Below are positions 1-59,415 of a stretch of DNA of 59,415 nt, one piece after another. Under the pieces are notes generated by a model. The model was not told the origin of the DNA, ran no database searches, and was given only the letters and a program-made list of their open reading frames with translations. Every line of letters starts with the position of its first letter. Within the stretch, counting starts at the first letter, position 1. The position numbers and the translations under genes were made by a program. The DNA is from Flavobacteriia bacterium. GTDB lineage: Bacteria; Bacteroidota; Bacteroidia; Flavobacteriales_D; Crocinitomicaceae. The stretch covers positions 1-59,415 of the forward strand of contig CANGZT010000002.1 in assembly GCA_947458955.1 (NCBI GenBank), given 5' to 3'.

Positions 1-43
1 AATTAGAAATTTCAAGATTGATATTGAAGATTAGAAACTAACC

Positions 44-454
44 CTACTGTATAATCACTCCTTTCACTCCCAATTGAGGAATCAATTTCATGTGTTTTTC
101 TTGAATGGTTTCAGGAAGGAATAAGAATTTCTTATCATACATCACATCGTTCACCCAAAAGCTCACCCAATATTCATTGGTTAAACCAAAAACTTCTTCC
201 ATAATGGGTTCAATTTTAGCCGCTTCATTTGGTAAAAGTAATTCAATACAATGACGTAGAGTAGAAGTTTTAACTTTTTCACCTGTATTCACATTTTCCC
301 CATAGCCACAACTTGTGATGATTATACCTTCCATGATATCATCTCTCAAATTCAATAAATAAGCGTAATGAATTGGCTCATTGTTTTCGTCAAACTGTCT
401 CACAACGCATACTGCAACATTCTCGACCTTTGGGCCCATTAACTCTTCTCTCAT
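44..454 (-). CDS. conserved protein of unknown function, 136 aa
   Basis: I do not recognise a named family with confidence. The 136-residue product has no signal peptide or membrane segment, so it is probably cytoplasmic. It begins MREELMGPKVENVAVCVV and looks like a small mixed alpha/beta domain with aromatic stretches (EYWVSFWVND). Its start overlaps the stop of the upstream serine hydrolase gene by 4 nt (ATGA arrangement), so it is the third and last visible gene of a lipB-hydrolase-136aa transcription unit. The tight coupling argues that the reading frame is real. Function unknown. Confidence 0.75.
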   Translation of the reverse strand: MREELMGPKVENVAVCVVRQFDENNEPIHYAYLLNLRDDIMEGIIITSCGYGENVNTGEKVKTSTLRHCIELLLPNEAAKIEPIMEEVFGLTNEYWVSFWVNDVMYDKKFLFLPETIQEKHMKLIPQLGVKGVIIQ

Positions 455-1707
455 TTCCTTTGTTTTATCATTCGTTGAGCGATGGCAATGTACTCAAACA
501 AATCTGCAGGATGACCAAATTTGTATTTGTACTTTTCAATATACGCCTTGTTATGCTCGTATTGTTTAGGTAAAATTATATTTTTTCCGCGAATTGAGCC
601 TGTTCGTACAATGATTAAATCTTCATCTGGAATGGTTATAATAAACTGTCCAAGAATTCCTCTGCAATAATAAACAGGATGTTTTCCACCTAAATAAGTC
701 CAAATATGTAATCCATAACGGTAATTTGGAACATTTTCTTCTGTAGACATTTTCGGATTGGCTAAAAATTCTTTCATGTAAGAAAAAGGAATAATTTCCT
801 GTCCATTCCAAATACCATTGTTCTTAATTAATCTTCCTAATCGGGCAAAGTCTCGCGAAGTTCCATAAACGCAACAAAAAGATTTTTCATCTCCATTTTG
901 TTTGTCCAAACTCCAATAAGCATCATTTTCAGTTCCGATTTTAGACCAAATTTTTTCCGAAGCATAATCCGACACCTGTTTTCCAGTAGCTTTTTTGATG
1001 ATAAACCCTAATAATTGTGAATTACCACTTTGATATTCAAATCGTTTCCCTGGCTTTTCAATCGCAAATTGATTTGTCGTTAATCTATATAAATCAGTTC
1101 CATAATAAGAAGCTGCATTATGTGATAATGGATTTTTACCACTTTCTTCCCAATCCAACCCAGAAGACATCATCAATAAATGACGGATAGTAATAAAACG
1201 TTTCGCTTCTTTTTTAAATTCGGGAATATAGTTCGCTACAGGTTCGTCGATTGATTTAATTTTTCCATCTTTAATAGCGCAACCGATTAAAAGACCAACT
1301 AAAGTTTTAGCAGCTGAAAAACTATTTGTTACTGTTTTTTGAACATGATTTCCCCAATATTTTTCAAATATTAATGTATCACCATGAAAAACCAAAAACG
1401 AAGAAATTTCTAAATTTTCTATGTAGGATTGTTCTTCAGGTAAAAGACTTGCTTTCTGATTTGCTTTCTTCCAAGAAAATAATGTAGGTGCTTTTTTGAG
1501 GGTAGCATTGTAAAAAACATCTTTATCGAAAATAGAAGGACCAGTGCGACCTTGTAAATAAGTGTTGTAAATACCTTTATATAAGTAGGTTCTTCCAGTT
1601 AATAAAACAAATACATTAGCTAATATCAGTATTGATAAAATAAAAATACCTAAATACTTCAATAATTTGAGTAAGGCTTTAGCGAGAGAAAATCTATTCG
1701 TTGACAT
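451..1707 (-). CDS. membrane-anchored serine hydrolase (class C beta-lactamase/penicillin-binding-protein fold)
   Basis: The 418-residue product has an N-terminal membrane segment at about residues 14-36 and then a beta-lactamase-related serine hydrolase domain facing the periplasm. The catalytic SxxK motif is SAAK at residues 131-134, in the family context NSFSAAKTLVGLLIG. The second motif is around Tyr225 in FEYQSGNSQLLG, and a GILGQ segment near residue 350 sits where the third motif (KTG/HxG-like) is expected. Families with this architecture include 6-aminohexanoate-dimer-hydrolase-like and EstB-like esterases and peptidases; the true substrate cannot be read from sequence. It overlaps the end of lipB by 14 nt and the next gene by 4 nt, so all three are probably co-transcribed. 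Confidence 0.88.
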   Translation of the reverse strand: MSTNRFSLAKALLKLLKYLGIFILSILILANVFVLLTGRTYLYKGIYNTYLQGRTGPSIFDKDVFYNATLKKAPTLFSWKKANQKASLLPEEQSYIENLEISSFLVFHGDTLIFEKYWGNHVQKTVTNSFSAAKTLVGLLIGCAIKDGKIKSIDEPVANYIPEFKKEAKRFITIRHLLMMSSGLDWEESGKNPLSHNAASYYGTDLYRLTTNQFAIEKPGKRFEYQSGNSQLLGFIIKKATGKQVSDYASEKIWSKIGTENDAYWSLDKQNGDEKSFCCVYGTSRDFARLGRLIKNNGIWNGQEIIPFSYMKEFLANPKMSTEENVPNYRYGLHIWTYLGGKHPVYYCRGILGQFIITIPDEDLIIVRTGSIRGKNIILPKQYEHNKAYIEKYKYKFGHPADLFEYIAIAQRMIKQRK

Positions 1708-2392
1708 AATTCATATCAAATTGCAGAGCCAATTTATCCTTTAAAATGGCTGAAACTTCTTCGAAATCGAGCTCCCTGCCCAATTCTTGTTGCAAGGAAG
1801 TTACCGATTTATCTTGAATTCCACAAGGAATTATGTGATTAAAATACGACAAATCACTATTTACATTAAATCCGATTCCATGCATGGTAACCCAACGTGA
1901 GCATTTCACACCCATGGCACAAATTTTTCGTTCACGGGGAGTATTCGGTTCAATCCACACACCTGTCAATCCATCAAATCGTTCGCCTTTCACTCCATAT
2001 TCAGCAATGGTGGCAATAACAGCTTCCTCCAAGTAGCGTAAATAACGATGAATATCTGAAAAAAAATAGTCTAAATCTAAAATAGGGTAAACAACCAATT
2101 GACCAGGTCCATGGTAAGTAATATCACCTCCTCGATTGATTTTATAGTATGTAGCTTGATGTGTTTCTAGGGCTTTATTATTCAAAAGCAAATGACTTTC
2201 TTTTCCACTTTTTCCTAAGGTATATACGTGGGGATGTTGACAAAAAAACACATAATTTTTGGTTGGTTCTTCTGTTTCTCCATTCCTACGTGCAATTTTC
2301 GTTGCAATTGTTTTTGCAAAAATTTCTTCTTGAAGATCCCATGCTTCTTTGTAATCAATTACCCCAAGATCTTTGTAAATCACATCTACCAT
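1694..2392 (-). CDS. lipB: octanoyl-[acyl carrier protein]:protein N-octanoyltransferase LipB
   Basis: Transfers octanoyl groups from acyl carrier protein to the lipoyl domains of 2-oxoacid dehydrogenases and GcvH, the first step of endogenous lipoate synthesis; cytoplasmic. Family signatures are clear: RGGDITYHGPGQLVVYP, the catalytic lysine in MGVKCSRWVT and the acyl-thioester cysteine in HIIPCGI. I start the gene at the ATG at 2392 (MVDVIYKDLG, 232 aa). A longer frame would begin at a TTG at 2410, but that codon lies inside a good promoter -7 element (TACTTTTG, 2415 to 2408 on the minus strand). The gene heads the unit with the serine hydrolase and the 136-aa gene. The substrate-ligating partner LipA is not in the window. 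Confidence 0.95.
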   Translation of the reverse strand: MVDVIYKDLGVIDYKEAWDLQEEIFAKTIATKIARRNGETEEPTKNYVFFCQHPHVYTLGKSGKESHLLLNNKALETHQATYYKINRGGDITYHGPGQLVVYPILDLDYFFSDIHRYLRYLEEAVIATIAEYGVKGERFDGLTGVWIEPNTPRERKICAMGVKCSRWVTMHGIGFNVNSDLSYFNHIIPCGIQDKSVTSLQQELGRELDFEEVSAILKDKLALQFDMNYVNE

Positions 2393-2407
2393 CAGTCTTC
2401 TTTTTTT

Positions 2408-2434
2408 CAAAAGTAACTATTTAAGATATAACAA
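2408..2434 (-). promoter_or_regulatory. lipB promoter
   Basis: The minus strand carries TACTTTTG at 2415-2408, a perfect match to the Bacteroidota -7 consensus TANNTTTG. A TTG at 2434-2432, 16 nt further upstream, can act as the -33 element. The start codon at 2392 lies 15 nt beyond the -7 element. Identified by eye from the consensus; no transcription start has been measured. Confidence 0.6.
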
Positions 2435-2562
2435 GGTGTGTAACTTGGTTTAATATAGAAAATAGTTTAGTATTTAAACAAATGAAAAACAGACTATTAA
2501 ACAAATATTGAGAGGTTTAAAAAATATTTAACAAATCAAATACGAATTACCTAGATTTATCA

Positions 2563-2570
2563 TACTTTTG
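2563..2570 (+). promoter_or_regulatory. kup promoter -7 element
   Basis: TACTTTTG matches TANNTTTG exactly and lies 25 nt before the kup ATG. I see no convincing -33 TTG at the usual spacing. The 200-base gap between lipB and kup otherwise holds only AT-rich sequence; I see no riboswitch-like structure in it. Confidence 0.5.
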
Positions 2571-2595
2571 GTATCCTATTTTTTATTTTTTTGAA

Positions 2596-4560
2596 ATGAG
2601 TTCAGAACATAAAACCAAATTAAGCGTCGCAGGTGTACTTATTACGATTGGGATAGTTTTTGGTGACATTGGTACTTCCCCACTATATGTATTTCAGGCA
2701 ATTACAGAAGGAAAAAATTTTTCTGAAGGGATTATTTTAGGCGGTTTATCCTCTGTAATATGGACCTTGATTTTACTAGCTACTATTAAGTATGTTTATT
2801 TTGCATTGAATGCCGATAACAAAGGGGAAGGAGGAATTTTTGCCCTATATGCATTGTTGAAAGATAAAAAAGCAAAATGGATCATCATTCCTACGTTAAT
2901 TGGTTGTGCTTCCTTGTTGGCAGATGGTTTTATTACCCCTGCTATTTCAATTTCAGCAGCAGTTGAAGGGTTAAATAACAAGTATCCTGATTTACCTACA
3001 ATGCCGATTGTTGTTGGAATTATCTTTGCTTTATTCGCTATACAACAATTTGGTACCGTGATCATTGGAAAGGTTTTTGGTCCAATTATGTTGATCTGGT
3101 TTGGATTTTTACTTTACTTAGGAATCATACATATAGCTGATTACCCGGGTATTTTCAAAGCATTGAATCCGTGGTATGCTTATAATATGATTGTAAATGT
3201 GCCTGGAGGTTTTTGGGTATTAGGGGCTGTTTTTCTTTGTACAACTGGTGCTGAGGCTTTGTATTCAGATTTAGGACACTGTGGAAAAGGAAATATTCGT
3301 GTGAGTTGGGGAGTGATGGCTGTGGTGTTGGTAATTCACTATTTAGGTCAAGGAGCGATGGCGTTAAAACCTGGTTTTCATTTACTTCCAAAACAAACGA
3401 TATTCTATGCAATGGTGCCTAAAGGAATGCTTCTTTTTGCTATCGGTATTGCAACAGCGGCTACGATTATTGCTTCTCAAGCTTTAATTACCGGAATCTT
3501 TACCTTGATGAATGAAGCGATTAAATTGAAATTATGGACGAATTTAAAAATTAAATATCCAACAGATCACCACGGTCAGATCTATATTCCTTTTATCAAT
3601 TTTATTTTGATGATGGGTTGTTTATTAGTGATTTATGTATTTAGAACTTCTTCTCAAATGGAGGCTTCTTATGGTTTGGCAATTACCATAAATATGATTA
3701 TGACTTCCATTTTGTTAGTGCTGATGTTATTTGTGCGTTACCCTAAATCAAAATTTATTTTTGCTTTAATTTTTGCCGTTTTCTTTGTAGTTGAGGGTAT
3801 TTTCTTAATGTCAAATTTGAATAAAATTCCTCACGGAGGTTGGTTTACTTTAATTCTAGCGATCTTATTCTTTACAGCACTTTTCATATTTTATAAGGCG
3901 AAACAATTACGTGCAAACATCACGGAATACATACCTATGTCTCGTGTTATTCCGCTTTTAAACAAGGTAAGAAATGATGAAAAAATTCCTTACGAAGCGA
4001 CGAATTTGGTCTATCCAACACGTTCTGCAACTCCTGACCAATTAGATTCAACCGTATTTTTCTCATTATTTAAAAAACGACCAAGAAGAGCAGGTATCGT
4101 TTGGTTCTTACACATTGAAATTAAATCAGATCCTTGGGGTGTAGACTATTCAGTAAACGAAGTGATTGATAAGCATTGTTATCATATTTCAATACAATTA
4201 GGGTTTAAAGAAGAGCACCGTATTGAGTATATGCTTCGCAAAATTCATTACAAAATGGTTGAGCGTGGAGAAATTGAAGGGAAAAGTGTTTTTGAATGTG
4301 TAAAAGGGCACTTCGAAGAACCTGATTTTAAATTCATCATGTTAAGTTCTCGCGTTGCTACAGATAACAAATTAACTCCTTTCCAAATCATAACGGTAAA
4401 AGCCTACCGTTTTATTAAAGCTACAGGGTTGAAAGCAGCAGAAGATTTCGGCTTGGATAAAACGAACGTTATGGAAGAATATGTTCCTATCAATGTGACC
4501 AAGCAATATGAACAAGAACTTCACGAAGAATTTGAAAATTACTCTTGTACAAATAGTTAA
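2596..4560 (+). CDS. kup: KUP/HAK-type potassium uptake permease
   Basis: Inner-membrane K+ uptake protein, presumably K+/H+ symport as in the family. The 654 residues show the KUP order: a conserved first helix with GIVFGDIGTSPLYVFQA at about residues 19-35, about twelve hydrophobic segments up to about residue 445, and a soluble C-terminal domain of some 200 residues. The signatures NKGEGGIFALYALL and GALFLCTTGAEALYSDLGH-like text (here VFLCTTGAEALYSDLGHCG) are intact. The length is normal for the family. The gene ends 6 nt before prfB, so the two are very probably co-transcribed, an unusual partnership with no obvious functional link. Confidence 0.95.
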   Translation: MSSEHKTKLSVAGVLITIGIVFGDIGTSPLYVFQAITEGKNFSEGIILGGLSSVIWTLILLATIKYVYFALNADNKGEGGIFALYALLKDKKAKWIIIPTLIGCASLLADGFITPAISISAAVEGLNNKYPDLPTMPIVVGIIFALFAIQQFGTVIIGKVFGPIMLIWFGFLLYLGIIHIADYPGIFKALNPWYAYNMIVNVPGGFWVLGAVFLCTTGAEALYSDLGHCGKGNIRVSWGVMAVVLVIHYLGQGAMALKPGFHLLPKQTIFYAMVPKGMLLFAIGIATAATIIASQALITGIFTLMNEAIKLKLWTNLKIKYPTDHHGQIYIPFINFILMMGCLLVIYVFRTSSQMEASYGLAITINMIMTSILLVLMLFVRYPKSKFIFALIFAVFFVVEGIFLMSNLNKIPHGGWFTLILAILFFTALFIFYKAKQLRANITEYIPMSRVIPLLNKVRNDEKIPYEATNLVYPTRSATPDQLDSTVFFSLFKKRPRRAGIVWFLHIEIKSDPWGVDYSVNEVIDKHCYHISIQLGFKEEHRIEYMLRKIHYKMVERGEIEGKSVFECVKGHFEEPDFKFIMLSSRVATDNKLTPFQIITVKAYRFIKATGLKAAEDFGLDKTNVMEEYVPINVTKQYEQELHEEFENYSCTNS

Positions 4561-4566
4561 TTTGAT

Positions 4567-5652
4567 ATGGTTAACCAAGATCAACTAAAAGAATTACAAC
4601 AACGCATCCAGGCGATTTCAACCTATTTGAAAATCGAACAAAAACGCATTGAACTTCAAGAAAGCGAATTAAAATCACAAGATCCTACTTTTTGGGATAA
4701 TCCAAAGAAGGCAGAAGCGGATATGAAGCAAATTCGTACGTTGAAATTTTGGATTACTACCTATGAAACTTTAGCATCAGCGTGCGATGATTTAGAAGTC
4801 CTTTTGGATTTTTTCAAAGCAGGAGAAGCAACAGAAGTGGAAGTAGATACAGCCTATGCTGAATTGAAAACCAATGTTGAAGAGTTAGAATTAAAAAACA
4901 TGCTTTCCGGTGAGGAGGACCAATTGAGTGCGGTACTACAAATCACTTCAGGAGCAGGGGGAACTGAAAGTTGTGATTGGGCATCTATGCTCATGCGTAT
5001 GTATACGATGTGGGCTCAAAAAAACAATTACAAACTTACCCAATTAAACTACCAAGATGGCGATGTTGCTGGTATCAAAACAGTAACATTAGAAATAGAA
5101 GGGGATTTTGCCTTTGGTTATTTAAAGGGAGAAAATGGAGTACATCGTTTGGTTCGAATTTCTCCATTTGATTCTAATGCAAAACGCCATACATCCTTTG
5201 CTTCGGTATATGTTTATCCGTTAGTGGATGATACGATTGAAATTAACATTAATCCTGCTGATATTTCTTTTGAAACGATGCGCGCTAGTGGAGCCGGTGG
5301 ACAAAATGTAAACAAAGTAGAAACTGCGGTTCGTTTACGACATGCACCGACTGGAATTATTATCGAAAACTCAGAATCGCGTTCGCAATTAGCCAATAAA
5401 GAGAAAGCAATGCAATTATTACGTTCGCAATTATATGAGTTAGAATTGCGTGCTCGAATGGAAAAACGTAACGAAATTGAAGCCAATAAAAAGAAAATCG
5501 AGTGGGGGTCCCAAATTCGTAACTATGTGATGCACCCATACAAATTAGTAAAAGATGTGCGTACAGGTTATGAATCCGGTAATGTAGAATCTATTATGGA
5601 TGGAGACATCGATGAATTCTTAAAGTCTTATTTAATGACTTTTGGAAGTTAA
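4567..5652 (+). CDS. prfB: peptide chain release factor 2, encoded without a programmed frameshift
   Basis: Recognises UGA and UAA stop codons and triggers peptide release. The 361 residues contain the RF2 tripeptide anticodon SPF at about residues 199-201 ([16 protein letters not shown]) and the catalytic GGQ at about 244-246 ([16 protein letters not shown]). The reading frame is open from the ATG to the stop. At the place where many bacterial prfB genes carry CUUUGA and a +1 frameshift (near codon 22, after the ISTYL segment) there is an in-frame TTG AAA, so expression does not depend on frameshifting. It follows kup by 6 nt. Confidence 0.97.
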
Positions 5653-5666
5653 ATTATCTTCTATAA

Positions 5667-6428
5667 CTACCTCAAACAAAATCCTAATACTGTATCAATA
5701 AATTCATCGGGTTGTTCAGCATGTACCCAATGACCAGCTTCCTGAATGGTTACTAATGAACTATCAGGAAAAACTGCTTCAATGGCATCCCAATCTTCAT
5801 CTAGTATATAGTTGGAAAGTTCTCCTCGAATAAACAAGGTTTGAACCCAATTTTCAGTGATTTCCAATGAAGACAAGATTTCAGTCATTTCGCGTTCTAA
5901 TACATCTACGTTCATTCGCCATGCTAATTGTCCTTTCTCTTTCCAATATAAATTTTTTAGTAAGAATTGTCTTACTCCATACGAATCTACAAAAGGTAAG
6001 AGCGACTTTTCAGCTTCTGAACGAGAGGCTACATTTTCCAAAGGAACAGAACGAATACCTTTGATTATTTCATTGTGGTGCATTGGATATTGTTTAATAC
6101 CGATATCTACCACAATCATTTTTTCTAATTTTTCGGGAAATTTATGTGCATACCACATGGCAGTTTTACCCCCCATGGAATGTCCCATCAAAATAAATTT
6201 ATCAATGTCCAAATGATTCATCAAACGATCTAAATCATTTGCCATGAGATCATACGTGAATTCTTCGTGCCAATCTGAATGACCGTGATTGCGTTGGTCT
6301 ACTAAAATAACACGATAATAGGAAGCAATTTTTTTCGCATGTGTTTGCCAATTATCTGAATTACCAAACAAACCATGTAAAATCACAAAAGGAGTACCTT
6401 CTCCTAATTCACGATAATGAAGTAACAT
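5667..6428 (-). CDS. alpha/beta hydrolase, YbfF-like esterase
   Basis: A 253-residue cytoplasmic alpha/beta-hydrolase. The oxyanion segment ILHGLFGNSDNW is near the N-terminus, the nucleophile elbow is GHSMGG at about residues 82-87, and the catalytic histidine lies in EAGHWVHAEQPDEF near the end. The pattern DQRNHGHSDW matches the YbfF/acyl-CoA-thioesterase-like esterases. The substrate is not predictable. The start codon directly follows the stop of the HMA-like lipoprotein gene (6429), so the two form an operon; their functional relation is not obvious. The gene converges on prfB with a 14-nt gap. Confidence 0.88.
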   Translation of the reverse strand: MLLHYRELGEGTPFVILHGLFGNSDNWQTHAKKIASYYRVILVDQRNHGHSDWHEEFTYDLMANDLDRLMNHLDIDKFILMGHSMGGKTAMWYAHKFPEKLEKMIVVDIGIKQYPMHHNEIIKGIRSVPLENVASRSEAEKSLLPFVDSYGVRQFLLKNLYWKEKGQLAWRMNVDVLEREMTEILSSLEITENWVQTLFIRGELSNYILDEDWDAIEAVFPDSSLVTIQEAGHWVHAEQPDEFIDTVLGFCLR

Positions 6429-6785
6429 TTATAAATTTACTTTAAATTGCTTATCGTTAAGTGTACTGATAATTGAAATAATCTTGTTTTGTGAAATAGC
6501 AGTACTATCAAAAGAGATGGTAGCTACATTTATTTTACGCTCGTCTTTAAAATCAAACGAACAACGATCTACTGCTTTTGTATCTTTTAATGCTTTGCGT
6601 ATCGAACTACCACATCCCATTTCACACACCATACCCTCAATATTCAAGGAAATCGTTTTATTTACATTGACTTTTACAGGTGCTTCTTTCTTTTCTACTT
6701 TTTTAGCAACTTCTACTTTTTTTTCCGGCTGACCACAAGCAACAAAAAGAGTTAACAAAACAACCCCACCCAAAATCTTTTTCAT
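6429..6785 (-). CDS. lipoprotein with heavy-metal-associated-like domain, Cys-x3-Cys variant
   Basis: The start is the ATG at 6785 (MKKILGGVVLL, 118 aa), because this gives a lipoprotein signal peptide with lipobox LFVAC and Cys17 as the lipidated residue; the longer open frame upstream has no such logic and runs through the promoter. A Lys/Glu-rich linker leads to an HMA-like domain with GMVCEMGCGSSIRKAL, ending in a ferredoxin-like alpha/beta pattern. Canonical HMA metal sites are GMxCxxC; here the cysteines are three residues apart. It may bind a soft metal in the periplasm. It is co-directional and adjacent to the esterase gene, and divergent from the peroxiredoxin gene. Confidence 0.82.
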   Translation of the reverse strand: MKKILGGVVLLTLFVACGQPEKKVEVAKKVEKKEAPVKVNVNKTISLNIEGMVCEMGCGSSIRKALKDTKAVDRCSFDFKDERKINVATISFDSTAISQNKIISIISTLNDKQFKVNL

Positions 6786-6807
6786 AACATTATTAATATA
6801 GGTACAA

Positions 6808-6815
6808 CAAAGGTA
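6808..6815 (-). promoter_or_regulatory. promoter -7 element of the HMA lipoprotein-esterase operon
   Basis: On the minus strand TACCTTTG matches TANNTTTG exactly and ends 22 nt before the ATG at 6785. A possible -33 TTG lies at 6842-6840 with a somewhat long 24-nt spacer. Confidence 0.5.
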
Positions 6816-6875
6816 ATGACTAATCAGGTTTGTAAAAACCAAAGTTAAATTAAAAACAAAAAAAACAGTTAAGTG

Positions 6876-6905
6876 TTGTATAATTGAATTTAATCTGTAA
6901 CTTTG
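6876..6905 (+). promoter_or_regulatory. bcp peroxiredoxin promoter
   Basis: A TTG at 6876-6878 (-33) and TAACTTTG at 6898-6905 (-7) are separated by 19 nt, which is the textbook Bacteroidota spacing. The ATG at 6943 follows 37 nt later. This is one of the best promoter matches in the window. Confidence 0.65.
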
Positions 6906-6942
6906 ATTAAATAATAATCTTTTTTTGTTTAAAATATCAACA

Positions 6943-7407
6943 ATGACAACGCTAAAAAAAAATGACAATGTTCCTGTATTTTCAGGAAAAGACCAAGATG
7001 GAAACATCATTTCAAACGAAACATTAGCAGGAAAAAAGTATGTTGTATACTTCTATCCGAAAGATATGACACCAGGTTGTACAGATCAAGCGTGTAACCT
7101 TAGAGATAATTATACACAACTTGGTGAACAAGGAATACATATTATTGGTGTTAGTATGGATAGTGAAACTTCACATCAAAAATTCATTGCAAAACATACA
7201 CTTCCTTTTCCGTTGATTGCAGACACAGATAGAAGTGTGATCGATGCATTTGGTGTTTGGGGTCCCAAAAAATTCATGGGCAAAGAATATGATGGTATAC
7301 ATCGTACCACTTTCTTGGTAAATGAGTCTGGTATAATTGTTGACATCATTTCTAAACCGAAAACGAAAGATCACGCATCTGAAATTATTGCTGGATTTAA
7401 TCAATAA
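6943..7407 (+). CDS. bcp: thioredoxin-dependent peroxiredoxin, BCP/PrxQ type
   Basis: Reduces hydrogen peroxide and organic hydroperoxides using thioredoxin. I chose the ATG at 6943 (MTTLKKNDNV, 154 aa) over an in-frame ATG at 6925; it gives the usual family length. The peroxidatic Cys46 and resolving Cys51 lie in the atypical two-cysteine pattern DMTPGCTDQACNLRD, in the same helix as in E. coli Bcp. The thioredoxin-fold core (YVVYFYPKD, HIIGVSMDS) is complete. Its own promoter precedes it, and it is divergent from the HMA lipoprotein. The window also has a second, AhpC-type peroxiredoxin at 11126-11758. Confidence 0.93.
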   Translation: MTTLKKNDNVPVFSGKDQDGNIISNETLAGKKYVVYFYPKDMTPGCTDQACNLRDNYTQLGEQGIHIIGVSMDSETSHQKFIAKHTLPFPLIADTDRSVIDAFGVWGPKKFMGKEYDGIHRTTFLVNESGIIVDIISKPKTKDHASEIIAGFNQ

Positions 7408-7421
7408 AATTAAAACGTAAA

Positions 7422-7435
7422 TAGAATACGTTCTA
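7422..7435. promoter_or_regulatory. candidate operator in the recA promoter
   Basis: TAGAATACGTTCTA is an inverted repeat (TAGAA-N4-TTCTA) 7 nt upstream of the recA -7 element TAACTTTG, so it covers the zone where RNA polymerase would contact the -33 region. Read on the other strand it is TAGAACGTATTCTA, identical at 12 of 14 positions to a site in front of xseA (52848-52861). A LexA-like repressor site is inferred; the repressor itself is not in the window. Confidence 0.5.
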
Positions 7436-7442
7436 CTAGCCA

Positions 7443-7450
7443 TAACTTTG
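7443..7450 (+). promoter_or_regulatory. recA promoter -7 element
   Basis: TAACTTTG matches TANNTTTG exactly and lies 29 nt before the recA ATG. The -33 region has no clear TTG and is instead occupied by the palindrome at 7422-7435. Confidence 0.55.
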
Positions 7451-7479
7451 AATCAATAAAACAACAAAAACTAAAAATC

Positions 7480-8508
7480 ATGTCAAAAGAAGTTAACATA
7501 GAAAAATTAAAAGCATTACAACTTACTATGGATAAGTTAGATAAAACTTTCGGGAAAGGAAGTGTTATGAAACTTGGTGATTCAGCCATAGAAGAAGTAG
7601 AAGTGATACCAACAGGTTCTATTACCTTAGATTTAGCATTAGGTGTTAACGGTTTTCCAAAAGGACGTATTGTAGAAATCTACGGACCTGAATCTTCAGG
7701 TAAAACAACTTTAGCAATACATGCTATCGCCGAGTGTCAAAAAAATGGTGGAATCGCAGCAATCATTGATGCTGAACATGCGTTCGACCAATTTTATGCA
7801 AAAAAATTAGGAGTGGATATCGATAACTTATTGATTTCACAACCAGACAATGGGGAACAAGCATTGGAAATTGCGGATAACTTAATTCGTTCAGGTGCAA
7901 TTGATTTAATTGTGATTGACTCCGTAGCAGCATTAACTCCAAAAGCGGAAATTGAAGGAGAAATGGGTGATTCTCAAATGGGTTTACAAGCGCGTTTGAT
8001 GTCAAAAGCGTTAAGAAAACTAACAGGATCAATTTCTAAAGCAAAATGTTCTTGTATTTTCATTAACCAGTTACGTGATAAAATCGGTGTAATGTTCGGA
8101 AACCCAGAAACTACAACAGGTGGTAATGCATTGAAATTCTACGCATCTGTAAGAATCGATATACGTAAAGCAACACAATTAAAAGATGGCGAAGAAGTGA
8201 TTGGTAATAGAGTAAAAGTAAAAGTTGTTAAAAACAAAGTTGCTCCTCCATTCAGAAAAGCGGAATTTGATATCATGTATGGCGAAGGTATTTCTAAAGT
8301 GGGAGAAATTATCGATTTAGGTGTGGATTTAAATATTATCAAGAAAAGTGGTTCTTGGTTCTCTTACGGAGAAACAAAATTAGGACAAGGTCGTGATGCT
8401 GTTAAGAACCTTATTCAAGATAATCCAGAATTGATGGAAGAATTAGAAGGTAAAATCAAAAGCGCTTTAACGAAAGATGAGGCAAAAGAAATTTTGATGG
8501 GAGAGTAA
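7480..8508 (+). CDS. recA: recombinase RecA
   Basis: ATP-dependent strand-exchange protein for homologous recombination and the SOS response. The 342 residues carry Walker [10 protein letters not shown] at about residues 69-77, the Walker B strand [22 protein letters not shown] cut across loop L1, and loop L2 with the [21 protein letters not shown] segment. No intein or truncation. It has its own promoter with an overlapping candidate operator and a strong terminator immediately downstream, so it is monocistronic. Confidence 0.98.
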
Positions 8509-8545
8509 TAAAATTATAAATGATTAATTGTTAAAGATTATAAAT

Positions 8546-8575
8546 AAAAAATGCGAGGCTTACCTCGCATTTTTT
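8546..8575. terminator. bidirectional intrinsic terminator between recA and aspartate kinase
   Basis: A perfect 8-bp stem, ATGCGAGG (8551-8558) with CCTCGCAT (8563-8570), and a four-base loop, flanked by A5 on the left and T5 on the right. It can end transcription from both convergent genes; on the minus side it abuts the stop codon of the kinase gene. Confidence 0.9.
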
Positions 8576-9848
8576 ATTTGACATTTTTCATTAAAATCCG
8601 AGCTGTTTGTTCGGATTTTTGTGTTAAAATAATCTGTTTATCAATAGTCACTCGATCTATCGTTGCTTGATCATAATGACGTATAGTAACCAATTCTAAG
8701 CCTTCTTCAATAGAGACAATAAAATCATTTTCTAGTTGACTAAATAAGTCTTTAATTACAGAAGGTTTGTTCTCTATTACAAAATCAAAACTAATCGCTG
8801 AATTTTGCATCAGGTTAATTTGTACACCAGCATTAGAAAGAATATTGAACAAATGACTTAAATTTTCCTCCACAATAAATGAAAAATCCTTTGGTGTAAT
8901 ACCCACTTTTATCTGATTCATTTTAAAGATAAAAGAGGGGACTAAATGATCAAACTCAGTAACAGAAGAGATGATAGTACCAGAAGCAGATGGGTCTACG
9001 AAAGATTTAACATAAAGAGGAATGTTTTTATTTTGTAATGGTTTGATTGTCTTAGGGTGAATAACTGTGGCTCCATAGTAGGCCAATTCGATTGCTTCTT
9101 GAAATGAAATTTGGTTTAACTTAATGGTTCTATCAAACCATTTTGGGTCAGCATTTAACATTCCAGGTACGTCTTTCCAAATTGTAACACTTTCAGCATT
9201 TAAACAAAAAGCATAGATACCTGCAGTGTAGTCAGAACCTTCACGACCTAAGGTGGTCGCAAAACCTTCAGGAGTTGATCCAATAAATCCTTGGGTAATT
9301 AGAACATCAGAGCTTTTGAATAAAGGTAATAAGTTAGTGTTAATCAGTTCTTGTGTTTTATTCCAATCTACCGTTGCGTTTCGATAATTGTTATCTGTTC
9401 GGATGAATTGTTTGGTATCAATCCATTTGGCAGAAATTGTTCTATCTAGTAGGTATTCTTCTACAATTTTGGTGCTAATTATTTCTCCCAATGATACAAT
9501 TTGATCATATTCATAATCATATTTTTCAGATATTGGTTTAGATATTTTATCTAATAGCGACTCTTTAATGTCTTCTAAAAATGCTATGAGTCCTTCATGC
9601 CTTTCTAAAAAGAGTTGATCAACAATTTTTAGATGATATTTAATAATTTCTTCAACCAAATAGCGAAACGACTCTTGATTATTAGTACATAGTGCATCAA
9701 CAACTTCTTCCAAAGCATTTGTCGTTTTACCCATAGCAGATACGACAACTAATTTCTTTTTAGTTGGAAACATGGAAATAATTTGCGCTACATTTTTTAC
9801 AGCTGATGCGTCTTTTACTGATGCGCCTCCGAATTTAAAAACCAACAT
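8574..9848 (-). CDS. monofunctional aspartate kinase
   Basis: Phosphorylates aspartate, the committed step to lysine, methionine and threonine. The 424-residue protein begins with the kinase motif VFKFGGASV (residues 3-11) and has the conserved LGREGSDYTAG segment at about residues 216-226, followed by C-terminal ACT-type regulatory modules from about residue 310 (KVGITPKDFSFIVEENLSHLFNILSNAG in outline). It is not fused to homoserine dehydrogenase, so it resembles the LysC-type enzymes; which amino acid inhibits it cannot be told. It shares a bidirectional terminator with recA. Confidence 0.92.
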   Translation of the reverse strand: MLVFKFGGASVKDASAVKNVAQIISMFPTKKKLVVVSAMGKTTNALEEVVDALCTNNQESFRYLVEEIIKYHLKIVDQLFLERHEGLIAFLEDIKESLLDKISKPISEKYDYEYDQIVSLGEIISTKIVEEYLLDRTISAKWIDTKQFIRTDNNYRNATVDWNKTQELINTNLLPLFKSSDVLITQGFIGSTPEGFATTLGREGSDYTAGIYAFCLNAESVTIWKDVPGMLNADPKWFDRTIKLNQISFQEAIELAYYGATVIHPKTIKPLQNKNIPLYVKSFVDPSASGTIISSVTEFDHLVPSFIFKMNQIKVGITPKDFSFIVEENLSHLFNILSNAGVQINLMQNSAISFDFVIENKPSVIKDLFSQLENDFIVSIEEGLELVTIRHYDQATIDRVTIDKQIILTQKSEQTARILMKNVK

Positions 9849-9860
9849 AATAATCCTATT

Positions 9861-10364
9861 TTATTTATCAATATCTAAGTTAGTATTTTGTATAAATACA
9901 AAACGTAAGGAAATAAAAAAACCATTGACTGCTTTTGGAGGAGTCGAGGTCATTAAAAAATTATACCCTGTTTGTAAGTGCAATTGAGATAATTTAAAAC
10001 CTATTAAAGGAGTAAAACCAAGTGTACTTCTTTCATAGTCAGTACGATAGATTAAATTTGCTCCATAAGATAGATTAAATCTTCCCTTTTTCATCCAATA
10101 ACCCATATCATAACCTAATACATTATGGTATAAATTATAATTAAAACCAAAATGAGCAGCATGGGTGGTAGGCTTTATCCATGCCATTTGTTTCAGTTGG
10201 TATTCAGCCCCAAATTCTATACTTGTGTATGCCCCGCGTTGTAATCCAATGTAGGGTCCAAATTTATGTAGATTTATTTTTAATGGTTGAGGTATAGGTT
10301 CTGCAAATACTCCTAGTGGTATTAACCCAAATAGAAAAAATAATATCAAAAGATTACTTTTCAT
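9861..10364 (-). CDS. small outer-membrane beta-barrel-like exported protein
   Basis: The 167-residue product has a signal peptide (LLILFFLFGLIPLGVFA, cleavage near residue 22) and then alternating hydrophobic/polar strands with many Tyr, Phe and Gly, ending in a strand FFISLRFVFIQ. This is the pattern of a small outer-membrane barrel. No named family recognised. It overlaps the end of cvpA by 11 nt and so is translated from the same transcript. Confidence 0.75.
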   Translation of the reverse strand: MKSNLLILFFLFGLIPLGVFAEPIPQPLKINLHKFGPYIGLQRGAYTSIEFGAEYQLKQMAWIKPTTHAAHFGFNYNLYHNVLGYDMGYWMKKGRFNLSYGANLIYRTDYERSTLGFTPLIGFKLSQLHLQTGYNFLMTSTPPKAVNGFFISLRFVFIQNTNLDIDK

Positions 10365-10983
10365 ATGTAAAATATATTTCGCGCAACTTTATAGAGTCAT
10401 TTGTTTGTATACCAATACTATCTGCTAAAAATTTTGCTCTACGAACTTCTTTTAAAGTATAAGTTGAAGTATCAGTATCAAGTAAATTATGAACGAAAAT
10501 AGTACTTTCTTTCATTCCAGGAATGGAAGATTTTGAAACTTGCATGATGGGGTGATATAGTAAGGATGCTTCTTTCATTTTAGGAGGAAAAAATCCAATT
10601 TTTTCATCGTATGATTCTAATAAAATCAATAAAGTACTAAGTATGTAAATGTATTTCAAGACAGAAAAAAAAACACCTGCCAATTTATTAATAGGGGTCA
10701 ATTGAGTTACTTTAATTATTTTTTCAATAGTTTTACCCAAAAAATAAACCATTGCTCCAATACCTAAAAAGGTAATTGTGAAAGCAATAACAGGGACATA
10801 TTTAGAGGACAATTCAAGATTCTTACGTAAAAAGTTAGCTGTTAAATCTGAAAAGTGAATACCAGCGTAAAGACCTACAAAAAGAGCTAACAGGGTAAAT
10901 ATTTCAATAATTAAACCATGTTTAAACCCTTTCCAAGCTGCGTAAATGATGGGAACTAAAATAACGACATCAATGAGGTTCAT
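10354..10983 (-). CDS. cvpA: CvpA family inner-membrane protein
   Basis: The 209 residues begin MNLIDVVILVPIIYAAWKGFKHGLI, the hallmark of CvpA/colicin-V-production proteins, and contain four hydrophobic segments within the first about 130 residues; the rest is a soluble tail. CvpA proteins are implicated in envelope homeostasis and bile or antimicrobial-peptide tolerance in other bacteria, without a settled biochemical role. It overlaps the downstream barrel-protein gene by 11 nt. I see only weak promoter matches upstream. Confidence 0.85.
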   Translation of the reverse strand: MNLIDVVILVPIIYAAWKGFKHGLIIEIFTLLALFVGLYAGIHFSDLTANFLRKNLELSSKYVPVIAFTITFLGIGAMVYFLGKTIEKIIKVTQLTPINKLAGVFFSVLKYIYILSTLLILLESYDEKIGFFPPKMKEASLLYHPIMQVSKSSIPGMKESTIFVHNLLDTDTSTYTLKEVRRAKFLADSIGIQTNDSIKLREIYFTYEK

Positions 10984-11073
10984 CTTTAAATTTTAAATCT
11001 AAATTAAATTGAAATTAAGTTTTAAAAAATCATTTCATAATAACTTCTTAACGTAACAATGTGAATTATAATA

Positions 11074-11107
11074 CAAAAAAAAAGAGGTTACCAATTGATA
11101 ACCTCTT
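11074..11107 (-). terminator. intrinsic terminator of the 2-Cys peroxiredoxin gene
   Basis: A 9-bp perfect stem, AAGAGGTTA (11082-11090) with TAACCTCTT (11099-11107), and an 8-base loop. On the minus strand the stem is followed by a run of about nine T residues. Confidence 0.88.
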
Positions 11108-11125
11108 CAAAAAAAATATTTAAGA

Positions 11126-11758
11126 TTAGTGTTTAGCTAAATAATCAGCGACACCGTCAAAAGACGCTTTCATTCCTTCGTCCCCTTTTGTCCAGTTTGC
11201 AGGACAAACTTCACCATTTTCTTCGAAGAATTGTAAAGCATCAACCATACGTATAGCTTCATCAACATTTCTTCCTAATGGGAAATTGTTTACCAATTGG
11301 TGCATAACAACTCCATTTTTGTCAATCAAAAATAACCCTCTGTAAGCAATCATTGGTCCTGTTGCAATTAAATTTCCATCTACATCATAGTCATACTCAC
11401 CTGCTAATACACCGTACGCTTCTGAAATTGTTTTAGATGTATCCGCAATGATAGGATAAGTAACCCCTTCGATACCACCTTTGTTTTTAGGAACTTGTAA
11501 CCAACCCCAGTGAGACTCTTCAGTATCTGTAGAACAAGCTACTACTTTTGCACCTCTAGCTTCGAATTCTGCTAATTTAGCTTGAAAAGCATGTAATTCA
11601 GAAGGACAAACGAATGTAAAATCTTTCGGGTAGAAAAATAATACAACAGGGTTTTTCCCTATAAATTGATCCAATGAGAAATTTGAAACAACTTCTCCAC
11701 CATTTATAACAGCTCCTGCAGAAAAATGAGGTGCTTTTTTACCTACTAATACTCCCAT
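11126..11758 (-). CDS. typical 2-Cys peroxiredoxin (AhpC/Prx1 type)
   Basis: Thiol peroxidase of 210 residues. The peroxidatic Cys51 is in DFTFVCPSELHAF and the resolving cysteine, at about residue 185, in GEVCPANW. The GGIEG segment near residue 95 corresponds to the GGLG motif that, with a C-terminal helix, makes such enzymes sensitive to overoxidation. The C-terminal extension is present (DGVADYLAKH) but lacks the eukaryotic-type YF motif, so partial robustness is expected. It has its own promoter and terminator, hence monocistronic, with no AhpF next to it. Confidence 0.93.
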   Translation of the reverse strand: MGVLVGKKAPHFSAGAVINGGEVVSNFSLDQFIGKNPVVLFFYPKDFTFVCPSELHAFQAKLAEFEARGAKVVACSTDTEESHWGWLQVPKNKGGIEGVTYPIIADTSKTISEAYGVLAGEYDYDVDGNLIATGPMIAYRGLFLIDKNGVVMHQLVNNFPLGRNVDEAIRMVDALQFFEENGEVCPANWTKGDEGMKASFDGVADYLAKH

Positions 11759-11792
11759 GTTTTAAAATTTAAAATTTCAACTTTTAGTTATA

Positions 11793-11826
11793 CAAATTTA
11801 AGTATTGATTTGTTTAATTCTTGCAA
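11793..11826 (-). promoter_or_regulatory. 2-Cys peroxiredoxin promoter
   Basis: Minus-strand TAAATTTG at 11800-11793 matches TANNTTTG; a TTG at 11826-11824 lies 23 nt upstream, within the accepted range. Confidence 0.5.
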
Positions 11827-11885
11827 CAAAACTTTTATTTTTTTAATGTATTCATTGTTAATTATATATATTAAATTATAAATTA

Positions 11886-11893
11886 TATCTTTG
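11886..11893 (+). promoter_or_regulatory. promoter -7 element of the secreted protease operon
   Basis: TATCTTTG matches TANNTTTG exactly and lies 20 nt before the first possible ATG (11914). No -33 at good spacing is visible. Confidence 0.45.
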
Positions 11894-11913
11894 TTTCAAT
11901 CATTTTAATTAAA

Positions 11914-13560
11914 ATGTTGAATATGAGATTTTTAAATAAGTTTTTGTTGTGTTTCATTTTGTTTTTTTGCCTGCATAATAATATCCTTGCACAAGGAAGC
12001 TCATATTTTGATAAGTCAGGGAAACCAACAACAGCTGAAAATGCATACTACAGCAGAAAATTAGTTTCAGGGGATACTTATCAAAGTTTTTATACGAATG
12101 GAAACATTTATTTTGAGGGTAGAATTCTAAAACTTGATAAAACAGGAGATTATAATAATACCTATGTAGGTACTTGTAAATGGTATTATAAAAATGGTAA
12201 AAATAAGGTCACTAAAACTTTTGATGAAAAAGGAATTGAAAATGGGATATCAATTTATTACTATGAAACAGGTAAAGTATGGAAAGAAATAACTTATGTG
12301 AATGGTAAAATAAAGGATAATACCTTTGTTGAGTATGACGAGAATGGAGTTGCTAACCGAATATTTGAAGAGGATTTTATAAATAATTTAAATGATTGGG
12401 ATGTTTATGAAAGTGATAAAAGTAAGGCCATTATTGCTGGAAATGTACTCGAAATAAAAAGTAATACAGCACAAGGTACTTCCAGATTCATTAGCGTGCC
12501 TACTGAGGGATCTGATATTATTATAGAAGGATTGATAGATGTTTCAACTCTTGCACCAAGTTCTAAAGCTGGAATTATTTTTGGGTTCAAAGACTGGCAG
12601 AATTATAATTTTTTCTTAATTACGCAAAGTACCTTTTATGTAGGAACAGTTTTTGAAGGTTTGAGCGCGATTAAGGCTGAAGATATGTATACTAGTGCTG
12701 TTCTTAAAACGGGGTTCAATAATTTAAAAATATTAAATATTGGTGATAAAAGTGTTTTTTCCATCAATGGTGAAGTACAATTCACTACTGATAGTTATCG
12801 ATTATACGGTCCTAAAATTGGTTTTATAGTAAGTGGAAAAAATACAATTAAGATTGACAAATTGATTACTAAAGAAATGGACATTAATCATAATGGTAAT
12901 CAATCAGTTGATAAAACAGATCAAAATGTAAAATCGACAGGTTCTGGAATCATGATAAGTAAAGATGGTTATTTAGTTACTAATTATCATGTGATTGAGG
13001 ATGCAAAGGGAACAGTAATGGTTGAAATTACACGCGATGGTACAACTAAAAATTTTAAAGCATCTGTTATTAAAAGTGATAAAGAAAACGATTTAGCCAT
13101 TTTGAAGATTGAGGATTCCGATTTTAAACCTTATGCTAAAATCCAATATGCTTTCAAAGATAATGGTTCTACTGATGTAGGTTCAATGGTTTATACTATT
13201 GGTTTTCCAATGGCTTTAGCAGGAATGGGTAAAGAAGCAAAATTTACAGATGGTAAAGTAAGTTCAAAAACAGGATATAATAATGCAATTAATTCATATC
13301 AAACTTCTGTACCGGTTCAACCTGGAAATAGTGGAGGCCCATTGTTTGATGAGAAAGGGAAGTTGATAGGTGTCATTAACGCTAAGATTAAAGATGGTGA
13401 TAATGTTTCTTATGCAATTAAGTTGAATTATATTAAGAATTTGATCGAGATTCTTCCAGATTCATTTGAATTACCAAATGATAGTTCTACATCGTTATTA
13501 TCTGTACCAGAACAGGTTAAAATATTATCGAACTACGTTGTATTGATCAAAATTAAGTAA
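11914..13560 (+). CDS. exported MORN-repeat / lectin-like / trypsin-like serine protease fusion
   Basis: The 548 residues show three modules after a signal peptide (to about residue 27). Residues about 45-145 are MORN/YwqK-like repeats (YTNGNIYFEG, WYYKNGKN, YYYETGKVWKE, YDENG). Residues about 150-310 form a beta-rich region like concanavalin/LamG-type domains (GIIFGFKDWQNYNFFLI). Residues about 330-520 are an S1C (DegP/HtrA-like) protease with His359 in LVTNYHVIEDA, Asp393 in ENDLAILKI and Ser473 in VQPGNSGGPLF, so it should be active. There is no PDZ domain. An ATG at 11923 is an alternative start. First gene of an operon with the next two. Confidence 0.85.
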   Translation: MLNMRFLNKFLLCFILFFCLHNNILAQGSSYFDKSGKPTTAENAYYSRKLVSGDTYQSFYTNGNIYFEGRILKLDKTGDYNNTYVGTCKWYYKNGKNKVTKTFDEKGIENGISIYYYETGKVWKEITYVNGKIKDNTFVEYDENGVANRIFEEDFINNLNDWDVYESDKSKAIIAGNVLEIKSNTAQGTSRFISVPTEGSDIIIEGLIDVSTLAPSSKAGIIFGFKDWQNYNFFLITQSTFYVGTVFEGLSAIKAEDMYTSAVLKTGFNNLKILNIGDKSVFSINGEVQFTTDSYRLYGPKIGFIVSGKNTIKIDKLITKEMDINHNGNQSVDKTDQNVKSTGSGIMISKDGYLVTNYHVIEDAKGTVMVEITRDGTTKNFKASVIKSDKENDLAILKIEDSDFKPYAKIQYAFKDNGSTDVGSMVYTIGFPMALAGMGKEAKFTDGKVSSKTGYNNAINSYQTSVPVQPGNSGGPLFDEKGKLIGVINAKIKDGDNVSYAIKLNYIKNLIEILPDSFELPNDSSTSLLSVPEQVKILSNYVVLIKIK

Positions 13561-13563
13561 AAC

Positions 13564-14403
13564 ATGAAAAATATATTATTCTTAATTTTTGTAATGTTTA
13601 TTGCCATTACCTATGGCCAAAACAAGAATCAAAAAAATCAACCTGCTACTAATTTTAAAGCAAATGATTTGGATCAAACATATACTCCGCCAGTAAATTC
13701 AATTTTTGATGAAGACTCAAAGAAAAATAATGTAAACACCGCTGCTATAGCAGATTTTAGAAATGTAATTCGATTCAATCCGTTTTTATTAGCGAGAAGT
13801 ATTGCGGCTATTGGTTATGAAAGATCTTTAAATGACTACATTGGACTGGAGGCGTATTTGGGTTATTCTTATAAACTTGATTGGATCCAGGCAATAAGTA
13901 TTGCAGTTAGTGGGAATGATTTTTCGATGGGAGAAAATAAATCAGTGATTGGCGTGAATGATATGATTGTTAATGGTACATTTAAATCTGGAGGATCTTA
14001 CGGTAGTATCGGTACAAAAATATATATGGATGGCTCACCTTATGATGGTAGTTATTTTGGAATACAAGTAAGATATAATTCATATAATTTAAATTTAAAA
14101 AATGAAAATTTTAGTCCATATAATTTTCTTTCATCATTAGATGAGACTACAAACATTAGAAATATCACAACAGTTTTTCAATGGGGAACTTCAGTGACTG
14201 GTGGCACTTCAAAATTACCCGTAATTCATGAATTTTATACAGGTATAGGTATCAGAAGTTCTTCTTATGATGTATATAGTCAAAAGGATATAGATGGTTT
14301 TAATGAACCAAGATATTTTAAAACAGATCAACGTGAAAGTCAAATAGGATTTTCTTACGTTGTAGGTTATACATTAGGATTCGGATTTAAATCAAAAAAA
14401 TAA
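13564..14403 (+). CDS. exported outer-membrane beta-barrel-like protein
   Basis: The 279-residue product has a short signal peptide (ILFLIFVMFIAITYG), a polar linker rich in Asn and Lys to about residue 60, and then repeated amphipathic strands with Gly and aromatic residues, ending in GYTLGFGFKSKK. No family recognised beyond the barrel pattern. It starts 4 nt after the protease gene, so co-expression with the protease fusion is near certain. It might be its membrane partner, which is inference. Confidence 0.72.
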   Translation: MKNILFLIFVMFIAITYGQNKNQKNQPATNFKANDLDQTYTPPVNSIFDEDSKKNNVNTAAIADFRNVIRFNPFLLARSIAAIGYERSLNDYIGLEAYLGYSYKLDWIQAISIAVSGNDFSMGENKSVIGVNDMIVNGTFKSGGSYGSIGTKIYMDGSPYDGSYFGIQVRYNSYNLNLKNENFSPYNFLSSLDETTNIRNITTVFQWGTSVTGGTSKLPVIHEFYTGIGIRSSSYDVYSQKDIDGFNEPRYFKTDQRESQIGFSYVVGYTLGFGFKSKK

Positions 14404-14415
14404 ATATAAAATAAA

Positions 14416-16077
14416 ATGAAAAAACAATTTTTTCTACTATTATTCATTTTTGCAACATTTCAAATGCGTGCACAAGAAATGAAATTGACTTGGTCTCAAG
14501 AATTAAAGATGTCTAAGAAAACAGGATTCTACAATACGATACTTGGAAGAAATGACAATTTATTATATGTAAAGTTTTCTACATTAAGAAAGATCAGAAT
14601 AACTGCTTTCGATAAAGTAACGATGAAAGAAAAATTCACAGTACCAGTCAAAGGATTTCCTGAAAATAAAGCAACTAAAGCAGACTTTAAAGATTTAGAT
14701 TATTACAGAACAATCATCTTCAGTAATTCAATTTACACTTTTTGGGTAAAAGAAAGTAAAGAGAAAGATGAATTATTTGTTCAAACATACGATGCAACTC
14801 TTAAAATTTCAAAGCCTTTAAGAAAAATCTATGAATTAAAAACTTTTAAAGGGGCTAAGAAAAAAGCTGAATTATTTATTATGGTGAATAAATCTTTAGG
14901 AGAAAAGATTTTAATCGGTGGTGAAACAGCTGGAAATAAAGGAGATAACGTAAAAGTTGAATATAAAATCTTAAATGCAGATTTTACATTTTCGAATGCT
15001 GGTCAAGCTGAATTACCTTTACAGATTACTGGTAGATCAAATAGTTTATCTTCAAGTTATAGTTTTGGTGATGATGGAAACCTACACGTTAAATCAGATA
15101 AAACATTAACGATTATTAATTTAGAGAAAGGTTCTAAAGAAACGTATCTTGTTGAGTTTAAAAACAAACAAATTTTTGATTTTGATTATATATATGATCA
15201 AAATACGATACGTGTTTTTGGTTTATTTTGTGATTTAACGAAGGATAAAAGTGGAAATGACAATCATGGTATTTTCTATGCTATCATTAACAGTAGTACT
15301 TTAAAGCTTGAAAGCGAGAATTTTACTTATTTCACAAAGGATCAATTAGATAAACTTTTTGCTGAAGATCAATCTGACAGAAAAGACTCAAAGTTATTTC
15401 AATCAAAAAAGAGTAAAGATTCTGAGGATCAATCTTTAAAAACAAATTATACAGTTGAAAATGTATTAAAGGATGGAAAAGATTTAATTTTAATTTGTTC
15501 AATTATGTATAACTACACAGTTACATATACAACAACGAATTCAAATGGTACAACGTCAACAAGACAAGAACCTAGATGTAATAAACGTAACTTGACTGTT
15601 TTTAGAATAAATGATAAAGGTGAGATCCAATGGGCTACTAACGTAAATAGAAGCATTACTTATCCTAGACACTTTGTTTATGATATAAATTCTATCAAAA
15701 AGGACAACATGATATATGTTACCTATGGGTCTGATTTTATTACAGATAAAGATGTAAAGAAAAAGAAAAAATGCTGTTCAATTAATGTTGCTGCTGCTAA
15801 AGAAATGAGAGATAAAATTGCTTATGCTACTTTTGATTTGGTTACAGGTGTTGCAAGTGTTAAAGAAATCGTTGTAAATCAACCAAAAACTCCTAAAAAA
15901 GAACGTAAACAAGTTGATCCAACAAATATTGAAACATTAGGTGGTGATTTTTATATAGTTTCTGAAAAGTATAATTTACCTTCAAATTCTATATTAGGAT
16001 TAATTTTTAGATCTGGAAAATTACAGATGGGTTATACAACGATTAACTCTGTATCGGCGCCTCAACCAAAAAAATAA
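14416..16077 (+). CDS. exported protein of unknown function, 553 aa, possible beta-propeller
   Basis: No family recognised. A signal peptide (FFLLLFIFATFQMRA) is followed by about 530 residues of regularly repeating beta-strand text (LYVKFSTL, NSIYTFWVKES, KILIGGETAG, TIRVFGLFC, DLILICSIMYNY, NMIYVTYGSD), which suggests a propeller. A Lys-rich stretch leading to an adjacent CC pair lies near residue 455. There is no T9SS sorting domain at the C-terminus. Third gene of the protease operon, 12 nt after the barrel gene. Its stop directly abuts the stop of the convergent gene, and its terminator lies inside that gene (16122-16161). Confidence 0.7.
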   Translation: MKKQFFLLLFIFATFQMRAQEMKLTWSQELKMSKKTGFYNTILGRNDNLLYVKFSTLRKIRITAFDKVTMKEKFTVPVKGFPENKATKADFKDLDYYRTIIFSNSIYTFWVKESKEKDELFVQTYDATLKISKPLRKIYELKTFKGAKKKAELFIMVNKSLGEKILIGGETAGNKGDNVKVEYKILNADFTFSNAGQAELPLQITGRSNSLSSSYSFGDDGNLHVKSDKTLTIINLEKGSKETYLVEFKNKQIFDFDYIYDQNTIRVFGLFCDLTKDKSGNDNHGIFYAIINSSTLKLESENFTYFTKDQLDKLFAEDQSDRKDSKLFQSKKSKDSEDQSLKTNYTVENVLKDGKDLILICSIMYNYTVTYTTTNSNGTTSTRQEPRCNKRNLTVFRINDKGEIQWATNVNRSITYPRHFVYDINSIKKDNMIYVTYGSDFITDKDVKKKKKCCSINVAAAKEMRDKIAYATFDLVTGVASVKEIVVNQPKTPKKERKQVDPTNIETLGGDFYIVSEKYNLPSNSILGLIFRSGKLQMGYTTINSVSAPQPKK

Positions 16078-16881
16078 TTAGTATTTGAAATTTAAAGGGT
16101 AAGCATTTAAAATTTCACTGTAAACGGTTTCGCAAATATTAGCGAGACCGTTTCTTTTTTTATTTAGTTTATCATGAATTAATTCTTCGGTTAATATCGA
16201 ATTACCTTGATAAAATTTCAACCAATAGACTAAACTAAATCCAATTGCGTTGATGTATAAATTATGCCTTAGTAATTCGAATACAGCATAAGTAGAAACT
16301 CCAGTAAGTGCGAATGAAGTGATTCCTTTTATTTTATTTCCTAATAAGTATGTTCCTAACCCAGGAATAATCTTAGAATATTTCACTAATTTACTTGATT
16401 GTTTTTCCTCTATTGATAACGAATCAAGGCAATTTAAACCAATAAATAAGGAGTCGAATTGAATCAAATTATTTACAAATATTTTTCTTAATTCTTTGTT
16501 GTCTTTGTATATAAAAAATTTTAAAAGTTGAATATGAATACTTGTATCTTCTGATACTTTAACATAGTTAGATTCATAGTTTTTAGCAAAATTTAATTCT
16601 TTGTTTATTAGAGATATAAGTGCCATGTTCCAAAGAAAATGATTAAGTATATCTTTATTTTTTATAAAATTTTGGTTAATTCTTTTACCAAGTTCAAAGG
16701 TTGTACTATCTATCAATTGGTTTCTTAAGCAATAGTTGAATTTTTCTATTAATACATTGTTTTTTGCAGTATCATTTTTCGCAACTAAATACTGCATCTC
16801 ATAATTAACTAGAGTTGAAACGTCTTGTGAGAGAATTTTAGTACTAAAAAGCAGAAGACTGCAAATAATAATTTTGAACAT
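16078..16881 (-). CDS. exported membrane protein with IIPGLG motif, paralogue-like to its upstream neighbour
   Basis: The 267 residues comprise a signal peptide (IIICSLLLFSTKILS), a helical periplasmic stretch of about 145 residues, the motif SKIIPGLGTYLLGNKIKG (IIPGLG at 171-176) and hydrophobic segments after it, ending with a polar tail. The PGLG-x-x-x-x-G start of a membrane hairpin recalls DUF5683/TM2-type domains. Its start overlaps the end of the next gene by 38 nt, and that gene overlaps yidD by 4 nt. Function unknown. The 3' part of the coding sequence contains, on the opposite strand, the terminator of the convergent operon. Confidence 0.72.
   Translation of the reverse strand: MFKIIICSLLLFSTKILSQDVSTLVNYEMQYLVAKNDTAKNNVLIEKFNYCLRNQLIDSTTFELGKRINQNFIKNKDILNHFLWNMALISLINKELNFAKNYESNYVKVSEDTSIHIQLLKFFIYKDNKELRKIFVNNLIQFDSLFIGLNCLDSLSIEEKQSSKLVKYSKIIPGLGTYLLGNKIKGITSFALTGVSTYAVFELLRHNLYINAIGFSLVYWLKFYQGNSILTEELIHDKLNKKRNGLANICETVYSEILNAYPLNFKY
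16122..16161 (+). terminator. intrinsic terminator of the protease operon, embedded in the convergent gene
   Basis: A 12-bp stem with one G-U wobble, AAACGGTTTCGC (16122-16133) with GCGAGACCGTTT (16142-16153), and an 8-base loop. It is followed by C and seven T on the plus strand only. It lies entirely within the coding sequence of the 267-aa gene on the minus strand. Confidence 0.82.
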
Positions 16882-17620
16882 TAAATATAAATTCTAGTTG
16901 TTTTTCTTTTTTTACTTCTTTTAAATCAAAATAGGAACCTACAATATTTGCTAAATAGTAGGTAGATAAAAACCCAAAAGTGATGAAGGTATACGGATTA
17001 TATATACCAAGTACATATACTGATTCAACAAATTTAGAGCCAAGCAAAATATGGGCAGAAAAGACATTTCTAAATGAGTATTTTCTGCCATTATATAATT
17101 TTCCCAATCCTGGAATTATTGCTGAATATAATGCAGATATAATTGGTTTTTTAGAACGATACTTAATATATTCTTTATAATTCTTCCTTAACTCTGTTGC
17201 AATAAGAATCGTATCTACAGATTTTTCATTTAAAAGTATTTTTGCTAAATTTTTGAATTGTTTCGATACAGTATCTTCCAAATGATTTAGTTTATTATTA
17301 AACCAAACTTTCTTAAGTGAATCATTCAATTGTAAAAAGTGTAGATTTAATCTTAAATAAAAGCTTCTATCTGAAACAATTAGTTTTTCCGCTAATTCAA
17401 AATTTTTTATTATTTCTGTGTTTTGATTTTGATTTAATTGATTTAATATTTTAAAATAGGCTAAAGAGTCTGGATTTATCCCTACGGTGTCATAGTTTAG
17501 AACATATTCAAATTCTCTAAATAATTTATTTTTAAATAAATGATTTAATAAGTCAGATTTAGTTTGTGTAAATGAATTTAAACTGATGATAAAAAAATAT
17601 ATTAGTAACTCTTTTTTCAT
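16844..17620 (-). CDS. exported membrane protein with IIPGLG motif (DUF5683-like C-terminus)
   Basis: The 258 residues show a signal peptide (LLIYFFIISLNSFTQ), a helical, Asn/Lys-rich periplasmic region of about 140 residues, then SALYSAIIPGLGKLYNGRKY (IIPGLG at 168-173) and hydrophobic segments to about residue 230. The SAxxPGLGxxYNxxY text is what I know from DUF5683-like Bacteroidota membrane proteins. Architecture and motif position closely parallel the downstream 267-aa protein, suggesting an old duplication. It overlaps yidD by 4 nt (ATGA) and the downstream gene by 38 nt. Function unknown; a role alongside YidD at the membrane is inference. Confidence 0.75.
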   Translation of the reverse strand: MKKELLIYFFIISLNSFTQTKSDLLNHLFKNKLFREFEYVLNYDTVGINPDSLAYFKILNQLNQNQNTEIIKNFELAEKLIVSDRSFYLRLNLHFLQLNDSLKKVWFNNKLNHLEDTVSKQFKNLAKILLNEKSVDTILIATELRKNYKEYIKYRSKKPIISALYSAIIPGLGKLYNGRKYSFRNVFSAHILLGSKFVESVYVLGIYNPYTFITFGFLSTYYLANIVGSYFDLKEVKKEKQLEFIFNVQNYYLQSSAF

Positions 17621-18033
17621 CGAAAGTTTATTATTTTTTCATCCTTATTTATTTTGAAATCAGGGTAATCATAAATTGCTGATGGTATACAGTTATTCAA
17701 TTGATGAAAACCAAGTAATGTCCCTCTAATAATACCATATTTCTGGATACTAAATTTTGCATATTGAGAGCAACTAATTTCATACATACAGTCTGCTTGT
17801 ATTTGTTCTGAAATTATATTTTGATAGGTAATTAATAAACCAGCTGACAGGTAGAATAAAGGATTCAATTTTCCAATTGTTGATTTTGGTTTTTCTAATA
17901 TTTTTCTTTTTTCTTTTGGTTTGTAAGAAAATTCAGAAAAGGTTTGACTTAGTAAATTATTTTTAATCGATGCATTTTGAGAAAATAAATTCAATGATAT
18001 TATACATAAAAACATTAAAATTATATTTCTCAT
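17617..18033 (-). CDS. yidD: YidD-family membrane protein insertion efficiency factor with N-terminal signal peptide
   Basis: The YidD core lies at residues 66-128: LLITYQNIIS, then Cys82 and Cys88 in DCMYEISCSQYAKFSIQKYG, and Cys115 in QLNNCIPS. This matches the family pattern CxxxPxCSxYAxxAIxxxG followed by a late cysteine. Most YidD proteins are about 70-90 residues and sit between rnpA and yidC; this one has 138 residues with an export-type signal (NIILMFLCIISLNLFS) and a 45-residue charged linker before the core, and sits away from rnpA/yidC. It leads an operon with two IIPGLG membrane proteins, so a specialised role at the inner membrane is likely. Confidence 0.85.
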   Translation of the reverse strand: MRNIILMFLCIISLNLFSQNASIKNNLLSQTFSEFSYKPKEKRKILEKPKSTIGKLNPLFYLSAGLLITYQNIISEQIQADCMYEISCSQYAKFSIQKYGIIRGTLLGFHQLNNCIPSAIYDYPDFKINKDEKIINFR

Positions 18034-18086
18034 TTGTTTAAATTGTTTATCACTTTATTGCTTTTCAAAAGTATAAATTATTCCAC

Positions 18087-18094
18087 TATCTTTG
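18087..18094 (+). promoter_or_regulatory. pyrophosphatase promoter -7 element
   Basis: TATCTTTG matches TANNTTTG and lies 29 nt before the ATG at 18124. The nearest upstream TTG (18058-18060) is 26 nt away, longer than usual. Confidence 0.5.
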
Positions 18095-18123
18095 TTTCCA
18101 CATTCACAACATAGAGATTGAAA

Positions 18124-18816
18124 ATGAAAGAAGAAATCAAAAAAATAGTGGACGCAATGAGCCAACGTTTTGTTGCTCATCCTTGGCATGGAATAGAAGT
18201 GGGTGAAAAAGCACCTGCTGTTGTTAACGCTTACATAGAAATTACACCTGCTGACTCAATCAAATACGAAATTGATAAAGCTTCTGGTCATATAATGGTT
18301 GATAGACCTCAAAAATTATCAAACCATATGCCTTGTTTGTATGGATTTGTTCCTAAAACGTATTGTGATACACAAGTTGCTGCTTTTGCAAATGAGAAAA
18401 CAGGTAGAAATGATATCGAAGGGGATGGTGATCCTTTAGATATTTGTGTGATTAGCGAAAGAGCATATAACCATACTAATATTTTGTGTGAAGCAAAAGT
18501 ATTAGGTGGTTTCCGTATGTTAGATGGTGGAGAAGCAGACGATAAAATCATCGCTGTATTAAAAGGTGACCAAGCTTACGGTGAATTCAATGATATTTCT
18601 GAAATGCCTAAAATGGTTATTGACAGAGTTCGTCATTTCTTTTTAACATATAAAGATTTAGATGGTGGTGCAAAAAATGTTGAAATTACGCATGTATATG
18701 GTCGTGAGGAAGCATTTGAAGTAATCAAAAGAGCGACAGCAGATTACGATGCTAAATATGGTGATATAAATGAAAATTTAGTGGAAGCATTATTGAATGC
18801 GGTTTCGGTGAAGTAA
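18124..18816 (+). CDS. ppa: inorganic pyrophosphatase (family I)
   Basis: Hydrolyses the pyrophosphate released by biosynthetic reactions; cytoplasmic and Mg2+-dependent. I start at the ATG at 18124 (230 aa); the in-frame TTG six bases earlier is less likely. The family I signature DGDPLDICV (in EGDGDPLDICVISER) supplies the metal-binding aspartates, and KYEIDKASGHIMVDRP and YGFVPKTYCDT are typical of the substrate pocket. It is longer than the about 175-residue E. coli enzyme, as seen in other Bacteroidota. It is divergent from yidD and has its own promoter and terminator. Confidence 0.95.
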   Translation: MKEEIKKIVDAMSQRFVAHPWHGIEVGEKAPAVVNAYIEITPADSIKYEIDKASGHIMVDRPQKLSNHMPCLYGFVPKTYCDTQVAAFANEKTGRNDIEGDGDPLDICVISERAYNHTNILCEAKVLGGFRMLDGGEADDKIIAVLKGDQAYGEFNDISEMPKMVIDRVRHFFLTYKDLDGGAKNVEITHVYGREEAFEVIKRATADYDAKYGDINENLVEALLNAVSVK

Positions 18817-18837
18817 CAAATAAGGTTCATAATTTTT

Positions 18838-18870
18838 AAAGGTGATTAGAATTTCTAATCACCTTTTTTA
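18838..18870 (+). terminator. intrinsic terminator after ppa
   Basis: Inverted repeat GGTGATTAGAA (18841-18851) with TTCTAATCACC (18853-18863), preceded by AAA and followed by a T run. The innermost pairs must open to form a loop, leaving a stem of eight or more base pairs. Confidence 0.82.
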
Positions 18871-18890
18871 TTAAATAGATCTCCTATTTT

Positions 18891-18909
18891 ATTTAGAATT
18901 ATTCTAAAT
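18891..18909. promoter_or_regulatory. Fur-like palindrome upstream of the FecA-like receptor
   Basis: ATTTAGAATTATTCTAAAT is a perfect 9-1-9 palindrome. Its core TTAGAAT-T-ATTCTAA follows the 7-1-7 skeleton TxAxAAT-N-ATTxTxA shared by Fur, PerR and Zur boxes. It lies 67 nt upstream of the receptor ATG, after the ppa terminator, a sensible place for an iron-responsive operator. Which regulator binds is inferred. Confidence 0.5.
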
Positions 18910-18926
18910 ACCATTTTTATGGTATT
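18907..18926. repeat. inverted repeat in the leader or promoter of the FecA-like receptor gene
   Basis: AATACCAT (18907-18914) and ATGGTATT (18919-18926) form a perfect 8-bp inverted repeat around TTTT. It overlaps the last three bases of the Fur-like palindrome and lies 50 nt before the ATG. It could be a second operator or an mRNA hairpin; no long T run follows, so it is not an obvious terminator. Confidence 0.5.
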
Positions 18927-18976
18927 GTTTATTAATCAATCCTCATGTTAATTTGTGTCTTAAAATACAAAAGAAT

Positions 18977-21181
18977 ATGAAATATGTAAAATTAGTAATT
19001 GTTTTTCCCTTTCTTAATTTTCAGCAAGCTTTTTCACAAGATACTATAAGCATGAAAAGTTTAGAAGAAATTATTATCATAGAAAAGGTTAAACAGGTAA
19101 GTGAAATTAGTCGTCTTCCTAAAATTAAGGATACAGAAATTTTTTCTGGAAAGAAAAATGAGGTTATTTCAATTGTTTCAAGTACTGCAGATTTGTCAAC
19201 GAATAATACAAGACAGTTGTTTGGAAAGGTTCCAGGTTTAAGTATATGGGAAAATGATGGATCAGGAATTCAAACAGGAATAGCAACTCGTGGGTTAAGT
19301 CCTAATCGTTCATGGGAATTTAATGTTCGACAAAATGGGTATGACATTAGTTCTGAGGTTTTTGGTTATCCCGAGGCTTATTATGCTCCACCATCGGAAG
19401 CTCTAGACCGCATAGAAATTGTGCGCGGGGCAGGTGCCTTACAATATGGACCACAATTTGGAGGTCTATTAAATTACGTTACAAAAAAGCATTTGGGAAA
19501 TAAACCTTTGAGCTTAGAGTCTTTCCAAACTTTAGGATCTTATGGTTTAATAAATTCTTTTAATGCTATCGGAGGAAAGCTTAAAAAGATCAGTTATTAT
19601 GCATACATGCACCATCGAGGCGCTGATGGTTGGAGAGAAAACAGCTCGTACCGAACTCGAACAGGAAGTTTATCTTTCGCTTATGATGTTTCAAATAAAT
19701 GGAAAATTACAGGAGAGTATTCTCGAATGAATAATGTGAGCCAACAATCGGGAGGTTTAACAGACACTGAGTTTCGATCTGATGCTCGTCAGTCACACAG
19801 AGAACGTAATTGGTTTAGTACACCCTGGAATTCAGGTGCTATACAGGTGTATTTTAAACCGAATGAAAATACGAACTTTAACTTGCGTATTTTTGGAGTT
19901 ATAGCTGAACGAAATAGTGTTGGTTTTACACGCTCAGTTAATATTGCTGATACAATAAACACAATAATTGGTTCATATAATTCACGTCAATTAGATCGAG
20001 ATGGTTACCAAAATTATGGTGTAGAATTTAGAGGAATTCACCAATATAATTTTTTAAAATTCAAGTCAGCATTATCAGGTGGGGTTCGTGCCTATACCGG
20101 CAAAACAATACGTGATCAACAAGGAATTGGAACAACAGGTATGGATTACTCAATGAAAATTACATCTCAACAAAATGGTTTTGATTTCGCTAGAAGTTTA
20201 ACTTTTGAAACTCAAAACATGGCAGCATTTATTGAGAATATGTTTCAAGTTACCGAAAAACTTGCTATAACTCCGGGTGTTCGATATGAGTTTATTCGAG
20301 CATTAGCAACCGGTTATATCAATACTTCAGCTTCTGGAAAAATAAACGATCAACAACGTGATAGAAATGTATTGTTACTTGGAATAGGTGCAGAATATAG
20401 TACTTCTTCAACATCAAATATTTATGCAAATTATAGTCAAGGTTTTCGTCCAATTCTATTTTCTGAATTGACTCCATCTGCTACGACAGATGTAATTGAT
20501 CCAAACTTAAAAGATGCGACTGGATACAATGCAGATTTAGGATACCGTGGAAGTTTATTTAACAACATTTTAAAATTTGATGTTGGTGTATTCAGATTGT
20601 TTTACGATAATCGTATAGGTACAATTTCGGTAGATAATGCACCGCTAAGAACTAATATTGGTGCGTCAATCAGTCAGGGATTAGAGAGTTATATTGAATT
20701 TGATGCGACTCGTTTACTATCTCAAAAGTCAACATTGAATTTATCAATTTTTGGAAACTATTCTTTAGTTGATGCGCGTTATGTCCGTTGGGAAAATCCA
20801 GCGATAGTTAATGATCCACTTTTAACAATTGAAGGCAAGCGCGTAGAAAATGCTCCAAAGCATATTTTACGTTCAGGGTTAACATTAAAGTATAAAGGAT
20901 TTTCTTCTACTTTTCAGTATAATTATGTTGATGATATATTTACAGATGCTGTGAATAGCATTGATCCAAATGTCACTTCAACGACAGGCAAACTACCAGC
21001 TTATAGTTTATTAGATTTAAATATTGCCTGCCAGCTGAAAGAAATATATCAATTTCGAGCAGGTATTAACAACTTAACAGATGTAGTTTATGCTACACGT
21101 CGAGCAGGTGGGTATCCTGGCCCTGGAATATTACCAGGAACAGGAAGAACATTTTATATTACCGTAGGCTTCCGTTTATAG
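18977..21181 (+). CDS. TonB-dependent outer-membrane receptor, FecA-like
   Basis: Energy-dependent importer of a large ligand, probably a ferric chelate. I start at the ATG at 18977 (MKYVKLVIVFPFLNF, 734 aa), which gives a signal peptide ending at AFSQ; the in-frame TTG upstream only lengthens it. The plug domain follows directly (LFGKVPGLSIWENDGSGIQTG, DRIEIVRGAGALQYGPQFGG); there is no N-terminal carboxypeptidase-like domain and no sigma-signalling domain. The barrel ends with TGRTFYITVGFRL, a proper outer-membrane C-terminus with terminal Leu. The Fur-like palindrome upstream fits iron control. Monocistronic, with its own terminator. Confidence 0.92.
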   Translation: MKYVKLVIVFPFLNFQQAFSQDTISMKSLEEIIIIEKVKQVSEISRLPKIKDTEIFSGKKNEVISIVSSTADLSTNNTRQLFGKVPGLSIWENDGSGIQTGIATRGLSPNRSWEFNVRQNGYDISSEVFGYPEAYYAPPSEALDRIEIVRGAGALQYGPQFGGLLNYVTKKHLGNKPLSLESFQTLGSYGLINSFNAIGGKLKKISYYAYMHHRGADGWRENSSYRTRTGSLSFAYDVSNKWKITGEYSRMNNVSQQSGGLTDTEFRSDARQSHRERNWFSTPWNSGAIQVYFKPNENTNFNLRIFGVIAERNSVGFTRSVNIADTINTIIGSYNSRQLDRDGYQNYGVEFRGIHQYNFLKFKSALSGGVRAYTGKTIRDQQGIGTTGMDYSMKITSQQNGFDFARSLTFETQNMAAFIENMFQVTEKLAITPGVRYEFIRALATGYINTSASGKINDQQRDRNVLLLGIGAEYSTSSTSNIYANYSQGFRPILFSELTPSATTDVIDPNLKDATGYNADLGYRGSLFNNILKFDVGVFRLFYDNRIGTISVDNAPLRTNIGASISQGLESYIEFDATRLLSQKSTLNLSIFGNYSLVDARYVRWENPAIVNDPLLTIEGKRVENAPKHILRSGLTLKYKGFSSTFQYNYVDDIFTDAVNSIDPNVTSTTGKLPAYSLLDLNIACQLKEIYQFRAGINNLTDVVYATRRAGGYPGPGILPGTGRTFYITVGFRL

Positions 21182-21202
21182 GGGTTTAAAAATTTGTACA
21201 GA

Positions 21203-21230
21203 ACGTCGTAAGAAATTTACGGCGTTTTTT
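21203..21230 (+). terminator. intrinsic terminator of the FecA-like receptor gene
   Basis: Stem ACGTCGTAA (21203-21211) with TTACGGCGT (21217-21225), nine pairs including one G-U wobble, loop GAAAT, followed by six T. Confidence 0.85.
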
Positions 21231-21310
21231 CATTAGATGGTTACAGATTTTAAAACTTTAGTTTTAATTATTCTATTTGATTAACTAACTAATTTATTTA
21301 TTATATAAGT

Positions 21311-21341
21311 ATGAGTTAATCAAAATATGATTTTAACTCAT
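21311..21341. repeat. long inverted repeat upstream of the XRE-Fic gene
   Basis: ATGAGTTAA (21311-21319) and TTAACTCAT (21333-21341) are perfect 9-bp arms. An inner TCA/TGA pair extends the structure with a two-base bulge. A related half-site, GATTAACT, lies at 21279-21286 and pairs in inverted orientation with AGTTAATC at 21314-21321. These may be binding sites for the XRE domain of the gene downstream. Confidence 0.5.
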
Positions 21342-21366
21342 AATTTTTCTTTTTAGATCATCTATA

Positions 21367-21397
21367 TTGACTAAATTTGTCATTATATTTTTTGTCA
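21367..21397 (+). promoter_or_regulatory. fic promoter with TTGAC/GTCA repeats
   Basis: TAAATTTG at 21372-21379 matches the -7 consensus. It is wrapped by TTGAC (21367-21371), TTTGTCA (21376-21382) and a second TTTGTCA (21391-21397), giving both an inverted and a direct repeat over the promoter and the expected start site. Autoregulation by the encoded HTH domain is a reasonable inference. Confidence 0.45.
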
Positions 21398-21400
21398 ATT

Positions 21401-22444
21401 ATGAAGACGCTAATAAAATCTTACCGAGAACTCAAACAATACAAAACAAAGTATTTGGCTCAAATAACGGGGATAGATCAAGCATTAATTAGCAAATTCG
21501 AAAGTGGCAGTAGAATTCCTACTAAAACTCAAATCATCAAAATTTCTGAAGTACTTGAAATCCCTTTAGAAGAAATTTTACCATTATGGGTAAAAGAAAA
21601 GGTATTGGCTGAAGTACGTTATGAACCATTTGCAAAAGAAGGATTACAATTAGCGCAAGAAGCAATTGAACCATACCAAACGAAACATAATTATTCATCT
21701 CTATTAATTGAAAAATTAGCATATATCGATCAATTACAAAGGCAACTAAATGCTATGAGAACATACGATAGTTATCGCATAGCTCAAGCGCTAGAGTTAG
21801 AATATACTTTTGAAAGTAATCGTATTGAGGGAAATACCTTAACTCTTCGAGAAACAGATTTAATTATCAATGAAGGGTTAACTATTTCAGGAAAAAGTTT
21901 GCGTGAACATTTGGAGGCGGTAAATCATCAAGAAGCTATTTCTTATATCAAAGAATTAATGCAAAGAAAGATAGCTATCAATGAACGTGAGCTATTAAAC
22001 ATACATAATTTAATTCTTCGAGGTATACAACCTGAGTATGCCGGCAAATACCGTGATATTCAAGTTATGATTAAAGGAAGTGATCATATGCCACCACAGC
22101 CATTTATGGTGAAAGAAGAAATGGTTTATTATTTCACTTGGTATGAACAAAATAAAGATATATTACATCCTATAATCTTGGCTGCTGAAATGCACGAACG
22201 CTTGGTAACCATACACCCTTTTGTAGATGGAAACGGTAGAACATCACGCTTAATTATGAATTTGATTTTACTATCAAAAGGATACGTAATTGCAAACATA
22301 AAAGGAGATTACGATACACGAATGAATTATTACAATGCCTTAGAACAAGTTCAAACAAAACAGTCAAAAGATGCATTTTATCATTTTATTGCAGATGTAG
22401 AAATTACTTGTTTGGAGAGATATCTTAAAATTTTGGGGGCTTAA
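21401..22444 (+). CDS. XRE helix-turn-helix / Fic domain fusion, probable AMPylase with built-in inhibitory helix
   Basis: The 347 residues start at the ATG at 21401 (MKTLIKSYRE); a longer frame adds eight residues of no apparent value. Residues about 4-62 are an XRE-type HTH (YLAQITGIDQALISKFESGSR). Residues about 125-345 are a Fic domain with the full active-site loop HPFVDGNGRTSR (272-283). An (S/T)xxxE(G/N) inhibitory motif, SNRIEG at 139-144, precedes the core, so it is a class II, self-inhibited Fic protein. Expected chemistry is nucleotidyl transfer from ATP to a protein hydroxyl. There is no separate antitoxin gene beside it. The HTH suggests promoter control of itself. Confidence 0.9.
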   Translation: MKTLIKSYRELKQYKTKYLAQITGIDQALISKFESGSRIPTKTQIIKISEVLEIPLEEILPLWVKEKVLAEVRYEPFAKEGLQLAQEAIEPYQTKHNYSSLLIEKLAYIDQLQRQLNAMRTYDSYRIAQALELEYTFESNRIEGNTLTLRETDLIINEGLTISGKSLREHLEAVNHQEAISYIKELMQRKIAINERELLNIHNLILRGIQPEYAGKYRDIQVMIKGSDHMPPQPFMVKEEMVYYFTWYEQNKDILHPIILAAEMHERLVTIHPFVDGNGRTSRLIMNLILLSKGYVIANIKGDYDTRMNYYNALEQVQTKQSKDAFYHFIADVEITCLERYLKILGA

Positions 22445-22480
22445 AATTAGTATTCAAAAATAAAATTTGTCCTATCACCC

Positions 22481-22505
22481 TCCTTAATCCTCCCTTGAGG
22501 GAGGA
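22481..22505. repeat. GC-rich inverted repeat, possible dispersed intergenic element
   Basis: TCCTCCC (22488-22494) and GGGAGGA (22499-22505) form a perfect 7-bp stem around TTGA, preceded by a second copy-like ACCCTCCTTAA. It stands out as a G+C island in an AT-rich gap between the convergent fic and permease genes, and has no T run on either strand. It resembles the CCTCCC...GGGAGG extragenic elements that are multicopy in some Flavobacteriia, but only one copy is in this window. Confidence 0.4.
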
Positions 22506-22510
22506 AAAAT

Positions 22511-24172
22511 CTAATTAAACTTGATAGATTTTGAAGGTTGAATTTTCGTAATCAAATAAGAGGGTAATAACATTGCAATAAGACAAACTAATAAAGTAAG
22601 CATATTTAAAGCGACAATTACTCCCATATCTAGTTCAATTGGAACGGCATTCAAATAATATACTTTTGGGTCTAATGTTAGTGGTTTTAAATATTCTTGA
22701 ATCAAACACAAACCAATACCAATCAAATTCCCCCAAAACATTCCTTTTAAAATTAAATAGGAGGCTTGGTAAAGAAATATTTTCCTTACTTGCCAATCAT
22801 TAGCCCCCATAGCTTTCATCATACCAACAAATGATGTTTTAACTAAAATCATGACCAATAAAGCAGAACCCATATTGATAATACCGATGATTAGCATCAA
22901 AGTTAAAATGATAAAAACATTGATATCAAGAAACCCTAACCAAACAAAAATATCATTTTGATTATCAATAATACTAGAAACTTTTAAATCGATCATATTT
23001 TGACCACGCAATACGCTTTTACGTAGATAAGATATGTCCGATTCTAAATTTTCCCAATCATGAACCATACATTCAAATGCACCAACGTATTTGCTGAAAC
23101 TTCCTTTCCCGTCATGTTTGATGAATTTAACTATTTTATCTCCAACTTGAATTTCAAAGACATACCCTTCATCATCAATGTATTTACGATTTACAATACC
23201 ATCAACTAAATCTACTCCAGAGATTGGTTTTACTGCATTACGAACTTTTATATCAATTGTTGCCGTATCTGGGATTGTAGTTTTTTCCCCTTTGCCATCC
23301 AAATACATCCAATAATCAGAAACGATTACTTTAAAAGAAGTGTCTTTTTTGGGGTAAAAAGTAAATCCAGCAAAACGATCATAGCCATTTCCCCAATCAT
23401 ACCGATAATTCCCATTTCCACCGACATTTTCAGCTTTTATAACTAGAAAACCGTTTTGTAAACTATCAGCAACAGTGATTGATGTTTGAATACCCCAATC
23501 GTTTAATTGTTGAATGTGTCTTAAATCTGCAATTAAAAGCTGTTTATCTAGTTCATCATACCCTGTTTCATAGATTCCAACGATCTTAAAGTTTTTACGC
23601 ACAGGTTTTTGTTTAACAAAGAATGTATTTACTTCTTGTCCAAGTTTATAATTTAAATTTCGAGCAATTTTTGCCGAAATAAGGATCTCATCAGAGGATT
23701 GATTTGTATTAAAATTAGGTATTCTTCCTTGTATTAAATTCGCTTTAAAAAAGTCCCAATCATAGGTTTTATCTACCCCTTTTACGAGGACTCCTTCAAT
23801 TTCTTGTTGAAAATCTTGAATATTTTCAGTATTTTTGGATTGTAGAAGTGCGGGTTTGTAAGCAACAGGTTGGATTTTCTTAATGCGTTTATCTTTCGAT
23901 AGTAAAGGATAAAATGATTGGTTTATGAGTATGGGTTCACTTTCGAAAATTGTATTTTCGCCAGATTTCGTGATTACCGCATGAGCCCCAAAACCAATGA
24001 CTTTGTCTCTAACCTCAGTCTGAAATCCCCTTACTACTGCTAGCGTAACGAGATTTACTATCATCGCTAACGCAATGCTAACAATTGAAATACGAACAAT
24101 GGGTTGAGAAACTTTTTTACCTTCCGTTTCGTATTTTAATAGATTACGTGCTATGAAGTGTTCGAATTTCAA
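22511..24172 (-). CDS. FtsX/LolC-E-type ABC transporter permease
   Basis: The 553-residue permease starts, I propose, at a TTG at 24172 (MKFEHFIARNLL), because FE-FIA-R is the usual N-terminus of Bacteroidota LolC/E-like proteins and an ATG at 24202 would overlap the divergent gene. It has one membrane helix at about residues 37-58, a large periplasmic MacB_PCD-like domain to about 400, and three helices in the FtsX domain (about 410-545). Its likely role is release of lipoproteins from the inner membrane to the Lol pathway or a similar mechanotransmission task. The ATPase is not encoded here. Confidence 0.87.
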   Translation of the reverse strand: MKFEHFIARNLLKYETEGKKVSQPIVRISIVSIALAMIVNLVTLAVVRGFQTEVRDKVIGFGAHAVITKSGENTIFESEPILINQSFYPLLSKDKRIKKIQPVAYKPALLQSKNTENIQDFQQEIEGVLVKGVDKTYDWDFFKANLIQGRIPNFNTNQSSDEILISAKIARNLNYKLGQEVNTFFVKQKPVRKNFKIVGIYETGYDELDKQLLIADLRHIQQLNDWGIQTSITVADSLQNGFLVIKAENVGGNGNYRYDWGNGYDRFAGFTFYPKKDTSFKVIVSDYWMYLDGKGEKTTIPDTATIDIKVRNAVKPISGVDLVDGIVNRKYIDDEGYVFEIQVGDKIVKFIKHDGKGSFSKYVGAFECMVHDWENLESDISYLRKSVLRGQNMIDLKVSSIIDNQNDIFVWLGFLDINVFIILTLMLIIGIINMGSALLVMILVKTSFVGMMKAMGANDWQVRKIFLYQASYLILKGMFWGNLIGIGLCLIQEYLKPLTLDPKVYYLNAVPIELDMGVIVALNMLTLLVCLIAMLLPSYLITKIQPSKSIKFN

Positions 24173-24188
24173 TATTTCTGATTTTGAT

Positions 24189-25430
24189 GTGCGAAAGTAC
24201 ACAAACCTTTCGTGCCTTAAAAGTATTTGGTCAATTTTGATTTTCTTCTTTATTACGTTTTTAAGTGTTCAAGTTTCTGCAAATGAAGTTGTCCCCAGAG
24301 ATAGCAATAGTTTTCGTTTTTGGGGTAGAAAAAAACCTTTGGTCTTAGGCATTGCTCGAATGGATTTGTACTTTGATTCATTGGTTGGTAAACGAATTGC
24401 CATTGTTAGTAATCAGACTTCAATGATCGGAAATACCCATTTAGTGGATACATTATTTACATTAGGGGTAAAAATTCAAAAGGTTTTTTCACCTGAACAT
24501 GGTTTCAGAGGGAACGCAGATAACGGCGAAAAAGTTCACAATGAGCATGATGTTAAGACTGGTTTGGATGTAATTTCATTGTACGGTCATAATCGAAAGC
24601 CAACTAAAGAACAGCTTGCCGATGTTGATGTTGTTTTATTTGATATTCAAGATGTTGGGGTTAGGTTTTACACCTATATCTCTACTTTGCATTATGTTAT
24701 GGAAGCTTGTGCAGAAAATAAAATTCCACTCATAGTATTAGACAGGCCAAATCCAAATGCTCATTATATTGATGGACCTATTCGAGATGATCATCATAAA
24801 TCTTTTATAGGAATGCACCCTGTTCCAATTGTTTATGGAATGACTATTGGTGAATATGCTAAAATGATTAACAATGAATACTGGTTGCCAGATAGTTTGA
24901 CATGTAATTTATTTGTAGTGCCTTGTAAGAATTACACTCACGCTTCTAAATACATATTACCGATTCCACCAAGTCCAAATTTAAGATCTGAATTTGCCGT
25001 TTCTTTATACCCTAGTTTGTGTTTATTTGAAGGAACAACGGTAAGTGTTGGTAGAGGAACAGATACTCCATTTGAAGTCTTTGGTCATCCGATGTTTCCA
25101 ACCTCTGATTTTCAATTTACTCCAACCTCTGGATTTGGTTCCAAAAGGCCTGTGAATGAAAATAAAGTGTGTAATGGATATGATTTAAAATGTTTGGGAA
25201 TAATTGAAATAAATAAACTTAACATAGACTGGATTATCCAAGCGAAAACGCTGTTAGGAGATAGTATCATTTTTATCGATCAACCAAGTTTTTTTGATCG
25301 TCTTGCGGGTACTTCGACGTTAAGACAACAGATTCTAAATAATGTTCCTGAAGAAGAAATTAGAAAATCTTGGGAAACAGATTTAGATCGTTTTAAAGCT
25401 GTTCGAAAAAAGTATTTACTTTATGATTAA
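24189..25430 (+). CDS. NamZ-like exo-beta-N-acetylmuramidase (DUF1343, GH171 family)
   Basis: Secreted enzyme of about 413 residues expected to release terminal MurNAc from peptidoglycan fragments. I start at a GTG at 24189 because this yields an ordinary signal peptide (RKYTNLSCLKSIWSILIFFFITFLSVQVSA split around residue 31); the upstream ATG at 24153 adds residues before it and lies within the permease gene. DUF1343 hallmarks are present: GKRIAIVSNQTS, FSPEHGFRG, VVLFDIQDVGVRFYTYISTLHYVMEA in outline, and RGTDTPFEVFGHP. It overlaps the SGNH lipoprotein gene tail to tail by 4 nt. The two starts of the divergent pair are only 16 nt apart. Confidence 0.85.
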   Translation: MRKYTNLSCLKSIWSILIFFFITFLSVQVSANEVVPRDSNSFRFWGRKKPLVLGIARMDLYFDSLVGKRIAIVSNQTSMIGNTHLVDTLFTLGVKIQKVFSPEHGFRGNADNGEKVHNEHDVKTGLDVISLYGHNRKPTKEQLADVDVVLFDIQDVGVRFYTYISTLHYVMEACAENKIPLIVLDRPNPNAHYIDGPIRDDHHKSFIGMHPVPIVYGMTIGEYAKMINNEYWLPDSLTCNLFVVPCKNYTHASKYILPIPPSPNLRSEFAVSLYPSLCLFEGTTVSVGRGTDTPFEVFGHPMFPTSDFQFTPTSGFGSKRPVNENKVCNGYDLKCLGIIEINKLNIDWIIQAKTLLGDSIIFIDQPSFFDRLAGTSTLRQQILNNVPEEEIRKSWETDLDRFKAVRKKYLLYD

Positions 25431-26602
25431 TTCTTTTTTCCTTTTCGAAAAGCGTGCATAAATAATTCGCCTTGTAAACGATAACCTCTCGGATTGAAAT
25501 GCAAACTGTCACTATTTACATACAATCGTTTACACCATTCTTCCATAGAATTATCCCCTCCCATAATATGATTTAAATCCCAAAGTACTAATGATGGGTC
25601 CGTATTTACTTGATTACGAATAATCGAATTTATTTCACTAATTCTTTGCGGTCTTCTATTTTGGTACTTTGTGTCTGGTGCGGTGGTCAATATAATAGAG
25701 GTACTGGGTGTTGATTTATGAATTTTTTTTATAAAATCACCCAATTCTTTTGTTATTCTAGGAACATTCAAGGAATCGATATAGGAGTCATTTGTACCTA
25801 GTGAAATGATTAATAACTCCGGTTTTATGTATGCTAATTGTTCTTGAAATAAGACAGTATAATTTATAAATTGGTCAAGTGTAGAACCTGCTACTCCAAA
25901 TTTATGATAAGTAATTCCAGGAGTTGGTTTAGCATTCATTCTTAGTGCATAAATAATAGGGTTTGCATTAACATCGAATTGTACTTTTACTTTTTCTTGT
26001 GCTTTATCAAAAGTCAAAGTGGTAACAGCAGTATGTTCGCTTATTTTTCGGGTAATGATATTAGCATCTTTACATTTAATAGAAAATGGTTTATCACTCA
26101 TATAATGAAGAAGTTCAATTTTTGAAATTGGTTCATCCTTCAATCGTTTATCAAAACGTAATCCCCCAGATTTTTCTTCCAAATAAAATGCTAGTCCGGT
26201 CACACCAAGTGGAATAGTACTTTTTCCTTGTTTGATACTCGCTCTTTTCCAACTACCTATAGTGTCTAAAGGGAAAACTTTCATGCTTTGAGGGTTAAAT
26301 AATTGATAAGGAAATTCCCAACCAATTTCTCCTTTACCATATGAATCAATCAATTGTTTTTTGATTTCTCCTGAAAATTGACCGATTTCAATATGCGAAT
26401 CACCCATATGCATGACCGTAAAAGAGTTTCTTTTTTGCTCTTTTAGTTGGTTTAAAGTTGTATAAACATTTTGGAGTGCTGATGAGTGCATTAAAGTATC
26501 GATAGGGTTTTTTTCTACTTCAAAAGTTTCTTCTGTAACTTGAGGTGAACAAGCCATTGTAAATAATGGAATTATTAAAAAAAAGTATAGTGTAAATTTC
26601 AT
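25427..26602 (-). CDS. SGNH/GDSL-family hydrolase lipoprotein
   Basis: A 391-residue lipoprotein with lipobox LFTMAC (Cys18). The C-terminal half is an SGNH hydrolase. The block I catalytic serine is in VMHMGDSHIEIGQF near residue 67, block III is IISLGTNDSY near residue 267, and the catalytic Asp/His pair is DSLHFNPRGY near residue 370. A beta-rich region of about 150 residues sits between blocks I and III, as in carbohydrate or peptidoglycan esterases. Convergent with the muramidase gene, so a role in cell-wall deacetylation or turnover is plausible but inferred. A promoter-like TATTTTCG lies at 26640-26633 on the minus strand. Confidence 0.85.
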   Translation of the reverse strand: MKFTLYFFLIIPLFTMACSPQVTEETFEVEKNPIDTLMHSSALQNVYTTLNQLKEQKRNSFTVMHMGDSHIEIGQFSGEIKKQLIDSYGKGEIGWEFPYQLFNPQSMKVFPLDTIGSWKRASIKQGKSTIPLGVTGLAFYLEEKSGGLRFDKRLKDEPISKIELLHYMSDKPFSIKCKDANIITRKISEHTAVTTLTFDKAQEKVKVQFDVNANPIIYALRMNAKPTPGITYHKFGVAGSTLDQFINYTVLFQEQLAYIKPELLIISLGTNDSYIDSLNVPRITKELGDFIKKIHKSTPSTSIILTTAPDTKYQNRRPQRISEINSIIRNQVNTDPSLVLWDLNHIMGGDNSMEEWCKRLYVNSDSLHFNPRGYRLQGELFMHAFRKGKKN

Positions 26603-26688
26603 TGAAATCTGGAATAAGCGTGAATATGAATTCGAAAATACAAATTCTATTTAGTAACTTCACATCGATATTTTACAGAATGAACAAA

Positions 26689-26696
26689 TAACTTTC
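26689..26696 (+). promoter_or_regulatory. possible ribF promoter -7 element
   Basis: TAACTTTC differs at one base from TANNTTTG and ends only 6 nt before the GTG start of ribF, which would make the mRNA leaderless or nearly so. Confidence 0.3.
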
Positions 26697-26702
26697 AGAT
26701 TC

Positions 26703-27638
26703 GTGAAAATTTATACTGATATTGAACAGTTTCAATCCATTAAAAACCCTGTTTTGACAATAGGAACCTTTGATGGTGTTCATGTAGGTCATCAAAAAAT
26801 CATCGAAAAGATGAAAGAAATTGCCAAACAAACCAATGGTGAAACGGTAATTTTTACTTTTTTCCCACATCCAAAAATGGTAGTCAATCCTACGAATCAT
26901 GGTATTCAATTGATTCAATCACAGGAAGAAAAATTTGAAAAATTAGCTAAATTAGGAGTAGATCATGTGATTGTATTTCCATTTACGAAGGCTTTTTCTG
27001 AAATAACGGCTGCTGAGTTTGTATCGGACGTTTTGATTTCTAAGTTGAATATTCATACCATCATTGTGGGTTATGATCATCAATTTGGAAAAAATCGAGA
27101 GGGAAATCTTACCTATTTAGAGAATAAAGGAAAAGAATATGGTTTTCAAGTTATTGAAATTCCAGCTCATGAAATTAATGCCGTGAATGTAAGTTCATCA
27201 AAAATTAGACATGCACTCAGTGAGGGAGATATTGAAACAGCAAATCATTATTTAAATGGTTCTTTTGAAATTTGGGGAAAAGTAATACACGGTAATAAAT
27301 TAGGAAGGACTATTGGTTTTCCAACGGCGAATATAGGAGTAGACGATTCTCTGAAAATAGTTCCAGGAAGAGGAGTTTATGCTGTAACCGTGTCAATTGA
27401 TGGTGGAAAACCGCTTTTCGGTATGATGAATATTGGTGTGAGACCTACCGTAAATCAAGAGTTGAAAGAAACAATCGAGGTCAATCTATTTGATTTTAAT
27501 GAAGATATATATGAAAAATCAGTGCGTGTTTGTTTGCATAAGCGCATTCGAAACGAACAAAAATTTGATGGTATAACATCACTTACTGCACAATTAAATC
27601 AAGATGAAAAAACTATTCGCTCTTATTTTCATTTGTAG
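26703..27638 (+). CDS. ribF: bifunctional riboflavin kinase / FAD synthetase RibF
   Basis: Makes FMN from riboflavin and FAD from FMN. The 311 residues begin at a GTG (MKIYTDIEQFQ). The N-terminal nucleotidyltransferase domain has GTFDGVHVGHQKI at about residues 21-33 and VSSSKIRHAL near 160. The C-terminal flavokinase domain has GRTIGFPTANI near 200 and GMMNIGVRPTV near 240. The length is normal. The end overlaps the downstream LRR gene by 35 nt. I see no FMN riboswitch upstream. Confidence 0.95.
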   Translation: MKIYTDIEQFQSIKNPVLTIGTFDGVHVGHQKIIEKMKEIAKQTNGETVIFTFFPHPKMVVNPTNHGIQLIQSQEEKFEKLAKLGVDHVIVFPFTKAFSEITAAEFVSDVLISKLNIHTIIVGYDHQFGKNREGNLTYLENKGKEYGFQVIEIPAHEINAVNVSSSKIRHALSEGDIETANHYLNGSFEIWGKVIHGNKLGRTIGFPTANIGVDDSLKIVPGRGVYAVTVSIDGGKPLFGMMNIGVRPTVNQELKETIEVNLFDFNEDIYEKSVRVCLHKRIRNEQKFDGITSLTAQLNQDEKTIRSYFHL

Positions 27639-28185
27639 TCCTTTGTTGTTTTTCGCTCAAAAAGCAGATACAATTAAGTATTATTCCCTTGAAGAAGCTA
27701 GGGCAGTTCATTCAGACAGTGTTTTTGCTATTAGATTGACAAAGAAAAAGTTAGTTGCTATTCCAAAAGAAATACAATTTTATAGAAACCTTCGTCATTT
27801 AGATTTAAGTAAAAACAAGCTGACTGAACTACCCGAGTTTATGAGTTCTCTAACTAATTTGATCGATTTGGATTTAGGAAAAAACAAATTCACTTCTTTT
27901 CCTACAGAGATCTGTAAACTTTCAAATTTGAGACGTTTAGTACTTAATCAAAATCAGTTTACACATATTTCTGAGTGTATTGGAAATTTAGAGAACTTAA
28001 ATTATTTTGATTTGTGGGATACTCCGTTGGAAACTTTCCCAAATGCCTTCATCACCATGAAAAACTTAAAGGCAATTGATATGCGTGGAATTCTTTATGG
28101 ACCTACCTATCAACAAAAATGGATTCGAAATTTACATTGGATAAAAATCGAGTTTGATGCCCCTTGCGATTGTATGGAGAAATAA
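27604..28185 (+). CDS. exported leucine-rich-repeat protein
   Basis: The 193 residues have a signal peptide (FALIFICSPLLFFA) and, from about residue 55, four to five LRRs of about 23 residues (LRHLDLSKNKLTELPEFM, LIDLDLGKNKFTSFPTEI, LRRLVLNQNQFTHISECI, LNYFDLWDTPLETFPNAF). The C-terminus carries a CDCM motif with two close cysteines. The start lies 35 nt inside ribF, so it depends on the ribF transcript, although the functions look unrelated. Probably a periplasmic or surface protein-interaction scaffold; partner unknown. Confidence 0.82.
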   Translation: MKKLFALIFICSPLLFFAQKADTIKYYSLEEARAVHSDSVFAIRLTKKKLVAIPKEIQFYRNLRHLDLSKNKLTELPEFMSSLTNLIDLDLGKNKFTSFPTEICKLSNLRRLVLNQNQFTHISECIGNLENLNYFDLWDTPLETFPNAFITMKNLKAIDMRGILYGPTYQQKWIRNLHWIKIEFDAPCDCMEK

Positions 28186-28215
28186 AAACCTAAATCACTT
28201 TACTGATTTAAGTTT
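28183..28215 (-). terminator. probable terminator of the dusB-174aa operon
   Basis: An imperfect hairpin, TAAATCA (28191-28197) with TGATTTA (28204-28210), extended across one mismatch by AAAC/GTTT. On the minus strand it is followed by TTTTTA. It overlaps the stop codon of the 174-aa gene. Confidence 0.5.
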
Positions 28216-28719
28216 ACAATACTTATCATATCGTTTCACTTCATCTGTTTCCATATTATCAAGATCAAAAGCGTGTGAGGTATACATGATTTCATGATCT
28301 GTTAAACCATCTTTAAATACTCCTATTATATCACAATTATCGGACACAAACATACTAGAAATAGGTTTACCATTTCTACCTTTCACTTCTAATTTATTTG
28401 TAGATTCTGTGTAAACAACATAGAAATCAAACCATTGACCTACAATTTCAATGTCGTCCGAAATTTTTTCTAGGAATAATATTTTACCATCACCTAATAT
28501 AGCAACCTGATTTTGATCATAGGGTTCATAATCCAAATTACCTTTATAAGTGGTTGGAGATGGATGCCATGTCCACACTTTTTTGTAACCGCGTTCTGTT
28601 GCAAATTCTTCCGATGATCGTTCTGTGTATTCATCATCTAATTCATCATTTTCAACCTGGGCAAACGATTGAAATCTCAAAAAACATAAAACAAAAAGTA
28701 ATAGGGTCACAATATTCAT
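28195..28719 (-). CDS. exported protein of unknown function, 174 aa
   Basis: No family recognised. A signal peptide (IVTLLLFVLCFLRFQSFA) precedes an acidic segment (ENDELDDEYTERSSEEF) and a beta-rich C-terminal part. It follows dusB by 14 nt in the same direction and is probably read from the dusB promoter. Likely periplasmic. Confidence 0.7.
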   Translation of the reverse strand: MNIVTLLLFVLCFLRFQSFAQVENDELDDEYTERSSEEFATERGYKKVWTWHPSPTTYKGNLDYEPYDQNQVAILGDGKILFLEKISDDIEIVGQWFDFYVVYTESTNKLEVKGRNGKPISSMFVSDNCDIIGVFKDGLTDHEIMYTSHAFDLDNMETDEVKRYDKYCKLKSVK

Positions 28720-28733
28720 ATACTAATATGAAA

Positions 28734-29729
28734 TCAGGTAGTTAATTGAAATTCTTCTGAATGATCTTGAATATAATTTAAGGTTTCCATAATTTCATTC
28801 AAGTTGAAAGAGGTCACTAATTTCATTCGATATTCTTTAATATGAGCAATACCCTTAAAATAATTAGAGTAGTGTCTTTTCATTTCCGCAATTCCAAGTG
28901 ATTCTCCTTTCCATTTCACACTCATTTCTAAGTGTTGTTTGGCTACTTCTACACGATCAAAAACGGTTGGTGGAGGTAGCATTTCGCCTGTCTTCATGAA
29001 ATGTTTTACTTCATTGAAAATCCAAGGATAACCAATACTCGCTCTACCTATCATAATTCCATCTACTCCAAATTTATTACGATATTCAAGAGCTTTTTGT
29101 GGGGTATCAATGTCTCCATTTCCAAATACTGGAATTTTCATACGAGGATTATTTTTCACTTCACCAATTAAAGTCCAATCTGCATCTCCTTTGTATAGTT
29201 GTTGTCTGGTTCTTCCGTGTATTGAAATAGCTTCAATACCAACATCTTGTAATTTTTCAGCGGTTGAGACGACAAATTTCGAGTTATCATCCCAACCTAA
29301 ACGGGTTTTAACTGTAACCGGTAAATTTGTGATTTTCACAATTTCCTCTGTCATTTTCACCATTTTAGGAATGTCTTGAAGCATGCCTGCTCCAGCTCCT
29401 TTACAAGTTACTTTTTTTACAGGACAACCAAAATTGATATCAATAATATCTGGATTTGTTTTTTCTATGATTTCTGCTGATCGCTTCATACTTTCGATAT
29501 CGTAACCGAAAATTTGAATACCGACAGGACGTTCGTATTCGTAAATATCTAATTTTTTGACACTTTTTGCTGCATCTCGAATTAATCCCTCAGAGGAAAT
29601 GAATTCGGTATACATCAAATCAGCGCCATGTTTTTTACACAGAGCTCGGAATGGAGGATCACTCACATCTTCCATAGGAGCTAATAATAAAGGGAATTCA
29701 CCCAATTCGATATTACGAATTTTAACCAT
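28734..29729 (-). CDS. dusB: tRNA-dihydrouridine synthase B
   Basis: An FMN- and NADPH-dependent enzyme that reduces uridine to dihydrouridine in the D-loop of tRNAs. The 331 residues show the Dus core LLAPMEDVSDPPFRALC, the catalytic-cysteine region INFGCPVKKVTCKGAGAGML and the FMN-binding PVFGNGDID and GVDGIMIGRASIGYPWIF segments. A C-terminal helical tRNA-recognition part is present. A promoter -7 element lies only 4 nt from the ATG, so the mRNA may be leaderless. Confidence 0.95.
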   Translation of the reverse strand: MVKIRNIELGEFPLLLAPMEDVSDPPFRALCKKHGADLMYTEFISSEGLIRDAAKSVKKLDIYEYERPVGIQIFGYDIESMKRSAEIIEKTNPDIIDINFGCPVKKVTCKGAGAGMLQDIPKMVKMTEEIVKITNLPVTVKTRLGWDDNSKFVVSTAEKLQDVGIEAISIHGRTRQQLYKGDADWTLIGEVKNNPRMKIPVFGNGDIDTPQKALEYRNKFGVDGIMIGRASIGYPWIFNEVKHFMKTGEMLPPPTVFDRVEVAKQHLEMSVKWKGESLGIAEMKRHYSNYFKGIAHIKEYRMKLVTSFNLNEIMETLNYIQDHSEEFQLTT

Positions 29730-29733
29730 GATA

Positions 29734-29741
29734 CAAAGATA
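29734..29741 (-). promoter_or_regulatory. dusB promoter -7 element, nearly abutting the start codon
   Basis: Minus-strand TATCTTTG matches TANNTTTG; its last base is 4 nt from the dusB ATG. Confidence 0.5.
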
Positions 29742-29746
29742 ATGAA

Positions 29747-30628
29747 TTACTCGGAAGGCTCTATGTGAATCAATACATGTCCTAAAGAACCGATATGGTT
29801 TCTCAATTTATCTTTCAAATTGTGAGAAATGGTATGTCCTTCACGCACTGAGATATTTCCATCTACCCGCGCATGTAAATCAACGTGATACTTCATACCT
29901 GCTTTACGAATGAAGCATTTTTCTGTATTTACAATTCCGCCAACAGTTAAAGCTATGGTTCTAATTTCCTCAATTAAATCATGATGTGTATGTTCATCCA
30001 TGATTTCACCTAAAGCAGGTCTAAAAATCTGGTAACTATTATACAAAATAAATCCGGATGCAAATAATGCCGCCCAATCGTCTGCTGCTTCAAATCCTTT
30101 TCCAGCAAATAAAGCTATTGAGATACCGATAAAAGCCGAAACAGAAGTAATCGCATCGCTACGGTGGTGCCAAGCATCTGCTTTCAAAGAAGAACTATTC
30201 GTTTCTCTACTTTTTTTAAGTACGATGCGATACGAAATTTCTTTCCATATAATAATTGTTCCCAAAAATATGAGCGTCCAAGGTTTTGGTAAAGTATGTG
30301 GTGTTTGAATGTTTTGAATACTTTCATATGCAATAAAACATGCTGAGAAAATTAAAAATGCAACTACTAAAAAGGTAATCAATGGCTCAGCTCGACCATG
30401 ACCATATGGGTGATTTTCATCAGCTGGTCGATTGGTATATTTAATTCCAAATAAAACCAATAATGAAGCAAAGATATCTGTTGTTGATTCGATTGCATCC
30501 GCAATAAGTGCATATGAATTACCAAAAATTCCGGCTACCCCTTTTAAAACTGCAAGTAATGTATTTCCAATTATGCTAAAATAAGTCGCTTTTAACGCAG
30601 TCTGTTCTGATAAGTTTTCTTGTTTCAT
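29747..30628 (-). CDS. cation diffusion facilitator (CDF) family efflux transporter
   Basis: Inner-membrane antiporter of divalent metals (Zn, Fe, Co or Mn) for protons. I use the ATG at 30628 (293 aa); the GTG at 30634 overlaps the promoter -7 element. About six hydrophobic segments fill residues 12-205, with metal-site residues in ADAIESTTD (second helix) and KADAWHHRSDA (fifth helix). A cytoplasmic ferredoxin-like domain follows (KYHVDLHARVDGNISVREGHTI in outline). The Glu in the second-helix site, where many zinc carriers have His or Asp, leaves metal specificity open. Confidence 0.92.
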   Translation of the reverse strand: MKQENLSEQTALKATYFSIIGNTLLAVLKGVAGIFGNSYALIADAIESTTDIFASLLVLFGIKYTNRPADENHPYGHGRAEPLITFLVVAFLIFSACFIAYESIQNIQTPHTLPKPWTLIFLGTIIIWKEISYRIVLKKSRETNSSSLKADAWHHRSDAITSVSAFIGISIALFAGKGFEAADDWAALFASGFILYNSYQIFRPALGEIMDEHTHHDLIEEIRTIALTVGGIVNTEKCFIRKAGMKYHVDLHARVDGNISVREGHTISHNLKDKLRNHIGSLGHVLIHIEPSE

Positions 30629-30633
30629 TAACA

Positions 30634-30641
30634 CAAAAGTA
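30634..30641 (-). promoter_or_regulatory. CDF transporter promoter -7 element
   Basis: Minus-strand TACTTTTG matches TANNTTTG and ends 5 nt before the ATG at 30628, another near-leaderless arrangement. Confidence 0.5.
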
Positions 30642-30679
30642 CGATTTGAATCAGAATTTCTTTTTACCTGTAAGATTAT

Positions 30680-31063
30680 TTATAGAATGAAAAATTTAGA
30701 TCTAAAGACAAAAAAACCAATTATTAGTGCAAAAATAGCAGCTAATAATACAGCTCCAGCTGCCACATCTTTTGTTTTTTTAGCTAATGGATGGTGTTCT
30801 GGAGAAATGATATCGGTTAGAAATTCAATGGCTGTGTTAAGCATTTCTGTAATAAAAACAAGTGCGATTGCCAAACCTATCCAACACCATTCAGAAGTAG
30901 ATAGATTAACCACAATCCCTAAAATGATAACTATAAAGGTCGCCAATGCATGAATCCAAGCATTATGTTGTGTTAGAAAAAAAGTCTTTATTCCTTGAAA
31001 AGCGTAGGAAAAACTTTTGATACGATTGCGAAGTGAAAAAGAGGTTTCATTCATGTTTTTCAT
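30680..31063 (-). CDS. dgkA: diacylglycerol/undecaprenol kinase family protein
   Basis: A small inner-membrane kinase of 127 residues with three hydrophobic segments and the family motif EMLNTAIEFLTD at about residues 68-79, followed by KDVAAGAVLLAA. Family members recycle diacylglycerol or phosphorylate undecaprenol for wall and surface glycan synthesis; which one applies here is not clear. Its ATG directly follows the stop of the methyltransferase gene upstream, so the two are co-transcribed. MKNMNETS has a second Met at residue 4 that could also be the start. Confidence 0.9.
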   Translation of the reverse strand: MKNMNETSFSLRNRIKSFSYAFQGIKTFFLTQHNAWIHALATFIVIILGIVVNLSTSEWCWIGLAIALVFITEMLNTAIEFLTDIISPEHHPLAKKTKDVAAGAVLLAAIFALIIGFFVFRSKFFIL

Positions 31064-31732
31064 TCAAAAAACGTTATAAAGTGTAGTAACAATTTTCCCT
31101 TTTCCAGGAGCTAATTCGATGGAAAGTAATTTCTTCGATGAAAGCACATCCCAGTTAAATGGAGATTCTATTAAATTAATACCGCTCTGTTGTTTTAATC
31201 GAATTCCTTGGCTTGCAATTTTATCTTTGTTCGGAATGAAATCACCTGATGGAAGATGTTCTGTTAAAATGACATAGCGATAAGCAGATAGTTTAGTTAG
31301 TATTTTTTGTATTTCATCATTGGAAAGATGCTGTAAAACTTGTCGTACCAACGCACAATCTCCTTTTGGAAGTTCATCGGCTGCCAAATCTTTACATAAA
31401 AATGATCTATTGTCCCCTTGAAATAGTTCTTGATTTCTTTTAATCAAATCTGGAACGATATCAATGCCAATATATTCTTTTGTAAAGGGGGTGAACACTT
31501 TGCTAACATTAAAATCTCCGCAACCCAAATCACATACAATTAATGGTTGATCAAATGATTTTAGAAATGATAAAACAGTTTCCTGATAGGGTTCAATAAT
31601 TGAGGCATCGTGGGATCCTTCACCAGAGTAAAATTCATATTCTTTACCACCCCAAAGATGCATTTGATAAATCTGTATCATTACCTCTTTTGTTGGCCAG
31701 GTTTTTTTGTTTTTTGAAGTAATGCTTGACAT
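31064..31732 (-). CDS. SAM-dependent methyltransferase, class I
   Basis: The 222 residues have the SAM-binding glycine motif LIVCDLGCGDFNVSKVF at about residues 75-91, the acidic loop YIGIDIVPDL, and the post-I aspartate in FLCKDLAADELPKGDCALVRQVLQHL. The substrate is not predictable. It reads directly into the kinase gene (zero-gap junction). I find only one-mismatch promoter elements upstream. Confidence 0.82.
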   Translation of the reverse strand: MSSITSKNKKTWPTKEVMIQIYQMHLWGGKEYEFYSGEGSHDASIIEPYQETVLSFLKSFDQPLIVCDLGCGDFNVSKVFTPFTKEYIGIDIVPDLIKRNQELFQGDNRSFLCKDLAADELPKGDCALVRQVLQHLSNDEIQKILTKLSAYRYVILTEHLPSGDFIPNKDKIASQGIRLKQQSGINLIESPFNWDVLSSKKLLSIELAPGKGKIVTTLYNVF

Positions 31733-31806
31733 TTTTTAAAATGGTTCATTAAAATTACCTATTTTAAGTCAATCAAACATTTACTATATTTAATTGTTTT
31801 TTTATT

Positions 31807-32694
31807 ATGGAAAATAACTTTGTCTTAATTGCTGGAGGTAGTGGTTTGATTGGTAAACGATTAGTTGAACATCTTTACAAAAAAGGTTTCGACGTTGCTA
31901 TTTTATCCAGGAATAAAGTAGATAAAGATGCAATTTACTGGAATCCTTCGAAAGGTGAAATAGATACTTCCATGCTGCATAAGGTTACACATTTAATCAA
32001 TCTTTCAGGTGTGAGTATTGCCGGTGGTAGGTGGACAGAAGTTCGTAAAAAAGAGATCATAGATTCTCGTGTAGCCTCTACAGAATTTTTATTTAAAAAT
32101 AAGTCTTATTTCCATAATCTTAAACATTATATATCTGCTTCTGGTGTTTCTTGTTATGGAATTGATGATTTGAATAAAGTATACACAGAAGCTGATGCTT
32201 TTGGAAATGATTTTTTATCTGAAGTCGTATCGAAATGGGAACTAGCTGCTGATTTATTTTCAACAATTTGTACAGTATCTAAGGTAAGAATTAGTCCGGT
32301 TTTAGATAGCAAAGGCGGTTTTATCTCTGAAATGAAAAAACCAATACAATTTGGAGCTGGAGCTGTTTTAGGTAGTGGAAATCAATGGATGCCCTGGATA
32401 CACCAACGTGATTTAGTTTCTATTTTCGAATTTATAATCAATCATCAACTGGAAGGTCCTTTTAATGCAGTATCAGGTAATGTAACCAATCGTACTCTAA
32501 CGCAAATGTTGGCGCGTAAATTACACAGACCTTTAGTCCTTCCTGCTTTGCCTGCTTGGTCTGCAAAACTGATTTTTGGAGAAATGGCTACGTTGTTTTT
32601 GGATGGTGTACAAGTTTCAAATCAGAAGCTAATTGATAAAGGATTTTCATTTCAATATACTGATTTAGATAAGGCTCTGGATCAGATTTTGTAG
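31807..32694 (+). CDS. TIGR01777-type NAD(P)-binding SDR/epimerase-like protein (YfcH/SDR39U1)
   Basis: The 295 residues start with the Rossmann motif IAGGSGLIGKRLVEHL (residues 7-22) and carry the family segments HLINLSGVSIAGGRWTEVRKKEI and WMPWIHQRDLVSIFEF. The C-terminal DUF1731-like domain (RKLHRPLVLPALPAW) is present. The biochemical role of this widespread family is not established. It is a lone plus-strand gene between two minus-strand operons. Confidence 0.88.
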   Translation: MENNFVLIAGGSGLIGKRLVEHLYKKGFDVAILSRNKVDKDAIYWNPSKGEIDTSMLHKVTHLINLSGVSIAGGRWTEVRKKEIIDSRVASTEFLFKNKSYFHNLKHYISASGVSCYGIDDLNKVYTEADAFGNDFLSEVVSKWELAADLFSTICTVSKVRISPVLDSKGGFISEMKKPIQFGAGAVLGSGNQWMPWIHQRDLVSIFEFIINHQLEGPFNAVSGNVTNRTLTQMLARKLHRPLVLPALPAWSAKLIFGEMATLFLDGVQVSNQKLIDKGFSFQYTDLDKALDQIL

Positions 32695-32701
32695 TATTAC
32701 C

Positions 32702-33724
32702 TTATTTATGTAGTAGTGTATTCAATATTACACTAACTTCTATTTCTTCAATACATCTACACGGTTTTTTCTTTGCACATATTGGGCAATTGTCATCATG
32801 GGTAAAAATATGCACGTTTTTTCCTAAGGCTTTCCATCTACCTGGATGAATTGGTTTTCTTGGAGAAAATAAGCCACATGTAGTTTTGCCAAGTATACCA
32901 GAAATATGTAAAGGTCCTGTAGAACAAGCTACTAATCCCGTAGATTTTTTTATTAATACTATAAGTTGGTCGAGCGAAAGTTTACCTGTAGAATCAAAAC
33001 AATTCGGGTGTTTTGGAATCATATTTCTAAAGAGTAATCCTTCTTTCTCAGTTCCGGTAAAAACAACACTAAAATTATTTTCAAGTAAAGAATGGGCAAG
33101 CGCAGTGTAATTTTTCATGCCCCATTCCAAAGCACTACCTTGCGATTTCGGATGAAGTATTATTGTTTTTTCATTAAGATTTAAGAATGAAATTAAATCT
33201 TCAGGTAGTTGTATATTAGGCGCTTGAAATGATGTCATCCATTCTGAAATTTCTTCTAACGTTGGTATGTGATTCATACCTAAAGGACGAAGCAATTCAA
33301 AATTTAATTGCGATTCGTGTAAGTCGGATTTTTTACGAGTAAAATTTGGACGAATATTACAAGTCAAAAAATGAAAAGGTCTATGTGAAGTTCCTATTCT
33401 GTATGGAATACCAGCTTTTTTTGCGAGACTAGCAATTTCTTTTTTTGGAAAAACATGTATAAATATATCAATTCCAATGGATTGAATAAAAGAGATGCGT
33501 GATTGAACTGGTAACTCTTCTATTGTTTTCCAATCAATTACTTCATCAACTTCTGGTAAGCATTTTATGATTGGGAGGGTGTATGTACTTCCAATAAATA
33601 TAATTTTTATTTCAGGAAAATGTTTTTTCAACCACACACAGATAGGTAGCGTCAATACCACATCACCTATACTATCAGTTCTGCTAATTGCAACAGTTTG
33701 GTTGCTAATTTGTATGTGTTTCAT
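32702..33724 (-). CDS. glycosyltransferase family 9 (heptosyltransferase-like)
   Basis: The 340 residues show the GT9 pattern: N-terminal AISRTDSIGDVVLTLPI and a C-terminal nucleotide-sugar site with GLVACSTGPLHISGILGK. Family members add heptose to the lipopolysaccharide core. The tail contains a cluster of cysteines (CPICAKKKPCRC), possibly a small metal site. It follows the GT2 gene by 6 nt and is the last gene of the tatA-gatA-mltD-GT2-GT9 series. Confidence 0.9.
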   Translation of the reverse strand: MKHIQISNQTVAISRTDSIGDVVLTLPICVWLKKHFPEIKIIFIGSTYTLPIIKCLPEVDEVIDWKTIEELPVQSRISFIQSIGIDIFIHVFPKKEIASLAKKAGIPYRIGTSHRPFHFLTCNIRPNFTRKKSDLHESQLNFELLRPLGMNHIPTLEEISEWMTSFQAPNIQLPEDLISFLNLNEKTIILHPKSQGSALEWGMKNYTALAHSLLENNFSVVFTGTEKEGLLFRNMIPKHPNCFDSTGKLSLDQLIVLIKKSTGLVACSTGPLHISGILGKTTCGLFSPRKPIHPGRWKALGKNVHIFTHDDNCPICAKKKPCRCIEEIEVSVILNTLLHK

Positions 33725-33730
33725 AATGAT

Positions 33731-34507
33731 TTATTTTGTGAATGAAACTCCTCCGGTTTGAATTAATCTTCGTAATTTTTTGTATTTGGTATAGGTTGCA
33801 AAGGCAGAGATACGACAGATTCTAAAGCCTACTTTTCCATCTAAAAAACCTTTTTTAAGGATATAATCTTTCATGAATTTTACGATTGGACTGAGTAATA
33901 AAGTGAAAATTGGTGCTTTTTTACCTTTTTCGTATTGTGCTTTCGCTAAAATAGTTGTAAAATACTCAACTTGTTTGTAATGATCTGATAAAGAGTAGTA
34001 ACTATAATGTAAAATATCACCTTTGAGGTGAATTATTTTTGAGTTTTTATCATGAAGTTCAAATTTATCGTGGGGATTTGTACCGCCCCAACTACCTTTT
34101 CTAGCATCCCAAAGACGTAATTTTGTATCTGGATACCAACCACAATGACGAATCCAATGACCACAATAATTGGTTAAACGATTCATTTCATAACCGTCTG
34201 CTTGCCAATTATTTTTTACTTCTAAAATGGCATTTTTTAATGTAGAATCTAATGCTTCATCCGCATCTAATGATAATATATGAGGGTATTTTGCTTGGGT
34301 GATAGCCCAGTTTTTTTGTTCTATATGTCCTTCGAAAATATGTTCTACAAATCGAACACCATACGATAAACATATTTCTTTAGTTTTATCTTTTGAATAC
34401 GAATCAACAACTACGATATCATCTACTACTTCCTTTATAGATTCTATACAACGTGCAATATTACGTTCTTCATTGAAAGTAATTATGACAGCAGAAATAG
34501 AAATCAT
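33731..34507 (-). CDS. glycosyltransferase family 2, lipopolysaccharide-core type
   Basis: The 258 residues match the KdtX/WaaE-like GT2 group: SAVIITFNEERNIARCIESIK at the start, the nucleotide-sugar segment VVVDSYSKDKT, the metal-binding HILSLDADEALD and the typical GWYPDTKLRLWDARKG. Acts on the cytoplasmic side of the inner membrane in lipid-A-core assembly. Gaps of 6-8 nt to both neighbours indicate one transcript. Confidence 0.9.
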   Translation of the reverse strand: MISISAVIITFNEERNIARCIESIKEVVDDIVVVDSYSKDKTKEICLSYGVRFVEHIFEGHIEQKNWAITQAKYPHILSLDADEALDSTLKNAILEVKNNWQADGYEMNRLTNYCGHWIRHCGWYPDTKLRLWDARKGSWGGTNPHDKFELHDKNSKIIHLKGDILHYSYYSLSDHYKQVEYFTTILAKAQYEKGKKAPIFTLLLSPIVKFMKDYILKKGFLDGKVGFRICRISAFATYTKYKKLRRLIQTGGVSFTK

Positions 34508-34515
34508 ATTTCAGA

Positions 34516-36414
34516 TTATTTTACACGAATGATTTCACCAACTCGGATGGAGTTTGGATCAATTTTAGGGTTTAATTCCTTCATTTGATCCATAGTTAAT
34601 CCGTAAGTATCTGCAATTCGACTTAAATTATCCCCTGGTTTAACAGAGTAGAATTTTTTGATTGGTTTTGGAGCTACTACAGGTTTAGGCTTTACCAATA
34701 CTTGTTTTCCAGCTAATTCCGGTTGCATTAACTTTACGTTTACCAAAATCTTCAACTGTTGAGCGATACCTACCCAATTGGAACTCATATTATTCCATTT
34801 CTTAATGTCCTCTGGAGTAACATTGTATTTTTGAGCAATAATTCCCACTGATTCATTTCGTTGTACGGTATGGTAGATAGTTACTACAGAATCAAAAACA
34901 ACAGGTTTTTCAACTTCAGGTTTTGTAGTTGGATTTGGTGAAGAGTTTGTTATTGGTTTAACTGTTTTTTGAATGATTGATTTTTCTGTTGGATTTTTTG
35001 ATGGAGAATTTTTAGGAGTTAAAATACCACTATCCATTTCTTCAATACTCAATGAATTTGTTTTTTCAGTCAATACTTGTTCAGGCTCTTTCTGTAAAAT
35101 TGGAGCTTTTCCTTTGATAACTTTTAAATTTCTACCTAATGGGGCTGTATAACTTCGTAAATAATTCCATTTACGAATTTCTTCTACTGATACATAGTAT
35201 TTTTCGGCAATAGATGTTAGTGTTTCGCCTCGTTTTACTTTATGCCATACGACAACTGGCTTTTCATTTGCTAAAGTGTTTACAGTTGTTTTTGTTAACG
35301 AATCATTTGTTGCAGTGGTATCTAAAACTTCAACTGGTTTTGGTTTAGGAGCGAAAATACTTTTTTCGAGTTCATATAATGAATCACCGAAGGATATAAT
35401 TTTTCCAATTTGATTAATAGGACCTGTGATACATTGCTTTGGTTCTGTTCCAGGTATGTATTTTGTTTTATAAACAGGATTTAATTGGGCAATTTCTTCT
35501 AATGGCCATTGTGTTAATTGATCAATCGTAGACATGTGTACACCTTTGGACAAACATAAAGTATCTAGTTGATAGAAGTGTACTTTGTGTTTTGCTGGTT
35601 TGATATTGTGTTCTGCATGGTAAGTCAATAAATAGGCAGCGGCTATAAAGTTAGGTACATATCCTTGTGTTTCTCTCGGTAAATACGGTCTTACTTCCCA
35701 ATAAGTTCGTTTTCCTCCTGAGCGTCGAATGGCTTTGTTAACATTTCCAGGACCTGCATTGTACGCAGCTAAAGCAAGATTCCAATCACCATAAATTCCG
35801 TAGAGTTTTTTTAGGAACTTACAAGCGGCTTCTGTAGCTTTAACAGGATCCATACGTTCATCTATGTATGAATTTTCAATCAAGCCATACATTTTACCTG
35901 TCCCATACATAAATTGCCATAAACCTAATGCACCTGCTGGTGATTTTACTTGTGGTCTTAATCCACTTTCTATCACTGACAAGTATTTTAACTCAATTGG
36001 CATGTCGTGTTTTGCCAATGTAGCTTCATACATATCAAAGTATAATTTAGATCTACCCAATACTATTTTTGCGAATCCACGCCTGTTTTTCACAAAAAAA
36101 CGTATCATTCCTAATGTGATATCGTTGCAATCTAGGTGAAATGGAGATATGGCATTTATTTTTTCAAGTCGTTGACAATAAACTTCATCACTAACTTCTC
36201 CCTTATCTTCTTCATCATCAAGCATTCTGATAATTGAATCAGTATTGCTATCTGTGGCCATTTCATTAAAATAGTCCATTAAGGTTTCGTCAAGCATTTT
36301 AATAAATGCTTCACTATCCATTTCGTGTTTTTCAACAGGTTTTAGTTGTCTCGTTTGAGCATAGCTTCCAAAAATGGAACAAAAAAATACTATAAATACG
36401 AGCCACTTTTTCAT
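34516..36414 (-). CDS. MltD-like lytic transglycosylase with three LysM domains
   Basis: The 632 residues carry a signal peptide (to about residue 20), a Goose-lysozyme-like SLT domain at about residues 120-270 with catalytic Glu149 in YLSVIESGLRP and ALGLWQFMYGTGKMYGL, and three LysM repeats at about 390-435, 515-560 and 588-632 joined by Pro/Ser/Thr/Lys linkers. It cleaves peptidoglycan glycan strands to 1,6-anhydro products. Its start overlaps the gatA stop by 1 nt. E. coli MltD has two LysM repeats, so this is a slightly extended version. Confidence 0.93.
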   Translation of the reverse strand: MKKWLVFIVFFCSIFGSYAQTRQLKPVEKHEMDSEAFIKMLDETLMDYFNEMATDSNTDSIIRMLDDEEDKGEVSDEVYCQRLEKINAISPFHLDCNDITLGMIRFFVKNRRGFAKIVLGRSKLYFDMYEATLAKHDMPIELKYLSVIESGLRPQVKSPAGALGLWQFMYGTGKMYGLIENSYIDERMDPVKATEAACKFLKKLYGIYGDWNLALAAYNAGPGNVNKAIRRSGGKRTYWEVRPYLPRETQGYVPNFIAAAYLLTYHAEHNIKPAKHKVHFYQLDTLCLSKGVHMSTIDQLTQWPLEEIAQLNPVYKTKYIPGTEPKQCITGPINQIGKIISFGDSLYELEKSIFAPKPKPVEVLDTTATNDSLTKTTVNTLANEKPVVVWHKVKRGETLTSIAEKYYVSVEEIRKWNYLRSYTAPLGRNLKVIKGKAPILQKEPEQVLTEKTNSLSIEEMDSGILTPKNSPSKNPTEKSIIQKTVKPITNSSPNPTTKPEVEKPVVFDSVVTIYHTVQRNESVGIIAQKYNVTPEDIKKWNNMSSNWVGIAQQLKILVNVKLMQPELAGKQVLVKPKPVVAPKPIKKFYSVKPGDNLSRIADTYGLTMDQMKELNPKIDPNSIRVGEIIRVK

Positions 36415-37826
36415 TATTGTACTAACTTTTCCAAATATGCTGAGAAATCAAACAATTCTTTTTCTTCAAAAGGCTTAGCCATTAATTGAATTCCAAAGGG
36501 CATGTTTTCACTTGTTTTACCATAAGGTAGTGAAATTGCTGGATGACCAGTCAAATTAGCATGTACTGTGAAAATATCTTGTAAGTACATTTGAATTGGG
36601 TCTTTTACCGCATTGATTTCAAAGGCCGTTGATGGGGTAGTAGGTAATAAGATGAAATCGTAATCGTTAAAGATTTCTTTGGTTTTATTTTGTAATACGC
36701 GACGAACTTTCTGCCCTTTTGTATAATAAGCATCATAATACCCGTGAGAAAGTACAAATGTACCCGCCATTATTCTGCGTTTCACTTCTTTCCCAAATCC
36801 TTCTGTACGTGATTTTTTATACGTTTCTTCAACGCCAACTGCTTCTTTTGATCGATAACCGTAGTGTACCCCGTCAAATCGAGATAAGTTTGATGAAGCC
36901 TCTGCAGTTGATAAAACGTAGTACGTTGGAACCATGTAATCTAGATAAGGAAATGATACAGGCTCAACGATATTACCATCTGCTTTCAGCGCTTCCATGA
37001 TTTCTTCCATACGTTTTTTAACCTCTGGATGAATTCCTTCTGTTTCAAAACTTTCTTTGATGAAAGCAATACGTTTAGTTATTTTTTTGACTTCTGGTGT
37101 AAACTGACCTACATTTTTTGAAGATGAGGTACTATCCATTGGATCTTTACCTGCCATGATTTCAGTTACTAAAGCAGTATCCTCTAATGTATTAGCAAAA
37201 ACTCCAATTTGATCAAATGAAGACGCATAAGCGATTAACCCGTAACGACTAATTCTACCATAGGTTGGTTTAATACCATAGGTACCAGTAAAAGCTGCTG
37301 GTTGTCTAATTGATCCTCCAGTATCACTTCCTAATGCTATAGTACAAAGTCCTGCAGCAACTGCAGCAGCTGAACCACCAGAGGAACCACCAGGAACGGT
37401 TTTTGTATTGATAGGGTTTTTGACAGGACCATAAGCAGAGGTTTCGTTAGAACTACCCATTGCAAATTCATCACAATTCAGTCTTCCTATCACAATCGCA
37501 TCCTCATCAATTAATCGTTGTAAAGCAGTTGCTGTGTATAATGATTCGAATCCTTCTAATATTTTGGAAGATGCAGAAACTTTATGGTCTTTGTAACAAA
37601 TGTTATCTTTGATACCAATGACCATTCCAGCTAAACGACCAGCTGAACCAGTTTCAATTTTAGCTTGGACAATTTTAGCATTTTCAAGAACACTTTCAGT
37701 GAACACTTCTAAAAAAGCATTCAAATCTTTGTTCTTATCAATAGTATTCAGGTAGGTCTCGACTATATCTAATAGAGAAACTCCTGAAGTAATTGATTTT
37801 TTTACTTCAGAAAATGTTTTGTACAT
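36414..37826 (-). CDS. gatA: aspartyl/glutamyl-tRNA amidotransferase subunit A
   Basis: Releases ammonia from glutamine to amidate mischarged Glu-tRNA(Gln) or Asp-tRNA(Asn). The 470 residues contain the amidase triad Lys73 (GIKDNICY), cis-Ser148 (GGSSGGSAAA) and Ser172 (GSDTGGSIRQP), with the spacing of characterised GatA proteins. gatB and gatC are not in the window. It lies 12 nt after tatA and overlaps the transglycosylase gene by 1 nt. Confidence 0.96.
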   Translation of the reverse strand: MYKTFSEVKKSITSGVSLLDIVETYLNTIDKNKDLNAFLEVFTESVLENAKIVQAKIETGSAGRLAGMVIGIKDNICYKDHKVSASSKILEGFESLYTATALQRLIDEDAIVIGRLNCDEFAMGSSNETSAYGPVKNPINTKTVPGGSSGGSAAAVAAGLCTIALGSDTGGSIRQPAAFTGTYGIKPTYGRISRYGLIAYASSFDQIGVFANTLEDTALVTEIMAGKDPMDSTSSSKNVGQFTPEVKKITKRIAFIKESFETEGIHPEVKKRMEEIMEALKADGNIVEPVSFPYLDYMVPTYYVLSTAEASSNLSRFDGVHYGYRSKEAVGVEETYKKSRTEGFGKEVKRRIMAGTFVLSHGYYDAYYTKGQKVRRVLQNKTKEIFNDYDFILLPTTPSTAFEINAVKDPIQMYLQDIFTVHANLTGHPAISLPYGKTSENMPFGIQLMAKPFEEKELFDFSAYLEKLVQ

Positions 37827-37838
37827 AAGATTCAGATA

Positions 37839-38006
37839 TTAAGCTTCTTTCTTATCTTCTGGCTTATTCTCTCCTTTAGAGGCGTCTTTGAATTCTTTCA
37901 TTCCTTGACCTAATCCTTTCATTAGTTCTGGAATTTTTTTACCTCCGAATAATAATAGAACAATTGCTAAAATGATTAAGATTTCTCCAATTCCGAATTT
38001 TCCCAT
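37839..38006 (-). CDS. tatA: Sec-independent protein translocase subunit TatA
   Basis: A short gene of 55 residues, translated by hand: [20 protein letters not shown], then [19 protein letters not shown] and a charged tail ending DKKEA. The single N-terminal membrane helix, the FGGKKIPEL hinge and the amphipathic helix are the TatA/E hallmarks. It forms the pore for folded twin-arginine substrates together with TatC, which is not in the window. First gene of the tatA-gatA-mltD-GT2-GT9 operon, with a promoter -7 element 28 nt upstream. Confidence 0.93.
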
Positions 38007-38034
38007 GGTATCAAAAATTTATTTTTTGTTGGAA

Positions 38035-38042
38035 CAAAAGTA
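38035..38042 (-). promoter_or_regulatory. tatA operon promoter -7 element
   Basis: Minus-strand TACTTTTG matches TANNTTTG and ends 28 nt before the tatA ATG. No -33 TTG at good spacing. Confidence 0.45.
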
Positions 38043-38082
38043 AACAATATTACCATTTAAATCATAAAAATTAGCAGGCGAT

Positions 38083-41000
38083 TTACATACCGCCTAAGTT
38101 CAGTCTTAAACGAATACCTGCCATGGTATTTGCAGTAGGGTATGATGTTGCAATTTTAGGACGATTTAATACTTGATCAAAGTACATTTGCGCAGTTAGA
38201 TTAGGACCTAAGTTGTAATCTAATGAAGATTTGATAGAAATAACGCGTTGACCCGCTGTTGCTTGGTTTGTATTATCTACTATTTTTCTAATAACTGTGG
38301 AATTATCTCTAAAGGAAAAGTCAAATCGAACATTGAGGTCATTTTCAAGTGTTTTACCTTGTAATTTGAAAGGCATTTTTACCTTTGAAAATTTCACTCC
38401 TGATCCAACTACCCATTCTTGACTGAAAATTTCAGTTACTTGTTGGTTTGATAAAGCAAGTGATGCATTTCTGTCTTTTTTGTATTCTATTTTGGTAATT
38501 AAACCTTGCCCAAGGAAATTCCATGTGGCATCAATCCCTAAAAGGGGGGAGAATTTTTCGGAAATTGTTACGTTTTGAATTTGGTATTGAGCAATAAAAT
38601 TATTGTCCAAATCAAATGTTGTTGGGTTGCCTTGTTGGTCTAATTCTGATTTTAAATTGGTTTGTATTCCAGATAAACTAACAGATGCATTGTATGAATG
38701 CCTTAAAACAAAAGATTTTGCATATTTTTTAATTAAAGCATATTTGGTTAAACCGCTATAGTTGATAGACCAATTTGGAAGTGGCATAGCAGAAAGTGGA
38801 TTAATATTTCGGCTATTTAATTTGTTACTAGTGTAGGATGTTAAAAAAGCTCCAATTAATACTTCTTGTTGTGTTGAGCCATAACCTTCAGCAAATCCAT
38901 TTACTTTTTTGGTAGAATTTTGGTTTTTATCTCCTAGTAGGTTACTAACTAGTTGTCTATTATTTCTTAAGTCTGAAAACGCGCTTGACGAATAATCTTT
39001 TCCAATTGTAGCAAATGCAGAACGTAAAGTTACCGTTGAATAGGTTAGGGTACCTGTTTCAACTTTACTTTGACTTCCAAATTTTTGAGTAGAGTCGTTC
39101 CATCTATAAAAATCACTTGCATTTAAAGTATAATTTCGATTCGCAGAAAATTCGATAGCGATATCCTTGAGAGGCTCTACCGTAGCTCTAGCAGACATAT
39201 TTTGGCTAAATGAAAGAGTATGTTGTTTATTCAAGGCGCTGTTTTTAACTAGCCAATTATTTTGAGCTGCAATTGATGCAAAATCATAATTTGTTTTATT
39301 ACCAAATACATCGAATGTTTGTTGACCGAAAATAAATCCAGTGAGATCAGGTTGATTTAGATTTGGAGTTCCTAATAAGCGAGTATCTTGATTATAACCA
39401 GGTAATAAAGTTCCATTATTCAAAGAATAGGTTCCAGATACTGAACGAACAGCGAGTAAAGCTCTTGTACCAAAACCTATGATAGGATTAACAGGTTCTT
39501 TTAATCTTTTTTCTCTTTTTTCTCTCCTTTTTTCTTTTCTACGAATTCGATCTTCTTTTCGTTTTTCTTTTTTTGTAAGCTCATTATAAGGTTTACCAAA
39601 AGAAGTCATATTTGGATCTTTTTTCTTAATCGTTGAATTTGTTGAGTTATTAGTTGGTGATTTATTTGTGTTACTGCTAGTTAGTATTTTTTTAAAGAAT
39701 TTAGACTTTGAATATAAATTAGTCATATTCATTGTTGCATTAAATGATACTACTCGGCTATTTTGAATGGTGTTACCAAAGTTACTTTGTCCTAAAGGCG
39801 CACGTTGCCAGTTATAATTTCCAGCATATTTTATGGATGAGTTTATCCAATCTGTTAAAGGTAATTTGTCTAAAGGTAAATTATAACTTAACGAATAATC
39901 ATGTGAGTAATCCATTGTTTTACCAAAAGTTTTCATTTGAGTTTTGATAGAGTCAATAAAAACTTGGTAAAGTAGAGGGTCTAATTTTTTATCTACTCGT
40001 CCATCTGCTTCATCGAAGATAGACCGATCATTGGCGTTGAAAGTGAATTTGAGATTTTTGGTAATATCGTAACCAAAATTATAGGAACGATTCCAATTAA
40101 AGGATTTTACATAAACTGGTGAAAACTCAAATGAAGAAAGATTATTCCTTACTTTTCGTTCATTGTAATTTCGTTGAACATCATTATTAATTGAAATGAT
40201 TTTTGGTGTAAGATAAAAATTAGCATCTCTTATTAAGCTCCACCATTTTGATTTTTGCATGAATTTCACCTTTTTAAAAGGTTCAACTGGTTTTGCGGTG
40301 AAACTATAGGTGTAGATTAGATTACTTTTCCAAGATTTAGTTCTATCGTATTCAGTATTAAAATCACGTCTAAACGTCTCATTAAAACCATAAGAAATGG
40401 CAAAGTTCGATAAATTCCAAAAATGTGGTTTCGCGTCTGGATTAGCTTCTTTTTTAACGTTTGAAAAGTTATAAGACCTTCTTTCAGTGAAGTCTTGACC
40501 TAATTTTGCGTTTTTTAATTTTTGTTCAAGTGGATAATCATTTAGTTTAATATCTGGGTTGAATGGATCATATTCAGGATTGACAATACCCAATGAATAA
40601 CCATAATAAAAGGGCAGTGATAATTTCAATTTATTACCTAAGAACTGGCCAAGTTGCATGTTTGTACTAAAATCAAAACCCATTTGTTCGTTTCGTTGTC
40701 TTTCTTGAACTCGGCTTTCTAAAGTTCCCCAATTTACACCACTATAATTTCCAGACATAGATACATTTGCAAAATCTGCTGCTTGTACTTGCACTTTGGC
40801 TACTGCAGCAGATCCACCTGCATTTTGAAAGTCTGTTAGTCTTAATTCATTAATCCAAACAAATGCACACTTCGTTAACCCATCGTCAGCACCAAATTTA
40901 TTCGTAGCTTTCGATGGATTCCGAACACCTATCATGATTGTTTTAATTGCTTGAATATTTGGACTTCCTTTGATTTTAATTTGTCTAGTGGAATTTGAAG

Positions 41001-44000
41001 GGTCTGGAATACTATATTCTTGAGTAATTGAAACTCCAGAATTATTTCTTTGTTTTTTAGCTTCTAGTAAATTATCAAATATTATTTCCATATTATTTGT
41101 TTCTGGCCAAACATCTTCTGGTGAATTTGCTCCCCAAGGAGTAACATTCATAGGTAATTCATATTCATAATAATTGTCTGTGTAGTCAGTACCTAATCGA
41201 ACAAATAAAGTTAAATCTCCATTTTTTAAAGGTGCTGATTTAGATAATTCTTCTGCGTGAACAAACATCTTTAATTTTTTATATGTTCTCACATCAAACA
41301 CAACATTCTTAAAAGCCGCTTTTGCATTACCATCGTCCAAATTACATACTTCAAATGAAAGCGCTTGTTCGTTCATTTGACGCTGTTGAACTTGTGTGGG
41401 ATCGATTTCTCTTAAAATACCAGGAGGTAATTGATAATTAATTGGATTTCGTTGTGCATTTTCTTCAATATTTACTGCAGCGATATTAAATACAGAACTA
41501 TTTGGGTCTTTTTGAATGTTTTCTCCAGGTAAGCTTAGATCACCATTGTATTTTCTCCATTCTCCTCTGATAAATTCTAATCGGGCAAATCTAAGTACCA
41601 CTTCTTCATTCCATTCTTTTAAGAACATACGCATAAAACGAATAGATCTAAAATCGGAAATACCATTTACAATTTTTTCTGGTTCTCTAACTGGAATTTT
41701 GAACTGAATCCAACGTTCAGTTTTATTTCCTGTTGTATATGTCTGGATGTTTGTAATGTAATTTTTACCAACTTGTAAATCATTTCTTCGTAAGCTGACT
41801 TTATATTGATAGTAACTTTCTGTTTCAGAAAGGTTATTATCTTGATTTAAGTCTTCTATATCTGGTTGGTTCGTAGCTTGAGTTGGGTAACCAGCTGCGT
41901 TTATGGTAGCAGACATTTCTGGGGTTGGTGAGTTCCCCTGTGTATTGTTAAATTTTTTATATCTTTCTAAGATATTCGCTTTGTCTGCATCGTATTGGTC
42001 ATCAGCATAATATTTATAATCATCAGAGGATGGGTCATTGATCATCCGATTTTTAACTTCCTGTGTTAGGTTTGGATTTTTATTCACCCAAGTCACATAT
42101 TTTTGAAAGTGTGTCTTTTCTTGTTCGTTATCCCATCCATCTAATCCAACATCTTGTAATTTTCGTGTTGTGGGATCATTGTCAAAAGCGTTTACAACTA
42201 TATTTTGTGTTGATACCCTTGCCCATTGTGTTGTATCAATATTATCTGAAACAGATGTGCTTGTTGGCAGTCCATTTTCAAACTCTTTTCTAGAGTCTGG
42301 AATAACATCTTCCGAAATATTTCCTAAGTTAAAGTATAAATCTCCTCCAGAGTGCAGTGTGTTTGGATCCGCTTTTTCGGCATCTTCGTTGAAAGGATCT
42401 AATACCCAAAATTGAATAAACTCTATGTTAGAAAGTTCAAAATCATTAGTTGATAATGCACGCATAATTCCGCCCCATTTATTTTCAGGATTGGTAAATT
42501 TTCCAAGTTTATCTAAGATCGATAGTGTATCATAATTATACATACCTCGTTCTTGCGGATAGTAAGCTAATTCCAAAATCGGAATATTGGTAAAGGTTCC
42601 GTATTGTTGTTGTAAATTTGGAAAAATGTCTTTTTGATTGACCATGCGCATACGGCTATCCACAAGCATGGATGGATCTTTTTTTACGTTTTCTGGAGTT
42701 AACGTCGAATTTTGGTAAAACATAGGATCAATTAGATACCATGCGGTTTTTGATCTGTTAAATCCTGTGTTTAAATTTTTAGATGTTGCTTCAGGGAACA
42801 ATGTGGGCTGTCCTTGTGGAATACTTGCCATTTTCCATGCAGAAGGAGTTCTTAAATCAATGGTACTTTGACTTCCTTCGAAATCGTCTACATAAGACAT
42901 TCCTGAACCAGTTATAACACGTGGAACACCTGGAATTAAATGGGCAACCTCACCCGTAAATGAGATGGAAGATTTGGAACGTGTTGAAATACCAGGTAAT
43001 AAATCCACCAATTTAGTCAAAAATGGTAATTCTCTTTTTATGGATAGATCAAGTCCAATTAAATTGTTTTTAAAGGGTTCAGAACCCATATCTACTTTCT
43101 GAGTGATAGGTCTTTCAACCATTCGCATCCAAGTCGCCCCAAGATTAAAGTCTTTATCAAATCGATAATTGAAGTGAGTTCCAATTAAAGAGCGTGCTTG
43201 AAATCCAAATACGGAGTTACTTTCAACAGATACTTTGATTGGTGTATTAGATTCTAATACACCACTATTTAAAATTTTTACTCTGCCTAAATTGTAGTCA
43301 ACAGTATAGTCTGTACCTTCTACTAATTTCACGCCACCTGCAGTTACCGATACCGCACCTTGAGGAACGTTTAAAGCATTAAGAGGAATATCTGAACTTA
43401 CAGAAGATTGATATTGTCCTTTAAATATAAATCTGTTTTTAGACGGAATTTGTTGAGCTGCTGTTTTCGTTGAATCATAGAGTTCTGTATAAGCAATTTT
43501 ATTTACTACAGATTCTGCAATTCCTTTAGATAACATTTTCTTTTTCAATGTATTTCCAAATGGCTCTATCGTAGTAAAATAAACCCTACCATTTTTGGAA
43601 TTGATTGTCCCTGCATTATCTGTTTTATTTCCACTAAAGTTGATGGGTACAAAGTCGAATAAACCATCTGAAAAAGGTTGATTATTCATGTTTAATTTAT
43701 CCATCCCGAGGAGGGTAACCAACTGAATTTTATCTAAACCGTTATAGGGAAAGAAATTAACTGGTAAACTCGTTGAAGGATTATTATAAAGCACATCCAA
43801 TCTAAAACCTGTTTTATCTAATTGATAAGCACCAATTGAATACACGTTTTTCATCATTAAATCCCAAATATGTGACTTAGGATTAGTTAAGGTAGGTTTT
43901 AATAATTTTAGGAAAAGTGCTTGTTTTCCATCTATTCCGTCCGTTGAAAATTGACCTACTTGGTATGTTTTTCCTTGGTAAGTATATTCATAGGCAACAG

Positions 44001-45366
44001 CTAATACTTCATCATTTATCAAAGGTTGATTTAACGAAATAAACCCTAATAAGGAATTGTAATTATATTCCTGTTCAGTTAGTCTTCTGGCGTTTTCTAC
44101 TTTTTCATAAGTAATTGCTTGTTCAAATGGACCAGGTGCAGTAACTACATTACTCAATGTTGGAACAGCAGAGGAAAAGTCTTTAACTGAATTTTGAGTA
44201 AGTAACCAAGGATATAACCCATTTGAATTATTATCTGGAAAAATGGAAGCGGAATAATTTCCAGGTTTTCCGTCAACTACATTTGGGTTTGATTCACCTA
44301 AATCTGTGAAGGCTATGATATTGCGCGTATTTTGGGTGTTATTTATTTTATTGGTTACCCAAACCTCCATACGTGTAATATTTATTTGAGAGTTTGCTAT
44401 AGGAAGTTGAGACATGGCAGTATCATACTGATCTCTAAAATAGTGGGATAAAAAATAGTGTCTATTTGCCTCGTAATTATCAGCTGAAAGTTCAAAATTT
44501 TGTACTTGTGCTTTTCCAGCAATATTAATTTCTTGTTTTTTACCTTTCGATGAAGCAATAACATTATCAATGGTTAGCTTTCCAAATTTCCATTGAGTTT
44601 TTACACCAAACAATGTTTGTGAACCTTGTATTAATGATGTATTTAATGGTAAAGAAACATTTCCAAGTTCTATTTTTTGAATAATTTGATCTTCATCACC
44701 AGTATAGCCTAATTTGGTTACATTTTCAAAATCAAAAGCTGCTTGGCTATTGTAGCTTGTACTCAATTTTAATTTAGTACCAATCGTACCAACCAAATTG
44801 ATTTGCATATTTTGTTGAAAATCAAATCTTGTAATTCTTCTTTGATTTACCGGTAAAGAAGGATTATCATATTTTGATGAATTTACACCCAGTGCTATTT
44901 CTATTGTTCCTTGAGGCTTGATATTGATTTCATCAGAACCAAAAAAGTTTATAAAACCTTTTCCCCCAATTTTTATTGGTGCAACCAAGGCTTTTTCTGA
45001 TTCTGTTATTTTGTCAAGTTTATCTTTCCAGTTTTGAGAGAGTGATTTTTTTCTTTCATATTCAATGTATTCTTTCAAAGTCATCATCGAGGGATTCCGA
45101 AAATTGATAGAACCTTCATTTCCTAGCGTTTCTTTGAAGACATATTTTTTTGATGTGGGATCATACACAATGGTTTGTTTTAATTGGCTTGGGTTGCCTA
45201 AATCAAAACGTGACTGAGGATTTTGTGTTGGATCAAATGTTTTAGGAATTGGAAAAGGAAGTTCCGTTTCATTTTCTTGTGAATATGAATGGCCAAAAAA
45301 CAACAAAAGCAAGGTATATAAAATAACCTTGCCACAATATTGTTTATGACTATGCCTAAAATGCAT
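38083..45366 (-). CDS. sprA: T9SS outer-membrane translocon SprA/Sov
   Basis: At 2427 residues this is by far the largest gene here and the pore of the type IX secretion system, which exports sorting-domain proteins and gliding adhesins. A signal sequence is at about residues 15-29. The N-terminal part has family text (GFINFFGSDEINIKPQGTIEIALG, WKFGKLTIDNVIASSKG), repeated transmembrane-strand patterns run through the whole protein, and it ends in a strand IRLRLNLGGM. A Lys/Arg/Glu-rich segment lies at about residues 1928-1957. It is 3 nt downstream of ruvA, in the order maeB-ruvA-sprA. Confidence 0.96.
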   Translation of the reverse strand: MHFRHSHKQYCGKVILYTLLLLFFGHSYSQENETELPFPIPKTFDPTQNPQSRFDLGNPSQLKQTIVYDPTSKKYVFKETLGNEGSINFRNPSMMTLKEYIEYERKKSLSQNWKDKLDKITESEKALVAPIKIGGKGFINFFGSDEINIKPQGTIEIALGVNSSKYDNPSLPVNQRRITRFDFQQNMQINLVGTIGTKLKLSTSYNSQAAFDFENVTKLGYTGDEDQIIQKIELGNVSLPLNTSLIQGSQTLFGVKTQWKFGKLTIDNVIASSKGKKQEINIAGKAQVQNFELSADNYEANRHYFLSHYFRDQYDTAMSQLPIANSQINITRMEVWVTNKINNTQNTRNIIAFTDLGESNPNVVDGKPGNYSASIFPDNNSNGLYPWLLTQNSVKDFSSAVPTLSNVVTAPGPFEQAITYEKVENARRLTEQEYNYNSLLGFISLNQPLINDEVLAVAYEYTYQGKTYQVGQFSTDGIDGKQALFLKLLKPTLTNPKSHIWDLMMKNVYSIGAYQLDKTGFRLDVLYNNPSTSLPVNFFPYNGLDKIQLVTLLGMDKLNMNNQPFSDGLFDFVPINFSGNKTDNAGTINSKNGRVYFTTIEPFGNTLKKKMLSKGIAESVVNKIAYTELYDSTKTAAQQIPSKNRFIFKGQYQSSVSSDIPLNALNVPQGAVSVTAGGVKLVEGTDYTVDYNLGRVKILNSGVLESNTPIKVSVESNSVFGFQARSLIGTHFNYRFDKDFNLGATWMRMVERPITQKVDMGSEPFKNNLIGLDLSIKRELPFLTKLVDLLPGISTRSKSSISFTGEVAHLIPGVPRVITGSGMSYVDDFEGSQSTIDLRTPSAWKMASIPQGQPTLFPEATSKNLNTGFNRSKTAWYLIDPMFYQNSTLTPENVKKDPSMLVDSRMRMVNQKDIFPNLQQQYGTFTNIPILELAYYPQERGMYNYDTLSILDKLGKFTNPENKWGGIMRALSTNDFELSNIEFIQFWVLDPFNEDAEKADPNTLHSGGDLYFNLGNISEDVIPDSRKEFENGLPTSTSVSDNIDTTQWARVSTQNIVVNAFDNDPTTRKLQDVGLDGWDNEQEKTHFQKYVTWVNKNPNLTQEVKNRMINDPSSDDYKYYADDQYDADKANILERYKKFNNTQGNSPTPEMSATINAAGYPTQATNQPDIEDLNQDNNLSETESYYQYKVSLRRNDLQVGKNYITNIQTYTTGNKTERWIQFKIPVREPEKIVNGISDFRSIRFMRMFLKEWNEEVVLRFARLEFIRGEWRKYNGDLSLPGENIQKDPNSSVFNIAAVNIEENAQRNPINYQLPPGILREIDPTQVQQRQMNEQALSFEVCNLDDGNAKAAFKNVVFDVRTYKKLKMFVHAEELSKSAPLKNGDLTLFVRLGTDYTDNYYEYELPMNVTPWGANSPEDVWPETNNMEIIFDNLLEAKKQRNNSGVSITQEYSIPDPSNSTRQIKIKGSPNIQAIKTIMIGVRNPSKATNKFGADDGLTKCAFVWINELRLTDFQNAGGSAAVAKVQVQAADFANVSMSGNYSGVNWGTLESRVQERQRNEQMGFDFSTNMQLGQFLGNKLKLSLPFYYGYSLGIVNPEYDPFNPDIKLNDYPLEQKLKNAKLGQDFTERRSYNFSNVKKEANPDAKPHFWNLSNFAISYGFNETFRRDFNTEYDRTKSWKSNLIYTYSFTAKPVEPFKKVKFMQKSKWWSLIRDANFYLTPKIISINNDVQRNYNERKVRNNLSSFEFSPVYVKSFNWNRSYNFGYDITKNLKFTFNANDRSIFDEADGRVDKKLDPLLYQVFIDSIKTQMKTFGKTMDYSHDYSLSYNLPLDKLPLTDWINSSIKYAGNYNWQRAPLGQSNFGNTIQNSRVVSFNATMNMTNLYSKSKFFKKILTSSNTNKSPTNNSTNSTIKKKDPNMTSFGKPYNELTKKEKRKEDRIRRKEKRREKREKRLKEPVNPIIGFGTRALLAVRSVSGTYSLNNGTLLPGYNQDTRLLGTPNLNQPDLTGFIFGQQTFDVFGNKTNYDFASIAAQNNWLVKNSALNKQHTLSFSQNMSARATVEPLKDIAIEFSANRNYTLNASDFYRWNDSTQKFGSQSKVETGTLTYSTVTLRSAFATIGKDYSSSAFSDLRNNRQLVSNLLGDKNQNSTKKVNGFAEGYGSTQQEVLIGAFLTSYTSNKLNSRNINPLSAMPLPNWSINYSGLTKYALIKKYAKSFVLRHSYNASVSLSGIQTNLKSELDQQGNPTTFDLDNNFIAQYQIQNVTISEKFSPLLGIDATWNFLGQGLITKIEYKKDRNASLALSNQQVTEIFSQEWVVGSGVKFSKVKMPFKLQGKTLENDLNVRFDFSFRDNSTVIRKIVDNTNQATAGQRVISIKSSLDYNLGPNLTAQMYFDQVLNRPKIATSYPTANTMAGIRLRLNLGGM

Positions 45367-45369
45367 TTA

Positions 45370-45948
45370 TTACAGAATCTTTAGTCCTCCTTTTATAAGT
45401 TCTTCTACTGTTTCGTTACCACTTTGTATTATTTTATCTAATGCTTTTTCTGCATTTTTCTTATCAAAACCAAGCGAAACTAATGCTGTTAACGCATCAA
45501 ATTTGTTTGTATTGTGTCCAACAGGTAAAATTTCTTCAGTAAAACTAAATTTAAGTACTTTATCTTTTAGGTCAATTATTACTCTTTGTGCAGTTTTAGC
45601 TCCTATACCTTTGATACTTTGAATAGTACGAACATCCTCTACTTGAATAGCATGCGCAATTTCAGCAGGCATAAGGGAAGATAACATTATCATTGCTGTA
45701 TTTGGTCCGATACCAGAAACTGAAATAAGTAAATTAAACATTTCTCTTTCTTCTTTTGTAGCGAAACCATATAACAGTTGTGCATCTTCACGTACTATAA
45801 ATTGCGTGTAGACTTTAGTAAATTCTTCACTGCCAATAGTAGAATAAGTATTTAATGAAATTTTCACTTCATAACCAACCCCATTACAATCTATAATTAG
45901 GTTTGTTGCGTTTTTTTCAATAAGCTTACCTTGTAATTGTGCAATCAT
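45370..45948 (-). CDS. ruvA: Holliday junction branch migration protein RuvA
   Basis: Binds four-way DNA junctions and recruits RuvB for branch migration. The 192 residues have the N-terminal OB-fold (MIAQLQGKLIEKNATNLIIDCNG split before and after LIEKN), the tandem helix-hairpin-helix region LLISVSGIGPNTAMIML and IQSIKGIGAKTAQRVI at about residues 70-125, and the C-terminal domain III (ALTALVSLGFDKKNAEKAL) that contacts RuvB. It sits 5 nt after maeB and 3 nt before sprA. Confidence 0.95.
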   Translation of the reverse strand: MIAQLQGKLIEKNATNLIIDCNGVGYEVKISLNTYSTIGSEEFTKVYTQFIVREDAQLLYGFATKEEREMFNLLISVSGIGPNTAMIMLSSLMPAEIAHAIQVEDVRTIQSIKGIGAKTAQRVIIDLKDKVLKFSFTEEILPVGHNTNKFDALTALVSLGFDKKNAEKALDKIIQSGNETVEELIKGGLKIL

Positions 45949-45953
45949 TCAGC

Positions 45954-48221
45954 TTATTTATTTTGTGCGTCAACAACGGCAACTTTTACCATGTTTACAA
46001 TTTCTCTAACAGTTGCTCCAATAGGCACAACGTGAACTGATTTCTTCAAACCAACTAAAATAGGGCCGATTGTTTCACCGTCTAACATTTCTTGTAGTAA
46101 TTTATAAGAAATGTTTCCTGAAGATAAATTAGGAAATATGAGTGTATTTACTTGTTTATTTGCTAAAATCGAAAAAGAGAATTTTTCATTCATTAGATCA
46201 TTGTTTAATGCAAAGTTTGCTTGAACCTCTCCATCAACAACTAAACTTGGATATTTATCATGAAGTATTTCTACTGCTTGAGCCATTTTTTTGGCATCTT
46301 TTCCCTCTCCAGATCCAAAGTTAGAATAACTCAATAGAGCAATTTTTGGTTGAACTTTGAATTTACGGATTGTTTTTGCAACGTTATTTGTAATTTCTGC
46401 AATTTCTTCAGCAGTCGGGTCTAAGTTAATGGTTGTGTCTGCTAAAAATAGAGGTCCACGCTTGGTCATTAAAATATATAAACCAGCAACTATGTTCACA
46501 TCTTTTTGCAAACCTATTGTTTGAATGGCTGGACGAACTACATCTTTATAGTTTCTTGTAGCTCCTGAGATCATTGCATCAGCATCACCCATCTCTACCA
46601 TCATTGCGCCAAAGTGATTTCGTTCTCGCATCACTTGTAAAGATTCAAACTCAGTAAACCCTTTTCGTTTACGTTTTTCGAAGAAAACTTTTCCGTAGGC
46701 CTGTCTACGTTCCATTTCTTCTTCCGATTTAGGATCAACAATCTGAAAATCTGAAAACTCTAAACTATATTCATTGATTATTGCTTCGATTTTCTTTTTG
46801 TTTCCTAATAAAATTGGAAAAGCAACACCTTCTTCACTTGCAAATTGTGCGGCTTTTAATACTTTGTAATTATCTGCTTCAGCAAAAACTACTCGTTTAG
46901 GATTACTTTGTGCTTTTGCTGTTATGTTTTTTAATAGTTTATTATCAAGTCCAAGTCTACTTTTTAATTCAATTTCATATGCTTCCCAATTGGTAATTGG
47001 ATTTCTTGCAACACCAGAATCCATAGCAGCTTTAGCAACCGCTGGCGCAACGTAATAGATTAATCTTGGATCTAGTGGTTTTGGAATAATTTGTTCTCTA
47101 CCAAAGGAAATACTTTTGTCACCATAAGCAACGAGTACTTCTTCAGGTATAGTTTCTTTTGCTAGAGAGGCAATCGCTTTAACCGCTGCAAGTTTCATTT
47201 CTTCGTTGATGCAAGTTGCACGTACATCTAGAGCTCCTCTGAATATAAAAGGGAAACCGAGTACATTATTTACTTGGTTAGGGTGGTCAGAACGACCAGT
47301 AGCCATTATGATATCTTTTCTAACTGAAACGGCATCCTTGTAACCAATCTCAGGTTCTGGATTTGCTAAGGCAAACACAATAGGATCATTTGCCATGGAA
47401 GCGACCATTTCTTTAGAAACAAGATTCCCCTTTGATAAACCAACAAAAACATCAGCTCCAACAAAAATCTCTTCTAGTGATTTATCTCCACAAGTGTGTT
47501 GACCGAAGTAAAGTTTATTTTCATCTAAGTCAGTACGGTTTGCATGCAGTAGGCCTTTACTATCATACATGAATATATTCTTTACATCAGCACCAAGGGC
47601 AATATATAAGCGTGCGCAAGACATAGCAGCCGCTCCAGCGCCAGAGATCACGATTGTGACTTCCGAAATATTTTTATTAGCTAATTCTAAAGCATTTAAT
47701 AAAGCAGCAGAGGAAATTATTGCTGTTCCATGTTGATCGTCATGCATGATTGGAATATCCAGTTCTGCTTTTAACCTTTGTTCGATTTCAAATGCTTCAG
47801 GAGCTTTAATATCTTCTAAATTGATCCCACCAAAAGTTGGTGCAATGGCTTTAACAGTTTGAATAAACAATTCAGGATCACTTGCATCTACTTCAATATC
47901 AAATACATCTATGTCTGCAAATATTTTGAATAGTACTCCTTTACCTTCCATCACCGGTTTTGATGCAAGCGGACCAATATTTCCAAGTCCTAAAACAGCT
48001 GTACCATTCGATATTACAGCAACTAAATTTCCTTTTGAGGTATATTTGTAAACATCATCTGCATTTTCAGCGATTCTGATACAAGGTTCAGCTACTCCAG
48101 GAGAATAGGCTAAGGATAAATCTCTTTGTGATGCGTATGGTTTTGTAGGAATTACTTGTATTTTCCCAGGTCTACCAGATGAATGGTAATCAAGGGCGTC
48201 TTGCTTGCGAATTTTAGCCAT
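45954..48221 (-). CDS. maeB: NADP-dependent malic enzyme, MaeB type with phosphotransacetylase-like domain
   Basis: Oxidatively decarboxylates malate to pyruvate, giving NADPH. The 755 residues comprise a malic-enzyme half (about 1-420) with YSPGVAEPC, IMHDDQHGTAI and the nucleotide motif VISGAGAAAMSCARLY, and a phosphate-acetyltransferase-like half (about 425-755) with NHFGAMMVEMGDADAMISGATRNY in outline. The latter usually acts as an acetyl-CoA-sensing regulatory domain in MaeB rather than as an active Pta. It leads the maeB-ruvA-sprA transcription unit. Confidence 0.95.
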   Translation of the reverse strand: MAKIRKQDALDYHSSGRPGKIQVIPTKPYASQRDLSLAYSPGVAEPCIRIAENADDVYKYTSKGNLVAVISNGTAVLGLGNIGPLASKPVMEGKGVLFKIFADIDVFDIEVDASDPELFIQTVKAIAPTFGGINLEDIKAPEAFEIEQRLKAELDIPIMHDDQHGTAIISSAALLNALELANKNISEVTIVISGAGAAAMSCARLYIALGADVKNIFMYDSKGLLHANRTDLDENKLYFGQHTCGDKSLEEIFVGADVFVGLSKGNLVSKEMVASMANDPIVFALANPEPEIGYKDAVSVRKDIIMATGRSDHPNQVNNVLGFPFIFRGALDVRATCINEEMKLAAVKAIASLAKETIPEEVLVAYGDKSISFGREQIIPKPLDPRLIYYVAPAVAKAAMDSGVARNPITNWEAYEIELKSRLGLDNKLLKNITAKAQSNPKRVVFAEADNYKVLKAAQFASEEGVAFPILLGNKKKIEAIINEYSLEFSDFQIVDPKSEEEMERRQAYGKVFFEKRKRKGFTEFESLQVMRERNHFGAMMVEMGDADAMISGATRNYKDVVRPAIQTIGLQKDVNIVAGLYILMTKRGPLFLADTTINLDPTAEEIAEITNNVAKTIRKFKVQPKIALLSYSNFGSGEGKDAKKMAQAVEILHDKYPSLVVDGEVQANFALNNDLMNEKFSFSILANKQVNTLIFPNLSSGNISYKLLQEMLDGETIGPILVGLKKSVHVVPIGATVREIVNMVKVAVVDAQNK

Positions 48222-48253
48222 AAAAAATGTTTCTAAATCAACTGCTAATTTAA

Positions 48254-48261
48254 CAAAAATA
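48254..48261 (-). promoter_or_regulatory. maeB-ruvA-sprA promoter -7 element
   Basis: Minus-strand TATTTTTG matches TANNTTTG and ends 32 nt before the maeB ATG. This would be the promoter for the T9SS translocon gene as well. Confidence 0.45.
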
Positions 48262-48316
48262 GACGTAACTCAACGAATTACTCTGCTGATTTAACAATTG
48301 AAAATAAGGTAATGAA

Positions 48317-48643
48317 TTAATGTCGAACTACGAATCTTGCTGTTTCTAAAAGTTCATCTTTTGCGTAAACGTTGATAATATAAACGTTGTTTTTGAAGTC
48401 GGAGACATCGATTTTCTTAAAATTATCGACATTTTCTGAAAAGACCTCTGTACCTAATGCGCTATATATTTTAACAATTGCATCAGAATTATTTCCTTTA
48501 ATAGAAATATTAATGAAGTCAGTTGCAGGATTAGGGTAAACACTTAAAATAATATCACCATTGTCGTGTAAAGGCTTAAGGTTAGATTGTGAAAAACCTA
48601 ATAAGGAAAAAACAAATGATATGAAAAACACGACAACCTTCAT
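48317..48643 (-). CDS. mini T9SS substrate: signal peptide plus type A sorting domain only
   Basis: I start at the ATG at 48643 (MKVVVFFISFVFSLLGFSQ, 108 aa), which gives a clean signal peptide; the longer frame runs back into the promoter. After a linker of about 15 residues the rest is a T9SS type A C-terminal domain: ILSVYPNPATDFINISI, IVKIYSALGTEVF, VYIINVYAKDELLETARFVV. There is no cargo domain. The stop is not followed by any remnant of a larger gene. It has its own promoter downstream of uvrC and lies just upstream of the operon that encodes the SprA translocon. Confidence 0.85.
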   Translation of the reverse strand: MKVVVFFISFVFSLLGFSQSNLKPLHDNGDIILSVYPNPATDFINISIKGNNSDAIVKIYSALGTEVFSENVDNFKKIDVSDFKNNVYIINVYAKDELLETARFVVRH

Positions 48644-48648
48644 ATTAT

Positions 48649-48679
48649 CAAATATAACAATTTTGAATATAAAAACCAA
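48649..48679 (-). promoter_or_regulatory. promoter of the mini T9SS gene
   Basis: Minus-strand TTG at 48679-48677 and TATATTTG at 48656-48649 are 20 nt apart, a good -33/-7 pair. The -7 element ends 5 nt before the ATG, so the transcript would be leaderless or nearly so. The site nearly touches the uvrC stop. Confidence 0.58.
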
Positions 48680-48682
48680 TTT

Positions 48683-50482
48683 TTATGATTTTTCTTTAAA
48701 GTAATTTAAAATTATCATCGTTTTTGCGAGTCCAATTATTTTAGTTAGTTCGTCTTTACTAGCATTTTTTATGGCAGAAATCGTTTTAAAATGTTTCATT
48801 AGTTGTTCAAAAGTCTTTTCTCCAATACCTTTAATTTCACTTATTTCGGAGATAAAAGCATTTTTACTTCTTCGATTTCTATGGTGTGTTATACCAAATC
48901 GATGTGCTTCATTTCTGAGAAATTGGATTACTTTCAAACTTTCAGAACGTTTGTCGAGATAAATAGGGATGCTATCACCGGGAAAAAAAATTTCTTCTAA
49001 TCGTTTTGCAATTCCAATGATGGCGATTTTACCTCTTAAGCCTAATTTCTCTAATACTTCTAAAGCGGCGCCTAATTGTCCTTTTCCACCATCGATAATG
49101 ATCAGTTGAGGTAGTGGTTCCTTTTCTGCGAGTAATCTTGAGTAACGTCGATGAACAGCCTCTTGCATCGTAGCAAAATCATTCGGTCCTTCTACTGTTT
49201 TTACATTAAAATGCCGGTAATCTTTTTTACTTGGTTTGGCATTTTTAAATACCACACAAGCTGATACAGGATTGGTACCTTGTATGTTAGAGTTGTCAAA
49301 ACATTCAATGTGTATGGGTAATTCTTTTAGTCTTAAATCTTTTTTTAATTGCTCTAAAATACGATTGGTATGTTGTTCTGGATCAGTTATTTTTTCATGT
49401 TTAATTTTTTCTAATCGATAAAACTTTGCATTTCTTTGGGATAGTTCGATGAGGTTTTTTTTATCACCAATTTGAGGAACAACAAATTTGAAGTCGGGAA
49501 ATTGCTCTTTAATTTGTACATCGGTTAAAATTTCTTTAGTGGTACTTTTGAAACGTTCACGTAGTTCAAACAGAGCATAAATAATGACTTCAGCAATGGT
49601 TTCATCAAGCTTTTTTTGAATTTCTAATGTTATACCATGAATAATTGAACCATTTGAAATGACAAGGTAATTTATAAAAAAAGATTTTTCATCTTCGACT
49701 CCTGTAATTACATCAACTGCTTGAATTTTTGGAGAAACAATCGTCGATTTCGCTTTGAATTTTTCAAGAGCTGCTATTTTTTCTTTCATTTTTTGAGCCT
49801 CTTCAAATTTATATTCTGAAGCATAATCAAACATCTTCTGTTTCACATATTGAATTACTTGATGAATTTGGCCTTTTAATATAGATTCGACGTGTTCGAT
49901 AAATGTATTGTATTCTTTTTCCGTTTGATTTCCCACGCAAGGGCCTAAACAGTTTCCAATATGATATTCTAAGCAAACTTTAAATTTCTTTTGTCTAATA
50001 TTGCTTTGATTTAAGTCCAGTGAGCATGTGCGTAAGGGGTATAAATCTCGAATAAGTTCAAGTAAGGTATTTAATACTTTTACATTCGGATAAGGACCAA
50101 AATAAGAGGAACCATCTTTGATATAAGAACGAGTTGAGAAAACACGCGGAAATGGCTCTTTTTTGATACAAATCCAAGGGTAAGTCTTATCGTCTTTGAG
50201 TTGAATATTATACTTGGGTTGGTATTTTTTTATAAGGTTATTTTCAAGTAATAAAGCGTCTAGTTCGGTGTCTACAACAATATATTTTATATCATGAATT
50301 TTCCTTACTAGTATGCGTGTCTTTGCATTATCGTGTGTTTTTACAAAATAGGAAGAAACCCTTTTTTTTAGATTTTTAGCTTTACCAACATATATAATTA
50401 TCCCCGTTTCATCAAAATATTGATAAACACCAGGTTGTTCCGGAATGGTTTTTAATTTGAGTTGAATATCGGTTTGCATCAT
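48683..50482 (-). CDS. uvrC: excinuclease ABC subunit C
   Basis: Makes both incisions in nucleotide excision repair with UvrAB. I start at the ATG at 50482 (MMQTDIQLKLK, 599 aa); the in-frame TTG at 50491 lies in the T-rich tail of the upstream terminator. Domains in order: GIY-YIG nuclease (PGVYQYFDETGIIIYVGKAKN), Cys-rich region (CLEYHIGNCLGPCVG), UVR helix pair (FEEAQKMKEKIAALEKF), RNase-H-like 5' nuclease (ECFDNSNIQGTNPVSACVVF) and C-terminal helix-hairpin-helix (ISEIKGIGEKTFEQL). Complete. Confidence 0.96.
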   Translation of the reverse strand: MMQTDIQLKLKTIPEQPGVYQYFDETGIIIYVGKAKNLKKRVSSYFVKTHDNAKTRILVRKIHDIKYIVVDTELDALLLENNLIKKYQPKYNIQLKDDKTYPWICIKKEPFPRVFSTRSYIKDGSSYFGPYPNVKVLNTLLELIRDLYPLRTCSLDLNQSNIRQKKFKVCLEYHIGNCLGPCVGNQTEKEYNTFIEHVESILKGQIHQVIQYVKQKMFDYASEYKFEEAQKMKEKIAALEKFKAKSTIVSPKIQAVDVITGVEDEKSFFINYLVISNGSIIHGITLEIQKKLDETIAEVIIYALFELRERFKSTTKEILTDVQIKEQFPDFKFVVPQIGDKKNLIELSQRNAKFYRLEKIKHEKITDPEQHTNRILEQLKKDLRLKELPIHIECFDNSNIQGTNPVSACVVFKNAKPSKKDYRHFNVKTVEGPNDFATMQEAVHRRYSRLLAEKEPLPQLIIIDGGKGQLGAALEVLEKLGLRGKIAIIGIAKRLEEIFFPGDSIPIYLDKRSESLKVIQFLRNEAHRFGITHHRNRRSKNAFISEISEIKGIGEKTFEQLMKHFKTISAIKNASKDELTKIIGLAKTMIILNYFKEKS

Positions 50483-50489
50483 GTTACTC

Positions 50490-50522
50490 AAAACAAAAGG
50501 CTGTCCTTGAGAGACAGCCTTT
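50490..50522 (-). terminator. intrinsic terminator of the ppiD-like gene
   Basis: A perfect 10-bp stem, AAAGGCTGTC (50496-50505) with GACAGCCTTT (50513-50522), and a 7-base loop; on the minus strand it runs into TTTTGTTTT-like sequence. It lies only 8 nt before the uvrC start codon, so uvrC needs either read-through or an unrecognised promoter. Confidence 0.83.
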
Positions 50523-50543
50523 GATTTATTTGAAAACTATAAA

Positions 50544-52745
50544 TTATCTTTGAATTCCTAGTGAAGAGAATTTACGATTATCTTTTACTTCATTCATTTT
50601 AAACAAAGCTGTTTTAATTTCACCATTGATATTAGCTCTTTGGTTATTTAACATCTGAGTTTGTTCCATGCTGAAGTCTCTCGTAGCAGGTGCTTTGATC
50701 GTTTTGTTCAAACGTATAACATAAACACCTTGTTCACCTTTCAATGGTAAGGTTTTTTGTCCGTCTTTTAACCCTGAGAATAAAGACCCAACTACTTCTG
50801 GTTCGTAACCTGCACCTTGAATTTGCGGGTTAGCGAAAACAATTTCAGCCTTGTTTACTGTTGTTCCTCCTTTTTTAGCAAGTAATTCTAAATCTTTTGT
50901 TTTAGACATTTGTTGAATTAAAATGGCTGCTTTTTTCTCTTTTATCACTTCTGCTTTCATTATGTCTTTAACATCGATAAATTCAGGAGCTCCTTTTTCT
51001 CTTATGGAAGAAACGATAGCGATAATGTAACGATCATTATCTTCAATAGGAGCAGAACATAGAGTACCAATTTCAGTATCTTCATCGTATGCTAATTTAA
51101 TTAGCTTATCTTCTGCGAAAGGTGTTTGTACTCCTTGAATTTTAGGGTTTTCATCAGAAATTCTATAAGGTCTTACAATGTAACCCTTTTGTCTTGCCAA
51201 TGTATCAAAAGCATCTAATTTAGATTCTGGTGATGATTTGCGAGATACTTTTTCGTCTAAAGAATATAAGATATTGTATGCTTCTTCGTTAATTAAACTT
51301 TCAGTTTCTTCACTTGGAGTCAATGCTTTTTCTATGAATGAAACGATAGGGTATTTAACAGCTTTGCGTTCCATTACCTCAATAATGTGTATACCAAATT
51401 GAGTCTTAACCGTTCCGATTGAACCAATTGGCATTGAAACAGAGAAGGCAGAGAACTCAGGAACCATTTCAAAATCAAGGAAGTTATCAATAACCCCTCC
51501 AGTAGATTTCGAACCACCATCATCTGAAAATTTTGTCACATATTCAGCGAAGTTATCTTTATTAATTAACTTCACTAAACTGTCTGCTTTTCGTTGTGTA
51601 GCTTTCACTTTAACAGAATCTTCTTTTGGAGCAGCTAGTAATATGTGTCTAACCTTACAAACGTTAGTATTGAAACCACGAACTTTTGCTAGTCTGTATT
51701 TTCCTTTATCTAAATAAGGCCCAACAATTTGACCAGGTAATGCCATTTTAAAAACAGTATCCATTGCCGCTGGGAAAGTTAATCCTGGCGTTGCTTTTTG
51801 GTCAGACTCTGGACGTAAAGTAGATTGTCTAGAACTAGTATAGAATTTTAGGTCGCTATTCGCTAATACAAAAACAGAGTCATTTTTAGCAGCTGCAAAT
51901 TGTGTTTTTAAAGCATTTATTTTTTTAGTGAATTCTGCTGTATCTTTTTTCGAAGGAGCAATTGCAATGTCAAAAATTTTCACATCTCTACCAGCAGTAG
52001 CTTCGTATTTCTTTTCGTTTTTGTGTTCTTCATAATATGCTTTAACCTCTTCGTCAGAAACTTTGATTTTGTCGTCTTGGATATCTGAATATCTTCTAAC
52101 CACGTATGATACACTTTTTACTTCTTTTTGAGCTTTATATTCTTCTTCTGCTTCCAATGAAGTTACATATACACCTTGGGCTAACAATTGAAAATATTTC
52201 TCACTTTTACGTTGGTCCGTGAAAGCTTGTTTTGTATTTTTCCATTGTTCTGAAACTTGAGGGTCTGAAGAAGATTCCATTTCAGTAATGCGTTGTTCTA
52301 ATAAACGTGGGTTGAATTGTCCAGTTAGTGAATCAACAAAGCTTTGAGCTAAATCTGGCATTACAGTAAAACCGTCTGTACCATATAGATATGCATCAAA
52401 TTCTGATTTGCTTACATCTAAACCTAATTTTTCATATTCTTTTTCAAGTATGGTATTTTCCACTAACATAGTCCATGCTCTATCTGCAGATACTTGCTGA
52501 TCTTGTGGAGTATACGGACGATTCATTTGTTGGTATTGTTGTGCATCTTGTTGCATCACCGCTTTTACCAAGTTGTCGTATTTGATAGGATCTACTTGTT
52601 CACCTGCTACTTCCCCTAAACCAAGTACTCCTCCTGATTTTCCGAAGATATTGTCCCAACCTGTCATAATAAATGCAAGCATAGACAAACCAATTAATAC
52701 AAGCGTTAACCCAGATTTCTCTCTTATTTTACCTATAATAGCCAT
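50544..52745 (-). CDS. PpiD/SurA-like periplasmic peptidyl-prolyl isomerase and chaperone
   Basis: The 733 residues begin with an inner-membrane anchor (about 11-29) preceded by IGKIREKSG, as in PpiD. A SurA_N-like chaperone region (about 40-230) follows, then a parvulin-type PPIC domain at about residues 365-460 (VRHILLAA, FAEYVTKFSDDGGSKSTGGVIDNF in outline, FGIHIIEV) and a further chaperone-like C-terminus. Expected to help outer-membrane proteins, including the large barrels encoded nearby, fold on their way through the periplasm. Divergent from xseA; promoter-like TATATTCG at 52776-52769. Confidence 0.92.
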   Translation of the reverse strand: MAIIGKIREKSGLTLVLIGLSMLAFIMTGWDNIFGKSGGVLGLGEVAGEQVDPIKYDNLVKAVMQQDAQQYQQMNRPYTPQDQQVSADRAWTMLVENTILEKEYEKLGLDVSKSEFDAYLYGTDGFTVMPDLAQSFVDSLTGQFNPRLLEQRITEMESSSDPQVSEQWKNTKQAFTDQRKSEKYFQLLAQGVYVTSLEAEEEYKAQKEVKSVSYVVRRYSDIQDDKIKVSDEEVKAYYEEHKNEKKYEATAGRDVKIFDIAIAPSKKDTAEFTKKINALKTQFAAAKNDSVFVLANSDLKFYTSSRQSTLRPESDQKATPGLTFPAAMDTVFKMALPGQIVGPYLDKGKYRLAKVRGFNTNVCKVRHILLAAPKEDSVKVKATQRKADSLVKLINKDNFAEYVTKFSDDGGSKSTGGVIDNFLDFEMVPEFSAFSVSMPIGSIGTVKTQFGIHIIEVMERKAVKYPIVSFIEKALTPSEETESLINEEAYNILYSLDEKVSRKSSPESKLDAFDTLARQKGYIVRPYRISDENPKIQGVQTPFAEDKLIKLAYDEDTEIGTLCSAPIEDNDRYIIAIVSSIREKGAPEFIDVKDIMKAEVIKEKKAAILIQQMSKTKDLELLAKKGGTTVNKAEIVFANPQIQGAGYEPEVVGSLFSGLKDGQKTLPLKGEQGVYVIRLNKTIKAPATRDFSMEQTQMLNNQRANINGEIKTALFKMNEVKDNRKFSSLGIQR

Positions 52746-52847
52746 ATAAAGTCTCTTTTTAAAGCACGCGAATATACATATCTGAATTGACTTTTGAAAT
52801 AAGGGCCTTTATTATTTTTTTGTAAACAAGTCTAAAAGGAGAGAATT

Positions 52848-52861
52848 TAGAACGAATTCTT
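52848..52861. promoter_or_regulatory. candidate operator upstream of xseA, matching the recA site
   Basis: TAGAACGAATTCTT agrees at 12 of 14 positions with the reverse complement of the recA site (TAGAACGTATTCTA). It ends 5 nt before a -7-like TATTTTTA (52867-52874), almost the same geometry as at recA (7 nt). Regulation by a damage-responsive repressor is inferred. Confidence 0.45.
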
Positions 52862-52878
52862 TTTCTTATTTTTACTTT

Positions 52879-54336
52879 ATGACTTCATCCGTAAAGGAAA
52901 TTTATACCCTAAAACAAGTTGCAAATTCCATTCAAAAAACCTTGCAAGAGCGTTACAATCGCACTTATTGGGTAAAAGCTGAAATGCACAAGCTCAATTT
53001 CACTATGAAAGGGCATTGTTATCCGGAGTTAGTTTATAAAGAGAATGATATTATCGTAGCTGAAATGCGCGGGCAAATTTGGAAGACCAACTTCGAGCGT
53101 ATAATGGATACGTTTTCCAAAGTGGTAAAAGAGCCCATTCAAGATGGTATGTTGCTTCTTTTCGAAGTAAAAATTGTCTACCATCCTGTTTATGGTTTAT
53201 CCTTAGATATTGTTGATATTGATCCTTCTTTTACTTTAGGAGAACTTCATAAAGAACGAGAGGAGACCATCAATCGTTTAGAAAAAGAAGGTTTATTTTA
53301 TAAAAATCATCAGTTATCTTTCCCTTTGTTACCTCAACGTATTGCGGTCATTTCTGTTGAATCGAGTAAAGGTTTATCTGATTTTTATAGCATTACCAAA
53401 TCAAATACTTGGGGTTATACTTTCTTCTTTATGCTATTTCAAGCTCAATTAAATGGTGATGGTGCTGTTTTATCTATCATTTCGCAATTGAAACGCATTG
53501 AGAAAGTAAAAACACATTTTGATGCTGTTGTTATAGTTCGTGGAGGAGGTGGTGAGATTGGTTTGTCTTGTTACAATAATTATGCCTTGAGTAAATCGAT
53601 TGCTACTTTTCCTCTGCCTATATTGACAGGCATAGGTCATTCGACAAATGTAACTGTTGCAGAATTAGTTGCTCATAAAAGTGCTATTACGCCAACAGAG
53701 TTAGGTGAATTTTTGATTCAACGGTTTCATAATTTTGCGGTACCTGTTAATGATTCATTGAAAGTTATAAAAAATAAGGTACAATCTGTTTTCAAATTAT
53801 CGAAAGAAACTTTTCAAAGTGAGATTAAAATGTTTCGTCAAGTTTCGATTACTCGATTTATGAATGAATCAAATAAACTAAAAGACCTCACTCAAAAGGT
53901 CTTACATGAAGTAAAACATAAAATGAAATCACAACAAAATGATGTAGTTCGATTTTCGGAATGGATACAAGTACAGGTTCAAAATTTCAATCAAAAAGAA
54001 CACTTGCAACTAAGTCTTTTACAAAAACAGTTGATGAATTGGAATACGAATCAAAAGCCTTTTTTTATGGCTAAAGTTGATCAAGTTCAAAAAAATTTAA
54101 TTTTTCATTCTAAAAATTATTTCATTCAAAAAGAACAAACACTAAAAGAAAAAGAACAAGTTGTCAACTTATTAAACCCACAAAATATCTTAAAACGAGG
54201 ATATGTTATTCCGTTAGTTAATGGGAAAATTCTCATTGAGAATAAGCTACCTCAAATAAACGATGAAATAGAATTAATTACTTATTCATATACTTTAAAA
54301 ACAAAACTTATTAAAATCAACAAAAATGAAGAATGA
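52879..54336 (+). CDS. xseA: exodeoxyribonuclease VII large subunit
   Basis: Catalytic subunit of the single-strand-specific exonuclease VII used in repair and mismatch correction. The 485 residues have the N-terminal OB-fold (YWVKAEMHKLNF, FEVKIVYHPVYGLSLDIVDIDPSF in outline), the catalytic core (IAVISVESSKGLSDF, DAVVIVRGGGGEIGLSCYNNY in outline, ILTGIGHSTNVTVAELVAHKSAITPTE in outline) and a long coiled-coil before the tail. It overlaps xseB by 11 nt. The family's usual GAGxxD text is here GLSDF, a typical Bacteroidota variation as far as I can judge. Confidence 0.95.
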   Translation: MTSSVKEIYTLKQVANSIQKTLQERYNRTYWVKAEMHKLNFTMKGHCYPELVYKENDIIVAEMRGQIWKTNFERIMDTFSKVVKEPIQDGMLLLFEVKIVYHPVYGLSLDIVDIDPSFTLGELHKEREETINRLEKEGLFYKNHQLSFPLLPQRIAVISVESSKGLSDFYSITKSNTWGYTFFFMLFQAQLNGDGAVLSIISQLKRIEKVKTHFDAVVIVRGGGGEIGLSCYNNYALSKSIATFPLPILTGIGHSTNVTVAELVAHKSAITPTELGEFLIQRFHNFAVPVNDSLKVIKNKVQSVFKLSKETFQSEIKMFRQVSITRFMNESNKLKDLTQKVLHEVKHKMKSQQNDVVRFSEWIQVQVQNFNQKEHLQLSLLQKQLMNWNTNQKPFFMAKVDQVQKNLIFHSKNYFIQKEQTLKEKEQVVNLLNPQNILKRGYVIPLVNGKILIENKLPQINDEIELITYSYTLKTKLIKINKNEE

Positions 54337-54523
54337 ATTAAAATACACAGATGCATTTGAAGAATTACAAGAAATTGTACAAGAAATTCAAGATGGTGAA
54401 ATTTCAGTAGATGATTTAGCATTGAAAGTAAAACGTGCTGCGACGTTGATTAAATTTTGTAAAGAAAAACTTTCTACCACGGAAGAAGATGTAAATCAAA
54501 TTTTAAAAGAGTTAGAAGAGTGA
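54326..54523 (+). CDS. xseB: exodeoxyribonuclease VII small subunit
   Basis: A 65-residue helical partner of XseA. Family pattern YTDAFEELQEIVQEIQDGE followed by LKVKRAATLIKFCKEKL is present. It overlaps the end of xseA by 11 nt, so translational coupling is expected. Confidence 0.93.
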   Translation: MKNELKYTDAFEELQEIVQEIQDGEISVDDLALKVKRAATLIKFCKEKLSTTEEDVNQILKELEE

Positions 54524-54640
54524 TTCAACGATATTATTATGTTGGTAGTCTAAATTTTTAAATTATTATTGTTTTAAATAACTAATTTTCGCTGAACATT
54601 TTCGCTTTTAAATTGTTAAGAGCTTGTTATTAAATTTTAT

Positions 54641-56959
54641 ATGAAATACTCTTTATTATTTTTTATTTTCATTTGTTTTTCTGTCTTTTCTCAGGAAAAA
54701 TTTACAGTAAGCGGTACCGTAACCGATAGCACTAAAGGTGAAGCATTAATTGGAATAAAAGTAAAAGTAAAAGGCGTTGCAGCAGGTTCATTTACAAATG
54801 AATATGGTTTTTATTCCATTACAATTCCAGCTGGAAAATATACGTTAGTGTACAATCAAATTGGATATGTGCCTATTGAAAAAGAAGTTGATTTACAGTC
54901 TAATACTCGTGTGGATGTTAAGTTAATTCCTGGTGACCGAGTTAAAGAGTTGAAAACAGTTGTTATTACAGCACAAAAAGCGGATGCTAACGTGAAACAA
55001 GCAACGATGGGTGTAGAGAAGATTGACCCTAAAGCGGTTGCTAAAATACCTGTTTTGCTAGGTGAGAAGGACATCATTAAAACAATGCAATTATTACCAG
55101 GTGTAAAAAGTGCGGGTGAAGGTAATTCGGGGTATTACGTAAGAGGTGGTGGTTCTGACCAGAACTTAATTTTATTGGATGAGGCACCTGTTTACAATGC
55201 TTCTCACTTATTAGGGTTTTTCTCAACGTTCAATTCAGATGCAATTAAAGATGCTACATTGTATAAAGGTAATCAACCTGCGAACCTTGGAGGAAGATTA
55301 TCTTCTGTATTAGATATTAAAATGAATGAAGGTAACAACCAGCGTTATAATGTGAGTGGTGGACTTGGGTTGATTTCATCTAAATTAAATGTAGAAGGTC
55401 CACTAGTGAAAGACAAATCTTCTTTTTTGATTACAGGAAGAAGAACTTATGCTGATGTTTTTTTGAAAGCGACTGAAGAGTTTAAGAACAATACGCTTTA
55501 TTTCTATGATTTAAATGCGAAATTAAATTATAAATTAAGTCAAAAAGACAAATTATATCTGTCGGGGTATTTTGGTCGTGATAAATTAGGATTTGGAGGT
55601 GCGTTCGGTATTGATTGGGGAAATGCAACAGGAACAATGCGTTGGAATCACATTATATCTCCAAAATTATTTTCAAATACCTCTGTGATTTACAGTTCTT
55701 ATGATTATAAAATTGCTATAAAAGCTGAGAACGTTGATTTCACCATAAAATCAAAAGTATTGGATTATAATTTGAAGCAAGAGTTTCAATATTATGCCAA
55801 TACCAAAAACAAAATCAAGTTTGGTTTAAATATGATCAATCACAACATCACTCCTGGTCAGTTAATTGGTTCGGAAGGGGTTTCAACAGGAATTGTTCAA
55901 TTAAATCCTGCAAAATCATTGGAGGGAGCTTTATTTATATTGAATGATTGGGAAGTAAATGAGAAATTGTCTGTGAATTACGGGGTTAGATTGTCTACTT
56001 TTTCCGTGTTAGGAAACGGTCAAGATATGTATACCTACGATGCAAATGGAAGTGTAAATGATACATTAAAATATTCAGATAATGAATTTATTAAAACTTA
56101 TCCTGTATTAGAACCAAGATTTTCTATGAGTTATGCTTACAGAGAAGATCAAAGTTTCAAACTTGCTTATTCAAGAAATGCACAGAACATTCACTTGGTT
56201 TCCAATGCAACTACTGCTTCACCAACGGATGTAATTTTAGGTTCAACGATTAATACCAAACCAGAAATTGCTGATCAAGCAGCTTTTGGTTGGTTTAAAA
56301 ACTTTAAAGAAAACACCTATGAATTCAATGCGGAAGTGTACTATAAGTATATGCAAAATCAGATTGACTATCGTAATGGAGCTAATACACAAGCAAATCA
56401 AGTTTTAGAAGGAGAGTTACTTTACGGTTTAGGAAGAGCCTATGGTTTGGAAATGATCTTAAAGAAAAAAACCGGAAAATTTAATGGTTGGATTTCTTAT
56501 TGTTTGTCTAAATCAGAAAGAAAAATTGAAGGAATTAATAATGGTACATGGTATAATGCAAAACAAGACAGAACGCATGATTTATCAGTGGTTACTATTT
56601 ATGATTTAACACCAAAATTATCAATTTCCGCCTTGTTTGTTTTTTATACAGGAAATGCGGTTACCTTCCCTTCTGGAAAATATACGATTGAAGGTCAAAC
56701 TCAATTCTTATATACAGATCGAAATGGAGGAAGAATGCCCAATTATCACCGATTAGATTTAGGAGTAAATTGGATAAGAAAAAATACAGAGAAATATGAA
56801 AGTAGCTGGAATTTCTCTATTTATAATGCTTATGGTAGAGAAAATGCTTATACCATTGCATTTAGAGAAAAAGAAGGCAATCCCAATGTAACTGAGGCTG
56901 TACAAACTTCTTTATTCAGATGGATACCAGCGATTACTTATAACTTTAAATTCAAGTAA
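54641..56959 (+). CDS. TonB-dependent receptor with carboxypeptidase-like N-terminal domain
   Basis: The 772 residues have a signal peptide (LLFFIFICFSVFS), a carboxypeptidase-regulatory-like (Ig-type) domain at about 20-105 (VSGTVTDSTKGEALIGIKVKV in outline), a plug with KTMQLLPGVKSAGEGNSGYYVRGGGSDQ across residues about 145-175, and a barrel that ends ITYNFKFK. It lies one base before a DUF4249 lipoprotein gene, a common Bacteroidota pairing that resembles SusC/SusD in logic, although the imported ligand of such pairs is generally unknown. Confidence 0.92.
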   Translation: MKYSLLFFIFICFSVFSQEKFTVSGTVTDSTKGEALIGIKVKVKGVAAGSFTNEYGFYSITIPAGKYTLVYNQIGYVPIEKEVDLQSNTRVDVKLIPGDRVKELKTVVITAQKADANVKQATMGVEKIDPKAVAKIPVLLGEKDIIKTMQLLPGVKSAGEGNSGYYVRGGGSDQNLILLDEAPVYNASHLLGFFSTFNSDAIKDATLYKGNQPANLGGRLSSVLDIKMNEGNNQRYNVSGGLGLISSKLNVEGPLVKDKSSFLITGRRTYADVFLKATEEFKNNTLYFYDLNAKLNYKLSQKDKLYLSGYFGRDKLGFGGAFGIDWGNATGTMRWNHIISPKLFSNTSVIYSSYDYKIAIKAENVDFTIKSKVLDYNLKQEFQYYANTKNKIKFGLNMINHNITPGQLIGSEGVSTGIVQLNPAKSLEGALFILNDWEVNEKLSVNYGVRLSTFSVLGNGQDMYTYDANGSVNDTLKYSDNEFIKTYPVLEPRFSMSYAYREDQSFKLAYSRNAQNIHLVSNATTASPTDVILGSTINTKPEIADQAAFGWFKNFKENTYEFNAEVYYKYMQNQIDYRNGANTQANQVLEGELLYGLGRAYGLEMILKKKTGKFNGWISYCLSKSERKIEGINNGTWYNAKQDRTHDLSVVTIYDLTPKLSISALFVFYTGNAVTFPSGKYTIEGQTQFLYTDRNGGRMPNYHRLDLGVNWIRKNTEKYESSWNFSIYNAYGRENAYTIAFREKEGNPNVTEAVQTSLFRWIPAITYNFKFK

Positions 56960-56960
56960 T

Positions 56961-57842
56961 ATGAAAAAGATACTTAAACCTATATTTTTTACATTTAGTG
57001 TAGTTGTCCTAATGCTATCTATTTTTTCATGTGAGAAAGTGATTAAGTTAGATTTAAACAGTGAAAATCCGAAAATTATTATCGAAGCACCCATTAATGT
57101 AGATAGTACGAATCAAAAAATTACGATTAAACAGACTGTTAATTTTGATGATGAAAGTTCGGGAACAGCTGTTACAACTGCAGAGGTAACTATATCAAAT
57201 GGAACAACGTCTATTAAGTTTGACCATACTTCAAATGGTGAATATGTAGCTAATACACCACTTTCCTTTTTTGGTTCAGATAAATCTTATGAACTTAAAG
57301 TAATTGATGCAGGAAAGACATATACTGCAACTAGTATTTGTCCAGTAGTTTCAATACCATTAGATTCAATCGGTGTATATAAACAAAAAACATTTGGAAG
57401 ATATAATTATTCCGTAGTTGCTTTAAGAAATGAAACTCCAAAAGGAGTACCTAATTGGTATCAATATCAGGCAAAGAAAAACGGAGTTAAAATCAATAAA
57501 ATTTTAATTGATGATGATCAAAATTTAGATGGAGTAACTGTTACTAGAAAACCGATTTTTGATTTACCAGAATTTTCACCAGATACAATAGTAAATGATT
57601 TACCAAAGTTTAAAGTGGAAAAAAATGGAGTTACTACTTTAGCAGATTCGGTAGAGTTAGAATTAACTTTGGTGAATATAGAATACAAAGTTTTTCGTTA
57701 TTTCTTTAATTTAGTATTAAATCAGGGCGGAAGACAAAGTGCTACACCTTCTAATCCTGATCCATTGTTTACCAATGGTGCTTTAGGTTATTTCTCAGTT
57801 CAAAAGAGCTACACCAAGAAAAAATGGATTAATACAAAATAG
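56961..57842 (+). CDS. DUF4249 family lipoprotein, partner of the TonB receptor
   Basis: The 293 residues have a lipoprotein signal (VVVLMLSIFSCEKV, lipidated Cys near residue 24) followed by the DUF4249 start VIKLDLNSENPKIIIEAPIN and an Ig-like beta region with conserved YELKVIDAGKTYTATS. It probably caps the adjacent receptor at the outer membrane and helps capture the ligand, by analogy with SusD; this role is inferred. Gap to the receptor gene 1 nt. Confidence 0.87.
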   Translation: MKKILKPIFFTFSVVVLMLSIFSCEKVIKLDLNSENPKIIIEAPINVDSTNQKITIKQTVNFDDESSGTAVTTAEVTISNGTTSIKFDHTSNGEYVANTPLSFFGSDKSYELKVIDAGKTYTATSICPVVSIPLDSIGVYKQKTFGRYNYSVVALRNETPKGVPNWYQYQAKKNGVKINKILIDDDQNLDGVTVTRKPIFDLPEFSPDTIVNDLPKFKVEKNGVTTLADSVELELTLVNIEYKVFRYFFNLVLNQGGRQSATPSNPDPLFTNGALGYFSVQKSYTKKKWINTK

Positions 57843-57858
57843 GTAATAGGGTTTTTCT

Positions 57859-57866
57859 TATTTTTG
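57859..57866 (+). promoter_or_regulatory. cysQ promoter -7 element
   Basis: TATTTTTG matches TANNTTTG and ends 6 nt before the cysQ ATG at 57873; no -33 is evident. Confidence 0.4.
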
Positions 57867-57872
57867 TCTTGT

Positions 57873-58691
57873 ATGCAAGGAATACCAACCCATTATCAAC
57901 AAGCAATAACCATCGGTATAGAGGCCTCTTTTATTTTGATGGATTTTTACAAAGGTCATGTTGATAGTACTGATAAATCAGATGGTACTCCAGTAACAAT
58001 TGCAGATAAAGCTTCTTCAGATTATATCGTTTCTAAACTTGAACCACTTGGTTTTCCAATCATTTGTGAGGAAATTATCAATGAACCATATTCTTCAAGA
58101 CAACAATGGCAACAAAATTGGTGTATTGATCCTTTAGATGGTACCAAGGAATACTTAAAGAAGAATGGTGAGTTTGCTATCAACATTGCATTTATTGATA
58201 ATCAGATTACTATCTTCGGAATTATCGTATGTCCTGTTAAAAAAGAAGTATTGTTTGGCGGAATAAAGGAAGGAGTTTTTATATCAAAATTTGATACAAA
58301 AGGAACGATTATTTCTACTCAAAAAATTGAACCTAGTTTATTTAAGAATAATCCCATAGTATTATTAGCATCAAGAAGTTATGATACTCCTGCTACTAAA
58401 AAGTTTGTTGCTGATTTAGAGAAGCAAGTTGGGGAAGTTGTTTATAAACAAAAAGGGAGTGCCTTGAAGTTTTTTGAGTTTGCACGAGGAGTTGCCGATA
58501 TATATCCAAGATTTGCTCCAACGATGGAATGGGACATAGCTGCAGGTCAAGCTATTTTAGAAGCTTTGGGAGGTGAAGTATTACATCTAGATACTGGCAA
58601 ACCACTTACATACAATAAAGAAGATTTAAGAAACCCTCATTTTATTGCAAAATCAGCTGCTTTAAAAGTTGAATTAATTCCGAATCCTTAA
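57873..58691 (+). CDS. cysQ: 3'(2'),5'-bisphosphate nucleotidase CysQ
   Basis: Hydrolyses 3'-phosphoadenosine 5'-phosphate (PAP) formed in sulfate activation and other sulfotransfer reactions. I start at the ATG at 57873 (272 aa) rather than at a TTG nine bases earlier, which overlaps the promoter. Inositol-monophosphatase-fold motifs are clear: the metal site PLGFPIICEE, WCIDPLDGTKEY, and near the end PTMEWDIAAGQAIL. The stop codon overlaps the ATG of the next gene (TAATG), linking it to the RemB-like gene. Confidence 0.92.
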   Translation: MQGIPTHYQQAITIGIEASFILMDFYKGHVDSTDKSDGTPVTIADKASSDYIVSKLEPLGFPIICEEIINEPYSSRQQWQQNWCIDPLDGTKEYLKKNGEFAINIAFIDNQITIFGIIVCPVKKEVLFGGIKEGVFISKFDTKGTIISTQKIEPSLFKNNPIVLLASRSYDTPATKKFVADLEKQVGEVVYKQKGSALKFFEFARGVADIYPRFAPTMEWDIAAGQAILEALGGEVLHLDTGKPLTYNKEDLRNPHFIAKSAALKVELIPNP

Positions 58692-59415
58692 TGAAAGTTA
58701 TTCTTTTGATTTTTGTATTGGTTTCGGGGATAGTATATTCCCAACAGAAATTGATTCCTTTACAATCATTTTACAAAGAAAAATTCATTCAATTTTCTGG
58801 AAAAAAATCTATTTCTACATTTTATCCTCAAAATGAAAGTGAGTTAAATACTCAATACATAAACAGAGATTCTACCAAACAATATTTTGATTTTTCTGAG
58901 TATATTTATAAACATCATCTCCTTGAAATCAAAACAGATGTAGGTCAAATTAATATTGACCCTTTGATTAACTTTTCTAGAGGTCGTTATAATTTTGATA
59001 GTACGGGTTACCCATTGTATAGAAATACGAGGGGAGTTTTTGTTGAAGGTCAAGTTTATGAAAAAATTTCCTTCCAGTTTACATTTGCTGAAAATCAAGC
59101 ACGTTTTCAAAATTATGAGAGACAATATATGGCCTCTCGTGGTGAGCTATATATTTTTCCTGGTCCAAGGTATAGCATTCAAAATGCTGTAGTGCCAGGT
59201 GGTTCACGTACAAAGCCTTTTAAAGAATACGGGTTAGATTATGCTTATTCAACAGGAATGATACGATATGCTATTCATCCCAAATTAGCTATTGAAGCAG
59301 GAAATAATCAACATTTTATAGGTTCGGGCTATCGTTCTCTTTTACTTTCTGATAATGGTTTTTATGCTCCCAATGTTCGTATAAATTGGAAAATTCATCC
59401 AAAGTTAGAATATCA
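58691..59415 (+). CDS. RemB/Wzi-like outer-membrane protein, 3' end beyond the window
   Basis: Translated by hand from the ATG at 58691, the frame stays open to the last base, giving 241 residues of a longer protein. It starts with a signal peptide (MKVILLIFVLVSGIVYSQQK). The visible part is beta-rich, with GQINIDPLINFSRGRY near residue 90 and the telling segment GNNQHFIGSGYRSLLLSDNG near 220, which I know from capsule-assembly Wzi-family proteins and the gliding motility protein RemB. It overlaps the cysQ stop by 1 nt. Given sprA in the window, a role in gliding or surface polysaccharide is reasonable. Confidence 0.78.
   Translation, partial: MKVILLIFVLVSGIVYSQQKLIPLQSFYKEKFIQFSGKKSISTFYPQNESELNTQYINRDSTKQYFDFSEYIYKHHLLEIKTDVGQINIDPLINFSRGRYNFDSTGYPLYRNTRGVFVEGQVYEKISFQFTFAENQARFQNYERQYMASRGELYIFPGPRYSIQNAVVPGGSRTKPFKEYGLDYAYSTGMIRYAIHPKLAIEAGNNQHFIGSGYRSLLLSDNGFYAPNVRINWKIHPKLEY

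Follow-up and report, generated by a model that had tools for sequence, protein, structure and literature searches.

What would a YidD protein, known as an insertion factor of the cytoplasmic side and to our knowledge poorly known in its molecular role, be doing with a signal-like N-terminus and two partner genes of its own? The question is raised by three minus-strand genes in the 59,415-nucleotide stretch of DNA analysed here (the window), which we have labelled yidD2 (17617–18033, 138 residues), pglA (16844–17620, 258 residues) and pglB (16078–16881, 267 residues), these names and that of a neighbour, P4, being coined in this analysis. The open reading frames of yidD2 and pglA overlap by 4 nt (17617–17620) and those of pglA and pglB by 38 nt (16844–16881), as the sequence-only reading of the locus had it, and its description of a YidD domain, a charged linker, signal-like starts on all three proteins and an IIPGLG motif in both partners is likewise borne out. 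YidD2 is the only one of the three to pass a Pfam cut-off (PF01809, E 5.3e-12, 45.8 bits where the cut-off is 27; TIGR00278, E 2.2e-12), and consists of a signal-like N-terminus (residues ∼1–19), a basic linker with many K, E, R and P residues, and the YidD domain (residues 65–118) with cysteines at positions 82, 88 and 115. PglA has a signal-like N-terminus, a TPR-like helical part (residues ∼20–140), the PGLG motif at residues 170–173 (IIPGLG at ∼168–173) and a weakly hydrophobic helical hairpin; its paralogue PglB follows the same plan, with a TPR-like part at residues ∼16–155 and PGLG at 173–176 (IIPGLG at ∼171–176).

Signal-like starts were called by a simple hydropathy rule, a hydrophobic 11-mer with K or R near the start, rather than by SignalP. 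Across loci of the window type, the window counted, the rule is satisfied by 24/26 YidD2, 25/26 PglA and 24/24 PglB proteins, counts that are biased towards a positive call since the starts of the relatives were picked partly by hydropathy; a YidD2 that fails (L052) is cut by the start of its contig. These starts suggest export of YidD2, PglA and PglB, and from them we infer signal-peptide cleavage and placement on the periplasmic side of the membrane.

Within the order to which the window belongs, YidD matches at E ≤ 1e-12 were found in 21 of 399 genomes, 17 of which carry the full-length long form (E below 1e-30), while the remaining four (five places: L035, L067–L070) hold short forms without pgl neighbours. 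A closer set of 59 relatives, including the window genome, has a long YidD in four members and a pglA match in exactly these four, adjoining the long YidD. A short YidD is also present in three of the four, the fourth being the window genome itself, which is 60% complete and has a single YidD match; YidD2 thus appears as an exported-looking addition to the short form, in keeping with the earlier view of it as a dedicated YidD. The same reading set YidD2 against the usual place of yidD beside rnpA/yidC; distance from rnpA is not distinguishing here, since short yidD and rnpA also lie on different draft contigs in three genomes (G001, G020 and G044). No rnpA match was obtained in the incomplete window genome, and in a few other loci short yidD adjoins an open reading frame that resembles rnpA on visual inspection.

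Scanning named genome contigs gave 14 loci, every one from a metagenome-assembled genome. Two of these bins bear the operon under the titles Chitinophaga pinensis (L040) and Actinomyces viscosus (L045), labels that look wrong. After removal of duplicates (L032, L033, L054, L055 and L057, equal to L040, L047, L041, L045 and L042, respectively) the window-type set comprises 26 loci, the order not being established for those known from the named-contig scan alone. A same-strand pglA follows yidD2 in all 26, and a same-strand pglB follows pglA in all 24 with enough sequence; L058 and L060, cut by contig ends, enter neither the pglB counts nor the pgl tree. With starts placed by codon and hydropathy, yidD2 and pglA overlap by 0–35 nt, and pglA and pglB by 23–62 nt in 24/24 loci.

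The arrangement extends well beyond this order. A phylum-wide scan of 395 genomes yielded one distant long form, in genome G588, with the same three genes; the profile used, A4 (15 YidD2 sequences), matched 16 of the 395 at E ≤ 1e-11, the operon being seen in the window genome and G588 only, with five of the other 14 fetched and nine judged from the result table alone. When the G588 YidD2 was searched against 241 genomes of its own order, 19 matches were recovered, 17 long forms and two short forms. Each of the 17 long forms has pglA and then pglB behind it, on its own strand and in the order seen in the window, with a pglA/pglB overlap of 53–80 nt (17/17, starts by the codon and hydropathy rule), and both short forms have no partner genes. 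A mixed profile, A7, applied to 148 genomes of the phylum matched 93, nearly all short forms, and neighbours were read at 14 fetched places. Two of these, in genomes of another class (G534 and G511; L131 and L132), show a full-length long form in the order LolA-like gene, yidD2, pglA, pglB, on one strand and in overlapping frames. The operon order is accordingly known at 26 window-type loci, 17 of another order and two of another class; pglB comes next in 43/43 loci of sufficient length across all three lineages, and the pglA/pglB overlap is kept in 41/41 loci measured (23–80 nt). Because the arrangement recurs in other lineages, chance open reading frames and a one-strain peculiarity, the latter a doubt attached to the original observation, are ruled out.

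The mixed-profile scan also revealed a natural fusion. In genome G507 (L135) a single 400-residue open reading frame combines a signal-like start, a YidD domain (PF01809, E 8.5e-16) and a PGxG part with the motif PGSG, which matches the pglA profile over residues 134–397 (E 4e-14) and Pfam DUF5683 at E 0.62 only. Fusion of two neighbours, placing both domains behind one signal-like start, is indirect evidence of a physical partnership. A PEGA-domain gene (PF08308, E 5.8e-9; 4154–4624) stands immediately before the fusion gene (4599–5801). The other 11 of the 14 places (L133, L134 and L136–L144) have no pgl neighbours, save a match at E 0.008 in L143 that we take as chance, and none were seen at five phylum-scan loci with a longish YidD frame (L088–L092). 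L133 and L134 have long frames as well, which we judge to be products of chance in GC-rich DNA and not further fusions. At L142 a LolA-like gene (E 4.9e-4) lies ∼2.3 kb from a short yidD.

How far has YidD2 departed from its family? An alignment of 41 YidD2 sequences (26 window-type, 15 G588-order) with 47 short YidD rows shows YQ, S, three cysteines and G..G kept in nearly all rows of both kinds; the three cysteines and YQ..S are invariant (100%) throughout YidD2 and canonical YidD, apart from the Q of YQ, which falls to 93% in the G588 rows. The canonical rows are close to invariant at several further positions (P after IS 97%, R of CR 97%, P of PTC 100%, W 87%, G 93–97%, D 95%, P 95%), whereas in the 26 window-type YidD2 other residues are commonest at the P after IS, across CR..PTC and in the HPWGG.G.DP tail. 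Further on, an R shared by every canonical and every G588 row (100%) gives way to Q in 96% of the window type. Two residues past the shared S, the YidD2 of both sets have Q without exception (100%), at a position where another residue is commonest in short forms. In a tree of 70 columns, from which the near-copies L093 and L094 were left out, YidD2 forms one side of a branch with an SH-aLRT of 93, under the tool's threshold of 95. Since it lacks residues present in almost every canonical row, the YidD2 of the window may no longer have the canonical activity.

The two partners prove to be an old pair. Comparison of the pglA profile (alignment A2) with the pglB profile (A3) by hhalign gives a probability of 97.1 and E 6.9e-11 over 227 columns, which upholds the earlier claims of similarity and of a duplicated partner by profile comparison and not by superposition of models. 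A tree of 76 rows, built without the near-copies L093, L094 and L101, places pglA on one side and pglB on the other with support of 100/100, each side uniting window-type and G588-order loci; eight rows are flagged in it for unusual composition, and two branches as long. Judged by these comparisons, pglA and pglB are paralogues, and their duplication predates the split of the window-type and G588 lineages because the tree groups pglA of both against pglB of both. The PGxG motif is present in 38/38 pglA and 38/38 pglB.

AlphaFold2 models of both proteins are helical (mean pLDDT 89.4 and pTM 0.75 for PglA, 87.5 and 0.68 for PglB) and end in a short helix at PGxG, then a helix of 23–25 and one of 48–52 residues. 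Residues 18–150 of the PglB model align with the TPR chain 3edt_D (Z 11.4, rmsd 3.6, 132 aligned) and the N-terminal part of PglA more weakly with 4gpk_K (Z 8.2, rmsd 5.7, 150 aligned), values to be read with the caution that for helical repeats a Z under ∼13 may reflect a common helical arrangement alone. Pfam TPR models match below cut-off only, in L131 (TPR_16, E 1.9e-4), and Foldseek returned nothing at E ≤ 0.001 for either model. The C-termini, previously described as hydrophobic, turn out to be only weakly so: Kyte-Doolittle 19-mers lie mostly under 1.6, with medians of the best 19-mer of 0.79–1.46, whereas the LGT and VTT proteins taken as controls peak at 2.31 and 2.56. Insertion of these hairpins into the membrane is therefore uncertain.

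The genes flanking the operon differ between lineages. In 14/17 G588-order loci and in both loci of the other class, the operon is led by a LolA-like gene, immediately upstream and of the same strand. Its assignment is tentative, as 10/11 of the leading-gene proteins match LolA_like in Pfam below cut-off (best E 2.1e-5; 13.4–19.7 bits against a cut-off of 30 in three proteins; E 0.07–0.08 for L131 and L132), and no clear relative was found in the PDB. Among the 241 G588-order genomes, a profile of the leading gene matched strongly in 14 (E below 1e-95), all bearing yidD2, and weakly in two yidD2-negative ones; closeness is to be expected of a profile built from these same proteins, but not that it should find next to nothing in the remaining 224 genomes. 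In the order of the window, 36 genomes, including 17 that carry the operon, gave no match to the same profile. The search had no positive control, and divergent members may escape a G588-order profile; even so, the window itself offers no ground for claiming a carrier. A TM2-type gene lies convergent and downstream of pglB in 16/17 G588-order loci (for example L087, 4447–4899), Pfam confirming the three tested. At L097 and L099 a gap of ∼720 nt separates yidD2 from pglA; in L097 it contains a VTT-domain gene (PF09335, E 1.2e-16), and the gap of L099 is of the same size. An LGT gene is found upstream of yidD2 in both, and in L097 the stretch with these features spans 2387–5755. LGT relatives also occur near short yidD (L082, 1471–2819; L030, 1495–3054).

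On the other side of pglB in the window, with a 0-nt gap, lies the convergent plus-strand gene P4 (14416–16077), encoding an exported-looking protein of 553 residues of no known family. It is preceded by a gene for a 279-residue protein (13564–14403, plus strand) with a signal-like start, barrel-like by eye only and without a Pfam match, and by one for a MORN-repeat protein with a trypsin/HtrA-like protease domain (11914–13560, plus strand; PF13365, E 3.9e-27). All three (11914–16077) have signal-like starts and are repeatedly found as a group next to the operon in some window-type loci, the 279-residue cluster with P4 in 10 loci and the protease cluster in nine, and in L044 and L050 they are placed differently, still near one another. 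P4 falls inside the fetched flank at 20/26 window-type loci, not always directly adjacent, and a profile made from operon-linked P4 proteins matches at E ≤ 1e-60 in 17/17 operon genomes against 11/382 others. At E ≤ 1e-10 it also matches 64 of the same 382 genomes, and P4 turned up near only one of the 17 G588-order loci (L108) and in neither L131 nor L132. It is likely that P4 is associated with the operon in the window's order and lies outside its core. The gene looks split or truncated in L034 (9608–11316) and L042 (4699–5151). Elsewhere in the window, the minus strand carries an open reading frame of 2427 residues (38083–45366).

We also considered a mobile or defence element and rejected it: PADLOC gave YidD2 one Cas6 match at E 0.019 and nothing for the other four proteins submitted. 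Among viral contigs there were 55 pattern matches and no relative among them, and in plasmids the window YidD2 found partial YidD matches only (under 60% identity, 11 records), with none for the G588-type YidD2 at E 1e-8 or for the LolA-like protein at E 1e-3. Searches of solved structures by sequence returned none for YidD2, PglA or P4 and weak unrelated matches for PglB. In the open-access literature, which leaves subscription papers and preprints mostly uncovered, we found no published description of an exported YidD with a PGxG operon.

These observations lead us to propose that YidD2, PglA and PglB form an envelope complex on the periplasmic side of the membrane that serves membrane-inserting or lipid-linked clients, a proposal we regard as evenly poised between right and wrong. 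All three proteins would be exported with their soluble domains in the periplasm; YidD2 would rest against the periplasmic face of the membrane by way of its conserved YidD helices, the PglA–PglB pair would be held in or on the membrane by its PGxG hairpins, and the TPR-like domains would bind a client or carrier. The complex would be roughly a periplasmic counterpart of cytoplasmic YidD, helping such a client to enter or leave a membrane, with the LolA-like protein as the likely carrier where it leads the operon and with P4 and the genes next to it as possible sources of clients or partners in the order of the window. The conserved gene order and overlaps suggest coupled translation of the subunits of one complex, and together with the fusion in L135, the old paralogy, the TPR-like folds, the LolA-like leader and the VTT gene of L097 they speak for the proposal, of which the complex is the likely part. 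Against it count the sub-threshold LolA-like label, the failure of the leading-gene profile to match in the window's order, the E of 0.62 that Pfam gives the PGxG part of the fusion, the weak hydropathy of the hairpins and the loss of motifs from YidD2; likeness to TPR proteins, for its part, is compatible with many functions. VTT proteins are a lipid-handling family, and with the LolA-like leader in two lineages the VTT gene at one locus prompts the guess that the clients are lipid-linked or amphipathic, insertion or transfer activity being a guess as well. The earlier idea of an insertion device finds partial support. It is conceivable, if somewhat doubtful, that the operon goes back to an early Bacteroidota machine in which a YidD moved across the membrane would have joined a LolA-like carrier and a PGxG–TPR pair to insert or transfer such clients, the window's lineage having lost the carrier and gained P4.

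The same weak hairpins, whose helices mostly stay under the usual hydropathy threshold, could be read another way, with YidD2 as a private insertion aid for PglA and PglB, and the pair itself doing another job. The position of yidD2 directly before pglA, overlapping it in most loci, would fit, as would the YidD–PGxG fusion; such an aid alone leaves both the LolA-like leader in two lineages and the long-kept A/B duplication unexplained, and we consider it unlikely. Less probable still is that the unit serves a single cargo system, for instance a surface or secretion apparatus made up with P4, the 279-residue protein and the MORN/trypsin protease. The frequency of P4 near window-type loci and its strong matches throughout the operon genomes speak for such a link, but its rarity beside the operons of the other lineages makes it look like a one-lineage accessory, and its relatives also occur in genomes without the operon. 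An envelope set of structural or stress-related function, in which the YidD domain would be a mere membrane-binding module without any role in insertion or transfer, would accommodate the loss of canonical motifs in the window type and the scaffold nature (TPR-like, PGxG) of the other recognisable parts. We hold it to be quite improbable, as the three cysteines, YQ, S and G..G are retained in nearly all YidD2 and canonical rows alike, which suggests a kept function. An exported-looking YidD paralogue with fixed partners, fused to a PGxG domain in one genome, offers a way to probe the partners and chemistry of YidD outside the ribosome/Sec/YidC setting. Were the carrier link true, Bacteroidota, with their many surface proteins, would also be shown to have a new route of transfer in the envelope.

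Several characterised systems invite comparison with the operon. The TPR-like part of PglB resembles YfgM in the PpiD-YfgM structure (8zht_B; Z 9.8, rmsd 4.5, 137 aligned) and BamD (2yhc; Z 9.7, rmsd 13.1, 154 aligned), a general TPR likeness exceeded by many unrelated TPR chains, and we know of no PGxG hairpin in either protein. By reading, the short motif followed by a two-helix hairpin recalls TM2 (PF05154), whose type of gene adjoins the G588-order operons, yet PglA and PglB are not members (best E 0.096–0.11). The label DUF5683-like given to the partners at the outset holds in part: the PGxG opening domain resembles PF18935, with sub-threshold matches in 12/15 window-type PglA (the window's at E 7.7e-4 and 19.9 bits) and in the PglB of L087, L095 and L131, but the pgl proteins always stay under the curated cut-off of 26.7 bits, carry an additional TPR-like part and, among window-type PglB, give 0/15 matches, that of the window included. 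LolA and LolA_like (PF03548, PF17131) are resembled, below cut-off, by the operon-leading gene of the other lineages. Two papers (PMC8082313, PMC6822775) describe E. coli YidD as a membrane insertion factor, with reference to Yu et al. 2011, and PMC13066512 also treats YidD. With this canonical family (PF01809, TIGR00278) YidD2 shares a domain above the cut-offs and the conserved cysteines, YQ, S and G..G; it differs from the short form, which has no exported N-terminal extension, by its signal-like start, its linker, its two PGxG partner genes and, in the window type, the replacement of the P, CR..PTC and HPWGG.G.DP positions.
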